Positions 1 through 64,000 of a stretch of DNA of 64,000 nucleotides are shown piece after piece. How positions within the stretch are numbered: position 1 is the stretch's first letter; the number at the start of each line of letters is the position of its first letter. Origin of the DNA: Clytia hemisphaerica (taxonomy: Eukaryota; Cnidaria; Hydrozoa; Leptothecata; Clytiidae). The stretch is taken from the NCBI GenBank assembly GCA_902728285.1, contig CACVBU010000178.1, positions 1,302,001 through 1,366,000 of the forward strand, written 5' to 3'. Under the pieces are notes generated by a model. The model made no database searches. It was not told where the DNA came from and worked only from the letters and a program-made list of their open reading frames with translations. The position numbers were made by a program, and so were the translations under genes.

Positions 1-16
1 CTGAAAATATTCTTAA

Positions 17-1655
17 GGTGGGAGTCACATGAAGGATTGAGAAAATTGAAATTTTACATTTTTCATCATATCTTTTGAAGCAGGAAAGATTTCTATATGA
101 AACTTTCCAGAAATGTAATATAACTATAGAGAATGTGAAAAATTAAAAAAAAATTCTAAAAATAGCCAAGACGGGGGTAATATCAGCCAGGGGGTAATGC
201 ACTATCAAAATACTATGGCAGCCTTTTAGAAAAATCTATGAAAGCTATTCCAAAAATTTTTTTTGGAGGTTGCTAGTATTTGGATAAGCTGTGGAATGAA
301 TGGAAATTTTTTTCAAAATTTCATTCCAGGGGGTCTGGAACCTAAAAAATGGAAAATTTAAGTTTTTTCGAGTTTTGAAATTGAAAAGTGATTTTTTCAA
401 AAATCTACTCCATTCATTCCATAGCAAACCATAAATGGAGCAACTCCTGAAAATTTCATGATCATAGCTCTTTCCAATCCTGAAAAAACGTTGCCAAGGT
501 GTGCTAAAACCCCCTGAAACCTATTTTGAGAAAATGGTCCGTAAAGTCAGAATTGAGATATATATCTCTATTTCTCTGTAATAAATCAACTGTTTTACAA
601 AATTCTTTCCGTGTTTGACTAAAATGGAATAAAGTACTACTTTATATACTTTAGAAAGGGCTCTGAAATACCAAAATAGTCCAGAAATTCCAAATTATCA
701 CTTTCACGTGATGCGCGCCAATCCTTAAAATTTTGCGCCAAACTCCACGTCAACATCGATTTAAGTCAATTTTAATGTGTTTTCACAACAAAAACCACAT
801 TTTCAATGTAATAGATCATCCTAGTATATTTTCCTCACTGCATCTGTCAGTTATAAGTTAATTTAAAGTTTATCTGTAGTAATACAAGAATCCACTTGGA
901 CGTTGGACATCACGCCGTGCACAATTTCTCCTCGACCTCGTGAATGTAAATAATCCAGAGGGTGTCCCAGACCTTCCATAATTCATCACACACAATTGTT
1001 AAACCAGCCTCCAGGCTTTCAATATCTTTAACACATGGATCTTTGAATAGATACATCATTAAATATGCCTTCGGTCCATTAAAGTTTGTTCTTCGAAGTT
1101 TTTCGGTGTTCATCAGAAACGTTGAGTTTGGGAGTCAAGCCTTTGGTTTCACCTAGCTCAAGCTTCCTTAGTTGAGAAGAATGACATTAAAGAGCTAAAA
1201 ATGTCATCAGTCAGTCCAACATTTCCAAATTAAAACAGCTTTCATAGTCAAAAACACTGCTGACAGCCTACAAATTTGTGTGTTTTTTTAAAATATTACT
1301 TTTTTGGCTACCATCTTTAATCACGTCATATTAGGAAATCCCGCGGAAAAAAGGCGGTATTGACTTAGACGCCCGAAAAGGGCGTAAAAAGATCTTTCGT
1401 TTGGTGGTATGCAATGATCTTATGTTTAGATCAGCGATAAAGAAATTGGGCCCTAGCAACGGGTATGATTTTTCGTTGCTAAGGAAAATACTTCAGATCA
1501 GGGTCTAGAAAAAACCTTATATCTCAGGAAATATAAATGCTACGGCCTTAAAATTTTCAAGGTGTGTTCAGAAAGGGTATAGGGTCATGAAACGCGCAAA
1601 ATCTAGAAATCGATAATTTTTTCACCAAATCTCAAAGCTTCATGTGACTCCCACC
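17..1655. mobile_element. Non-autonomous DNA transposon with TTAA flanks
   Basis: Both ends read GGTGGGAGTCACATGAAG as inverted repeats, with similarity continuing inward for about 50 bases. The element is bracketed by TTAA at 13-16 and 1656-1659. A TTAA duplication suggests piggyBac-type mobilisation; a TTA duplication (PIF/Harbinger) cannot be excluded because the two overlap. No transposase frame is seen. A short palindromic stretch (about 240-430) lies inside. Confidence 0.7.
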
Positions 1656-1661
1656 TTAAAG

Positions 1662-1752
1662 ATTAATAAACGGGGGGTCCTAATAAGGTCCGGGGGGTTG
1701 GATAATTTTCGAAAAATTAACAAGCGAGGGGGACCCGTTTATTTGGAACCTA
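1662..1752. repeat. Fragment of the G-run repeat family
   Basis: Contains AATAAACGGGGGG, a second G-run and GTTTATTTGGAACCTAAGA, the same end sequence as the elements at 26057 and 34372. It appears to lack one terminus. Confidence 0.55.
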
Positions 1753-1879
1753 AGAAGAGGTACATAATGGATGTATACAATACTGTAAATAGCGCAAATA
1801 TTGTTTGGCTTGATATTTTGTAGGCTCTGACAATCAAATATTTATCACTTTAGAGTATTTAAATTTTGCCGCAAGTAAT

Positions 1880-2149
1880 GGGCTTTTCCAGAAAAAAATC
1901 GTATACCCCCTGTTGAGGAGGTCCATCATTTTGTGGCTGGAAATGCTGTAAACCCCTGGAATTCCAGGCAATTTCCGGTTTAAACCCCTCTGGAATTCTG
2001 AATTTTAGTAAGATTTAAATAGCTACCCCCATGGAATTCCAGTTATTTTTGACAGATTTTTGTAATTCCGCCACATATCAAACTTTACCCCTTGGAACGG
2101 AAATGGACCTCCTCAACAGGGGGTATACGGTTTTTTTCTGGACAAGCCC
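1880..2149. mobile_element. MITE with GGGCTTTTCCAG ends, copy 1
   Basis: Inverted ends GGGCTTTTCCAGAAAAAA and its near complement at 2149. Flanking bases allow a 3-bp AAT duplication. Inside, ACCCCYTGGAATTCC recurs several times in both orientations. Confidence 0.7.
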
Positions 2150-2566
2150 AATTATTGTCTGGAATAATCTTTTTTTTAATTTTAGGTTTAGTTCTTTACT
2201 CGAATTATTTTTTGTTCTAAAAGTTTCAACAAATTTTTAATTAATTACAATGTTTCGTTATTTCAACTGAAAAAAATTAGTTATAAATTAAATGAATAAC
2301 AAAAAAAATAGATAAATACATAAAATGCATCATATATCATAGATAAAAATTTGCCTTAGAATTAACATGCCAAAATGAAATAATGAATCTCATAGAAGTA
2401 AAATTTAAAAAGTGTAAAAGACTTGTACAGTCAGTGCGTTGAAATTTCGAGCTGAGATTGATGCCACAGTAACAATAAGAAGTAATAAAAGTCTCAAGCG
2501 TGATTTTGCTTTATAAATGCACTGCTTAGACGGGCTGTGATTTGGTTCATTTCGCATAGCTGTCTG

Positions 2567-2572
2567 TTTATT
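2567..2572 (-). terminator. Polyadenylation signal of the protease gene
   Basis: AATAAA on the minus strand, 48 bases past the stop codon at 2620. It is the only exact hexamer I see close downstream. Confidence 0.6.
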
Positions 2573-2619
2573 GAATCTCATTGTTTAATATAGACTGGCT
2601 TCTTTCTCAAATAGAATTT

Positions 2620-3739
2620 TTATTCACTGTTGCTATGGAGATAGTTTGTTGTGATCGGTCCGACGAATTTTCCATCGGGGAACTTAACAGCGACTGTGAA
2701 ATGGTCAGCACCTTTGATTTCGCCTGCAATCATCTCCATATAGTATTTCTGTCCTGCGATCAAGTTGATCGGGTGTGAGGTCTGTGAGGGATGTCTATGA
2801 TTGAAAAGAAAGATTGGTAGAGTTAATTTCAAGACAATAAAGCGACCGTAGTGCAGAGGTAGATGATCCGGTGTGCAAGGATATGGGTTCAGCCCCAATC
2901 CGGGTTATACCAAAGATTGCCAAAATGGTACTTGCCTCTCTGCTTGATGCTCAGCATTTAAGAAAAGGATCAAGGGTAAGTGGAGCATTGCAGGGAGAAA
3001 GAGTGGCACCCTACCCTACCTTCGGGTAGATAGCTATAGGAAGAGGAGCCTTCGGGTCGCCTCCGACTGTGGTCGCAGACTTACTTACTTAAGAAAATGA
3101 TCTAACAAGCTATTTTTCTTACAATACCATCAGAAAGTCAAAAAGAAAGAACTATTTTACATGATATACTCAAAATATTGGTAAAGTTGAATATAGATAG
3201 GATTGTACCAAAATTGTTAGTTCTTTGGCTTAGCATAGAAATGCATCGCTTCAAAGGATAATATCAGTTCTTGTATAATTAGATGGTTTTAGATCATTGG
3301 CTTGATCCCTTCAACGGTCCTGAACAAAACCTCCAAATCTTTTTAGTGAAGAAATTATATTATTGAAGACAAATTATTATATATTAATTTTAGATAAAAA
3401 GGCTCCGTGTTTGTCGCACATACCTGTTCCAAACATAAAGTGGCACCCATGAAGTAAAAGTGACAATTTCTTCTGTTGATTCTTGATTTTCACCCAAAAA
3501 CAAGCTACAAAAATCATCACATGATACTGAGAATCTATATTCCCCTGTCTCCGGCGCTTTGAAGTAGGTCCACGTTTTGAGGGCGTAGTAGGAGCCAATA
3601 TCATGTGGAGCGTCAAAGTTATCTAAGTGTGTCGAGAATGATGGAAAAGCTGGATACTTCGGTAGAGCTTTGATTTGTGCAATGTTTTTAATGTTTGTTG
3701 GCATATTCAAGAAGAAATCGGAATTGACCGGACCATTTG
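2620..3739 (-). CDS. Exons 46-47: C-terminal PA14 domain and stop
   Basis: Exons: 3739-3424 and 2794-2620. The sequence shows the PA14 fold signature in order: IAQIKALPKYPAFPS, APETGEYRFSVSCDDFCSLFL, then WNRHPSQTSHPINL, AGQKYYMEMI and DHFTVAVKFPDG. In secreted proteins PA14 is a carbohydrate- or matrix-binding beta-sandwich. The acceptor at 2795 was chosen because only it continues the reading frame from exon 46. The protein ends shortly after the domain with LHSNSE and a TAA stop. Confidence 0.88.
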
Positions 3740-6700
3740 CTGGAAAGATGAATAGAAAGAAATAAGCTCTTCTACATTATTCAAATCTTTAATCTATAGT
3801 TAAGTATGCAAAATTTGGCTGTTTTTGATAGAGTCTAAACAGAGTTACCTACCGGGTGCACCAAAAAAAAGTATACAGGTTTGTCGAGATATTGTGAGCT
3901 TCAGGATTTATATTTTTTGTTCATTCTTTTTTTATTATATAGAGGATGCTCTAACTTGAATTTTGAGCTATTATACATTAAATTTGAAAAAGTAGTTCGA
4001 AAGTTATTTCCAAAAAACTGACTTTTTTTCCATGTCGAAATCTCAAAAAATCATTGAAAACATTAAAAACATCAATCACGCTATAAATAAGACAAAATGA
4101 CAAAAACATTGTCTTTTTTATTCTTTTTTCTCCTATCTTATATTTTGCCAACGGTTTGTCCATCTTATTTACACGTCATGAATATTTCCAACACCAGCAA
4201 ACTCAATGCAGACCCAAGTTCTTTGAGCAACTAGTTGAGGAATGGTGATTTATTTTTTCAAAAATTTTCTCACGCAGCACACCACACCTCTCTTGGAGAT
4301 TTCCAAAAAACTTTTTCAGCTTTACCAAAAACATTTTTCCACACGGGAATAGCTTGTTTTACCATATTCTTAAATTCCGTAACGAGTTTTGATGAACACA
4401 GTTGCATTTTTTGGTATTTTTATGTGTAAAGAAGGTGAGTGCCAAGAGAAAAGTTTGCTCGCTGTTTTTGATAATTTTTTGAAATAATTTTCGAATTACT
4501 TTTTCAAACCTAATGTATGATAACTCAAAATTCAAGTTAGAGCATCCTCTATGCGATAAAAAAAGAATGAACAAAAAATTTAAATCCTGAAGCTCACAAT
4601 ATCTCGACAAAGTTGTATACTTTTTTTTGGTGCACCCGGTATAAATTTAAGATAAGATTTGGAGTATAGATTCTTAATACTGTCAAGTAAGAAAAAGTCT
4701 TTCTATCAAATAAAGTCATGAAATAACCCGAGTTTCCAAATTACTACATGGATTATCTCAGTTTGCGCAAGTTACAAAAGATTTGCTGGGAGCGATCGGT
4801 CTGAAACAAAAAATTTAACTTGTTAGTTTAACTTGTATTCATTTGTTATTCTGTTTTCCATGTGGAGCTATTAAGGATAATAAAGACCCGTACGTACCTA
4901 TTTCTGGAAATCGCAAAATATCTTTACAACTCGAATGAACTTTGATTTTCGAATCTTCAGTTTCACCGTTCGAAAGGCCAATACAACGTTTGTTACTCGC
5001 TCGTAGAAAGTCTAAAAAAATGAGACGATTAGTTGGGTAGTAGTTCAGTATAATCTTTTATTGAAATAACTGTCAGCTCCAAAAAATCAATAAAATATAA
5101 TTTTCAGGATGTGAATGTACAACTACATTCACATCTAGAGGTAGATTTGAGAGATTAAATCTCAGAAATTATCGCGATCAATTTTAATTTGTACGAATTC
5201 ATGATATTCATGACGTAATGTTTTCTACGGAAATATCCCGGTTTTGGCCAGTAGTGGCAAATTTAAACTAGACGAAACTTGTATAAAATTTGCCACTACT
5301 GGCAAAACCGGGGTCTTTCCGTAGAAAACATTACGTCATGAATTGTATGTTATCAACCTATTTCTGAAACCTTGAATTTTGGAGACCAACAATCCAACTG
5401 AAGTGATCTCAATTCTTCCTTATTTCAGAGAAAAAAATTATGAAAGAGAAACACTAATAATATTATGATAGTACGTTAAAACAACGTTATAAACTGGCAT
5501 GAAATCCTACTTACCAAACATTCTACTAAACTGTGCACCAGATGAACCATGTTGGCAATTAACATCAATCCCAACCGTCCAATCTTTCTCACAAACTAAT
5601 TGTTGACTACACTGATGTCTCAATTCACCATTTGACGGATTGTAAATAAACTTTGCTTCTGGTTGGTCACATCTCGATGAACTTAAGATGAGATCTGTCT
5701 TGGTGGTGATTTCATCACAGCCGTTTGTTTTTGGTACCACACAATATTCGTCACTCTTCGTTCGGATGATACTTGCTACATAAAGATGAAGAGGCATGTA
5801 TTGGGCTTTTCCAGAAAAAATTAAATATTGGGGTGGAGGATATAACATTTTTTGGAAATTTACTCCCTGGGCATGATGACTTTTGACCCCCCGGACAAGC
5901 ATCAGTTGACCCCCTGGACATTCAAAATTACCCTCAAACGGAGCAAAATTACTCCAAAACAGAGGAAGTTTACCCCTCGGACAAAGCAAACTTTGCAGAT
6001 TTTTCAATACCCCCGGACACTATATCCTCCACCCCCATGTACGAACATTTTCTGGAAGAGCCCATTTTTAGCTACTTGACATGATTAAATTGTAACATTA
6101 TCGCTCAGAGATTTGAATATACACTCTGTTTTATAATATATAAGCATAACATTTTTAAGTATATTGAGGCTCAAATTCTCAAAAAAGAAATAGCATAGCT
6201 CGAAGCTGGTAAAATCCATACCATTCAAACTTTGTTTTGAAAATGAGACAGGATCAATGAGACAAGGAGGTGGACGACCAATGTTGCCAAAATTGACAAC
6301 TTTTCTCATATGCAAAAAGAGTTCGAATCTTATAAATCGAATATTTACACCTCAGGCGTTGAATACATTTTCCTTATTTTCCAAGTTACAAACTTGACTG
6401 TTAGAAGTAAGTTTTAACAAAGTTTATATGGTTCTAATTTTTCGAAGAAAAATAATTTTGCATACCGTACATGAACGTCAAGGTAACTTCTTTTTATAAT
6501 TTTTTTTTCTTTTTTAAAAGAATCAGATCGTTGGACGAAGCTCTCGATGTACAAGACAGGGTACCGTTATTGGATTAATCGAAGTAAGTGTAATGTTATT
6601 TTTATAATTGGTTTTGTCCTGCTTCTATTTAATGAAGCTTTAAAGATTAACTTGGCGGTTAACTTGAAAAATTAAATTTGGCGGGAATTAAATTTGGCGG

Positions 6701-9700
6701 ACGAAGGACATTTTGGTCCAGGAAATGCCATTAAAAAGGAAAAACTGTTTTAAAGCGTGAAATAGCACACATTTGGGGGAATAAATGAAGCAACTTAAAT
6801 TTGGCGGATTTTGACCAAATCCACCAAATTTTCTTCCTTTAATGTATTAAACTTACTGGAGCATTCTCCTTGGCATTCTCGTTCTTGAAGCCTTTTCTCT
6901 TTTGGATCGCAAGGATCTCCGCCACATTTTGGTAAGGGCGTGTTACAAAGTCTCCGCCTTACTTGTTTCCCAACGCCACAGAAAACAGAACATTGAGACC
7001 ATTCACTCCATGGCTCAAAACCACCATGTACTAAAATTGATGACAAATAATGTTGGTGAAAAGGCTCTCCGGAGCTTTGTCTTGATCGTGAACTAGACGT
7101 TTTATTTATAAGAACATAAGGATTTGATGACCAAAATATTAAGAACAAGGTGAGAACTTTTTAATGCTCTGTGGGCTTTAAAATTTCGCAGGAAAATGGT
7201 GACATTATAAGAATGAGAACATGTTAAGAATATTTTTAGGTTTAAAACTCAAAAAGTTAAGAACAACCAAAGGCTTCAAAATTATTGGATGTTCTTATAA
7301 AAAAACGTGTAGTCAGCATGACTGTTAACAGATTCATTTTGTAATTCGAACAATCCTAACAATTTAAACTAGCCGTTCAGTCCAGTTCAGAACACTCTTC
7401 ATAATTCGAACTTTTCTCTAATTTGAAGAAAATATCATTTGATCTCATGAAAATCGAATCGTGGAGAAAGAGTTAATGAGCCTTATTCCGTATCCGCTCT
7501 GACTCTGTAGTAGTAAACGTTGTCAGATTTGGAGGCTTCATCCTTCTGCTGCCTACCGCCACTGAAAACCAAAGTGAAAAGTGCGCCATCCTAAAAAGAT
7601 GTCCTTACAAACACGGAGTTTTTAGCGCAGTGAGCGGAGCAGCAGCGGATACAGAATTCGGCTAATTATCCCTTTGCCGTTATTCGATCGGTCCGAACAA
7701 ACACAGATTTAGTAACATACCTGGTTTATAATCATCTTCACAATCATTCTCATTGATCCAGTACCAGATAACACCTGGGCTTTCTTTTTGTGGCGTGATC
7801 CACTTAGCCGGTACATAACCTTGTGAGTCATTCGCTACGATGCTTCCCCACTCAGTATAATAGGTATACCTTAATGGAGACAAATACAGTGCGTTCGATA
7901 AATGCAGAACAGAATGTTTAAAGTAGAGAGTCATCGTAAATTTTGGAATAATAATAATGCGAAAAAGAGTTTCTTTTCAAAAGAAATGTACTCAACAATT
8001 TTCACGTTGGAAATATAATTTTGCGCGGACGAATTCAAGACCTTAAAATTTTTCGCTGATATAATAATTGGCAGCAAACCCAACTATTGTAATTATATGT
8101 AGTACTTAAGCTTTATACTCAAAAAGCAATCATCACCTGCGAAATGTTGAAAAATCGATTGATAGTTACCAATAATAAATGCAGTTCATCAAACTACTCA
8201 AGGTCAGAGCTAATATAAATTAAAAGACATACGTTGCAGTAGTTAAGAGAGCTTTCTCTCTATTTCCCGATGCCATGTAAGGCATACGTTGACGGGGGTT
8301 TTGATACCATCTTTTCTCGTAATCCCATTGGCCAAATTGCTCCACCATGGTTACTTCATAACGAGCTGACGATGTTGATGCCAAACTAGAAAAAAAGATT
8401 TTTCGTCAATTTTGGACTATTTTGAAGGTTTTTTTTCAACTTTGACCTCACTTACACATCGAAACTTTGATTTTAAATTGACTAAATATTCGATGTCTTT
8501 CGTTTCGAATTCACTCATTCATTTATTCACTAGCAAAGCAGCTTACGGATAGTTAATAGGAGCTCTCCAAATACCACCCCAATCGGCTCGTGCTGTTGCA
8601 TCTAACATGTATTTAAAGAAATCAGACTGGCTTAGTTTCTTGATCTTCTCTGCTTGATTAAGAATGGAATAATCATCATGTAGAGATGGCCGATTTGCGT
8701 TCCTTGATTTGACCTGAAAGAAGATATATTTTTAGTTTACCTTGCCAAGCTAGAAATTTTTAAATTTTGATTGTCGACCGCAGAGAACCGGCAAAGGACC
8801 TCCATATTTTATTCCTTTTTTACAATATTTTATAACCAGATTGGCCTTAAAAAGTCAAGTTTGAAAGCTGCTACGCCAACATCACACATTTGGTCGTGGC
8901 TATATCATTCTCCGATGCATGTATGAAAGGAAATTGACTTTCAGTTAACTGGAGTTAGATGGCGTCTTAAATCTAATACACATTGGTATATTTTCAATTA
9001 GTGTCAGGGATGAAAGACGTGTTTATAAGTGTTTAACCAACTTATTCCAACTTTTACCGATTCTACTGACCTGATCCATATTCCATCCCGACGTTTTAGA
9101 AGTCAACACTAAAGTCCATCCTTCATTAGGTGTTGTAGTCATATCACAATACACGATTTGTGAATTTTCGATGCGATAATATCCATCTTCGTAATCAAGT
9201 TTTCCTTTATGATAGCCATGGACTTTAATGTCGTTACAAGATTTCCGGCTTAAATAAAAAAGATATAACGTGTTGAGGTTGCAAGTGTCAGCTAAAATAT
9301 GGGGAAGATAAATTTTTTAGTGCCTTGATACGTTTGTTGATCTGTCCAAAATTAGAAGTGTGGTAGATTGATTGAGGTGTACTTAAATGTTAATGAGACT
9401 TTGGGAATGGGATTGAAACCAGCACTTTCTTGAATAAGATTTCACGCTTTTTTATAATCATCATGGATATTCTTAACTTTTTGGTCGAAATCATCTCAAA
9501 ATATTCTTACAGTATTCTTAGAATAAGATCAAAACCTAAAATGTATACTATGCATGTTATGATGTGACCAGTTTTATGGATTACATGAAATAACTCACTT
9601 AGTAGAGATTTCATATTGACGTTTTAACATATATATCGTCGATACTTATTTCCGTCACAAAACCCCGACAGTTTCAGTATTAAAAGTCCGTCATATTCAA

Positions 9701-12700
9701 GACACCATATATTGCAACCTAGCCGCTTTTTAGCCGAATTTAAGCTTCATTTTCTCATAAAATAACTTTGATAATTAAGAAAACTTTAATATGGGCAAGA
9801 AAATACCTTCCACCCTCGCGTATCCACACTTTGACAACTTCAGCGCTTGGCAATGACTTCATAAATACGCCATTGTTATTATCAGAAATGATTGTACCCA
9901 ATGTGTCGGAAGGTTTCTAGAATAAAGTTATTCCATAGCTTTTTCTAATTTTTCTCGGGCACACCTGAAGTCTACCAGTTCAACAAATTGGCTAAGAAGT
10001 TGATTTTCTAAAAGAAATATTATTTTCCTAATGTATACACCTTTTCGACCGTAGCCGCCAAGGATTGGATCGAGTTTGAGGTGGTAAATTAAATAATAAA
10101 GCGGCACACGCCTGACCGCGCGACTACGGTCGAAAAGGTGTATTAGTTTGTGATTTTTCAGATCAAAGTGTTTAGAAGCCTATCTGTGGTGAATATAGGA
10201 AAAAGATATTATGATGCGATGACACATTTTTTTTCGGGCACAACTACTGCAGACTAGCTAAGATTGCAGTGCAACATTGTTTCAACACCAAACAAAAAGT
10301 TTTTAAGTTTTTATATTTCAACTCGATTACTTACATCAGAGCTAGCGGTGATGAAAATCTTGTTATCTTTGTTCGCAAAATAGACTGGATACTTTGCAAT
10401 ATTCTCTTCTGTTTCATTCCAAACGCCAATCTTTTGAATAAGTTTTGGCGTACTTCCATGTGGAGGGCAGGTTAACAAGCTATATTTCGTAGATGACGTG
10501 AAAATTCCACCATGTTTATTTCCCTTGCTGTCTTCAGCTTCAATGATGTACTCAAATTCAATCTGGAATAAAGTAACATTTTTTCAATTCATTGTTTAAT
10601 TTTCACGCCGAAAGATTTATTCGGCTTTAAATCTTTATGAATTATTAACTTTTAGCCAGGTAAAGATTGATATTAGTAAGGTTAAGTATCGATAGATAAA
10701 TCACGACGACGGACGAATTTTCTCTAGCCTTCATTCGCGCCACGGCACTTTTTTACAGGCTGATCGGAAAGTTAACTAGACTTATCCCGTGTATCCCACT
10801 TTGCTTCTAGAACGGAAAATCAAGCGGAAAGGGGACCCTTTTATTTGGAACCTAAGAGTACACGTTTTTTTTTTTTTTAAGAAACTAGTTTTACCAAGCA
10901 GCCTCAATGTTTCTTAAGAAATCGGCCTTTTGAGCCTTAAATGTTTCTTATATGTTTCTAAACTTTTTGACATAATCAGCCTCATGGAAGGCTGGACTGG
11001 AAGGTTCTTAAGACAAACCTAATAAAAAAATGTTATTTTCTCATTCTCAGCCTCAGCATGTTTCTTAGATGTTTCTTAGTTTTTAGGCATTCTGAGCCTC
11101 ATGTTTCTTAAAAGTGTGTTTCTTAAAAAAAAAAAAACGTGTAATGCGTTAAATTGGAGTTGGGAAACGACACTAACCTCGGCTGGGTCTCTTTGCTTCA
11201 AATGGTCTACCAACCCAAATAAAGAAAATTTGTCTCCTAACGGATCAGTTCCATTAGCTAATGATTCATCTTTTGTCCATCGTGAGCCTCTTTTTGAAAC
11301 CGCCAATAACGCCCATCCGCCACCATGGCGTTCGAAATCACAATAAGTTTTGACGGTTTGGTCTCGTTTTGGTTGGATGTTGTAGACACCTGATTTGTAC
11401 GGTGTTTTAAAGTTCATACCACGAAGCATGATCTCCAAACATGAGCCAGGGATGTCGACATCACTCTCTCGGACCCAGTACCTTTTCGGAATAAGGAAAG
11501 AGAGGAATCGAATTATTGCATCCGTTCTCCCTCTTCTATTAGAGAAATCTATGACGCAATGAGAATCTGAAAGTAGCTGATCAATGTCATCATTGTATGT
11601 CATCCCTAAATATTTTGATTTACGAGCCTTTCTATTTCTTCCTATACAGCCTTCAAAATTATTTAAATTTCCTTTTTTTGCTCTCGGGCCAGAAAGTGCT
11701 TGATTAATAAAGACCACATCATTCAGCTTTGGTATGTATAAAATGATTTTCATCTCAGATAGTTATTTCTCTACGTAAAAAAGTGTACAAACCATATTTT
11801 GTTTGGTGCTTCCATTTTTTGTTTGCCTTGAATCCAACTTGCTGGTACAACATCTGTTCTGTTATCTATGAGTGAGCATGGGTATGGTTTATAATGATTG
11901 GGTTGGCCGGTTTCTATTAATTCCTGTCCTGAAAGTGTCCTATTATTAAGTTTCTTATTTACCATCGTAAAGTTACTTAGAAAGCTCCGTGAATTTTTTC
12001 AGACAATGTTTAACGGAAGAGTTGGTTGGTCGTATATTCATGATGTTCATGACGTAATTTTCCTAAAGAAAACGCCTGTTTTTGCCAGTATTGGCAAATT
12101 TAAGCTAGAGAATATTTTTTTTTAAATTGCCAATACTGGCAAAAACCGGGGTGTTGCCGTAGAAAACAGAACGTCATGGATATCATGAATTGATAGATAG
12201 TGCCGCTACGGAGAAAAAAGTTTTGTATCTTATTTGTACCTTACCTAATCTACTAGAATCAGATTCTGGCATTTTGGTTAGGTTGAAAATTTATTGAAAT
12301 GTCTTCCGTCTCTTTGATTTCTGTCTCGGTGAAGTACATATAAAGAGGCTTTCCCGTCACAAAACTCAGCATCTTTCAGCAAAAGTTTAAGAATTATGTG
12401 TTAAATTGATGTTTAAATTACATTTTCCGTCTCATACGAAAAATCTTGCTTTGACCACTGAATGATGTGGAAACCACAAACAAAAAGACAATTCTCACCT
12501 GTTATAGTTCCCCAAAATACTTTATCGGGTTTCTCAGACATGGTCAAACGCTGATGATATAAATAAGGGACACGCTGCACGATTCCTTTGTTTGAGTATG
12601 ACCAATCACTGAACTTCTTTAACAGACGAACGTTTGATTGGTAACGGTCTGTTGATTTTAATGAGTAATCACCATCCGCCCTCCATATACCGCCCCATTC

Positions 12701-15700
12701 GTCTGATAGAAAAATATTGTTTCGTCAATAATAAATAAATAAACGGAAGTAATTGTGGCGAGAACTTACTCTGGCGAATTTGGCGAAAATAAGTTCTCGC
12801 CAAAATTACCTTATAAGAGAAGAAATTTTGTCGAGAATTAATTTTGGCGAATGAGCCCATTCACCAATTTTGTTGAAATTTTGCGAGAATTAATTTTGGC
12901 GAACGACCTATTTTTGTTCAATATTTTATTTCCAAAAGTTAAATATTTGATTTTGAAAACAATAGAAATCAAAGGTCCGTCCAAAGTTTCAATTTTATAC
13001 AACAGTTGTAGCTTAACTTTGGGAAACACGTTATTATTTGGTTTAAGAAATTATTCACAGAGTACGAACCTGGGTTATGCGCTTCCAACATGTATTCAAA
13101 ATGTGGTTTCATCATATACGAAGATTTCTTAATCGCATCGCCATATTTCAAAATTGAATAATCCTTAGATAAAGATGGCTCCTTAATATTTCTTTCCAAA
13201 ACATTCTCAGGTGTCCATCTATTGTTTAAAGAGGTGATAAGTAGTGTCCAGCCTCCTCCATGCCGCGTCATATCGCAGTATGCTTTGATCTTGATACCGT
13301 CTGATGGTTGTATAAGGTAGATACCATCAAATGCATGTTTCCCTTTTGATTCGAGTTGACTTTTCATTTGTTTACATGAACGAGCGGCTAAAAGGTTTGA
13401 ATATCAAAAATATAGTATTGTTAAACTGATTATATTTAACTACAATTGACTTAGAAAAATGCAATGTCTGTCTGTCTGTTTCTCTGTCTGTCTGTCTGTC
13501 CGTCTGTCTGTTTACCCCTGCATTATTACCTGTACCTATTTATTCATTATTTAATAATTCTTCGTTTTTTGATTCCTCAGGGCTACGGTTTGAATCAACA
13601 AGAAAACTGAAAGCACCGACTGTAATAGTGTTGCAGCTCGGGGAAATATATTTTTTGATAATGGTAACCACAGTAGAAAAATCATTAGAAAATCACCGTC
13701 ACTTTCTAGGTAGGTCATTTATAGATGGTCGATTTTTTTCACCGGTAATTCCCCTATAATTCATATTTTTCCTGTATTACGCATCTACATCTTTTTTTAA
13801 GGCTCTGACTATAGTAAAAAAATCAGTTATGAGCTATGAAGATAAAGTTGTGTTTTGAGTTCCTTAACAGACTCGGCGGAACAACCGTAAAAGTTGGGGA
13901 GGCTGAAGGCTCAAAATGAGATAAAATTTGCTACATCAGTCAGAAAAACACATTTTATATACGATAAATAAGAAAAATTCACTATGGTCAGAGCCCTTAA
14001 AAACATAAGATAAGTTGAGAAATTTATTTGAATATTTACCAGGACATGGTTCTTTATTACACCCTTCATATTCTTTCCAATCTCCTTCACATTGTTTGCC
14101 ACCGTGTTTTGCGATTGGTTGATTACAATATCGATGTCGTATATGTTGACCACTACCACACGCTTTGTTACACAAACCCCACGATGACCAGGCTGACCAA
14201 CCACCGTTGACAGGAATTAATGCTGTAAACAGAACGAGGTGCTGTCAACTCCTAATTCGAAACATGTCGGGAAAAATCAAATTATAATAGCCGCATTCTT
14301 TTTCACCGTTCAAAATAATTCGAACTTCTATAATTTGAATCTTTCTGTACCTCGAACTAATATATTGGTGGTCCCTTGAGCTGGAAAGTGGCCCTTAAAG
14401 TACTCTTTGTCATTAGAAGTTTTCTCTAATTCGAAGAAGGTTTTTGGTCCCAGAAGTTTGGATTAGAGGGGGTCAACGGTATTAGCAAAGTTAAGTATCG
14501 GTAGATATTTCTCGACTGTGAGCGTGTTCACGCCACGGTTGTATATCCGCTTTGTTTCTAGAACGAAAATCAAGCGGGAATTCGTTCTAGAAACAAAGTT
14601 TATTTCTTAATGGGAGAAGTCTGTCTTGCTCTCGTGCTGTAGCCTGTAGAAAAGTGCCGTAGGTGAATGAAGGCTAAAGGAAAAACACGTTCGTCGTCAC
14701 AAAATGTCTATATCAATACTTAACCTGTCTTTTATGAGATAGAATTCTGTAAAGATTTAAGAAATTGACAGTTATTGCCATGGACATGTTATTCAATTAC
14801 ATTGAAATCGAAACTGCACCTCGGTTTGATTCTGATAAATCCTATCTGACTTCTTATATGGACCATGTTGTTTTCTTTTAATGAGGACTTGCAACCCCCT
14901 GGGGGGGGGGGTACTTTGGCAAAATGGGTGCCAGGTATGTGCGAGCCATAAGGGTCCCTTTTTCACATCCTCGAAAGTCTCTCAAAGGGGTACAAAACTC
15001 ATTAAAAAGCAAATCTCTATAAGGGTCCAAAATTCACGGAATCGAGAATCTCCCCTCTCAAAGGGTCGTGGTTTCAAAAATCAAGACAAAAATCGAGTGA
15101 AAATCGACAAAAACTTTAAGAAAGGTCTCTCTAAGGGTCCCAAAAACGCCAATTTTTTCTCTCTCTAAGGGTCGATTTGTGACTCGGACATACCCGTCAC
15201 CTCGCAAACCTAGTACCCCCAGGGCCCACGAACCGATAGGAACATCAAAGAAGCAGAACACCATTGTTTGATTATCACACGCTTTTTTTATAGGAATATC
15301 TTCTATAAGAATATCAGGGTGAAAATTAGCCAAATCGTAAGAATACCCTAAGAATACCCTCTAGGGTGAGTTTCACAGAATTTGATAAGAATACAGTGAT
15401 TTTGTATTTGGTCAACAGAAAAAACTGCTTTCATTGCTAGACTTGAATTTAAACTTTGAGGCAGAAATGTAATTTTAGCTCCAAATGTTCATTCAAAAGT
15501 CCAAAACTCTCAAATTGATCATTTCTCATGTTTGTAAAAAATCAAGTCTAAAAAAGTAAGAATACGTCAATTTTTGCGATTTCTTAAGAATACTTGACCC
15601 TCATCCAAAGTACACTATTCTTATAAAAAAAGCGTGTATGATCCTATTATCGTTTATAAAGTTGAAAGCAAAGTTGAAATCTAGTACAATCCTTACGTGT

Positions 15701-18700
15701 TTTGCAGCCAGTTGATGGATCATATCCACCATGACAAAAGCATTTACCATCTGAACGGCAGATCTAAAGCGAGGATAAGCAATCTTGATAGAAATCTTTA
15801 TTGATCTTGTAAAAAGTGAGCAAGATAAAAAATGAAGTGGATTCCCCGTATTACCTTTTAAACCCATGATTCTTGAGTTCTCTTGGTCAAGCTTTTAGTA
15901 GCAGCCAATTCATGATATGCACCACTGTAATGACTTCACGAAATTATGCAACTTCTCTGTTTGTTTTTTTTCACCCAATACTTCACTTTTTCTATTGTTT
16001 AAGTGACGTATTGGGTGGAAATTTTTAAAAGTTCTCAGAAGACTCTCCAGTGGTGCATATCATGTGAATCAGTGTGAATAGTTTTACCGAGTTAAACACA
16101 AACAAGGTCTTCTTGGGATTTAATGGTAGATAGATGTATTTCAAATTAATCCCACTGGTCAGTATTAAAACGCTAGGCTACGAAACCTACTTTTGGTTTC
16201 TCGAGATTGAGTAAGAGTTTCTTTTATATAATATCATCATTTTTGATTCGTTTTCAGAGTAAAGTGTATCGGATGTAGATGCTAAAACATCAAATCTTCC
16301 CAAGAAACATCACTTGATAACTCACCCCTTTACCGTTGCATTCAGTACCATTGATGAACGGACAATGTTTGATACCGTGCTCCTCAGATGTTAGACATTT
16401 CTGGTTCATGCACATCTAAAGTCATAGAAGGAAAAGGTGATACAACTTTTAATGAATTTTTCGATCAGATAGGGGCTCTGACTTCCGGGGGGAGCACTCA
16501 TATGGACCAACCCACTGCATGTGTCGTTCCGAAATCCTTATGCACTGTAAGGGCGTACTTTTGATAGAGTGCACTACAAGGGTGTTCTCTTAGCTGGATA
16601 CGCTGCAAAGGTGTGTTTGGAACTGCAATTGCAAGTCTGAAAGTAAAAATCTGATGTTTTGACTTGCATCCATTTTGATTTGTTTTGTACACAGTGTCAA
16701 CATATCAGGCTCATTTCCAGGTGGCTTTAGCAAAATAAGATATGAAATCAAGCTACACTGTAAGAGTCAGAATTGTTCAATAAAATGCACTGTATGTAAG
16801 GGTACCTTTCACTGAACAACGGCTGCACTGTAAGAGTCCGATTTAGAAATTTATTTTTTGGGATCTGACCAGTCAGAAAATTAGTTTAAAATATCTTGAA
16901 TGTTTTGAAATTTCCACCAGTAAAAAGCTTTTAACTTTTCCGGGTATATAGAGTGAAAAGCCGAAGTTTTTTTGATTAATTGCAGCTTTTTCACCGTGAG
17001 TATATCCAATAATTCATCGTATGATATTTTTCTCTATTTACCTTTCCCTGTCCACATTTTGTGCCATCTGACACCATCCCAAATCCTGATTGTTCACTTT
17101 TCATAATCGATGCCGCACTTCAAAAAAAAAGAAAAAATAGCGTTATGAAGAAGTTTTGATTTTATTGTATTTTTTTCATGTCATTACCGAAACATTCATT
17201 ATATCAGCGATTTCGTTATAAGTAAGTTGCAAAGAAATTTGTAATTCCCCTTTTGGAAATCTGAATTTAACTTGATAAGAAATTTTGCTTTCCTTTTCAG
17301 GCTTTCTTTAGTCATTCAAGGGGAGATTTGACACATAAGGAAATACATCTTAAATTACCTGCACTTTGAAGAATTGATCATTTGAGTGGTGTAACTGGAG
17401 CCATAATTAACATAATAAGGTACTTGATATTTTGATTCACACTGTATTTGACCACAATACATATCTCTGTGCAAAATTGAATATTAGGTAGGATTAAAAT
17501 CTTTACTACGGAATGGTCTGGGATGAAGGTTTTAGAAGCCTCGTGATATCCATAAATATATTTAAGTGAAGAGAAGATTAAATTATCATAAGGTAGTCAA
17601 TTTATCTTTAATAATGTCATCAAGATGAGACAAGCATCATAGTAGGACGGATCACAAAATGATACAAGTCATCTGGATGATAGCCGGTCATGCATATCAG
17701 GAGTTGTGATAACAGAGGTTATATGATTATTAGTAGAGTGTTAGTGGGTCGATTTATCCAGTATGATAAAGTAAGCTCTATTTATTTTCCTGCTTAGCGA
17801 GTGCAGTGTACCGGTGTTTTCTATGACGAAGACGGTTAGCTCTTGATTTTTCTAGAACCTGACTGACTAAGGGCGACGGTAAATCAGAAATCTTTTACCG
17901 TTACGTCATAAAAATTAGCGCGCGCTCGAAAAAATAGTTGAATACATTTCAACTTTTTTTCAACCGTTCCGTCAGATCGCGCCAATGGAATTGCTTCATT
18001 TTTCTTTTGACCAATAGCGTGGAAGCTTTGCTAGATAAAGTGCGATCGCAGTGCGTGCAAGTGGAGACCGGCCCTAAAGCATACCTTTCTTTACAGTATT
18101 CATGTTTGAATGGATCACAGGTACCAAAGGTTTCATTTTTCACGTTCATTTCTTTCCAACATGGCTCCTTTGCTTTCTTTGATGCTAAAATTGAATGTTC
18201 AAACTTGACGAATTAAATCCCCGCTAATTATGATTTTATATGTTATCACACCTTTTTAATGTACTTTACATTCAATTTCCTGAATTTTGTGTTTCGAAAT
18301 TTCCAAACGCAAAGTTAAATCCGTCTAAATTTTGCAAATTCAAAAAAGCATTTCAGGCAATGGCAAATCAAATTCAAGTCAGAATCGATCAACTCAGAGG
18401 AATGTAAGGAGATGGAAAAACAGCTATTCTGATTACTCAAAGTTCAACGATCACTTCTATTGAAAATTCTATTGTAAAAACGTTGATTAGGTCATTAATG
18501 AAAGTCCAGAAAAGACGGCTCGCCATACAAATCGGACGGTTTCTACATGATTTGACGATAAAAATGAAAATTTGTTTTTCCTTTTTTGCCGATTACTAGT
18601 TCAATTTTTAAGAATAAGGAGCAATATTTTTACCAATGTATAGCAAAAGAAATTCTTAACGCAATGATATTAAATTGGTTCTTGTAAAACTGTCAGAAGT

Positions 18701-21700
18701 CAAGTAAAATCAAGATAAAGTTATAATTTTCTCGAGCTCTAGCTTTCCATATTATGGTGCGGTCATGTTGCAGTTATATTGGTAGAATCGCTAGGAAATT
18801 CTGAGCAAGAAGATATAGGTACCTTCTCGTATAGGAGAGGTGTACCCAAAATATAAGCCCTAAAAGTTTGCGCATAATCAGTCTTGAAACAAAAGAATTT
18901 TGTCACAACACGCTAATTATGCAGATTTTTTATAGCGACAACAAAAGAAACCTATTTACTCGACATAAACTCCCTTAAGGGCAAGAGACCTGGTATATGA
19001 CGAGCCGTTTTTCCATTGTTTTCAAGAAGCTGTTTTTCCATCTCTTTACATCTTTCCTCTGGTCAACTTAAGACTGATCATCTTCTGTCTGTTTACATTG
19101 GATCCAGTCTCTTCAGCTTTCTATGATAGATATGGTTTTAAGCCGAATTCCACAACTCGTGATAGACTGACTCATCACATCACCAGACCATTTGAGTACG
19201 TTCTAAAACTATTTTTGTTTGTTAAGGAAGTTACCTGCAGACCATAGTTGTTGACATTGATGGTCGTATGTTTTGATGCAATTCCCTCGGTAACAAAAAC
19301 TGTTCATGTCCTAAAACAAGAGATGCAGAATTCATGCTCTAAGGTTATAACAGGAGTAGCTTTGAGAAGAGCCCACCAGAGAGATAATGAGATTTCGATA
19401 ATGTATTGGTATTGCATTTGATAAATTGGATTTGATTTATATTATAAAAGACCTTTCCAGATAAGACTTTTTTGGTGTTGGTATTTACAATTCGATAAAC
19501 TGCTTGGTAAATGAGAATTAATACATAAGAAAAGCTTCCAAGACAAGCTGGTCGAATTAGAGAGAGGCCTTACCTTCCATGAAGTAGCGTGTGATTCTTT
19601 GTAAGCATCCCAATGGACACCATCGTTGGAGAACATCAAATAATATGACATGACGAATCCAAAGTAACAACCTTTCACAATGATGGATGAGACCTTCACC
19701 TCCTGTCGAAAAAGAAAAAACTCGAAAAAGTTTTCTCGTCCCTTCAGTTAACAATGCTTTGTGAAGTTATGGACTTGAAATTTCTTTAACTCAAACAAAT
19801 ATTTGTTCCCGTGCGTGTTCGAGTTATGGAGACTCCATTGCAATTGAATTTAACGAGTGATTAGATTTTAAGAGGATAAGAGCTTGTAATTTTTTTTCAT
19901 CACCCGGTACCCCCAAACCCCCGTGACAGTTAGTTTTGTCATGTTAAGATTAATTCCTTTCAAACAACCTTTTTCCTTTAAAGCGTGGTGAGACTGGATT
20001 CGAGTTTACAGCAAGGAATGACGTCAAAATGTCTGAAGTCGTTGCATTTGATATGATATGCACCACTGGAGAGCCTTCCAAAAAATTTCAAAATTTTCAA
20101 AATTTTCTATTTTCTAAGTGACGTATTGGTTGGAAGTTCTCAGACTCTCCAGTGATGCATATCATGAATAGAGAATTAATTTTGATGTCATTTCCTTGTA
20201 AATTCCTCACCAGACCCCTTAAAAGCTGACCGCGCCGTTAAGGGTTGATATGTGTTTAGTAACAATCTCTACCTTTCCCAAATCAACTTGAAGCCATGTT
20301 TCATCTTTTTTTGATTCTCCACACCATGTTCGCCTAGAGTATCTGGCTTCGTGTGCACTATGTATTCCCATGTGTGTTTTTGATGTGAATGCTGTATCAG
20401 GTAATTTCCCGTTGGTAAAATTCATCGGTAATACGCAGTCTAATATGAAAAGGAAAAAAATATTTCTCTTGGGGTTTATTGGGCTATATTGGACCCAAGA
20501 ATTCCTGTTAGTGGAAAGGGGTGTGTTTTCTAATTTTTAGTTTAGACCGAAGTTTGTATTCTTATATGACACGAGGCGCTGTAGTGTAGGTTCAATTTCC
20601 ACTCGGTGCTGTGATTCACTTGGCATGTGAATGTACCTTCGCCCGGGAAAACCCATGCCATGTGAAGGGAATTGGGTAGACAGAAACTCAAGAAGCTTGT
20701 CGGTGACTGTGCTAGGTATCATTTTCACAATGCATTCTGGATGAGGCGAGAGTGCGCAAGCCTTGTCCTCTAGTGGTTTACGTCGGATTAACGCACTTGA
20801 CCCGAACACGTGTGTCAGTGTCTCGCAACTTCAGCGTAAGGCGGTTCTAACGAAACGACTCATAGACTGCTCAATGCAGAACTGGGCATCCTCTGTAAGG
20901 AAAAGCCAGACATCATGACATTCAGTAGTAGAGACAAAGGTGTATGGTCAGAATGACAGGGGTATGTATACGTATCTGTCAGTAAACAGGGCCGCGTCTA
21001 CTTGTTTAATATCTTGTCTCTAGCAATAGATAATGTATACATTTTTTATAAGAACATCCAAAATTTTTGAAGCCTTCGGATGTTAACTTTTACAGATTTA
21101 AGCCTAAAAATGTTCTTAACATTTTCTTAGTTTCGCCATTTTGTGGGTATTTTGTGCGTTTTTCTAAGTCCCCAAAGCCTTAAAACGTTGGCCATCGAAG
21201 CCTTATGTTCTTTTATAGTTTGTTCTTATAAGAAAAAACGTGTAATGTACGAATTTACATGATGTTTGATAATCTAATGCTTACCAGTGTTCAGGAAAAT
21301 CAGTTCAGTTCTTTTTGTTTCGACTTCATCACATATTCCACGCAATGCCATTATGTCGTTCGAATGCGGCCAATGGTCTTCTGACAGTGCACACTTGTTA
21401 CTCTGGACATGTTTCAGAGATTTTTTCTATGAGAGGAGTGGGTGCTGTGTTAAGATGGAAAGATAAACGTTACACATGATGCCATTTTACTTGAGCTAAA
21501 GTCTCCTCCAAAAAATTGGTAGTTTGTACCTTTTCAAACATTGCTCTTAATTCTCAACTTCAGTTGAGCTAGAATCTGAGAATGTCTGTGTGTATGTCCC
21601 AAAACTTTGGGCAGCCCGGAGACTTCAAAAATTGTCGGATTTGACTGAAATTTGTCAGACTTATTCCTTGAGTGAATATCTGGCGGTGTTTTTTTTTCAT

Positions 21701-24700
21701 TTTCCAAAAATTTAGATTTTTGGGGCCTGGGACGAGTTTTTCGCCAAAACGAGGCCAAAACGAGGCAACCTGGAGACTTCAAAAATAGTCGGATTTGGCT
21801 GAAATTTGGCACACTTGTTCCTTGGTTGAATATCTGGGGATATTTTTTTTTTCATTTTTCAATGAATTTGATGTTCGGGGCCTGGCTACGAGTTTTTCGT
21901 CAAAGCGAGGCTGAAACTTTGGGGCAGCCTGGAGACTTCAAAAAAAATTTTGGATTTTGGCTATTCAAAGATATCTTAGTTCTTGGGAAAATAAGTTCTC
22001 TTAAGGTTCTGAGTAACATTGATTTTAAATTTGGAGTTACATGTAAATTTCCCGAAAGTATACCAGCCATTCATTTTGGTTTTCTCCGTCGCATATTCTT
22101 TCAGCTCGGATTTTATACACTTAAAACTAGCATCGAAATCGAAATGTTTACTGCTATAATCTTTTTTGGAATTGACTGATCTTTATTAAATAAAGGATTA
22201 TATCTTTTTTGACTTCAATAATAAGCTTTAAAGTTAGTTTGTTTTGCTACAATCGGGCTTTGAATAATTAAAGCTACTGATAGCTACTAGGCTCAACCAG
22301 TACGTTGCGCATGTTCGATGTTGAAACTAACGAGGAGAATATAACCTTGCCAGTCCAAGGAACTGATGTTCTCTTGACCTATTACCGAGTTTATGTATCG
22401 GAGGATATCGAGGGCGACGGTAAGTGAAATCGATACAAAAAAAAGTCGATAGTTGATGTACGGCTCTACATCTTCTTTGCTCACCTAAACAGACGACATT
22501 TTTACCGTCGTCGAGCAAAGTGGACGGTGATTTTGGAGACATGTCAACTTTGCTTTATACCGTCCTCCTCGATTTATCTCGAATACATAAACTCGTTTCT
22601 CACACCCCTCGCTCTTTTCCGTGACTGGATTAAGTTACACAACGCCCCTTAACATCTGTAAATTGAAAATTAAAAATCTACGGTGTAATAACTTCAAGCA
22701 AATGCTATTCGAAAATCGTAATAAAAGTTCGAGTTTCTCTTCCAGGTCTATATGTTCATAATCAGCAGGAAAAATTGTTATACGCGAATAGAAATTTGAG
22801 CAAAACCAGAAAAGCTAGCAAATTTTCGCTCTAAAAATTTGAGAAAAAATGTACTGTAAGGGTATGAATTTCACCAATTTTTTGCTACACTGTAAGGGTG
22901 CGATTCTAAAAGCAATTATTTCGCCGCACATACTGTCAGTTGCTAAACCCACTGCCCCTCCCCTGGCCGTTTTTACAATAGAATACTCTTTCGGAGTATA
23001 CAATGTTATATTTTTTAATATTTACACTTGGGTTACGGATAAAATGAAAAAAAATTAAAAAGAAAATAAATTTGACAAATATTCTGATCAAATTATTTGC
23101 GTCATCAAGATCTAACGTCAAAATAATAGGCGAAAAAATTGACAAACTTTTTGAAAATCTTTAGGTAGGAACTAGTTTCTGAAGAGTGAAGACCCTTTCT
23201 GAAAGCTCTCACTCATTTCATCGATATTATCGATTTGAATCGCGCGAATCGAGTCGAAATCGGTGAAAATTTTATTGGTAAACAAAGGATGGAATCCCCT
23301 TTAGCAATGGATTCAAACGAAATTATTTTTGATAATCAAAAACACAAACAACGCTCCATTATGCAACCCTTTGATTGCAAAGACACGTGGGCTGATCTAC
23401 ACAAACAAATGAATGATTCTGTTGAATACACAGACTTCTTCCGATTCAGTCAAAGTATTTACAAGAATAGAATCAACAATGATGTCAACTTTCTGGATAT
23501 CATGGAAAATCCGAACGAAATGAAAAGCGGATTCAGATATCTCCAATCTAGGTAAGCAAAAGTCGACAAATATTTCAGAAAACCGTTTAATAAAGGGTTA
23601 GTATAAACCGTTACGAGGCTTCTTTGGCCTGTCAAGACCAAAAGGCAGCCTTCGCATGTTCTTGTTTGAGTGTAAGCTCTTCTGACTTTATTGAACTATA
23701 AAGAACTAAAATTATAACTTCAGATACAACGAACTTTACAACTATGTCACAGAATTGGAGAGTGATGTTGACCAATCAATTCATCGAATCAAACAATTGA
23801 AAAAAAATGACTTCAAGCAAATGTCTTCAGTCGAGAAGAAACTTTTGAGCAACATGTTCAACATTTCATCAGAGTCGAAATATTTGCGGGAGAATTTTCA
23901 CGGTCATCAGTTTGTTTACATCGATAATTTGGTGTTACTTGATGAACGATTGGATGATGTTGAGGATGTTGACGTTTTGAAGAAAATGTACACTTATCTT
24001 AAACACAGGTGAGGAACGTTTGGGAGGAAATATCTTTCATTTTCATGCTTTTAATATACCTCTCCATAAGGGAACCGGTGAAGTTAAAGGCGGCTACATC
24101 TTAAATTCCGGGGTTTAAATTCAAAATCTCCTTGTAGTGATCGCAAAGAAACCTTATTAACCTCATTTGCAAGTGATGGCATCAAATCAATGTCTTAAAA
24201 TTGATGTTATTAAATTAACAACATCTTTCTCTTTCTTGTCAGATTCGTTGAATTGCAGAAATATTCATTGATTCAAGAATCGAAAATTGAAGATTACAAA
24301 AATCTTATGGATGAGTTGTTTGGGAAAATCGATGGAGAAAATGACGATGATACATCTCAATTTCTTAACTCTCCTGAAGATCGAGTTTTTCACTCTCTCA
24401 AAGCAGAAAGACGAGTTGTTCACTCTGCCAAAGCAAAAGAACAAGTTGTTCGTTCTCCCGTAGCAGAAATACGAGTTGTTAACTATCCCGAAGCAGAAAG
24501 ACGAGTTGTTCACTCTCCCGTAGCAGAAGGACGAGTGGTACACTCTGCCAAAGCAATAGGACAAGTTGTTTGTTCTCCCGAAGCAGAAGGACGAGTTGTA
24601 CACTCTGCCAAAGCAATAGGACAAGTTGTTCGTTCTCCCGAGGCAGAAGGACGAGTTGTACACTCTCCCGAAGCAGAAGGACGAGTTGTTCACTCTGCCA

Positions 24701-27700
24701 AAGCAAAACGACAAGTTGTTCGTTCTCCCGTAGCAGAAGGACGAGTTGTTTACTCTCCCAAAGCAGAAGGACAAGTTGTACACTCTCCCGAAGTAAAAGG
24801 CCGAGTAGTTCACTCTCCAGTTTCTTACCAACGAAGAACACCAGTGGATGTCGAACAAAGGAAAGTGACGTCACCAGAACACGTTATGAGATACACACCA
24901 CATGATGAAGATGATGACTCATCATTTTTTGAAGATCAACGAGCCTACGAAGAATATGAAGAATACGAAAATGAAAACGAGTTTGACGATGAGCAGACGT
25001 ACTATGATAACCGTTCTGTGATTCGAAAACCACAAAGAGCTGTCATGCCGGAAGCTGTCGCTCCAAAGGGATTACCACCAATCCCAACTCACGTCTTTTC
25101 AGCCAAGAGAGCTGCTCCTGAATCCAAAGTTAAAATCTTCAACGAGAAAGTCAAATCTTACAACAATATTGGATCTACTGGTTATGGGAAATCTAAACCA
25201 AGACGAAACGAATTCAACAAGGCCACTGTTTTGCCACCTGTTCAAAACAGAGTCGTCAAACGCCAGCCAAATGTTGCTGAACCACAACAATACATACATT
25301 CTGAATACGAACTTGCCATCAAACGTACATCCATCAAAGGAATCGTCAAACCAAGCCTTTTGAACAAAGATATTTTCCGTTTACGTGATCCGACAGTTCG
25401 TCTACGTGGTGCACCAAAACAACAAGACGTTCGCCAAGAGTTGAATAAAACTCCAGTTTTACCATCTATCCCTCAACAAAGAGATCTGATTCAATCCACC
25501 TCTCCACAAAACCAGATTCGCCGGAGCTGTGTTGCTTCACAAAACCAAGTTCGCCAAAGCTGTATTGCTCCACAAAACCAAGCTCCTCAAACCTTAGCAT
25601 TGCCAAGGATTCCTCAACCACCAACTCAACCAAAACAATCCATCAAACAAACTGGCTCTAGAATTCCACGACTGCCAAACATCCAACAAACACAACCACT
25701 ACAAGGACAAATACAAGGCCGTATTCCACAGCCACCAAAAGGCGAAAGCATGAGACATACAGCAAACAAATTCATGAAACGCAGAATCGCAAGATTCCAA
25801 TGAACACAAAAACAATAAAAACACTACAAAAAGCTAAAAAAAAACTTTCGTAAATAATTTTTGATAAAAATTTCAACACCGGGTCTTTTCTTATCTTACA
25901 ATATATATCTTTCTCCGTATAAATATATCTTGTGCTTTATTCCCAGATTCCTTGATATAATTAAAACTAATATCTCTTTGGAGGTAAGATCATTTTTAGT
26001 GCGTTTGATGTATTTTGAAGAATCTTCTGAATTTGAAAATGAAGATTGAAAAGGTGTACTCTTAAGTTCCAAATAAACGGGGGGGGTGACCTAAATGCCG
26101 GGGGGTTTGGAAATTGTACTTCTAAAAACCCAAAAATAAGGTAATTATAGGCTAAAATCACGCTATTTAGAGAAAAATAAGGGGCCTTCTCTTTGAAAGC
26201 TGAAAATAATCTTAAAAATTAATAGACGGGGGGGTTCCTAATAAGGTCCAGGGGGGTTTGAAATTTTTTTGAACAATTAACAAGCGGGGGGGGGGGTTTA
26301 TTTGGAACCTAAGAGTAAACGTACGGACTGCCAATTTTTTTTCACCTTCCGCAAATTTATGAAGACCTTGTTGTAGTGAACCCGTTTTTCGAAAATATAC
26401 CTTATCGGGGAAAACTTCGTCGGGGAAAAGTGACGAAATTTTGGCCAAGTGACGAATATTTTTCCCCGACGACATTTTCCCCGACGACATTTTCCCCGAC
26501 GAAGGGATGATGATGATAGCCTTGGATAGATAGATACATTAATCATTAACGTTTGCCGTCGAATGTTCTTAACTTTTTGAGTTTTAAGCCTAAAATGTTC
26601 TTAAAGTTCTTTTTTTTAAACATAGGTGTTTTAGAGTCCGAAAAGTCTTAAATTGTTTTTAAGTTGTTCTTAATATTCTGGCCATATCGAAGCCTTTTCG
26701 TTATATGATTCGTTTTTATAAAAAAAGGGTATTCTTACCTTTGTTCTTGTAAATTTTGAAACTTCAAGTTCACATTGACTTGAAACGACCAACTGTCCTT
26801 TATCATTGGGACACACTCTCTTCTGACTACAGTGATGAGTTAAAGTACCATCCACACCATGAACAAATAACATATGTTCATGATTGCAATCGTGGTGTTC
26901 TGTTGTTTTGTATATGAGAAGTGTACCATCTGCAACGTGTTGACATGTGTCTATAGCCTTAAGTTTGATACACATTGGTGAGTGGTAGTATAAGGCTTTG
27001 GTAGTGATTGGTGTAGGTGTGACGAATTGATCTGCGAAAAAAATAAAGGGTAAAGTCTTATGACATTTTGCCATCACAAGCGACTTTTAATACAAATGAA
27101 ATATAGCTTTCAGTTTTAAGGAACGATACAGACGTCCTGGGACACTAGAGAACTTCCTCGAAAGTTAAAAGCCTCATTTTCCGTTACAATATACATAACC
27201 GATAACTGATTTTTTCAAATCTTCTAAAAAAAACATTTTCACGGAAATTTCATTTTTGCAAACATCCCCAACGTAATAAATCCACTAACCATCATCTTTT
27301 CCGCAACCAAACATTTCAATTGCCATGCATGGGTAATCTTTTTTGCCCCAATATTTGGGGATAAATTTGAAATATCTGCCATAGACACGTGGTGAGAGTT
27401 GACTGAGGTGACCTTTATATCGTTCCTCTGTACCGGCTATCAGCTATTGAAATGAAGAAAAATAAACGAAATATGTAGGGATATTGAGTTAAATAAATCC
27501 ACCCGTCCCAACCTCGACGAAAATCATCCAGGTGCAGTTTTTAATGAGCTCTGTGATTAGTTCGTATCAGTTACAAACCGTTATTACTCCCTCGATTTTC
27601 TGATTCAAATCTAATAACCACTACTCGAACCCATAGCCACTATGAGTACTATGTTGGAATGGCCCTAAATCAAGATTTAGGCTATATATTGGACGGAGGA

Positions 27701-30700
27701 TCGAGACGAAAATACCATTAGATGCTAGGAATTCCCAACATGTTTCGGCCAGGGCCGTTTTCAAGTTCAAGATTTTAGCTATATGTTTATGAAGTTATTT
27801 TGATATTTGATGAACAGTGGTATATTAGTAGCAGAGAATTTTGTTGAAACACAGAATGGTCAATGAAAGAGAGAGGAAATCTTCCAGTGAAACCTTTTTG
27901 CTATCACCACAACTTGATCCATCTCTCATAACTTCGTCTTTTGGACACTAAAAAGCAAGGAGATAATCAATATTTTAACAGATATAATTATTGAAATTTG
28001 TTTATCTTACAAGAATAAGTTTTGGCAAACGGATAAATTTTCAAATTTTCGTACAAATTTTTAAGGAAATTCGGCAAAACTTCTTCTCGCCAAAAACTTC
28101 TACCTTAAATGTAAGCATTTATTTTGATCGCGTAAACATTGATAAAACCCCTAATCTACCTTAAGTGGATAAATTTTGGCGGGGATTAAATTTGGCGAAT
28201 TTGGCCAAAATTTGGCCAAAATTTGCCAAATTAAATCCTCGCCAAAATTTCCAAATTCGGCAATTCGCCAAATTAAATCCCCGCAAAATTTAACAAAAAG
28301 AGAATTATGTGAAAAATCACAACTTTTTAGTATATTTCAGTGTAACAAAATTTCCAATTCGCCAAATTAAATCCCCACCAAAAATCGTATTCTGGCCGAT
28401 CGCCAAAATTTATCCACCTAAAAATTCTATGTTTACTTACTTTTGCTGAGTCACCTGTACAAAACTCTGGAAGATCACAATTACTCTCGGATGAGCGACA
28501 TAGTTCGCCTTGCTTTTTGAACTGAAAAGAGAAAATTGACAAGAAGTAGAATTGAAGTTTAACATTTAAACTGAAAATTTAAAACAAACAAAATGCTTCC
28601 GTCAATTTTTTGCAATGACAACGCCCGTTAAATGAACTTAACAAGTACTGGGAAGGGGTTAAGGCTCATGGAATCCTTATGGCTAAAAGAGCCCCTCCCC
28701 ACCGCCCTTTAGTAACGCCATCATGTCAAAATGTTCGATCATAAAAATCAGGAAAGCTAAGCATGGCCGAAGTAATGCATTATTTGGCATCACGCCATCA
28801 CGCCAACCCCCCGAGGGTTTCAATATCTTAATATACTAAATGAGTTTATGAAAAATGTCTGTAACGCTAGCCCAGTAACATATTAAGGTTTCTAAAATTT
28901 GAACGCCGCGGCTGGAAAACCTATCCTCCTTCGATACAAAAAGTCTCGCGCTAAGTTTGACAAGCGTAGAAAACTCGGATAGAGAAGACTCGACACTGCT
29001 ATTTGTAAACGAAAAAAGTTCTGACGTCAATTTCATGAAAAACTACTGTGACGTCACAAAGTTTCAAATAAAAAGGTGTGGCATTTTTGTTGCACGATTT
29101 CGAATTATTTTATATCAACACACGCAACGAAATCCAACATTGTTGTTTGATGATTAAACTTCGTCTAACATTATTTAAAAAGGTTTCAATGTTGGTTGCA
29201 TTGCATATGCGTCGGTCTTAAGCTGTCCGCATGTGAAGCCAACAAACGGAAAAACCTTCAGTGCTCAATCGCAAAGCGCGAGCCTCTCCTTCACAACTAA
29301 GGCTTTTTCTTTCCTAGAAGCAACCCTCTCATCAACTCAGACACCTTTGGGCGTCTGCAACGACGGGTACCCTCGATAATTTTGACAGGGTCACTATGGC
29401 ATTTCATTGAACACAAACTTCCGTTATCTTAAAAAGACATATCATCGAGGGTTACAGACACAAAATTTTGACTAATGTAGAAAGTTTAGAAGTATAATTT
29501 TTATTATTGTATTCGGCGGCATTTTAAGCCAAAACTATGTCAGGAATTAACCCACATTATAGTATTTTAAAGGCTTTTGATGTGCAAGCAAAACCGTTAA
29601 CCGGCGTTTGCGACGACGGGAACCGTCTAGTTAGAACTAATGATATTTCACTGAATAGAGGCAATAATTGCAACGTTATTCTTATAAATTTCAAATTGAA
29701 GTAAAGTAAGTTGTTATAAAAAGCATCCTACCAGGCACTTTTGACTACAGCACGTGGGTGAGTTTTGATAGCTGCACTGCGCATGTGCTTTGAGTCGACA
29801 ATGGTGTGGTTGACAACACGGATCGATCTTTGAACACATCTGAATAGAGAAAGAAATATTCATATTTATATCGTATCGTTAAGTCTGGAAATTTTTTAAT
29901 AGGTCTGCTAAAATAAGATGCTTGGTCAATGTTTTTTTGCAAGGAAACTGAAATTTGTTGGCTACTTCTTCCTTTGTTATGTAAACTATAAGTTATATTT
30001 TTTTTCTCAATCTAGGATACTCTAGGGTCTCTAGGGTGGAGCCTGGAGGTTACTATCTTCCCAATTTCGGCCCAATCTAGTATATCTCTTGTTCTCAGCA
30101 CATATACGTCTAATTACAGTGGCTTTCGTTAATTCGAGCTTCTATTATCCGAACCTTTCTTTAATTCGAACTAAATCTCAGATCCCGTCAAAACATTAAC
30201 AAGAATGACACAAGTGATGTAAAAACGTCTAGTTAGAATTAGGCTCCATTTGATTTTTGATTCGGTGAATTGTTGTCCTGCCGATCCTGACTGGATCCAA
30301 AATGTTTCACAATATGAAGCGTGTTATATCAAATTCTGTATACCTCGGGTGTTCCGCAGTCACATTCTTCGTTCCCTTCGATGATTCCATTGCCACATAC
30401 TGCTACTACAGTCTATGTGTAAAGAGATAATGATAATCTATCGTCTCCGCATCAAAATTTAAATAAATCAAAAACGGTTACAGTCAGAACCATCAAGCAG
30501 ATTCCTTTGTGTCAGAACCAACCTAGCTGGCACACAACGTTGTTTCAACGTTCATCTAACGTTATATGGACGTTATGAACATTAGATAAACGTTGAAACA
30601 ACGTTGTGTGCCAGCTGGGAGCAAGTAGACTTTCTTTGTTTTGCTTATTTGAGAGAATGAGGAAGCACACCAGTGCTGAGTACGTCGTTTCACTGGCATA

Positions 30701-33700
30701 ACTCATACTCCTTTTTGGTTTTAATGCAATTAAAGTGTATCAGAGGAAGCACAAAACTGTGGGCTGTATACATTAGGAGTCTGAACCTTTCATGTCGATT
30801 TTTATCTGATTGGTTCAGACAAGACACTGCAAGAGCTTCAAAATCGTCCTTGAAAAACACCTTGAACACCAGAGAAAAGACTGAATGGTTCAGAAACTTG
30901 CCGGTGTTTGAGGTAATGCATTTTGCCTTGGATTTTGTGGAGAAAATTGATAGTTGATTTATGGAAATCCCAGAAACAAAAGAAATGCTTAAAACACATC
31001 ACTTCGGGAGGTGAGGTGTTTTTGAGAAAAAGTTTTTGCCAAAAACACCCGACAAATCACGAAAGGTTCAGAAAAAGTGTTTCAGACAAAGTGTTTTCAG
31101 GGTTTTTGGGACTTTTTGACATGACGAAAGGTTCAGGCTCTACCTCTAGTTGTGTACTTTGTTTTGATGTTTTTGATTTGGACGAGACTTACTGATTTTG
31201 GATAATTTGATAGACACGCGTAATCCTTTTTGGCGAAATACTTTAAACTGCAATCGGAGAACCCTGGTTTACTTGATCTAAATAAATAATAGTTAGAATT
31301 AGTCTCCCGAGTAATTTGATTTATTTGACTTCTCTGATATTACTTCGAATGCTGATAATTTATTCAAAGCATTGACTGTATTCTAGACGACGTCATATTT
31401 TCCTTCGTTTTGAGTGTAAAACTCAGACTCTTCAAGAATGAGGCCTAAAAGCCTGGAGCTGTCTACCTTATCGGCCAAAACTTAGTCGACCCTAAGTGAC
31501 TAAATTTTGGCTTGGTGAGTAAAATTAGGGCCGACTAAGTTTTGGCCGATAAGGTATTGTAGATTAGTGTTGATGTCACAAAATGGATCAACATAAAAAG
31601 TGCTAAAAGTTGAGTTTAATAAATCAGAAGACCATTGTGATCATAAGAAATTCAGTATTATTTCTTCACAGATGATCGTAAATACAAAAAATTTCATTTT
31701 TTGACTTACTTAGATCCTTTCATGAAGCACCCTCTTTCTGATAAACATCGACATGTATCACCATCTGAAACATAAAGTTCCGTGTTCTGTTTATAATCTA
31801 CATTTTTTTTCTGGAATAGCCCAAAAGTAACGCTAATTGCAGGACGGGATGCCACCGTTGATAACCACAGAGGGAATGAGTGATTTAGACGATTTAGCAA
31901 ATGATTTAAAACTATTGATATGCTGTTCCAGAAAAAAACTTGTACCCCTTATGTTCAGTAGGACTTGTTTGGGAAAGGTGACCCACCCTGGATTTTTTGT
32001 TCAATTTTTAAGGACCCCCTTTGGATTTTTTTTTCTTCTTTTGGACCACCCTCGATTTTCCTCCTCATTTTATTAACCACCCTGGATTTTTTCACTCGAA
32101 AAATCAGACTACCCTGGATTTCGGATTTACACCTCCTCAACATGGAGGTACAGACTATTTCTGGAATAGCCCAATGTATGAGCAAACTCAATAAAAAGTC
32201 ATCCTACGCTTAAATTTTATGGACCGAAATGACAAAGAAAAGTCAAAGCTACTAGCTTACCATGAGGAAAGTTTAGGGTATGACCAATTTCATGTCCCAA
32301 CACAAATACTGGTCCACTGATATCGTAAAATGACCACTAGAAACACGAAAAGAAGGATACTCAAAGTTTGAACCGGGAATATAAGCGAGTGAATATTATT
32401 TATTTATATAAAGTAATAAGTTTCCTGTTAGGAATTTCACCCAAAATCGGTGAAGTAGAATTCAATTCCCCAAATCAGGATAAAATTCTGATAATGTTTG
32501 ATTATCGGTATTAATAACGGAGGTTTCCGGACTAGCAGTTACCAGTAATTTCATTAATCAGACTAACAAAGAAATCTTGCCGCTTAAAGTGATCAGATTC
32601 AAAGACAATCCTACATTCGAACATTTGCAAATATCAACCTTTCCATCTTTTGGACAAATGGAATTTCCCAAACAACATTTCAGTTTGACATTTTTGCTGA
32701 CCCAACATTAGAGTCAGATAAATATTGTTGTACTGGGGTTTTGCTTTGTTTTTGATAGACTGGTGAATGAAAAATTAACTCAAATTCTCAAATTCTTGTT
32801 TCTAGGCCGGCGAATTCATAGCAAGGCAAGTGTATTGATTAGCATAAAAATATACTTGAGGTGGCAAACCACCAAATTTTTAAACCGGCAAATGGTAATT
32901 TTTTTCGTGCCTTGGACTGGGCGAAATTCGCCAATAAAACCCCTGGTTTTAACATGTTGTATCAGCTTTATAATTCACTTACTCCGACAATGGAAGTAGC
33001 GAGTGATGAACAAGTTGCTCCAACAAATGCTAAACCGATCACTCCATTATGCCATGAGCGATGACTAAAAAGTTAAAATACAGTAGCATTCATTTTTAGA
33101 AAACCCTAATTTCATACTTCAGTTGGGCTTTCTAACTTCTAACAGTCTTTTCTAAAGAGTCACCAAAATCATAAATTTCAAAATTACATTCATCGACGTT
33201 ATTAAGGTTAGAATTGAGAAAAATGGTCTATTTTTTTAAGGATCAAGTAAAAATATATTTTGTATTGCTTTTTGCAAGAGCAGCAAACAGCTTCATATGT
33301 ATAGATTGGCTTTAAAGCATCAAGATATTGTAGATGCCGTTGATATCGGGTCTGTGTACAGACTAGGTACATCTATGGCTAGAATATTTAGGACTTACTT
33401 ATTTAGGACAACCTTACCTTAGGAAAACTGCATTATCGATGGATAAAAAAGACAAATCTTTCATGATGACATCTTTGTAATATTTCGAGAAAGCTCCCAA
33501 TTCTTCGTGAGCCCATAAAGAACGTGTAAAATGTGGACCCTCTTTTTGAATCTCTATGGCAACCAAAACCAGCCTTATATTGATGGCTTGATATGACTGA
33601 AATGGAAATTATTTGGAGGAATTTAAATGAGTTTTAACTAGTTCAAAATATTGGTTTAAGGTTTATTCGGTCAAGGTTTAAACACTACACGAGCACGACA

Positions 33701-36700
33701 ATGCTTGTTTTAAGTCTCATGGGTATTCCTAAAATTTGGAGTTTTTGGCTAAAAGTATTAGATTAGATTAGAATTAGAATATAGAATTATTGCAGGCTAA
33801 GCTGAAAATCCCACCAAAAGAGCCATAAGGGCCCCTTTTCACACCCTCGAAAGTCCCTCAAAGGGAAACAAAAACCAATGAAAAGCAAATCGATTCTCTG
33901 TAAGGGTTCCAAAATTACGAAAATCTAAAATTGACTCCCTCAAAGGGTCATAAATTCTTGAAATTTTGGCTGAAATTTTTGGGAAATAGTCCTACAAAGG
34001 TTGGCAGAAACACAAAAAATGGACAAAATTTTCGAAATTCAGTCTCTCTGGGTCTATTTCCAAACTTTGGCTCGGACATACCCCTCAATCTCTCAAACCT
34101 AGTACCCCCCCTGGGATTAAAAGTTATTCCTTACCATATCAAGTTGTGAAACAGTATGTAGAGCTTTTTCAATGACCAACTTTTCATCTCGACCATAATA
34201 TTCAAACTGGAAATTTAGAAAAATTAGAAATCGATAATATACCAAGCGCTTTTTTTGATTCGATTTTGACGTTGTAGAACCATTCGCTGGAAAACTGCCA
34301 ACATACTTAAAAAGACAGTCATCAAGTCACGAGTTAACCTTAGAAGATTAGGCTGTTCTATTTACAATTCATACTCTTAGGTGCCGAATAAACGTACCCC
34401 CGCTTTTTTCCAACCCCCCGGACTTTATTAGGACCCCCCCCCTAAATTTAGTCTATTTTGACCCTTTTTAGGCTTTTTAAAGGTCCATTTTCCAGCCCCC
34501 CGGTAATTGGGTCCCCCCGTTTATTTAATTTAAAAATTTTTTCCAACCAACCCCCCCCCCCCCGCTTTATTTTGACCCCCCAGTTTATTCGGCACCTGAG
34601 AGTACAAGGGGAAGACGAACCTTTTCAAGTAAAAAATAATAATTATTGAAAATGTGTAGATACCTCCTGCAAAATAGCCCTAGGTAAAAATTCTTTTTCA
34701 TACCTTAAAAGGAGGGTGGACGAACTAAAACCAGTGTTTTACCCGCTAGAAGTTTTAAAATATTTTTTACCCCCTGGAAAGTAAAAAAAAGCTTTCCTTA
34801 GACCTCATGGATAATTCTTCAAAAAATAATTTTTTGCTTCAGACTGCAATAGATTTACCGGGTGTCCCAAAAAAAGCTTTACATGATTTCAAACGGGTAT
34901 TAACTGACGTTTTGACTTCCAATCAACACAAAATTTTACGCAAAGTAGATTTAGGCCATTTTACTTATTGTGTTAAAATCTTAGACATCAGTACATAATT
35001 TGCTTTTTACGCAAGTATGTTTGTATTATTTTTAACTTACAATTTGCCTGTCAATGCTGACAAAGATCTCAACGAACTTAGTTACATTGCTTTTGAGATA
35101 TGGCATGTAAACGTTTTCTGTATTCGCCAGGTGCACTGTCTATAAATAAAAGAAAGAATTGGATTTTATATTAAAATTGATTACTGGCCCTTTAAAATGA
35201 CATCAGCCTGAAAATTCGTAAAATAAACTTTCTTTATCAAACTTGTTACCTGTTATTGTCTAAGACAATGCAGTTTTTCCCTAAAACAATCAACCGTAAA
35301 ACTGCGACCGAGCAAATAACGTCACTTATTTTCTAATGTGAACGCACTAGACCAATTAACCGGGGAAGTTTAACCCAGATTGCTTGTGATTCTAAGCATT
35401 GATTAGAGGGTTTGTTTGTTTGTAATTGTTATTTATCGTTGACATAAAAACAAATAGCTACGAATCTAATACAAGTCAACCTATTTACAACTTATAGTTC
35501 TTAAATGAAGCCGACACCATCAATGTACACTTTACATATTCTACACGGACATAACGTTGGTTTCCAATGCTTAATTTTGTCTTTAAATTCTTTAAGGTCA
35601 TTAAGATGTCGAAGTTCTTTGGGAACTAATTCCCATATTTTTGGGCCTTAAAAATAAATAAACTACTATCTTGAAATCTTACATTGTCTTTAGTTACTTT
35701 GTGTGTGGTTATGATTTTGTCTGGATGCTCATCAAGTGCTGGTGCATCCTCAGAATCTGGAATGAAAGGTTGTCACGTGTCAAACCTTTTTTACTGTAAA
35801 TTATACCTTATTACACGAATATTACTAGGCAAGTATTCAACGGCCTTGAAATTGAAACTGTTTTTTCAAGAACACCATGGCTGGTTTTGATTAAAGGGGT
35901 TTTTATTAATACAAAATTTTTCACTTCATGTTAATAAAATGACTAGTAATCTTCGTGTATAATAAGGTAGATAGTACCGTAACTTTGTGTAATGCCGACT
36001 TACCTTGTCTAATTTCGTCATAACAACTATCTGGTCTTTAAAATGTTTAGATGAAACCTTCTGAAGAAGCTGTTTAAAAAAATCACTTAAACTACTTGTA
36101 AATACTTTGCAGACCAGATAGTGGCTAATGTGCGTGGAAGGTATGTCGACATTACACGAAGCTACGGTAAATTAATAGTGGTTATAGGATAGTCCATAAA
36201 TAATGATACTTGGTTTTTGATTATTCGAGAACTGTTCTGTCACTACAGAATAACCTTTCTTACATTCACTCTCAGCGATAAAGTCGGTTCTTATTTGGCC
36301 GTCATCTAGGGCAATTATTATACAAAGAGACCTTTTTACGATGATCTAATGACGTGGTGTTTGAACCCAAATATCTTTCCTATCAGATCCAAACAACAAA
36401 ATTTAAATCTTACCGAATCTTTGGTCTTCTGGATGAAAAATCTCATGATCTAAAGTAATAGATATTTAAGTAGCAGGTTATGACAAAATTTCTTAAATAT
36501 GTAGAGAGATTTCATTGAATATAAAAGGGTTAAAACTGTCACTGAATCTCTACATATATTTAAGAGACAATGGACTTTTACAGAAATACAGTACATCATG
36601 TAATCACAATCTTCAGGTGAACAGAGTTGAAATTCCCTTAGATTCCCATTCAATTCCTCTATGCTCTGAGAATAGCCAAACTTCGTTTTGTGAAAATAGA

Positions 36701-39700
36701 CTAGCTTCACCTTTATTGACTTGATGGCTTGCTTTTTTGATGATATCTGCTGCCTTGATAAATTTGTGATCTCCTTTTTCATTGTCCTGTTTACAGTAAA
36801 GAAGAAGTGAGATTTTTGAAATGAATCTACAGTTGACGCTCTCTAATTCGACGTTCTACTATTCGATAAGCTCCCTTGTTCGATAATATTGAAAGTCCCC
36901 GTCAACAAAATACTTGCATAAACGACGCTCTACTATTCAACACGCTCCCTTATTCGATGAAAATCCAATTCCCCTTGAATATCGAATTAGAGAGTGTCAA
37001 CTGTATATATGTTTTCTAGGTGTTTTGAAAGGAATAGTTTTACCTTTTTGTAAAATGAAAATTCAGAAATAAAATTGTTGTGTGACTAGTTGAACGTGAA
37101 TTGTGTTCTTTTTCATTTTAAATCCTCGTTCCAGTTCTTTGATCGAACTTAGGCCCGACGTACTGACCCAATTGAACATCATTTCCGACCACTATTACGT
37201 ATTGCGAGCTGGCGTAAACATAAACTTACGTGCGGCAATATGTCGTACGTCTCTTCTCCATCTTGTATTGTTCCCCTGAAGACATAGAGACGTTTGAAAT
37301 ACATTCTTACGATTCTATTCTATTTGAACTTCAAGTGTATTGAAAATTAGTTAATATCTAAAGCATAATAATCTTGAAATATCTCGATACCTATTTCACT
37401 AGCTAGCACCTGACAACCATTGCTTTTTATTGAGCAGTGAACAAATACATTCGAGTTCAAAGCCCTGAAGGGGCTAGAGAGGAATCTTCAACTTTTCTCA
37501 ACCAAGAAAAGTGAAGCTTTAAGATTTGCCTGCTGATTGAATCTAGCACTTTCTTTGTTTTCACGCGGTACATTTCTCGAAACCCTGCGAGAGGATTTCA
37601 TTTCCTATCCGACGTTTGTGTGAAAACCACTTGGGTCACGCGTTTTGGAAGGGAAAAAAAGTGGCTTCATTCTCCCAAGAGTTTCCTCACTAGACCCTTC
37701 GGGGTTTTTAAACTCAATTAACAAATAGATACAAGCTGCAGTGGTGCAATGGCTATTCGTTTTAAGCCTTTTTAAAGCAAGTTTTCTTACGTGACACCGT
37801 GACAGGTGCTGATATGTGCGTGTGAATTTGGATGATCTTTGACCACTCCAATGTAGTGACAATCTTCTGGAACTGTCTATAAAATATATACATAGAGTTT
37901 TTATCACAATTTTGTTGCTAATACATTTTAAAGGATCCAGGCTGTTAAAATTGGCGTGGAAAAAAGCATCCCAATTAGAAAAATAAGAAAACTAGTCATA
38001 ACTGCGGACTCCTGGCGAAAAGAACCGCGCAAAAATGAATTCACGGAAATGCGGGATACTTGCTCGAATACTGCCCTATCCAGTCAGTTTTAGAGCTCCG
38101 TGAGAGGCCTGCTTTTACCCTGATATGATAAACCTTACAATACACATTTCACTGGGTCTAAAGAAAAGTAAATTAAGCAAAAATTCTAAATGGTAGCAAA
38201 CTTTCCGATAAGGGGTATATAAAATATTTTCAATTTACAACGAAACCAACCTCGTTCCCTGCGTATTATCAGTTTTTTTATGCTTATTGAATGGCGTTCA
38301 TCAGTAACGTAAATAAAGCCTGAAATACACGGGGACGAGGTTGTAACGAAGCTTACTGTTTTATGTTGAGATTTTCCATTTTCATCAAAGGTTCGAACAG
38401 TGATCCCTCCGTCGCTGAAAGTCCTGAAAATTACCAAACAAAGAACCAGTAAAATTTTTCTGAGGCTCGACTGTCTTTATTCTTTTTAGCACTTTGAGCC
38501 TCAAATTGCTCCATCCTGTTTTTATTTATGGGGTGTAATTCTAATTGAGGTATTTTAGACGTTTTACCTAATTTTTACTACTTTGACCCCTAAATTGCTT
38601 GAAATTGAGTAATTTTAGGCTCAGCATTGTTCTTTAAATTGTTCTTATTTTTTAGCAATTTTGAGCCTCATTGTTCTTATAAAATTGTTCTTATAAGAAC
38701 AGTGTAGCAACTAAAGCCGGATTTATGTCATCTTTTTGACGCGATATTTTCTTCATACCTTTTTTTCTTCAGATCAAGAACGAAGTCTTTTTGTTGTGTG
38801 GGAATCTTCAATGTCAACTTGTCCACGTGTTTATCCTGCTCAAGTAAAGGAAGAGAAGAATTGCTTATTTAAAGGTTTGTGTTTGTGTTTTTATTAACAC
38901 TAAAAGCCTGGTTACCGCAAATTGGGGCAGAGTTGGAGAGCAGTACAGTATTCAGTGTCTGTAATAAAAGCGACGTAGCGGAGGGGGGGGGTGGGGGATG
39001 TGGTGAACATTGAATTGTTTAACTGAAAACTCAAGTTTGGGTGGGGTGGGGTGGGAGCATTAAAGTGAAATTAACGAAGCGAATATACTTTTCTCGGCGA
39101 CCTTTGCACCCCTCCAAAAATTGGACACGGGGGAAGGGACAGGCTTGAAGAACTTTGATTCAGGGCCTTCCGTCTGCTTGCCCCAAATTACTTATAATAC
39201 TAGCTAAAAGACGATCTTCAATGGAATAAGTATTGGAGCTAGGGAAGCTTAAAATCAATATGTTTGATCACTACAAGGAGGTTTCCGACGTGATGGCTGT
39301 TGGTACTGTTGTTTTCTATTGACCAGTATCTCGGTAATTGGCGTTAGAACTACGGGTTTTCCGATTTTGCACCTTCAGAAGCCCTACAAGGGATATTATA
39401 CAGACTCACCTCGTCTGGTAACTTGGTATAAATGCTTCTCCTCATTCGGTTGTGTTGATGATCTAACATTTCTGGACGCACTATTTCGTAGTCATGTGTT
39501 GCTGGTACTGGCAGCACTGAAAATATTCAGTAAAACTTGAGAAAATGATCTTGCGGAACAGGTTTAATGGTATTTTAATTGTCTTATTAAGTCATTGAGT
39601 TTGAAGAAATGAATCTTCAAACTTTCTCAAGCAAGAAAAAATGAAGCTTTAATTTTTCCCAACATTTAAAGAAAAATACACGGGTCACGTGTTCTGGACG

Positions 39701-40240
39701 AGAAATGAGTGGCTTCATTTCCCATCCTGGAGTTTCGGATCTAGCCCTTTGGAGCTTTGAGATCAATGTATTAAGTAGCTTTAGCCGAGTGAAACCTGGA
39801 GAAACTTATGATTTGACAGATTTGATGGATTTGACATAATATTTTAGGATTGTATTGAGTAGCTTACTACAATCTGTGACTAAATATTGTAACAAGAAAG
39901 TTTCCTTCCCCCAATAGTAATGTTGATGAGTGGAAAGGCTGCCACCATGCTCAGAAGAAGCTCACATCAACACTGATATTAGGGGGGAAGGGAGTTTTCA
40001 AGAAATTGCAACATGTTTTGTCACCGATTGTAGATATCAACAATTAAAGATTCAGCTGCCAAGAGAACTTCAAGGATGCCTAAACTTTAAAAATAAACCC
40101 TTTACAAATCTGGCCAATTAAAGTTTACGGGGGTCGTGATTATATGATAAAAGCCAGCTTTTTAGTTCTCTTTAAATCTTGAAATTAAAGCTATACATAC
40201 CTTTTATACACAACACCAGTAGAAAAACATTGAACTCCAT
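2620..40240 (-). CDS. Giant secreted ADAM-type metalloprotease with adhesive domains (47 coding exons)
   Basis: Predicted secreted zinc protease of the M12B (ADAM/reprolysin) family with a long chain of adhesion domains. I traced 47 GT-AG exons by eye. Their lengths sum to 6126 nt, giving 2041 aa, with matching phase at every junction. Order by residue: signal peptide about 1-19, prodomain to 198, metalloprotease 199-414, disintegrin 415-518, permuted discoidin/Cys-module cassette 519-813, ADAM Cys-rich 814-933, EGF about 934-985, TSP1 986-1046, three fibrinogen-like domains 1047-1695, TSP1 1696-1753, Cys module 1754-1878, PA14 1879-2041. No transmembrane segment was seen in the tail, so it should be secreted. 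Ordinary ADAMs are about 750-900 aa, so this is more than twice the usual length. Exon coordinates are in the block entries below. Isoforms and any missed small exons are unknown. Confidence 0.85.
2842..3090 (+). mobile_element. tRNA-derived SINE in the last intron of the protease gene
   Basis: The 5' part carries RNA polymerase III promoter boxes: A box TAGTGCAGAGGTAG near 2849 and B box GGTTCAGCCCC near 2886, spaced as in a tRNA. The unrelated body contains two CTTCGGGT stretches and the tail ends in repeats of ACTT. It lies in the sense orientation opposite to the host gene. Confidence 0.7.
3852..4639. mobile_element. Long-TIR DNA element, TA target duplication
   Basis: Ends ACCGGGTGCACCAAAAA are inverted repeats, and the similarity extends inward for roughly 190 bases. 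The element is flanked by TA on both sides, as for Tc1/mariner transposition. No transposase coding region is visible. It occupies the intron between exons 45 and 46. Confidence 0.75.
4898..5775 (-). CDS. Exons 44-45: second Cys-rich module
   Basis: Exons: 5775-5515 and 5011-4898. The module parallels the one in the discoidin cassette: YCVVPKTNGC, NGELRHQCSQQLVC, then after the intron SNKRCIGLSNG and KVHSSCKD. Shared marks are G-x-L-x-H-x-C-S, VC, and SNK-(R)-C at the start of the second part. The fold is not certain; the spacing of short Cys and S-x-K-C motifs resembles ricin-like beta-trefoil lectins, which is only a suggestion. The acceptor of exon 44 lies 27 bp from a transposon-like element (5803-6063). 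Confidence 0.7.
5198..5344. mobile_element. Hairpin MITE (TTCATGACGTAAT family), copy 1
   Basis: Almost perfectly palindromic: CATGACGTAATGTTTTCTAC pairs with its complement, and GCCAGTAGTGGCAAATTT pairs with AAATTTGCCACTACTGGC. The loop is only about 25 bases. Confidence 0.75.
5803..6063. mobile_element. MITE with GGGCTTTTCCAG ends, copy 2
   Basis: Same termini as the element at 1880, with ATT on both sides. The inside holds a row of ACCCCC(C)GGACA-like units, each about 25-30 bases apart. It lies just outside the acceptor of exon 44. Confidence 0.7.
6650..6835. repeat. AATTTGGCGG repeat remnant
   Basis: AATTTGGCGG or a close variant occurs several times over about 180 bases. It resembles the better preserved elements at 28158 and 53802 but lacks clear termini. 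Confidence 0.5.
6857..7030 (-). CDS. Exon 43: second thrombospondin type 1 repeat
   Basis: A 174-nt exon with GGFEPWSEWSQCSVFCGVG, RRRLCNTP, CGGDPC and ECQGEC. It is a second TSP1 repeat with the canonical CSVxCG start and six cysteines. The phase is 1-1, the same as exon 32. The repeat order TSP1, fibrinogen-like domains, TSP1 brackets the three fibrinogen-like domains. Confidence 0.9.
7095..7310. mobile_element. TAAGAAC-repeat MITE in intron 42
   Basis: Ends ACGTTTTATTTATAAGAAC and GTTCTTATAAAAAAACGT are inverted repeats flanked by TA. Short GTTCTTA or AAGAAC motifs recur inside. Confidence 0.65.
7721..9248 (-). CDS. Exons 39-42: fibrinogen-like domain 3
   Basis: Exons: 9248-9071, 8713-8547, 8385-8233, 7869-7721. 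The domain begins SCNDIKVHG with DGYYRIEN, VYCDMTTTPNEGWTLVL, continues RADWGGIWRAPINYP and TEWGSIVAND, and ends GYVPAKWI followed by PGVIWYWINE. RADWGGIWRA and WYWI match the same spots in domain 1, supporting internal duplication. Four exons here against three in the others points to an intron gain or loss after duplication. Confidence 0.82.
9807..11481 (-). CDS. Exons 36-38: fibrinogen-like domain 2
   Basis: Exons: 11481-11178, 10562-10335, 9916-9807. The opening repeats the pattern of domain 1: SCLEIMLRGM, SGVYNIQP, TYCDFERHGGGWALL, RWTKDESL. The second half (EFEYIIEAED, KIGVWNE, VKVWIREGG) differs strongly from its neighbours, so this copy is the most diverged of the three. An apparent open frame continues upstream of 11481, but the phase-2 acceptor there joins exactly to exon 35 and rebuilds the WYWVRE linker. 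Confidence 0.78.
10037..10142. mobile_element. Small MITE with ACACCTTTTCGACCGTAG ends
   Basis: About 105 bases with near-perfect inverted ends ACACCTTTTCGACCGTAG, flanked by TA. It sits in the intron between exons 37 and 38. Confidence 0.7.
10860..11142. mobile_element. TTTCTTA-variant MITE in intron 36
   Basis: Ends ACACGTTTTTTT and its complement, flanked by TA. In this copy the internal motif is TTTCTTA almost everywhere, not GTTCTTA. It ends about 35 bases from the donor of exon 36. Confidence 0.7.
11793..13387 (-). CDS. Exons 33-35: fibrinogen-like domain 1
   Basis: Exons: 13387-13070, 12702-12499, 11928-11793. The start is typical of fibrinogen-related domains: SCKQMKSQ, FDGIYLIQPSDG, AYCDMTRHGGGWTLL, RWTPENVL. 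The middle has EWGGIWRA and the end VVPASWI. The C-terminal half is more like the other two domains of this protein than like vertebrate fibrinogen, and I do not see a clear calcium or GlcNAc pocket. The domain runs straight into the next through the short linker NKIWYWVRE. The intron between exons 33 and 34 holds a GGCGAATT repeat element. Confidence 0.82.
12036..12201. mobile_element. Hairpin MITE (TTCATGACGTAAT family), copy 2
   Basis: Palindrome with arms carrying TTCATGACGTAAT and TTTTTGCCAGTATTGGCAA. It is somewhat more decayed than the copy at 5198. Confidence 0.7.
12750..12910. repeat. GGCGAATT/AATTTTGGC repeat element in intron 33
   Basis: The motif GCGAGAAYTWATTTTGGCGA recurs in both orientations; no sharp ends were found. 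Related by motif to the elements at 28158 and 53802. Confidence 0.5.
13465..13513. repeat. TGTC microsatellite
   Basis: About twelve imperfect tetranucleotide units of TGTC in the intron between exons 32 and 33. Confidence 0.9.
14040..14222 (-). CDS. Exon 32: first thrombospondin type 1 repeat
   Basis: A single exon of 183 nt encodes one TSP1 repeat: GGWSAWSSWGLCNKACGSG, then RHRYCNQP, then CEGDW and CNKEPCPG. It has six cysteines and the layered Trp/Arg pattern (WSxWSxW, RxRxC) that binds glycosaminoglycans and can be C-mannosylated. It follows the EGF repeat and precedes the first fibrinogen-like domain. The phase is 1-1, which suits shuffled exons. Confidence 0.9.
14265..14490. repeat. 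AATTCGAA-type repeat remnant
   Basis: Several TAATTCGAA or TAATTTGAA motifs followed by GGTCAACGG at the end. It resembles a decayed relative of the CAGTTGACGCTCTC elements at 36829 and 55065. Confidence 0.4.
14887..15232. repeat. AAGGGTC-repeat element, copy 1
   Basis: Opens with CAACCCCCTGGGGG and closes with ACCTAGTACCCCCAGGG. Between them CTCTAAGGGTCC-like units recur at irregular spacing. The copy at 33826 shares the same order of units. Confidence 0.6.
15277..15637. mobile_element. ATTCTTA-variant MITE in intron 31
   Basis: Ends CACACGCTTTTTTTATA and AAAAAAAGCGTGT are inverted repeats. The inner motif in this copy is mostly AAGAATAC or ATTCTTA. Confidence 0.65.
15697..19310 (-). CDS. 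Exons 26-31: ADAM cysteine-rich domain and EGF-like repeat
   Basis: Exons: 19310-19235, 18184-18085, 17466-17359, 17117-17042, 16415-16326, 15763-15697. The ADAM Cys-rich signature is clear: FCYRGNC, QCQQLWSA, FGTCDP, DMYCGQIQC, DGTKCGQGKMCMNQKC. It runs into an EGF-like repeat, CNGKGICRSDGKCFC then GYDPSTGC, at the place where ADAMs carry theirs. In ADAMs this region helps bind substrates and adhesion partners. Direct joining of exon 20 to exon 26 is in frame but leaves ten residues between the two cysteines where typical ADAMs have about six to eight. Confidence 0.87.
15908..16068. mobile_element. MITE with CATGATATGCACCACTG ends, copy 1
   Basis: Inverted ends ATGATATGCACCACTG, with AAGTGACGTATTGGGTGGAA near the middle. 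The same plan is seen at 20051. Confidence 0.65.
16486..16830. repeat. GCACTGTAAGGGT repeat element
   Basis: CACTGTAAG(A/G)GT recurs at about 16540, 16755, 16790 and 16820, with a degenerate run between. A short relative is at 22851. Confidence 0.5.
18388..19065. mobile_element. Element with AGAGATGGAAAAACAGCT ends
   Basis: The sequence CAGAGGAATGTAAGGAGATG at the left pairs with CATCTCTTTACATCTTTCC at the right, and GGAAAAACAGCT pairs with AGCTGTTTTTCC. The interior also holds GACGGCTCG and its partner CGAGCCGT. No coding capacity is seen. It fills most of the intron between exons 26 and 27. Confidence 0.6.
19574..27443 (-). CDS. Exons 21-25: circularly permuted discoidin (F5/8C) domain around a Cys-rich module
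   Basis: Exons: 27443-27290, 27031-26739, 21426-21285, 20439-20273, 19702-19574 (residues 519-813). Exon 21 encodes the C-terminal half of a discoidin domain (YGRYFKFIPKYW, ending EMFGC). Exons 22-23 encode a Cys-rich module (DGTLTHHCS, SNKC, GICDE). Exons 24-25 encode the N-terminal and middle parts of a discoidin domain (start DCVLP, then WLQVDLGK, then YYLMFSNDGVHWDAYKE). Joining exon 25 to exon 21 would restore a normal discoidin domain at a phase-0 boundary, but in the genome their order is reversed. The block is phase 0 at both ends and lies exactly between the ADAM disintegrin and Cys-rich domains. I found no second N-half between 27444 and 27893 and no C-half between 19311 and 19573. 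A nested plus-strand gene sits in the intron between exons 22 and 23. Confidence 0.78.
20051..20167. mobile_element. MITE with CATGATATGCACCACTG ends, copy 2
   Basis: Shorter copy of the family at 15908, with the same central GTGACGTATTGG and the same CTCTCCAGTG inner end. Confidence 0.65.
20555..20960. repeat. Possible decayed SINE or tRNA-like repeat
   Basis: GGTTCAATTTCC near 20587 resembles a polymerase III B box, and TCTAGTGGTTTACG near 20768 resembles an A box. The two are not arranged as one promoter. It may be two overlapping remnants. Confidence 0.25.
21038..21243. mobile_element. GTTCTTA-variant MITE in intron 23
   Basis: Ends ATACATTTTTTATAAGAAC and GTTCTTATAAGAAAAAACGT. It contains GAAGCCTTCGGATGTTA and several TGTTCTTA motifs, closely matching the copy at 49141. 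It ends about 40 bases from the donor of exon 23. Confidence 0.65.
21601..21965. repeat. Tandem repeat of about 157 bases, 2.3 copies
   Basis: GGAGACTTCAAAAA occurs at 21618, 21772 and 21931 (periods 154 and 159). The units share GTCGGATTTG(G/A)CTGAAATTTG, GAATATCTGG and GGGGCCTGG. No gene is seen in it, although frames stay open by chance. Confidence 0.8.
22851..22955. repeat. Short ACTGTAAGGGT repeat
   Basis: Two ACTGTAAGGGT units about 40 bases apart, and a partial third. It is related to the element at 16486. Confidence 0.4.
23289..25803 (+). CDS. Nested repeat protein of unknown function, 702 aa, three exons
   Basis: I do not recognise this gene. Exons 23289-23551, 23724-24008 and 24243-25803 join in phase. 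The first in-frame ATG in exon 1 (MESPLAMDS) was chosen; the open frame extends a little upstream without an ATG. Residues 1 to about 225 are charged and probably helical: exons 2 and 3 begin with similar segments (RYNELYNYVTELES, RFVELQKYSLIQES) that look like short coiled coils. Residues 228-377 are fifteen 10-residue repeats. Next comes an acidic stretch rich in Asp, Glu and Tyr, then a basic Pro/Gln-rich disordered tail with IPRLP and RIPQPP. There is no signal peptide or membrane segment, so it is probably intracellular and perhaps cytoskeletal. It lies wholly inside the intron between exons 22 and 23 of the protease gene, on the opposite strand. Confidence 0.85.
24376..24825 (+). repeat. 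Fifteen tandem 30-bp units coding decapeptides
   Basis: Each unit codes a variant of EGRVVHSPEA or EGRVVHSAKA. In the middle the units alternate (EGRVVHSAKA, then IGQVVRSPEA), giving a 60-bp higher-order period. The length is exactly 450 bases with no frame break, so copy number has changed in whole codons. The antisense frame is also open, but only as a shadow. Confidence 0.95.
25814..25819 (+). terminator. Polyadenylation signal of the nested gene
   Basis: AATAAA 11 bases after the stop codon at 25801-25803. A very short 3' UTR is implied, though other signals further on could also be used. Confidence 0.5.
26057..26317. mobile_element. G-run MITE with TACTCTTARGTTCC ends, copy 1
   Basis: Inverted ends TACTCTTAAGTTCCAAATAA and TTATTTGGAACCTAAGAGTA. 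Inside, GGGGGG runs follow AATAAACG, TAATAGACG and AACAAGCG, so the unit repeats about five times. Confidence 0.7.
26399..26505. mobile_element. ACCTTATCGG element, GGGGAAA variant
   Basis: Starts ACCTTATCGGGGAAAACTTC and carries TTTTCCCCGACGA three times in the right half. The right terminus is incomplete. The related element at 31466 has the same plan with a different motif. Confidence 0.6.
26560..26729. repeat. TGTTCTTA-repeat fragment beside exon 22
   Basis: Carries TTTTAAGCCTAAAATGTTCT and several TTCTTAA motifs and ends in TTTTTATAAAAAAAGGGTA, 8 bases from the donor of exon 22. Confidence 0.55.
27894..30412 (-). CDS. Exons 17-20: disintegrin domain
   Basis: Exons: 30412-30344, 29839-29732, 28521-28441, 27947-27894, all phase 0. 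The pattern CGNGIIEGNEECDCG, DPCCQPHHCRLK, CRSSESNCDLPEFCTG, CPKDEVMRDGSSC follows the disintegrin domain closely. The tip of the integrin-binding loop reads SSESNCD, which is the usual ADAM ECD-type loop with Asn in place of Glu and no RGD. The domain stops at a phase-0 intron right after DGSSCGDSKK. The donor there (AAG followed by GTTTCA) is the weakest in the gene, which matters because the inserted cassette begins at the next exon. Confidence 0.88.
28158..28420. mobile_element. CTTAAGTGGATAAATTTT element, GGC variant
   Basis: Left end ACCTTAAGTGGATAAATTTT, right end AAAATTTATCCACCTA, flanked by TA. Every inner unit is AATTTTGGC or AATTTGGCG. It lies in the intron between exons 19 and 20, close to the donor of exon 19. 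Confidence 0.7.
30118..30190. repeat. TTAATTCGA remnant
   Basis: CAGTGGCTTTCGTTAATTCGA followed by two more TAATTCGAA-like motifs. It looks like one end of the family seen at 36829. Confidence 0.4.
30521..30620. mobile_element. Palindromic AACGTT hairpin element
   Basis: CAGCTGGCACACAACGTTG and its complement form the ends. Inside, AACGTT or a near match occurs about six times, so the arms pair almost fully. Confidence 0.75.
31193..35139 (-). CDS. Exons 10-16: reprolysin (M12B) catalytic domain
   Basis: Exons: 35139-35041, 34206-34135, 33596-33418, 33064-32983, 32336-32261, 31764-31710, 31277-31193. The domain opens with KFVEIFVSIDRQ, the first strand of reprolysins. The zinc site HEIGHTLNFPHD (residues 357-368) has all three histidines, the catalytic Glu358 and the Asp that follows. 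The glycine of the usual HExxHxxGxxH is Asn364. The Met-turn is supplied by CFM, Met382. The end of the domain, FSDCS then CLSN, matches the conserved cysteine pattern. The residues needed for activity are present, so an active enzyme is likely. The substrate is unknown. The introns hold several small transposons. Confidence 0.88.
31466..31554. mobile_element. ACCTTATCGG element, GGCCAAA variant
   Basis: Ends CCTTATCGGCCAAAACTTAG and its complement, flanked by TA. The inner motif is GGCCAAAA/CTAAATTTTGG, in place of the GGGGAAA of the copy at 26399. Confidence 0.7.
31918..32172. mobile_element. MITE with GGGCTATTCCAG ends, copy 3
   Basis: Right end TATTTCTGGAATAGCCC is intact, the left end is mutated. 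Units of ACCCTGGATTTTT recur about every 25-30 bases. A further copy of the terminus lies at 31805-31822. Confidence 0.6.
33826..34116. repeat. AAGGGTC-repeat element, copy 2
   Basis: Shares GAGCCATAAGGG, CCTCGAAAGTC, CTCAAAGGG and the end AACCTAGTACCCCCC with the copy at 14887, in the same order. It ends 18 bases from the donor of exon 11. Confidence 0.6.
34372..34604. mobile_element. G-run MITE, copy 2
   Basis: Inverted ends TACTCTTAGGTGCCGAATAA and TTATTCGGCACCTGAGAGTA. Several C-runs of 5-14 bases follow a degenerate TTTATT spacer. In this copy both ends share the variant GTGCCGAAT in place of GTTCCAAAT. Confidence 0.7.
35501..35647 (-). pseudogene. 3' end of a second LINE ORF2
   Basis: The minus strand reads GPKIWELVPKELRHLNDLKE, then KPTLCPCRICKVYID and GVGFI before a stop. 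This is the typical C-terminus of a non-LTR retrotransposon ORF2. Only about 49 codons remain, truncated at the 5' side, inside the intron between exons 9 and 10. It is a different LINE from the one at 58359. Confidence 0.75.
35698..40240 (-). CDS. Exons 1-9: signal peptide and M12B prodomain
   Basis: Exons (5' to 3'): 40240-40201, 39516-39410, 38835-38759, 38423-38357, 37876-37791, 37275-37230, 36786-36711, 36449-36414 (36-nt microexon), 35756-35698. The start MEFNVFLLVLCIK is a hydrophobic leader whose exon joins in phase to DYEIVRP, the usual opening of an ADAM prodomain. Further family marks are KDFVLDL, then CHYIGVV and STCHGVTG. After STC (about residue 121) I see no further cysteine before the catalytic domain, so the usual cysteine switch that holds ADAMs inactive is not evident. 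There is no basic furin site at the end of the prodomain. The only R-X-R-R (RMRR, residues 37-40) is near its beginning. Exons 7-9 are the least conserved and the least certain. Confidence 0.8.
36829..37014. mobile_element. CAGTTGACGCTCTCTAATTCGA element, copy 1
   Basis: Inverted ends ACAGTTGACGCTCTCTAATT, flanked by TA. CTATTCGA and CTTATTCGA units repeat inside. The copy at 55065 carries the same order in opposite orientation. Confidence 0.75.
37455..37715. mobile_element. Diverged CCCGAAGGGCTAGA element
   Basis: Left CCTGAAGGGGCTAGA, right CTAGACCCTTCGGGG, with AAGTGAAGCTTTAAG and TGGCTTCATT inside. It belongs with the hAT-like element at 45965. Relatives are at about 39595-39765 and 53195-53435. 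Confidence 0.55.
38432..38703. mobile_element. GTTCTTA-variant element in intron 3
   Basis: Contains TGAGGCTCGACTG, CTCAAATTGCT and GAGCCTCATTGTTCTTATAA; the order matches the copy at 56564 and, in reverse, 40690-40930. Its left end is only about 7 bases from the acceptor of exon 4. Confidence 0.6.
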
Positions 40241-40314
40241 GACCAACCTACCAAATTTATCTAACTGAATTTTCTTCTATGGAATAATGGAAGTTTTGAT
40301 TTTGAAATGCTTCC

Positions 40315-40319
40315 TTATA
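40315..40319 (-). promoter_or_regulatory. Possible TATA-like motif upstream of the protease gene
   Basis: The minus strand reads TTTTATAAGG about 75 bases before the ATG at 40240. In AT-rich DNA this is weak evidence. No initiator or 5'-UTR exon could be identified. Confidence 0.2.
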
Positions 40320-40609
40320 AAACATGGTTATAATATAAAGAAAGCCAATCGGGCTAGTTACAAGTGCCTTTTATCATTTAACTTAACACGGAATACTGCG
40401 AAAAATTCTTTATTTCATCTTTTGCGCGTAAACTTTTTTTGATTTTTTGTTTTTTGACGGAAGAGTGTTAATTAAGAATTCAATTGTTTTGAATTTGCTT
40501 TTACTAAACTCTTGGCGAATACTACCAAAATAGTTTGTAATACTGTATGTATTACATGCAAGATTTAAGCTGGGTTGGGCCCTAACCTAAGAATACCGTA
40601 AGAATATTT

Positions 40610-40930
40610 TAGGATGATTTTCTCTAAAAAGTTAAGAATATTCATAATGAGTTGAAAAAAAAAACCATTCTTATAAAAAAAAGCGAGTTTAACTTTTTTT
40701 CTTTTATAAGAACAATGAGGCTCAAAATCACCAAAAGTAAAAACAATTTAAAAATAATGCTGAACCTGAAATTACTCAACTTCAAGCAGTTCAGGGTTTA
40801 AAGGGCAAAAAATCGAGTATAACGCCTAAAATACATCAATTACTCCCTATAAATAAGAACAGGATAAGAACAATTTAAGGCTCATAGTGCCAAAAGATAA
40901 GAACAGCCGAACCTCAGCAAAATTTTACTG
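40610..40930. repeat. Two adjoining TAAGAAC/AAGAATA repeat elements
   Basis: 40610-40690 has the AAGAATA variant and ends CATTCTTATAAAAAAAAGCG. 40690-40930 has the AAGAAC variant with GGCTCAAAAT. The two variants meet without mixing. Confidence 0.5.
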
Positions 40931-41099
40931 GTTCTTAAAATAAAACAAAGTAACGGTTCACGACATTTGATTAACGGTGATCGGTACACCTCCTCCGTTT
41001 TATCGCCTATGAAAAATTGCCAAGAAAGAAAAACAAAACGTTTTCCTGCACTATATCTGCATTGATGATACAAAAAAATTCTAAATACCACTGAGTCTC

Positions 41100-42100
41100 T
41101 CTAACTCGAACAACTTGTTTCGTCGTTACAGCAAAAACCTTATTTTATAACTCGAATGGTTCTTTAACTCGGACAAATTTGTGTTTCCCTTGCGTGCTCG
41201 AATTATGGATACTCCATTGTATAAATTAGTTTGTACATACAACGAGATTAAAGCCCCCCATACATCTCAGAGCGCTCTCAGCACTAACAAATCTAAAAGT
41301 TGAAAGACCATTTCTTTCTCAGGGTTTGTTTTGATATTTAAGGCCGAGATCGTGTGAACTTAACATCAATAAGCCCCCTTATTTTGTCACTTTTATTTTG
41401 CTAGCGAAAAATCACTTTTCTTCCTTCAAATTAATGACGGAAATTTTGGCCAGTCATCTCCCAAAGGACATCGGGTTCATGAATCATGGAAAGAAAAAAA
41501 TTACGAGCTTAGATTCCAACTAATTATAAAGGGCGGAAATTTGTAAAAAAGAAGGCGTTTTTTAAAGTGGAGGAAAAGTTGACGAAGTTAAGGTCATTTT
41601 AAGATTGGATCCCTGATTGCCTTATTTCAAAAGTTCAATCTATGCAAACAAAACACATAATTCAAGTTCCTCGCAATTATGTCCTTACAGCCTCAACCAT
41701 TGCCGATATGTTTATTAAAGATTTCACCATTAATTATAGAATGTCGAATTTCGAAAATCTAGAAACAATAGTTAGGAACCTTAACTTCAAATATAACCTG
41801 AAGGCTTGTTTCATAACTTTGTCTATGATGATTGTGTGAGTTTTGAGTAAAAGGGGGCAGTCTTAATATTATTAATAGAATATCGCCTAAAAATTTACTT
41901 ATTTATCACACTTTCCAATATAGTCGTTTGAATTTTTCGCTAATTATTTTCAACTCAAAAACCTTTTTAACTTGAAATATTTGATAGACAATATTTTGTT
42001 CTCAAAAGAAAATGCCAACAGGACAAAATAATCTACGAAAAAAAAAAAGTCATGTTACGAATCCTATCTGAAGCTGAAATTGTTCTTATTTTTCGGTTTT
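41100..42100. other. Upstream region with no recognisable gene
   Basis: I see short AACTCGAA repeat remnants (41097-41222) and AT-rich sequence. Small open frames here show no codon pattern, splice structure or family match that would support a gene. Confidence 0.4.
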
Positions 42101-42475
42101 GGATTCCAGGCTTTTATTTAAAATATTCTAGGCTACGTCATATCTTCCTTCGTTTCGATCGTAAGTCTCCTACTCTTCGGGTTATGCGCACTGATCTTGT
42201 TTTGAATATTGAATTTCTCCGGATACATTGCATGCGCACTAGAGAGTTTCGAAACCTTAGCCAATCAGCTGTGTTTTAAACATTTTTTTTATTTTAAACC
42301 TCTATTGATAAACTTCTTTTGTTTAAAATTTCTATTATGTTTAATCCTATTTCCTATTTTAAAAGCGATTTCCCGATGGGGGTCACTAGTGGCCGCCCAT
42401 AGCAGTGCCTATAAACCAAGAGTAAGGCGTAAAAGCCTGGAGCTGTCTATTATGGAGTCTGCTAAATCACGGGCC

Positions 42476-42677
42476 TTACGCGCCCTATATTTTGAACACG
42501 CGCCCACGCGCCTCGCGCGCCTCGCGCGCCTTGCTTTTTCACGCGCCCAAATTTTTTTCACGCGCCCTTAACTTTTCACGCGCCCATATTTTTCACGTGT
42601 CTTAATTTTTTTCACGCGCCCTTAACTTTTCACGCGCCCCTATTTTTTCACGCGCCCTTAAAATTTTCACGCGCTTA
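42476..42677. repeat. CACGCGCCC tandem repeat
   Basis: About eleven copies of CACGCGCC(C) joined by T/A-rich spacers of 8-14 bases. The left end condenses to direct GCGCGCCTC units. It is a CpG-rich spot in an AT-rich region. Confidence 0.75.
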
Positions 42678-43625
42678 TAATTTAATTGCTTTTTGGCCCA
42701 TTCTCACCTTGAAAACAAAAAGATGTACATCTCCTTTTTCTAAGCGTTGTGAATCAATAATATCTGGGTTGTTCTAGATTTTATCTTAAGATTTTCCAAA
42801 ATTTTCGGTTTTCCAAATTTATTCCATTTACATAAGGGGGTTGCCACTTAAGGGGGTTTTTGCAGTAAATAAAAGTAAATAAAATACGCCACTGTCCACC
42901 TGTCCATGCAAATGGTGCAGAGCTTCTTGATAAAGTTTTTTGTAAGCAGACAAAACATTAGACTATACACGTGTCTTATATTTTGTTCTTTCATTTTGAG
43001 CTACGAAATTTTCTGACTCGTCTATTATGTAGACTAAAATATTCTTGATATGTTGCTTTATTCACTTATGTCTCAACAGGGGTTTAAAATCATATAATTT
43101 TAATTTTGTGATGCCCTTGACCTAAGCTGAACATTTTTTCACTATTGGAAACTGGTTAAATCCAGTAAGAAATATTTCCCTGTCTTGTCCCCAGCCTTTT
43201 TACGAGAATATTTCCTTTTTATTACTTGTTGTGAACAAAGGGTTAATCTTTCTCGATAACTTACACACAAAATGATAATTAATGTCTACTTAGCTCCTCC
43301 TTTTTTAACAGATTGTAATATCGCAAAATTACGAGTTTCGTAATATAATAACCTGAGATCTACGGACCGAGAACACATATAATGAGTTTATAGAGCCCGT
43401 CACAGAAAACCTCAGTGGCGGTGCAGCGCAACGCATAGAATTATTTGGCCTTTGTCCAGTCAAAGACTAAAGGATCCTATCCTGCCCTATCTTAAACATA
43501 AAGCTGCTAAGAGCTGGTAGTTTTTAGACTCGACTTTTATTGTATTTTTTGGTACTTTAGACCTCAAATTTTTATTATCATGTACCAAATTCAAACTATC
43601 AAAAGTTATTCCTCTAAATACACGT

Positions 43626-43757
43626 ATTTACTTTTTTTATGAGAACATTAAGGGATTTTTAATGAGAACATTTAAGGCATTGCGGGCTCTTAAAAGTTGA
43701 GAACATCTGAAGGCCTCAAAAACTTTGGATGTACTTATAAATTTTGAAAACGTGTAT
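43626..43757. repeat. Short GAGAACAT-variant MITE
   Basis: Begins ACTTTTTTTATGAGAACATT, ends GAAAACGTGTAT. The inner motif is GAGAACAT, a third variant of the TAAGAAC type. Confidence 0.5.
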
Positions 43758-44303
43758 ATGTTTTACTAACAGCTAATCTGGAAAGAAATTTACTCGTAAA
43801 CATATATTTCTCAGTTGCTAGGTGTGTTCTGATTTACTTGGGTGGCCACCGCACAATTATTAGAAAAATTCTTTAAAAAGTAAAAAGTTTAACCATCATA
43901 ATCATTATGTAGTACTGGGTTATAACAAGATGTGGTTTTTTAGAAGAACTTAGAAATCGAATGAGTTAATATATCAATCAATTGTAGCTTATTTACTGTT
44001 TATTGAATAGCGCTTTTTTTTCTCAAGCATTCTTTAACAAATAATTCCGATAATTTTTCTTATCGCTGAAGTTGTGAAAAATAAATTTTTCTTCTTTTGC
44101 GCTTTTTTCTGATTCATAAACGGCTTGGCGACTCACTGTCGCCATGTTACATTGCAGAAAATAAGTCTTATTTGCTGCCAATCGTGTTATAGACAGTTAC
44201 GGTCATGTCTTTTTCAATGTTGCTAGTCGGCAGAGTTATACACGTTTACATGGGCATATGGGTTATAATATAATTCCGATGAGATGGTAGCCAATATAAA
44301 CCA

Positions 44304-44580
44304 CTGACCTTTATATATCCCTGGACCAAAGCTATATCCGCCATCTTTGACCGAAGTTTTTTTGAAAGTTGGTACCCGCAAAAAAGCCATTATAGTTTTT
44401 GAAACTTTGCCTAACGACAAACGGCGCTACATCATTAGTGTACAAGCGAAACTAGATCTAGCGCTCTCTCCACGAGTACCGATTTCAGAAAAAGCTCCGA
44501 TCATAATATTTTGCTTGACCGGCATTGAGAAACTTGGTCCAGGGATATATAAAGGACAGTGATATATAAAGGTCAGTGAT
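44304..44580. mobile_element. MITE with CACTGACCTTTATATATCC ends, copy 1
   Basis: Inverted ends CACTGACCTTTATATATCC and TGGTCCAGGGATATATAAAG with the tail GGTCAGTG. It includes GGTACCCG and GGCGCTACATCATTAG, which also occur at 45856-46435. Confidence 0.7.
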
Positions 44581-44932
44581 TATAACTGATAAAAATGATT
44601 ATTTCTGTTTTTACGCACTCATTAATCGACAAATTAAACTGCGAACATTTCTATGAAGATTTTTTTGCTAAAAAGTAAAATTGAATTCAAAATGAGTGAA
44701 ATGATAATGAAATTGTATTTATACAAAAAGATGTAAAGTAAAAAAATAAAATTAGGCAAAAATAAAAAGATTTAGTGTTTCCGGAATGCTGGTGAAGGAA
44801 AAAAGCTCTCATGTGACCGGCCGGAAAATTTTGTTGTTGCTATTTTTGATAACTTAAGATCATTGAAATAAAACTTTCTAAAAAGCTATCCTTAAATTAT
44901 AATTTTGAAAAATTTGTATTTGTACTTTTGTT

Positions 44933-44938
44933 TTTATT
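44933..44938 (-). terminator. Polyadenylation hexamer overlapping the stop codon
   Basis: AATAAA on the minus strand overlaps the TAA at 44934-44936. If used, the 3' UTR would be only 10-30 bases. No other exact hexamer was noted nearby. Confidence 0.35.
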
Positions 44939-47006
44939 TACCACCATCAGCTGGTCTACCGTTATTTGCATACTTTTTGCAGATTTCCGGAATACGGAAT
45001 TGATTAACATCAGGTTTGCCAGTATAAAAATAATGATATCGCAACTCTAAACTTGTTGTTGTTTTGGAAATCGGACTTCCTTGTTGGAACCTTCGAAAGG
45101 AGACTGGAACATAGGGTTGTGTGAAATGTGTCTTTCCAAAGCGCCATCGTTTCTCAGTGAAACCGCCTTGCGGGAAACTAGGGCCGTTACGTAGAACGTA
45201 TTCGTCTTTACGTGAAGAATCTTTTACGGCGAAGCGTCGTAAATCGTAGAATGTGATTGCTTCGTTTATGGTGACAGTGGATTGTGTGCATAGTTGATTG
45301 ATTACTTGTTCTTGAGGTGAACTCTCGTTGAAGCGTTGAGTGAAAGTGTACTGAAAAATTATTGACTAAGCATAAGAGGTTTTGTAGATGGATGATTTTT
45401 ACTTCTCAAAGAACACGGATAATCTTTATATACCTTTCTCGACAAACGCAACCTCGTTTAATAGTGATAAACGAGGGAGTCCTAATAAAATCTAGCCTGT
45501 TAGACGAAAACCGCTTTTTTATCGTGATTTAACAGAGAAAAAATTTGGTTTGTGGGAAGGTACTGGCTAAATAAAACCTGGATATTTCACCAGTTTGGAA
45601 GGCTTCGGAAGTTTGAAGTGACGTCAAAAATCTTTGGAAAACCTTTGCTACAAACATTCGAAAAAGACGCAAAATGAAACAGACGTCACAATGAAGAAAT
45701 ATAGCTTTGACGCCGAGTATAGGCTACAGTAGTAAAACCCAGGGAACCTAGTACAACCTGGAATACTTCAGTATAGTTCATAAATACGTTCTGAGCATTC
45801 TCGTTTGAGTATCTTAAAAGCTTTTCTGTGCTTCAATATCTTGACTATTGTCACTGACCTTTATATATCCCTGGACCAAGCTATATCCGCTATCTTTGAT
45901 CGAAGTTTTTTTTGAATTGGTACCCGTAAAGAAGCCATTGCAGTGTTAAAAATTAACGTCTAACCACAGATATCTAAGCCCGAAGGGCTAGATTTGCAGC
46001 TTTAAGCTTTCTCCAGCAAAAAAAAGTGAAGCTAAAATTTGACTTTTTAAATTTCGTGCCGATGGATAGGATCTAGCATTTTGATTGTTTTCGGAGCGCG
46101 ATATCAAAAAAATTAGGCGGCAAACGCTATTTCACATCTCTCAAACCGGTGAAATTGCATATTTTAGTCACGTGACTCTGGTAGGAAATCCTTCCACAGA
46201 TGAGCTTCACTTTTTGAACAAAGCTGCAAATCTAGCCCTTCGGGCTTTACAGATATCTGTGCGTCTAACGGCGCTACATCATCAAAATTTTTCGAGGAAA
46301 AGTAGATCTAGTGTGCTCTCGATGCATTTGATTACACCGCTATTGATAAGGATACCACTTTTCAAAAAACTCCAATCAAAGATTTTGCTTCGCCGGGATT
46401 GAGAAATTTGGTCCAGGGTATATAAAGGTGAGTGACTATTGTGAATAAGTGGTTTTGAACACTGAATGGTAGCCAGCTTACTGCATGATAAAAAACAGTC
46501 GGCGAAAATACGTCAAATCTTACCAGAACGAAGATGCCATCCTTCCTGATCGTGATTCGTGATTGTCTTTCGAATTCTTTCCCATTCATTCGTTTACGTG
46601 ACACTAAAACTCTTTGTTTCTCATCACCTTCTGTGGAGTCCATCCAAATAGCACCGGAGAGAATCTCCCGGTTGAATCCTTGCGGGAATGAAGTGTTTAC
46701 AACTCCATTGAAACTGACTGTAAAGTCTGACGGCACCTGCTGCGACGTGAAATGAGACCGGTCCACACAAAATGGCTTACCATCAGAACATTTTCGATCA
46801 AACCCACATGAACAGATTTGTTTGGGTCCGCATGCGCTGAAAGCACCGAAAGAGTCAGTTCCGTCACATTCGTAATATCCAATCAGATTTTGTTCCTCAC
46901 AAACGACTCCTTTACCAAAGAAATCGCATCTTCTCGGTTCTGATACAGCGCATGCGTAAAAAATAAGACACGCAAAAATAGTCAGCGTGAAGTGTTTGCC
47001 CATCAT
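44934..47006 (-). CDS. Secreted Cys-rich protein of unknown family, 299 aa
   Basis: Two exons, 47006-46524 and 45350-44934, join in phase 0 (900 nt including stop). The first 20 or so residues (HFTLTIFACLIFYACAVS) are a clear signal peptide. Residues about 25-85 hold ten or more cysteines in a compact domain (CDFFGKGVVC, GYYECDGTD, QICSCGFDRKC). The rest (FTVSFNG, GAIWMDS, VTINEAITFYDLRRF) looks like a beta-rich domain and recalls LolA- or ependymin-like lipid-binding folds, only loosely. The C-terminus GRPADGGK is basic. I do not recognise the family. The intron contains a nested pair of transposons. A good TATA box precedes the start. Confidence 0.85.
45856..46435. mobile_element. CACTGACCTTTATATATCC MITE, copy 2, split by another element
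   Basis: Ends match the copy at 44304. Flanks allow a CTATTG duplication on both sides. It is interrupted at 45965-46261 by a different element. Confidence 0.75.
45965..46261. mobile_element. hAT-like MITE nested in another MITE
   Basis: Ends CACAGATATCT..AAGCCCGAAGGGCTAGA are inverted repeats. The 8-bp duplication CGTCTAAC stands at 45957-45964 and 46262-46269. An 8-bp duplication is characteristic of hAT transposition. The interior AAAGTGAAGC/GAGCTTCACTTTTTG pair forms a second inverted repeat. Confidence 0.85.
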
Positions 47007-47076
47007 TGTTGCTACCTCTGATCAAAATTCCCAGCCCTTTGATTATATGTCCTACTTTCTGCAGAATTCGTCTCCC

Positions 47077-47084
47077 TTTTTATA
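47077..47084 (-). promoter_or_regulatory. TATA box of the secreted protein gene
   Basis: The minus strand reads TGTATAAAAAGGG, 71 bases before the ATG at 47006. That leaves a start site about 30 bases downstream and a 40-base leader, a normal arrangement. Confidence 0.6.
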
Positions 47085-47099
47085 CACCCATCAGGAAGT

Positions 47100-48240
47100 T
47101 CGGAAATTGCCGTCCAATTTCCAATTTAGTTATTTCTTGATTACATTTTTGCAAATAGGAAATTACTTAATTTGCTTGTAATTTTAACTAACCAGTTTAG
47201 ACAAGATGTTGATCACTTTTTAATTTGTTACCATTTGAAATTCTTGTTCATTACTTGTGGAGCTTAAAATCGATAAACATCTGTTTTAAATACGTGCAAC
47301 ATGATGGGAAATGTTTAAAGGGAGGGTAGCAATCAACTAATCTTTTAGTGTTCATGGTTACTCAGGCTAATCTTGTTTTTTTTTTTCCTCATTTCCACTT
47401 GTTCACTTGGAAGGGTGTGGGAAAGCGCATTAAAATCATGCAAGCTTTATTTAAAAACCGCTCGAATAGGTTTTGACTGAGATCAAATTTATCACTTAAG
47501 GCTCCCACTTAACCCTTTAAGTGCCAATGTCGTATATATCAGACATGGGCTATGTAGCTGTAATGCCCAGTTTGAGTTAGAAATCGTCATTTTTAGTCTA
47601 ACTGGTAGGAATTGGATTGTGCTTCATGGTCAAGCAAAATTAAAATCAAAAGTGAATCTTTCTAGTGAGATTTTAAGCCAAAAAGTTAAAAAAATGTAAA
47701 AATTTGACAAAAATCCACTTTTTAAGATTTTGTTTATTTAACAATAAGTAGTTAAATCGTAGTTTAATTTTAAATCGTCTAAATCACTTATTCCGCCTGC
47801 GGTACTACCGGGGCGTCCCGCCTGCAAGTAGCCTTACTTCTCACTTGGTTCCGTGCGATATTGGCTATACTCTCAAAGCACAAACAAGGTTTAAGATGGC
47901 GGTGTTCAAGTCCCAGAAATTTTTTATTGTGCTTCAAGAATCGTATTATATCCTTCGCTATCGATTCGAAAACATCATGTAATTGAGAGCAGTGGATACT
48001 TTGAGCATGGAAGTTCGTAGAGAGTAAAGTATTTTGTGCATTGGACCGTTTACTTTGCACAATAAGACACTGTTTTGTAGTGCAGTATAATGGGCTTTAA
48101 CAATCTCGTATTCATGTTGAAACGAGTTGAGTATGGGCTTTGTGGTGTCCTGTTGTAACGGATTTTTTGTCAAAGCGTTACAGAAGAAATTTTGTTAGAA
48201 ATACATGAGACACCAACCAATGAGATGCCAAATGACATGC
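47100..48240. other. Intergenic stretch with no supported gene
   Basis: AT-rich sequence with two overlapping minus-strand frames near 47788-48173 that lack a start context, splice sites or a recognisable domain. I found no repeat with clear ends. Confidence 0.35.
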
Positions 48241-48244
48241 TGAA

Positions 48245-48452
48245 ATGGCTAGGGAGATTGTCGCTGCTGGGCGTGGTGGGATGTTGGCCTAGGAGATTGT
48301 CGCTGGAGATGCTGAGATGTTGGTCAAGGTGATTGCCGTTGGATATGCTGGGATGTTGGCCAAGGTGATTGCCGCTGGATGCCGGGATGTTGGTCAAGGT
48401 GATTGCCGCTGGATATGCTGGGATGTTGGCCAAGGCGATTGCCGCTGGGGTG
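48245..48452. repeat. Minisatellite of 33-36 base units
   Basis: GGGATGTTGG(C/T)CAAGGTGATT followed by GCCGCTGGAT(AT) repeats about five times; units alternate between 36 and 33 bases. Confidence 0.85.
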
Positions 48453-49140
48453 GTGTTTCGAGAGAGTATACTTAGAAATAGCTGTCTTGAAGACGGAACT
48501 GATGACCTACATGTTAGTTTGGTCTAACTAAAACTTATCACACCTGACCACTTAACCTATTCTCAAATATTGCATCATTGCATGTTCACTTTGACATTTT
48601 GAAAAATGTTCTTGTGTAAGGAGAGATAGATATTTCAAAGTACTCATAAAAAAAACAACAACACATGTTTGAAACTTCAATTCAGCTGGGTGGATTTTAT
48701 TATGAGATTCGACAAGAGGATAAGAATTCGTGGCTCAGGCAGAGCTCAAAGACTCTCCTTTACATCTAATTTACAATATAATCTTACACTGAGGCCCCCT
48801 TTTGGTTTGGATTAAGGTCATTAAGAGGTTAAATATACTTATAATATACTATTATAGTTATTTGATTATATATTAACTTAGTTTCTGATTTATATTTATA
48901 ACTAACTATATTGACTGAGTGTATAGCATAGTCATGAATTTCTATCTAGAGGCTAGAATGAAGAGGCAGTTAACATAAAGGGTCAACAACAAGTAATCAA
49001 AATTTTATACAGACAAGTAGTGTATCTAGAGTATTTGTTGATCAACTAGAATTTTCTTCTTCAGAAGAGGCTGGTTTAAATGTACAGAAGGTGAGTCAAG
49101 GCAGAAGATTGACAAAAGCCAATACAACTCGAGTAGAATA

Positions 49141-49403
49141 ATACACGTTTTTTTTTTTATAAGAACGTCAAAAATTTTCGAAGCCTTCGGATGTTCTTAG
49201 TTTTTTAGATTTGAAGCCTAAAAATGTTCTTAAAATGTTCTTATTTTCAGCATTTTTTGAGCATTTTGATGTAATTTCTTAAGCAAATGCATGTTTTTAA
49301 GTCTCCAAAGCCTTAGAATGTTCTTAGAATGTTCTTAAATTTTTGGGCCTCGAAGCCTTATGTTCTTATATAGTTTGTTCTTATAAAAAAAAAAACGTGT
49401 ATA
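49141..49403. mobile_element. GTTCTTA-variant MITE, well preserved
   Basis: Ends ACACGTTTTTTTTTTTATAA and its complement flanked by TA. GTTCTTA or TGTTCTTA occurs about ten times, and GAAGCCTTCGGATG and GAAGCCTTATG mark the two halves. Confidence 0.75.
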
Positions 49404-49707
49404 TGGAAAACCAGGAAATCAGTGTTTTTGTTTTAAAGGGTGACAATTTAGTTGAATAAAGCTTGGGCTATTCCAGACCAAAGTATACACATCGACCAAC
49501 ATTAACAGGCATAAAATGAGAGTTTAAGGGAAAGTTCCGTTTATTTACGCATCCTGCAAAATCAGTTTTTTTTTTTTTTTCTGCAGTAAAATTGAATCTT
49601 GGAAAATCATGAAATTAGTTCTTGGTTAATTCAAAGGCTAGGCCAGTGGCACTCCAGATGTTACAATAAATACGAGAGCTTTGTGAGTGTGTTATGTGTG
49701 TTTATGT

Positions 49708-50262
49708 CCCAGGTCGGGTCCAACTCAAGGGGAGTCACTTCTTTGAGGGAATTTCGAACGGCGGTTCGGTTCTCTCAGAAACCTCGACGGCGGTCGGGTT
49801 TCAACCCTAAAAGTGTCTCAGGTCGGGTCCTACTCAAGGGGAGTCACTTCTTTGAGGGAATTTCAGACGGCGGTTTGGTTCTCTCAGAAACCTTGACGGC
49901 GGTCGGGTTTCAACCCTAAAAGTGTCTCAGGTCGGGTCCTACTCAAGGGGAGTCACTTCTTTGAGGGAATTTCAGACGGCGGTTTGGTTCTCTCTCAGAA
50001 ACCTTGACGGCGGTCGGGTTTCAACCCTAAAAGTGTCTCAGGTCGGGTCCTACTCAAAGGGAGTCACTTCTTTGAGGGAATTTCGAACGGCGGTTCGGTT
50101 CTCTCAGAAACCTCGACGGCGGTCGGGTTTCAACCCTAAAAGTGTCTCAGGTCGGGTCCTACTCAAGGGGAGTCACTTCTTTGAGGGAATTTCGAGCGGC
50201 GGCGGTTCGGTTCTCTCAGAAACCTTGACGGCGGTCGGGTTTCAACCCTAAAAGTGACTCTG
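49708..50262. repeat. Five-unit minisatellite of about 110 bases
   Basis: Units begin CAGGTCGGGTCCTACTCAAG at about 49710, 49819, 49929, 50039 and 50147 and contain GACGGCGGTCGGGTTTCAAC. Units are nearly identical. Open frames across it are produced by the repeat and do not mark a gene. Confidence 0.9.
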
Positions 50263-52880
50263 AGGGCGATGTGTGAGTGTATTGTGTGATATAGGTTTTA
50301 TCGTTTCCTAGGGATTTTTCTAAGATTTTTAAGTTACATTCATTGTATTACTTTAGACTGGAATTATTTAATTGAAATTTTAAGGGAATTTAGGGGTACC
50401 TGGTTCCCAGATAGCTAGGTGGTAGTTGGGTTTCAGCCCTCAATATGGTGGGCTGGAAATCTGGCAAGATCATCATAGTTTGTATTATATCGCAGGCTGA
50501 GTTCGTTTTCTAATAGACTATGACAGGTAGTTGCTTGGCTCACGTGGTACAGGGCAAGTTTTTTTCGTCACTACCTCTCACAACGCTCAGTGCTTTGGCG
50601 TGATGCAGGCACAAGTTATTTATTTTTTTGTGTTTTTCTTTTTCTGTAACTTCTTCATTTTTAATGGTACTAGGTTATTGGCAAGTAAGAATATCAATAG
50701 AACTACCAGTAGCTAGATAGTTGTATATAGTCGTTTAATTAATTTAGATTTCATCATATTTAGGATTTATCATATTTTTTTATTGGTTATTTCCTCCCTT
50801 TTATTGTTACGTTGTCTGGTCAGTCTGCAACCATTGTCTTGTTTTGGGGATACCTTCGGTTGGGACTAAATTTTCCCCAAAACTGATTATGGGTTAGCCA
50901 AATATGTGAACGCCAAACTTAATTGAAAAATGTCTCAATCTATTCTACTCCCCTCCAAACAGATGAACGAATTTGGAAATTAAATGACCGGTTTTTGACT
51001 ATTTTTGGTCAACAAGTGATCCAAGAACCTCCAAATTTGGCCCAGCTTTACTTGGTGCTGTCTTCCAGCGAATTAGTTTGGAGTTTTACTACTGGACACT
51101 TTTCTATCATTCAGGCAGGTCCGCGCAGCCGTGGTCGCAAAATTACTAGCTTTAAATTTTAATTGAAATGTCTTTATGTCACAATCATTACTTTAATTTA
51201 CCAAACCTTCTTTATCAACATCCAATTTTTGACAGCCTATTTAATGATAACTGATTCAGCATCAATTGCGAGTGCACCTGGGAATGTTTAAGGGATCATT
51301 AACTGAAAACGTTGCAAAGCCTTTTTTGACAATTATATGATACAGGAAAACTTGTCTCGTGATTAGAATCCCCGCTCCTTCCAATAGCCTAGCCGGCTGG
51401 CCGTGGACCCTGTAAATACAATCGAAAATACTGTTTAAAAGTCCAAATTTACTTGCCTACTTTCGTAAAGAATCGACTCTATAAACTTTAGTATGAACTT
51501 TCTTTTAGACTTTTGTCTAAAAACTTTAGGGTTATTTATCATTTTAAATCGAGTCAAACGGTTGTAATCAGTTGTAAACAAAATGGAGTCTGTCAGCACA
51601 AAGTAATGTTTGTTCGTTTGTTGTTCATTAAAAGGACTAGTTATCGCATGACTTCGAGTGTAATACGACAAATATTTTACGGGTTCTGAGATTTTTCCGT
51701 AATGTTTTTTCCGAGCTTTTAGGCGAAAAAAAAATCCCGGAAAATCTTCGAACGAGTACGACAAGTAATAGTACTAATATACCTACCAACATATAACCAA
51801 CAAGAGATTTTTGGTAAATAATCTTCGGGATTATTTGTCTGTCACCACTATTCATCATGGTATCTGTGTCTCGTATGCACAGAACTAGCGGTGACTGGAC
51901 AGCTCTAAGCGTTCCAACTTGAAAAAGGAGGAATTCCTACTTCATTCCCCAGTGAGGAGGGCTCATATCATCAATCTTCAGGATTTGAAATTGCTACAAT
52001 TTTATTTAAAAATACTGTCGGTAAGCCGGATGAGGAAAAAAAAGTTTAAACTTCGTGTCTACTGAAAATTACGTGAAAATTTGCCCTGCAAAATGCCATA
52101 CATTCTGACGATTCTTAAAAGTCTTCGACAAAAGGTGGGTGCCAACGACGAAATCAGTTCCACAAAAAATGCTTGAAAGCTCTATAGTAACAGCAACAGA
52201 CAATTGAAATTTATAAGAAAGATATTCTCTGATTTGTTCCAGACGAACGTGGAATCAGGACCATGCAACCTAGTAAGGTTGGGTTTAGGTTGGCCTAGGA
52301 TGTGGTCTGTTAGAGTGTGGTCGGCTATCGTTCGGCTATTTTTAAACAAATGAAAGAGCCATCCTTGTTGGGAAGATTGTAGCTCTCAAGATGGCGTGTA
52401 TTTCTGCATGTATACCCGTGCCTTAAAAAGCTGAATAAAATTTTCCGGTGATCTTTTTTGTCAAATCTACTTTTCCTTTTTTTCCTTATCAACAACCAAT
52501 ATTTCACAGCCTTCTTAACGAGAGCTGATTGATGTAGCTACATGGCGAATCCACCCGGACACTAAGGCGCTCTTTACAATAGCGTGATGAAAAATTGTAG
52601 ATATATAGAGTACATATATGAATAACTTTAAATTTGAAATTTGATAAAGATTACAATCAAGCAAAACCCAATGATTCACTCAACTGAAAATTTTAACTCT
52701 AACTGGCCACTTGCCATTGGAAATTTTCGGAATGTTAAAGTGGCATTCGAAAAGATGCGAAATTTGGAGTATAAAATAAATCCCGTTAGGTCATCGTTAT
52801 AACAAACTTAATCCTCCAGTAATTTTTCTCTCTGATAACTTTAACACCTTTGATGGTATAAGTAAATTCACCTAACAAAC
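50263..52880. other. Intergenic stretch with little recognisable content
   Basis: One minus-strand frame at 51637-51858 could begin a short membrane protein (LVGYMLVGILVLLLVVLV), but no partner exon was found. No repeat with clear ends was seen. Confidence 0.3.
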
Positions 52881-52881
52881 T

Positions 52882-55800
52882 TTAGTAAAATGGTTCTTTA
52901 TTATCGGATGAATTGTCTTCATCCGAGTGAGTCTTCTCAATTACATCGTGGTCCTTTGAAACGCTTTGCATTCTCATATCATACGATTCTGACGCACTCT
53001 CATAACTTTTGACGGGGGTTGGAGCATCTACATGGTCCACTATGTTTCGCTGTGCAATATTCATCATAATGTTATCGTTTGGACCCCCTTCTTCGGGTCC
53101 TTCATCTTTTGGCTGCTGTATTGGATCATTTGAGTTTGATGTATCTTCCATTACCTCGCCTGTAAAGAAAAAAGTTCATTCACCATTTTTAGACATGGCG
53201 TTTAAGCACGAAGGGCTAGGATGTCGTACTTTTGCTGAAAAGTGTGCCGTGGTTAGTTAAGAAATCCTACCTAAGTCACGTAACATTACAATAGAATTTC
53301 AGCGCTTGACCCATCAGAAGTTTCACGGGTTTTCGAAAAAAATAGCAACAATATTTTTTGCGATATTCACTTTTTTTTGCCTGCGATGGCTTAAAGCCTG
53401 ACATCTAACCCTTCGGGCTTTATAAATCTATGGTTTTCGCCTGTTATAGCAAAATTCATAAAACATCAGCAAAAACTCGATACAGGTCAGAGCAGCATTA
53501 CAACACTTCCTTCTCACAGACCCACTGGGGACCTCCTCAAACTGGAAAAATCGGCCAAAAAATCGTCCCCGATTGAAAGTTTCACTCCAGTTTTTGTGTC
53601 GCTGAGAATAATCAAATAAACAAATCCTCACAGCAAGCTACTGTGCTATTTTCTATCCTCACTATTTTAGCCAACGAAGTCTTGTGTTCCTATAGAGTTT
53701 TCTCTTATTTACTTTTATTAAAAAAACGGGTCCGAGATTTTAAATACAGGACAGTGCATGAGATTCACAGTAGCTCTCAGGGATATTTCGTTTGCTGTGA
53801 TACACTTAAGTGGATAAATTTTCGCGTGGATTAATTTTCGCGGTTTTCGCGAATTTTGGCCATTTTCGCGAAATTTAGTCCACGCGAAAATTTTGAAGGC
53901 CTTTGATTCGCGAAAATTAATCCACGCGAAAATTTTGAATTTGTGTTTTTTGCCCAAAAGCCCTAGGAAAATGAAAGAAATCAGGTGAAAAACAGGCGAA
54001 TAAAATAAAATCCTCGCGAAAACTTTCGAACAGGTTGATTCGCGAAATTAAATCCTCGCGAAAGGTAACTTTTTTCGCCTCGCGAAATTAAATCCACGCG
54101 AAAATTTATCCACTTAAGGTACACCACATAGCCTTGGCTCAACAACTGATATCTATTTGTACTAGAATGATATTAAAATTGTTTTACCTAAAATTGGCCC
54201 GAAAAGGAATAGAAATGGCTTCGAATAACTGAAGATCGAATAACTAAAGTTCAAATAACCGAGAATGTTTTTGCATGGGTTTGGTAAGCAGATCTAAGGG
54301 GAACACTTTTGCATTTCGAATAACCGAATTCTTGGGATAAGTGCAGGTTCGAATAACCGGGAATCTACTGTATTCTTACAAAAAGACTTACTGAGTGTGT
54401 TCGAAGGTCTATTGATCAGCGTACAAGTCATATAATACAACACCAATGTAATATGCCATACTAATGCATTACGAAAACGTTTTCTTAGAATCGGATGTAG
54501 CCATGGGTTTACCACGCTGTGCAATGCAGCCAATCGGAACGCGAGCATTGTATACCAATCGTCAACCGGCACTTTTGCTAATCCAAGGATAAACAAGACC
54601 TGGAACGATGAAGTACCGTTTTTATATTCTACAGAATCGTCGTCTTAGTCTGTTTTAATAAGGATCAGTGATGAATGGCTCTTAACAAATGCATACATTT
54701 TTCATGTTGATGGTGAAATAAAATATTCTTTGCTCGATTCTTGATATTCATGACGTAATCTTTTATACGGTACGGAAACACCCGAGAAACACTGGGAGTT
54801 TGCCACCAGTTTTGAATTTAAACAATGAAACTCGTGGCAAACGCCCGTTGTTTTCCGTGTATTTCCGTATAAAAGATTACGTCATTAATATCAAGAATCA
54901 CTGCTAGTCTGTTAATCAGACTCGAAAAACTGTGTCGATAAACAAAAGTTGAGAAAAAGTTGGATTCCAAAGAACCTAGGTTAGAAAAAAACGTTAGAAA
55001 GACGATTCTCATTTACTCTGACGTTTTTGGGGTTACATGTGAAAAACGTGAGAAAATATCAATTACAGTTGACGCTCTCTAATTCGATCTTCAAGGGGAA
55101 TTGGATTTATTTAATAAGGGAGCTTATCGAATAAGAGAGCGTCGTTTATGAGAGTTTCTTGTTGACGGGGACTTTAAATTTTATCGAATAAGGGAGCCTA
55201 TCGAATAGTAGAACGTCGAATTAGAGAGCGTCAACTGTACTTAGAAAAAGACTTACCAACACTGGAACCCAGACCACCATTGAAACCAAACATGAAACAA
55301 CACAAAGTCGAATGAACAAGAACTCTTCGCTATGTCGATTCTGTTGTACACCACCAATCGAATGTTGTTGTCTAAAATTCGACATCTTTCGAACTGTACA
55401 TACAGATAGCGTATTACCCAAAACATTTAACAAAATAAATATCGATAAAATGACAACGTAAAAGATCACATTAAATACGATTCGTATTGCCGAGACATGT
55501 TCTAAATCAATCATGCAAAACGTACCAGGAAAATACACAATGTTATTATGGTTATTTTGAATAATAGTCGGTAAGCTAAATACCATAGATACTGATAAAC
55601 AAGCGATGTTAAAAAGTGCTAATTTTCGTCTGGAATATGTCATATGTTCTTGGTATAAGTAAGGTTTCGCTACCGCGTAATACCGCTCAAATGTGATTGT
55701 CAATATCAGAATCATAGATTGAACGTTTGTGAATATCAAAAAGAAGGTTTGGATATCACACAACCAGCTGCGTGCTAGATATTTATTCATAACGTACATT

Positions 55801-56021
55801 ATACCTGGGATGATATAGACGACAAGAACGCAGAATAAGTCAGTCATTGTTAATATAAGGATTAACATGTTAGGTGTGTTTTTACGGTATTTCAAGATGC
55901 ATGATATTGTGGAGATGATAAAGATATTACCGATGAGACCAAATAAGAAACTCATGAACCATGATACTGCTGCTAAGATGCGAGCATTGCTACCGAACTC
56001 ATCTGCAAGTGATAATGTCAT
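52882..56021 (-). CDS. Class A (rhodopsin-like) G-protein-coupled receptor, 416 aa
   Basis: Exons 56021-55257, 54599-54392 and 53159-52882 join in phase (1251 nt). All seven membrane helices are visible. Marks: TM1 GLIGNIF, TM2 LTMTD, the TM3 cysteine in WLCDIQ paired with one in GTFCMID, ERY in place of DRY at the end of TM3, TM6 VVWVP, and TM7 VVNPWLHPIL, in which the usual NPxxY tyrosine is His. Helix 8 follows (RKRFRNAL). The extracellular N-terminus is short, about 15 residues. The cytoplasmic tail is long, acidic and Ser/Asp-rich. The ligand is not predictable; a small molecule or peptide is possible. Both introns carry a repeat element about 20 bases from the donor. Confidence 0.9.
53802..54121. 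mobile_element. CTTAAGTGGATAAATTTT element, CGC variant
   Basis: Ends match the element at 28158 and are flanked by TA. Every inner unit reads AATTTTCGCG or CGCGAAATTA, never GGC. It lies in intron 2 of the GPCR gene. Confidence 0.75.
54225..54371. repeat. CGAATAACCG repeat in GPCR intron 2
   Basis: CGAATAAC(C/T)G(A) occurs five or six times, mostly in direct orientation, and the stretch ends ATCTACTGTA. It stops about 20 bases from the donor of GPCR exon 2. Confidence 0.6.
54736..54899. mobile_element. Hairpin MITE (TTCATGACGTAAT family), copy 3
   Basis: Outer arms GATTCTTGATATTCATGACG and complement. The inner stem has GGGAGTTTGCCAC where the other copies have TTTTGGCCAGT. It lies in intron 1 of the GPCR gene. 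Confidence 0.75.
55065..55238. mobile_element. CAGTTGACGCTCTCTAATTCGA element, copy 2
   Basis: Same ends as 36829, TA flanks, opposite orientation. CTTATCGAATAAG and CCTATCGAATAGT lie inside. It begins 18 bases beyond the donor of GPCR exon 1. Confidence 0.75.
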
Positions 56022-56563
56022 CGTTTCTTAGAAGTCTTTTTGAAGAATCTGATGGGTTTTCGATTGTTTAAAATCAACGCCGGTGAATTTCCGTCTCGAT
56101 ATATCTTTCGGTAAGCTGGTAAACTTTGTTCCTTTGCTTTACTTCTTTTTTTCTTTGGCTTTGGGTTTCATTGACTATTCTGGGACTTCTCCATTAAAAG
56201 TCACAATTTTTCGATTCCCAGTTTATTGAATACCTGGTTTCTTTTTGTTTTGTTTTTTGTTTTGTCTTGTCACTCCCTTTTTGTTCTTTTCCAATCAATT
56301 CGAATTTTTTACAAACAAAATAAAAATCCATCTTTTTCTGCATGATATTTTTTTTTGAATGAAAAGTATGTTTTTCATTTTGAAGTCGCACTGTGTTCAA
56401 AATCAAAATATCAATCATATTGAGCATTTCGAATGCCAATAAAATTTATTAGGAGATGAATAAAATAGCAGATATTAAGTTAAATCTTGACATCTGAAGT
56501 GTTGTTCGGTTACACCGTTTTAGGAGATTTAAAAATTTTCCCAACGGCTTCTTATAGTTCCTA

Positions 56564-56905
56564 GGACGCTTTTTTTATAAGAACCATTAACATTTTTCTG
56601 AGGCTCGGCTGTTCTTTTTTTTTGGCACTTAAAATTGCTCTTATCTTGTTCTTATTATAGGGTGTAATTGAGGTATTTTAGGCGTTATACCCAATTTTTA
56701 CTACTTTAACCCCTAAATTGCTTGAAATTGAGTAATTTCAGACTCAGCATTTCAACGGTTCTGGTGGCTGGTCAGAAGACAACATGAGAGCGACTGTATT
56801 CACTTCATTGTAAGACTCAGCATTGTTCTTAAGTTGTTCTTATTTTTTAGCGATTTCGAGCCTAATTGTCCTTATAAAATTGTTCTTATATGAAAAAAGT
56901 GTATT
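56564..56905. mobile_element. GTTCTTA-variant element upstream of the GPCR gene
   Basis: Same internal order as 38432 (GAGGCTCGGCTGTTC, CCAATTTTTACTACTTT, CTTGAAATTGAGTAATTT) with an insertion of about 70 bases near 56750. Confidence 0.65.
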
Positions 56906-57188
56906 CACAAGTTCTTTAATAAAAATCCACTTCATCAATCTTCATGGAAGTTGTGATGTAATATTTTCACAGTGCTCAAAATCTGAATTAATGTTCTTCT
57001 GATAATTGGATGAAAAAACATGTGGGTTCGGTGATACAGGCTACAAGATTGTCAGAATTTCTTTTTGGAGTTTAGCTTTTGATAAAAGTCTTAGGAGATT
57101 TTTTATCTTTGTTAAATCTTTCAGCCTTCAACTTTTTGAGGTTGACCTGAAAATCATCAAAAAGTAATGTAAAAAGAGAAGATTTTCT

Positions 57189-57462
57189 TACACGCTTTTT
57201 TTTTATAAGAATGGTATAAATCCATTTCATCATGGATATTCTTTACTTTTTTGGGAAAACCATCCTAAAATATTCTTACAGCATTCTTATTACTTGGGGG
57301 TAATTGGCAATTTATAATTTAGAATGCTCTAAAAATGACATTCTTTGCTTGAATAGCAAAACTCCATGATGGTGATATTCTTAGCATATTCTTAATTTTT
57401 TGGCCATTTTCATCATGGACATTCTTATAAAGTGTATTCTTATAAAAAAAAAGCGTGTATGT
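57189..57462. mobile_element. ATTCTTA-variant MITE cluster, copy 1
   Basis: Ends ACACGCTTTTTTTTTATAAG and complement with TA flanks. ATTCTTA and TTTCATCATGGA recur inside. Shorter relatives follow at 57577-57665 and 57800-57900, giving three copies in 700 bases. Confidence 0.7.
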
Positions 57463-58358
57463 GTATGCATTAAAGAATAAATACAATGTATTAAATAGCT
57501 GTGTAAAGTTCAAAGTTTAGAAAATTATAAAAGCAGAAATATATACATAAAAAAAAAGAAACGAAAATTTTCATCAAGGTAATATTCTTACGATATTCTT
57601 AATTTTTTGACCATTTTCATCATGAACATTCTTATAAAGTGTATTCTTATAAAAAAAAGCGTGTATTTTCATGCATTAAAGAATAAATACAATGTATTAA
57701 ACAGCTATTTAAACTACAAAGTAAAAGGTGTGGAAAGGAACAGCTAAAATAAAATAGGTCAGCTCGAGAAGGTTTTAGATGCCTTTGAAAATATATTCAT
57801 AAAAAAAATGATGACAAAATTCTTATCATGTTCTTAATTTTTTGGCCATTTTCATCATGGACATTTTTATAAAGTGTATTCTTATAAAAAAAACGTGTAT
57901 AGCTTGCAGATTTCCTTCAGAATGCAACGCAAAAAGATAGGCACGAGTCTCGCATTGAGAGCTTGCATATCGTAGTAAGCGCTTATCAAGAATCTTGTTG
58001 AAATAATTGACATTTTTTATGAAAGAAGACCACCTTATTCATGACCATCAGAAACAGAAAGGTCATCGAGATATGTTGTAATTGATCCAGAAATCGTGTC
58101 AAAACTTGAAACATACCGTTCGATTTCCAAGTGACCTGAACATATTTATTGCGCAATAAATGGTATTTGAAAATGAATCCATTTTCCGCAGTTTTCGGTT
58201 GGTTAAAAAACATTTATATATCTTTAATACAGGCATATCTTACGATTATGTAGAACTTATTTTCGGCTATTTCTGAAAACAAAGAATCATAAACCATCAT
58301 TTATGTACGTTCAAATGGTCATTCTCCATATAAATTTTATTTTAAACAATATTTCGAC

Positions 58359-59635
58359 AATATTTCCTGATCTTCCAGAAATTTATTTTAACAACGCAGC
58401 CATTGCTCGACAAGATCATCAAAAACATCTTGGTCTCATTCTTGATCATGAGCTGGCTTTTGACCGTCATCTTGATGAAAAAATTAAAAAAGCCAATCAA
58501 GGTATTGGTCTTATTCGTCGGCTTCGTGCATTCCTACCTAGGGATTCACTAGTCACGATATTTAAAACCCATATTAGACCACATTTAGATTATGGAGATG
58601 TCGTGTATGATCGTCCAGGTAATTCCACTTTTTCTGAAAAACTAGAATCAGTTCAATATGATGCTTGTCTTGCAATAACTGGATGTTTCAGAGGAACTTC
58701 CAGAGAAAAAATTTATCTTGAGTTAGGTCTTGAAAGCCTGTCGGACAGGCGACTAAGTCGAAGACTAATTTACTTTTATAAAATAATCAATGGCTTTGCA
58801 CCTGCTTATCTCTCAAATGTTCTTCCTCCCCAAAGAGGGGAGGAGGAACGTAGGGCAGGGCGGAGGATACAACCACCATTTGAGGCACCATTTTGTAGGA
58901 CTGAACGTTACCGTGCCTCATTTTTCCCCTTTTGCATCAATGAATGGAATAACCTGGGCGAAAATATACGAAATCTTCCTTCTATTTCATTATTCAAACA
59001 AGCCATTCTTAAATTTCTCAGACCTTGCGCTAACTCAGTTTTCAGGGCTAGTGACAACGATGGAGTGGTTCTACTTAACCGATTAAGGGTTGGTTTCAGT
59101 CATCTTCGGGACCACAAATTTAGACATAACTTTGCAGACACAATCGACCCATTCTGCAACTGTCGAAGTAATTCTGTTGAAACGACACAACATTTCCTGA
59201 TGCATTGCTCTGATTACTCCAATAACAGACTTGTTATGTTCGACAGCCTTCTTCAACTTGACATAACCTTGTTTCCATTTAATCCCAAAACATTGTGTAG
59301 AATACTTCTTTATGGCGACCCCGATTTTAGCATTATCCAAAATCATGATATATTGAGTATAACGATAAAATTTATCTGTGATACAAGCCGTTTTGGGGGA
59401 CCGTTATTTTAGTCTACTCCAAATGCTCTCCTAGCTTCTTTTAGTTTTTGTTTTTTATTTCTGTTAGTATTTATCCTCTGTAGTTTGTTTTCTTTTTTCC
59501 ATTTATTAGTTAATTTAATAGTTTATTGTTAGCTTAGTAGGGTTCCTACCTCCTGGCGGTATGATCTGGTGGTCCTTTTGCGGGAGGTTAGGAACCTTTA
59601 GTTTTGTACTATTTGTTCGTGTTACCTATATATAG

Positions 59636-59674
<39 letters not shown>
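58359..59674 (+). mobile_element. 5'-truncated LINE with poly(A) tail
   Basis: The element begins abruptly in the C-terminal part of a reverse transcriptase and ends in about 41 A (59636-59676). The 11-bp duplication AATATTTCGAC stands at 58348-58358 and 59675-59685. Truncation at the 5' end and a target duplication are the mark of target-primed reverse transcription. About 220 bases of 3' UTR follow the stop. Confidence 0.9.
58360..59412 (+). pseudogene. LINE ORF2 C-terminal fragment (reverse transcriptase thumb and tail)
   Basis: About 350 codons without a stop. KHLGLILDHELAFDRHLDEK and HIRPHLDYGDVVYD are typical of the region after the reverse transcriptase palm in Jockey/CR1-like elements. 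Near the end a C-x-C...H...H-x-C knuckle (CNCRSN, TTQHFLMHC) is present. The endonuclease and catalytic YxDD parts are missing, so it cannot move by itself. The ATG at 58303 belongs to flanking DNA. The open frame suggests a recent arrival. Confidence 0.88.
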
Positions 59675-59679
<5 letters not shown>

Positions 59680-59689
59680 TTCGACCTTC

Positions 59690-60560
59690 TTAGTGGAGCT
59701 CTTCATCGGATTTTTACCATTGTGTTTTTTGATTGGTCTTCGGTGGTCTGGTTAATCTAGTACTTAATCTGGAAATTTTGCTTCAAAATGCACTTTATTG
59801 TAAAGGGTGAAGGACTCGAAATCTTGAACGTTTGGATAAACGAGTTTGAAGCCTGATCAGTCTGCTTTTAACTCATGCAACCAAAACACCTTTCTCGAAA
59901 AACAGTTCATTCCTATTTTTCAGCTCTCCATCAGTCTTTGCATGCGTTTTCTTAGGGGAAGTTGGTTGTTTGAGTATTTTTTAAGTTTGTTCGAACAGAA
60001 AAGTCTTTCAAACGATATCAAACCACCTTCCCCTCGCCTCTTCACTCATCAACAATTTCATACATTGTTTACTATTTTTTCCCGGGCCATTTCTGAGAAG
60101 TTGAAATTTGTTGGGATAGGTGTAATATATGAATCTTGAAATATGGTTTAATCTAGAGGAACTTTTATGGATTCTTGAACAGTGTCTGTGCCTCGATCGA
60201 AGGGCATTGCCGGGTATCTATTCTCACAGAAATCGAACTTACAAATTTAGCCAGGCTTTGTAAAAAGACAAAAAATGCCCTTAATTTATGTGATTGCCTT
60301 TGGTCATGCCCTCAATCGAGTGAAAATAAGTGCCAATCGTTTTCGTCAATCAAAAGGGACTTTCGTCGGCCGATGAGGGAAAACACATGGCACTTTAAAA
60401 GAAATTTACTAGTACTGCAAGAGAAAATGCCACGTTAGAGCCATAGTCTCCGATTACACTGTCCATTCATTTTACTTTGTTACAGTATGTGTAACTTTCT
60501 TCAAGAAGAAAAAACACGATAACCCTGTTTTGTTTTAATACCTCAGCGCAATGTTTCAGG
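59690..60560. other. Sequence without a recognisable gene
   Basis: Small plus-strand frames at 59846-60438 show no domain, splice structure or repeat. Nothing further could be assigned. Confidence 0.3.
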
Positions 60561-60566
60561 TTCTAT

Positions 60567-60822
60567 AACGCACTTATTTTTATAAGAACAGTAGGTTTTG
60601 ACTTACTGTGCGGTTGTTCTTAATTTTTTGAAACTTTTAGGCTTATGCTCTTACGATGTTCTTAATATGCATAGTTTGTTTACTTAAAATCTGTTAAAAT
60701 CAGTACTGTCTTATTAATTTCTAAAATCTGAGGTTTAGATTGTTCTCAATTTGTTCCTAGGTTTTGGCCAATTTTTAGCCTCGTGTTCTTATAAGATTGT
60801 TCATATAGAAAAAGCCTATACA
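60567..60822. repeat. GTTCTTA-variant element, degraded
   Basis: Starts ACTTATTTTTATAAGAACAG and ends GTTCATATAGAAAAAGCCTA. Several GTTCTTA or GTTCTCA motifs occur inside. Confidence 0.5.
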
Positions 60823-61436
60823 CCTGCATATCATGGAAATTTAGCATCTAATTATGTTTTTGTTTCGATCTTCCGTCCAATATAAACATATAAACCGGCT
60901 GTTTAATTTTTACAAAATTTGGTATCAGACTTTTTTCCTTCTTTAAATGCAAGGGACCACCTCAAAGATGGAAAAGGTCACCAGAAAGGTCCTCACGAGA
61001 CTTACTTCAAATATGTTATGTATAGTGTTAAGTTCTCTGTGCTTTTAGGGGATTTATTTGTCCGAAATTGATTTACTAGTCTTCAATGCATGCGATGTAG
61101 TTCAATCCTCGAGCTGGCAACTACATAATTTTACGCTTAAAGAAACATTTATGGGCATTTCAACAGCTTGTCATGACTCAAAAACGATTGCTCTTTATAA
61201 AAAAAACGAAAAAAAAGCTCTTATATATTGTTTTTGAAAGCTGAAGCATAGCCACATAGGGCTTTCAAACATTTCCAAGGAATTGCATATTTGAACTCTA
61301 TATTATATCTGGATATAATACATTTAGTTGAATTTGACAAGGTGTGCATAGTCCCCTAGCCTATGATTCTAGGATTTTAATACATATTTTTTGGTTTTAT
61401 TTGTATTTTCTTCAGGAAAACTTGGCACCTTACATG

Positions 61437-61464
61437 TTTTTTTTTTTTTTTTTTTTTTTTTTTT
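61437..61464. repeat. Run of 28 T
   Basis: Could be the poly(A) tail of a minus-strand retrotransposed sequence lying to its right. I found no recognisable body there. Confidence 0.8.
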
Positions 61465-61897
61465 GTAGCATAGTATTTGCAATGATAAAAAGATCTAAAA
61501 ATAGTACAACGTAATTCTGCTAATATTGATGATAAAATAAAAATCTTTCCTTAGAAACTAAAAAACATTCGCAGGAGTAAGAAGAAGACATTACTGTCTT
61601 TTCACCTAACCCCTAATGTTCGTGAAAGATCAAGATCTAACTATGTTGCAGCCCAATATCACCTTGAGGTAAGAGTTTCACTCAAGTGCTCAAAAGTGTT
61701 TGAACCTTTGAATGTGACTGCCATCCGTACCACTTACCCGATCAGTACCCTACCAAAATGATTCAAATAGCGCTAAAAATTGGTCCCCCTAAAATTCCCC
61801 CAATTATCATTGAAAAATACGAAATTTCGTGGCTGAATTTTCATTCAACAGTTAAAAAATCCCCAGTAAATCTCACTGGGTCACTGAGTGTGTAGGC

Positions 61898-62120
61898 TTT
61901 ATATTTTCTATAAGAACAAAGTATATAAGAACATAAAGTTTAGAGGCCAAATAAATCTAACAACTAAGAACATTTCAAGGTTTTGAGAGCTCTAGAATAA
62001 TGCAATCCCTTAGAAAATTACATCAGATACTCAGAAAATGCTGAAAATAGGAATGTTTCTAGGCTTGAGAAAGCCCAAAGGTTTCGAACGATATTGACGT
62101 TCTCATAAAAAAAACTCGTT
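61898..62120. mobile_element. TAAGAAC-variant MITE
   Basis: TTCTATAAGAACAAAGTATATAAGAACATAAAG opens it in two parts of under 20 bases, and GTTCTCATAAAAAAAACTCGT closes it. It is more decayed than the neighbour at 62267. Confidence 0.5.
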
Positions 62121-62266
62121 GATGGAGCGGAGAAAAATTAAGACAAATGTATACAATATTCCAATGTATTTCTTTTGGTGTATTTCATATTGATGACGTA
62201 TAAACAAATCGAAAATGAAATCTAGAAGATCATAAACCTAACAATTTTACATATATACACTAAGGC

Positions 62267-62523
62267 ACTACATGTTTTTTTATATAAGAACAAACTATAT
62301 AAGAACATAAGGCTTCGATGGCCAAACTGTTAAGAACAAGTTAAGAACATTTTGAGGCTTTGCAGACTCTAAAATGGCCAATTTTTTTAAGAAAATAAAC
62401 AAAAATGCTCACAAAATGATGAAAATAAGAACATGTTAAGAACACTTTTTAGGCTTGAAACTCAAAAAGTAAAGAACATCCTAAGGCTTCAAATTTTTTG
62501 GATGTTCTTATAAAAAAACGTGT
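62267..62523. mobile_element. TAAGAAC-variant MITE, well preserved
   Basis: Ends ACATGTTTTTTTATATAAG and TTCTTATAAAAAAACGTGTA. It is a near match to the reverse complement of the copy at 49141, with GGCTTCGATGGCCAAACTG inside. Confidence 0.7.
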
Positions 62524-63106
62524 AATGCTGAGAAAAAGGTTTTCTAAACTACCATACTATTTAAGAAAATTTCCAAATAATATAACATTTATTATAAAAA
62601 AAAGTTTCTTTTAAAATATTACTTTAAAACTTTTTTCAATATTATTTACAGGTATTATTTAACAAAAACGACAAAAAGGGGCTGAAGAATTTTTTTAGGT
62701 TATCTAAAAGCATGACTCAAGTAGAAAAAAAACTGCTGACTTTGCGCGTTTTTCATACATTTTCATTATACTTTCACATTTTGGCGAGTTTGCTAAGTAT
62801 CACTGATTTCAGTGCAGTGTGTGATCTAGGGGTTCTACAATAAGGATATACTTATAACACATATTATAAATAAGGTAAATTTTGGAACAAGAACAAAATG
62901 TTTTGGGAAACAATATTTAAACTTTCAAAAAAAAAAGAGTTATGTACAAATAAAAATTTACAGGGAAAAATATTCTTTACATATATCTACAAATTTTTAG
63001 TTCTGCCGATAATTTGATTAATCTGGACGTTTAGCCACAGTTAAAATCTGGTAATTCCTAGCTTTGTACTAGGCAGTTCGCTAACCCAATCTAACAATCT
63101 AAAACG

Positions 63107-63112
63107 TTTATT
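63107..63112 (-). terminator. Polyadenylation hexamer next to the hemopexin stop
   Basis: AATAAA on the minus strand overlaps the last base of the stop codon at 63112-63114. Confidence 0.4.
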
Positions 63113-63663
63113 TAATTATGACAATAACCGTGACAATTATCCATGGTTAGGTCCCAACTCTCGCAATTGTAGACATTAGGTGTGGGCGCCACTTGGCAAA
63201 GATATATCTCACATACATTCTGCCATTGATAAGTTGGGTAAAGTCCATCGGCAATATTTTTCACCGGATCCCAAATATAAAAATATCTACCAACAAAGAA
63301 ATATGTTCTACCATCATAACTCCATGTAAAAGCAGTATCAATACGCCCTGGAAGCCCTGGGAATACATTTCTAATTAATTTTGGCCAACCGTCGGCTACT
63401 TTTTCGGCAGGGATGATGCTACGTTGCCAATTAGTTTCGACTTTGTCCCATTTGTAGACCCATTCGTCTTGAAAAAGGAAAGAAGTAGGTTTTGTTTTGC
63501 CGGTTATGTCGTCTTTGTAATCCATCACCATAGCTGCATCAATATATTTGTGATGCTTTAGGCCACGGAATCCTACATCGTAACCGTTCTTGTTCAGATT
63601 GAACAAAGGACTGCGGTTTACTGTGGGATCGTTGGTTGAATCGTAAATGTAATAACCGTCTTT
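63112..63663 (-). CDS. Last exon of a hemopexin-repeat protein
   Basis: Partial gene. The exon codes 183 residues and starts at a phase-0 acceptor (TTACAG before KDGYYIYD). It contains two or more hemopexin blades: KYIDAAMVM with FLFQDEWVYKWD, then PGRIDTAFTWSYDGRTYFFV with GRYFYIWD. These are the DAAF-and-F-F/Y-W marks of the beta-propeller found in matrix metalloproteases and vitronectin-like proteins. A Cys-containing tail (NVYNCESWDL, NCHGYCHN) follows. The upstream exons and any catalytic domain lie beyond the right edge, and I could not identify the previous exon in 63664-64000 with confidence. Confidence 0.85.
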   Translation of the reverse strand, partial: KDGYYIYDSTNDPTVNRSPLFNLNKNGYDVGFRGLKHHKYIDAAMVMDYKDDITGKTKPTSFLFQDEWVYKWDKVETNWQRSIIPAEKVADGWPKLIRNVFPGLPGRIDTAFTWSYDGRTYFFVGRYFYIWDPVKNIADGLYPTYQWQNVCEIYLCQVAPTPNVYNCESWDLTMDNCHGYCHN

Positions 63664-64000
63664 CTGTAAATACAAAAATGATAGATGTTATGGATTTATT
63701 GGATTTCGAATTCTTTAATCAATACATCAGAGCTAGGTAACTGGTAAGAATAATGGCAAGAATCTATCGTTTAAAGTTACCATTTTGATTCAATTTAGAG
63801 ATAAAACCCAGGGGTTAAGTAAAAGGAGCTACGTGATGTGCTCTGGCTTTTTCAGCCAGTCCATGGTAGGGATACAAAAACATAGATTTGAAAAAGACAG
63901 CACTTTGAAGGACCCACGTGAGATCCATTTTCCGAACTTGTGCAGTGCATCGACTTGATTTTACCATATAGGAATCTGTTCCGCTTTTTTCCGGACACAC
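63664..64000 (-). other. Sequence upstream of the hemopexin exon
   Basis: A minus-strand frame stays open at the right edge (63815-64000), but it shows no hemopexin motif or convincing donor. It may be intron. Confidence 0.3.

Follow-up and report, generated by a model that had tools for sequence, protein, structure and literature searches.

How can the two halves of one protein domain come to lie in the wrong order inside a gene for another protein? This question is raised by an ADAM gene of the hydrozoan Clytia hemisphaerica, located in a stretch of 64,000 nucleotides that is referred to here as the window. The gene carries the halves of a ligand-binding discoidin (F5/8C) domain in swapped order around a lectin-fold module. 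A first-pass annotation had read this order from the exons and had proposed that a unit of discoidin plus cysteine-rich module was opened at an intron in mid-domain and taken up by an intron of an ADAM gene.

The ADAM gene and its insert

Propeptide, reprolysin, disintegrin and ADAM cysteine-rich domains were found by Pfam in the relatives P0006 and P0002, which identifies them as ADAM metalloproteases, and the window exons are collinear with P0002. All exons lie on the minus strand. The zinc-site stretch of the gene (GHEIGHTLNFPH; 32262..32321) contains HEIGHTLNFPH; compared with HExxHxxGxxH, the zinc motif of ADAM metalloproteases, the three histidines and the glutamate are kept and the usual glycine is replaced by asparagine. 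Exon 19 (FKKQGELCR..CDLPEFCTGDSAK; 28441..28521) codes the end of the disintegrin domain, according to Pfam Disintegrin and the alignment with the ADAM22 structure, and is followed by exon 20 (CPKDEVMRDGSSCGDSKK; 27894..27947), the host exon preceding the insert, which ends in phase 0. The host sequence resumes in phase 0 with exon 26 (DMNSFCYRGNCIKTYDHQCQQLWSA; 19235..19310) and continues in the next cysteine-rich exon (ASKKAKEPCWKEMNVKNETFGTCDPFKHEYCKE; 18085..18184, ends read by eye), and exons 20 and 26 and this exon all align to ADAM22.

The insert begins with exon 21, the C-terminal part of the discoidin (LIAGTEE..CMAIEMFGC; 27290..27443; phases 0-1). Exon 22 (26739..27031; phases 1-0) and exon 23 (KKSLKHVQSNKC..FLNT; 21285..21426; phases 0-1), the latter placed by the alignment of relatives, code the first and last parts of the cysteine-rich module. 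The N-terminal and middle parts of the discoidin follow in exon 24 (DCVLPMNF..WCGE..WLQVDLGK; 20273..20439; phases 1-0) and exon 25 (EVKVSS..HWDAYKESHATSWK; 19574..19702; phases 0-0); exons 21, 24 and 25 were assigned by profile matches. Exons 20 to 26 have GT-AG splice sites and are open in the right frames, with weak donors at exon 20 (gtttca) and exon 24 (gtagag). Of two possible acceptors of exon 23 the longer is favoured, because all eight aligned relatives carry residues there; the shorter one (21402) would drop the eight residues KKSLKHVQ and was rejected. The splice without these residues served as query for the Pfam test, the search for protein relatives and their alignment, and the splice with them was used for the 213-domain profile test and the search of the Clytia genome.

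A complete discoidin domain in rotated order

Exons 24 and 25 alone match positions 14-82 of the 127 positions of the discoidin profile PF00754 (E 1.1e-11), and exon 21 alone matches positions 87-127 (E 0.23, weak by itself). The two parts are complementary pieces of one domain type without overlap, and rejoined in the order N-terminal, middle, C-terminal they cover positions 15-127 (E 7.8e-17; 62 bits, cut-off 28.2). Among PDB sequences, 52 distinct ones match the rejoined domain at E<=1e-3, led by a factor V-like venom subunit (1.1e-21); coagulation factor V reaches 2.8e-21. A profile built from 213 natural-order domains was used for the tests of part order and of the window. Among 2,897 six-frame stop-to-stop pieces of the window, only exons 21, 24 and 25 fall below E 0.01, and a separate search of the window agrees; hidden exons supplying the missing halves, which would have overturned the earlier reading, were rejected on this basis, and relatives from other species and two paralogous loci likewise speak against them.

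With the same profile, 14 of the 15 proteins checked, counting the window splice, show the C part ahead of the N part, and the fifteenth (P0028, a partial model) has the N part only. As a control, 131 collected proteins with a discoidin match were sorted by part order: 116 have complete domains only, P0028 is again N-only, and the C part comes before the N part in 14, namely 13 ADAM relatives and P0109, a fragment from Oculina that is truncated at both ends and has a complete domain between its C and N parts. The domain departs from the normal N-to-C order of F5/8C domains and is hence named permuted discoidin.

The phases given by the first-pass annotation check out, exon 25 ending and exon 21 beginning in phase 0 between flanking ADAM exons of phase 0. 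Exons 25 and 21 adjoin within a single domain and must therefore share a phase; the only independent coincidence is that this shared phase is that of the ADAM intron (one in three), which alone is weak evidence. The case is carried by relatives, paralogs and intron comparisons, not by the phase coincidence.

The cysteine positions are conserved. Exactly two cysteines are present in the C part of all nine full-length relatives, two in the N part of eight of the nine (three in P0004 and likewise in the window), and eight in the module of eight of the nine (seven in P0003). For DDR2, the published description gives the bonds Cys30-Cys185 and Cys73-Cys177 (PMC2807035), and these positions appear, judged by motif, to correspond to cysteines of the permuted discoidin. 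The alignments contain the positions for the putative terminal bond, both of whose cysteines had been noted as kept, and for a putative DDR-type second bond.

Relatives and paralogs share the swapped order

The relatives align across the insert and both ADAM flanks. The swapped order was found in corals, anemones and hydrozoans, with proteins of seven other cnidarian genera showing it, and at the two paralogous loci C236 and C560 both the order and the intron phases that bound C part, trefoil, N part and insert are those of the window. The junction residues are closely similar, reading for example HWKDMNSYCYNGEC in Hydractinia and SWK|DMNSFCYRGNC in the window. The permuted domains form one clade in trees of the whole domain (support 0.99), the N part (0.87) and the C part (0.97); the nearest natural relatives differ for the N part and the C part (support 0.33 and 0.78). 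In the Actinostola protein P0044, a partial model that stops a short way past the N part, the C and N parts are joined by five residues without a trefoil; in P0026, about 100 residues of repetitive sequence separate the trefoil from the N part. The nine full-length relatives are named "uncharacterized" or by identifier only, and their Pfam lists give F5/8C without the swapped order. A near-identical protein to the paralog in the window was not found in the protein searches, which were limited by length. A lineage-specific event was rejected on the grounds that the arrangement is common to Hydrozoa and Anthozoa. Because its breaks follow introns of like phase and it recurs in corals, anemones and hydrozoans, the swap is an old, natural rearrangement and not an error.

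Donor-type and host-type introns

At the break position, natural-order discoidins of this genome carry an intron in phase 0. Mid-domain introns were read by eye from splice dinucleotides and frames, in a tally that leaves out L009, L017 and L030. The intron is in phase 0 on both sides in L003, L006, L008, L012, L018 and L021; a phase-0 donor occupies the site in L022 (a near copy of L021) and L023, a phase-0 acceptor in L028, and L014 has a phase-0 donor nearby. L001 is a discoidin without a mid-domain intron. Of the two uninserted ADAMs read in the genome, C820 and C545, the one at C820 shows, at the site where the insert would lie, an intron in phase 0 that is empty. The tandem array C658 holds three discoidin domains in about 6 kb.

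The module between the halves is a predicted beta-trefoil

The module between the halves, described earlier only as cysteine-rich, is indeed so, but its fold, predicted on the Nematostella relative, is that of a beta-trefoil. The best 50 matches in fold searches are all trefoils; among the matches listed from a viral fold library, two are F5/8C and weak (E 0.29 and 0.47). The AlphaFold model of the insert has a pLDDT of 81, but a pTM of only 0.54, and is no proof that the two halves pack together. Phase-1 introns flank the trefoil, and the trefoil and the ordinary discoidins read here have phases 1-1. A second trefoil copy is coded near the C terminus of the same ADAM gene by two exons (5515..5775 and 4898..5011, minus strand, ends by eye). 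With regard to sugar binding, an HPxGG-like motif occurs only in some anthozoan trefoil copies; the motif of MytiLec-type lectins had no match in P0002-P0005, P0010, P0024, P0026 and P0044.

The first-pass annotation had suggested looking in related genomes for the same order or an unpermuted parent. The former exists in cnidarian relatives. Among 141 proteins, collected up to and including a search that listed 120 of its 167 matches, none came from a gene that pairs a natural-order discoidin with this trefoil, and trefoil-profile matches were confined to ADAM relatives. Another trefoil in the genome (C35) adjoins a PA14-like stretch (by eye), and no discoidin was matched in the 5 kb read there.

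Alternative explanations and proposed origin

An assembly or gene-model artefact reversing the exon order has nothing in its favour beyond that odd order, and its probability is negligible: the order recurs at C236 and C560, on which ground misassembly was rejected, and in seven other cnidarian genera, and the Clytia protein P0004 has a name in the style of transcript-assembler output. Exons 21-25 might instead form a nested gene of their own, or be dead exons that splicing removes from the ADAM mRNA. Exon 20 would join exon 26 in frame if the insert were skipped, and the donor of exon 20 is weak; this reading is nevertheless very unlikely, given that the insert is present in the proteins of relatives and paralogs, where the residues at its junctions closely resemble those of the window, and that the window exons are open in the right frames with GT-AG sites. 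A complete discoidin-trefoil-discoidin could also have been inserted, each discoidin then losing a half and the remaining halves staying separate without co-folding. Such remnants would give the same exon content, the favoured route likewise includes a tandem origin, and the pTM of the insert model is compatible with them. The failure to find missing halves in the window, the position of both cuts at one intron site and phase, the four cysteine positions kept across Hydrozoa and Anthozoa, and the five-residue link of P0044 speak against this scenario, which we regard as improbable.

The arrangement very probably represents a real, ancient, intron-delimited circular permutation, with discoidin C part, trefoil and N part captured in an ADAM intron. 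The source stretch would have run from the phase-0 mid-domain intron of one discoidin through a beta-trefoil and on to the corresponding intron in the next discoidin; alternatively, it would have made one full turn of a circular unit composed of one discoidin and one trefoil. Its entry into a phase-0 intron of an ADAM gene, within the part that codes the cysteine-rich domain, would yield a protein that begins and ends as ADAM and has in between, in this order, the discoidin C part, the trefoil and the discoidin N part. The C and N parts would then fold as one discoidin, with the usual disulfide holding the old termini together, the trefoil spanning them, and the beta5-beta6 loop (L5) opened and spliced into ADAM. 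The capture proposed earlier is strengthened by the mid-domain phase-0 introns and the empty ADAM intron, but linear capture from a tandem array is enough for it and circular DNA is unnecessary. A circle would leave the same product, and the present sequence looks alike after either entry; tandem discoidin arrays exist in the genome (C658), therefore no circle is required, and we consider one unlikely. As to its role, the lectin/discoidin side arm may, tentatively, dock the protease on matrix or glycans.

Comparison with known systems

The permuted discoidin shares its sequence profile, its cysteine positions and the positions of the DDR-type second disulfide pair with the F5/8C discoidins of factor V, lactadherin and DDR2. 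It differs from them in the order of its parts, which is rotated about the beta5-beta6 loop, in the trefoil that joins the old termini and in its location inside another domain. L5 is labelled among the ligand-end loops of DDR2. The disintegrin and cysteine-rich domains of ADAM22 (PDB 5y31 and others) align across the junction of exons 20 and 26 with a four-residue gap, and ADAM22 has no insert at that loop and no fibrinogen-like, trefoil or PA14-like tail. The cnidarian module is distinguished from MytiLec-type beta-trefoil lectins (PDB 3wmv, designed 5xg5) by its eight cysteines.

Circular permutation by tandem duplication is known from saposin/swaposin and from lectins, and the product and the duplication logic are the same here. 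The genetic steps of such permutations are usually lost, and sequence order alone is the usual basis of inference; here, in contrast, both breaks fall at introns that share a phase, and the genome that carries them also contains an uninserted paralog in which the host intron can be seen. Exon shuffling of extracellular modules with symmetric phases belongs to class 1-1, which is also the class of the trefoil and of the ordinary discoidins read in Clytia. The same intron-phase rule applies to the insert, but the unit that would have moved was a 0-0 unit cut mid-domain, whose transfer would rotate the domain. This is probably the first natural circular permutation in which break point, donor-type intron, host intron and uninserted host paralog are all phase-matched in one genome, and the rotated discoidin, opened at the ligand-end L5 and held at its former termini by a lectin fold, would have been a built-in side arm of cnidarian ADAMs since before the split of Anthozoa and Hydrozoa. 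Introns that fit the event survive, and exon shuffling through an intra-domain intron is therefore directly testable. Our findings suggest that phase-0 mid-domain introns can rotate domains incidentally, in the course of ordinary module traffic. They invite a genome-wide hunt for other rotated domains, and the arrangement gives cnidarian ADAMs a distinctive lectin-plus-discoidin arm within the cysteine-rich region.

The rotated discoidin domain of the ADAM gene

The minus strand of the window carries a large ADAM gene, whose exons, metalloprotease domain through C-terminal PA14-like domain, are collinear with the Hydractinia protein P0002 (2,046 residues). Its zinc site at 32262-32321 (-) reads HEIGHTLNFPH, with Asn in place of the usual Gly, and the same Asn is found in the relatives P0002 to P0005. 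Five exons inserted between the host exons 20 and 26 encode the C part of a discoidin domain (exon 21), a Cys-rich module with a predicted beta-trefoil fold (exons 22 and 23) and the N part and middle of the discoidin (exons 24 and 25). The exons and phases of the first-pass annotation for 19574-27443 were the same on re-reading: exon 20 ends in phase 0, exons 21 to 25 have the phases 0-1, 1-0, 0-1, 1-0 and 0-0, and the phase at the start of exon 26 is again 0. The most probable start of exon 23 is 21426, since residues are present there in the eight relatives aligned.

The two discoidin parts are complementary and do not overlap on the PF00754 profile (127 positions): exons 24-25 alone match positions 14-82 and exon 21 alone, weakly by itself, positions 87-127 (E 0.23). 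Rejoined in the usual order they match positions 15-127 with an E of 7.8e-17, and the rejoined domain finds 52 distinct sequences of solved structures at E<=1e-3, led by a factor V-like venom subunit (1.1e-21) and coagulation factor V (2.8e-21). Hidden exons supplying the missing halves, the rival reading raised in the first-pass annotation, were sought throughout the window, and no further discoidin part was found.

Other features of the window include a gene of about three exons at 23300-25803 (+), whose last exon has many near-identical repeats of the RVVHSPEAEG type and which is nested in the 5.3-kb ADAM intron between both trefoil exons. Short similar intron elements flanking on both sides (20060-20165 and 15905-16060) show, by eye, CACTGGAGAGTCT-like ends and a AATACGTCACTTA stretch and are perhaps a small inverted-repeat transposon. 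Also by eye, open frames resemble the C-terminal part of a LINE reverse-transcriptase protein (58228-59412, +) and, upstream of the ADAM gene, a hemopexin-repeat protein (63112-63687, -) and a seven-helix receptor (55221-56027, -).

Conservation in Clytia and other cnidarians

The Clytia genome (417 Mb) contains two further copies of the inserted ADAM, at C560 and C236, which agree with the proteins P0005 (eight junction stretches tested, 0 mismatches) and P0004 (eight stretches, 6 mismatches), respectively. In each of them, the exons for C part, trefoil, N part, middle and ADAM follow one another on a single strand, with phase 0 before and 1 after the C part, 1 before the N part and 0 after the middle; the edge phases equal those of the window. 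The intron between N part and middle is in phase 1 in these copies versus phase 0 in the window, and their first trefoil intron is missing in the window copy. The same trefoil module occurs in another gene (L071; C35:124501-129500), followed by a PA14-like stretch; these neighbours are those at the ADAM C terminus.

A search with the insert and its flanks retrieved nine ADAM relatives covering 98-100% of this region, namely, from Hydractinia symbiolongicarpus, Clytia hemisphaerica (P0005 by its name, P0004 by its locus), Nematostella vectensis (two), Pocillopora verrucosa and Acropora palmata, together with P0003 and P0010. A second search also yielded, among the matches listed, models from Desmophyllum, Actinostola and Exaiptasia, several of them partial. 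The rotation claimed for the window, C part before N part, recurs in the relatives: the order ADAM, C part, trefoil, N part, ADAM is present in eight aligned relatives and in P0005. A profile made solely from 213 natural-order domains placed the C part ahead of the N part in 14 of the 15 proteins checked, including the window splice, and in the partial model P0028 it matched the N part alone. In P0026, a repetitive run of ~100 residues, which may be a model error, separates the trefoil from the N part. The Actinostola protein P0044 (residues 369-517) lacks the trefoil, and five residues link its C part to its N part; this partial model, which ends shortly after the N part, would, if right, represent a minimal rotated discoidin, either by skipping of the 1-1 module or as a simpler paralog. 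A lactadherin-like Oculina protein of 319 aa (P0109) has both ends mid-discoidin near the same site and one complete domain between, as would be expected of a piece cut out of a tandem array at two mid-domain introns.

Insertion site and origin

With the insert left out, exons 20 and 26 are in frame with each other, and ADAM22 structure sequences can be aligned over their junction with a gap of 4 residues (E 1.4e-25). The insert is flanked by the DGxxC and CYxGxC stretches and sits where Pfam ADAM_CR begins; in the protein P0006, Disintegrin spans 417-493 and ADAM_CR 796-893. An insert-free ADAM at C820 has an exon ending in CPRNSYVQDGGSCSNDE, a phase-0 intron of ~310 bases and an exon starting with GICHQGLCKTHDAQCEALW (exon ends by eye); to judge from these sequences, this intron is the empty insertion site in a paralog. 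Another ADAM, at C545, reads by eye through the site uninterrupted in one frame.

Ordinary discoidins readable in the genome have an intron exactly at the break point (splice ends by eye). It is in phase 0 on both sides in L003, L006, L008, L012, L018 and L021, while a phase-0 donor was read at the break in L022 and L023 and near it in L014, and a phase-0 acceptor at the break in L028; L001 has no intron there, and these counts leave out L009, L017 and L030. The break of L008 reads YNESGTWK before and EFPANKD after the intron, versus YKESHATSWK and LIAGTEE in the window. Outer edges are in phase 1 in all four split domains with both edges read (one each in L037-L040), and tandem discoidin arrays are present, e.g. 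on C658.

A segment bounded by the mid introns of two successive discoidins would carry C part, module and N part, and its phases 0-0 would fit the phase-0 ADAM intron. The identical product would result from a circle of a single unit that was opened at this mid-domain intron. In trees of 11 permuted and 213 natural domains, the permuted ones form one clade (whole domain 0.99, N part 0.87, C part 0.97), which makes a single origin event, before the split of Hydrozoa and Anthozoa, likely. Searches for the donor gene did not find it.

Structure and possible function

The C part has exactly two Cys in all nine full-length relatives, the N part two in eight of the nine and three in P0004; the window N part has three. 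Eight of the nine relatives have eight Cys in the trefoil. The terminal Cys reported earlier as retained (DC, GC) are both in place. In DDR2, according to excerpts of PMC2807035, Cys30-Cys185 joins the termini and Cys73-Cys177 lies beneath the ligand trench. By motif, the window Cys (DC and WC in the N part, PC and GC in the C part) are judged to occupy equivalent places, so that each bond would take one Cys per part; on this reading, the two halves should form one fold.

Structure-sequence alignments place the break directly before the strand that reads HFEGN/KIFEGN in factor V. If this strand is taken to be beta6, the break falls into the beta5-beta6 loop, L5, which the same excerpts label among the ligand-end loops and describe at the barrel side (PMC2807035). 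Discoidin termini lie at the flat end opposite the ligand end; after the rotation, the ADAM would be joined close to the ligand end, and the trefoil would sit at the flat end. The structure model of the insert (pLDDT 81, pTM 0.54) does not prove the packing of the halves, and this pTM could be expectable for two mobile domains.

Titles and abstract starts of the open-licence PMC articles listed contained no such case for circular permutation with discoidin, galactose-binding domain-like, exon shuffling or domain insertion, and nothing like this insert for cnidarian ADAM or discoidin architectures; subscription journals were outside this scope. We infer a metalloprotease, either secreted or at the surface, that bears a lectin-discoidin arm, for which substrate or matrix docking is a tentative role. 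The arm sits in the region where ADAMs hold their substrate-recognition surfaces.
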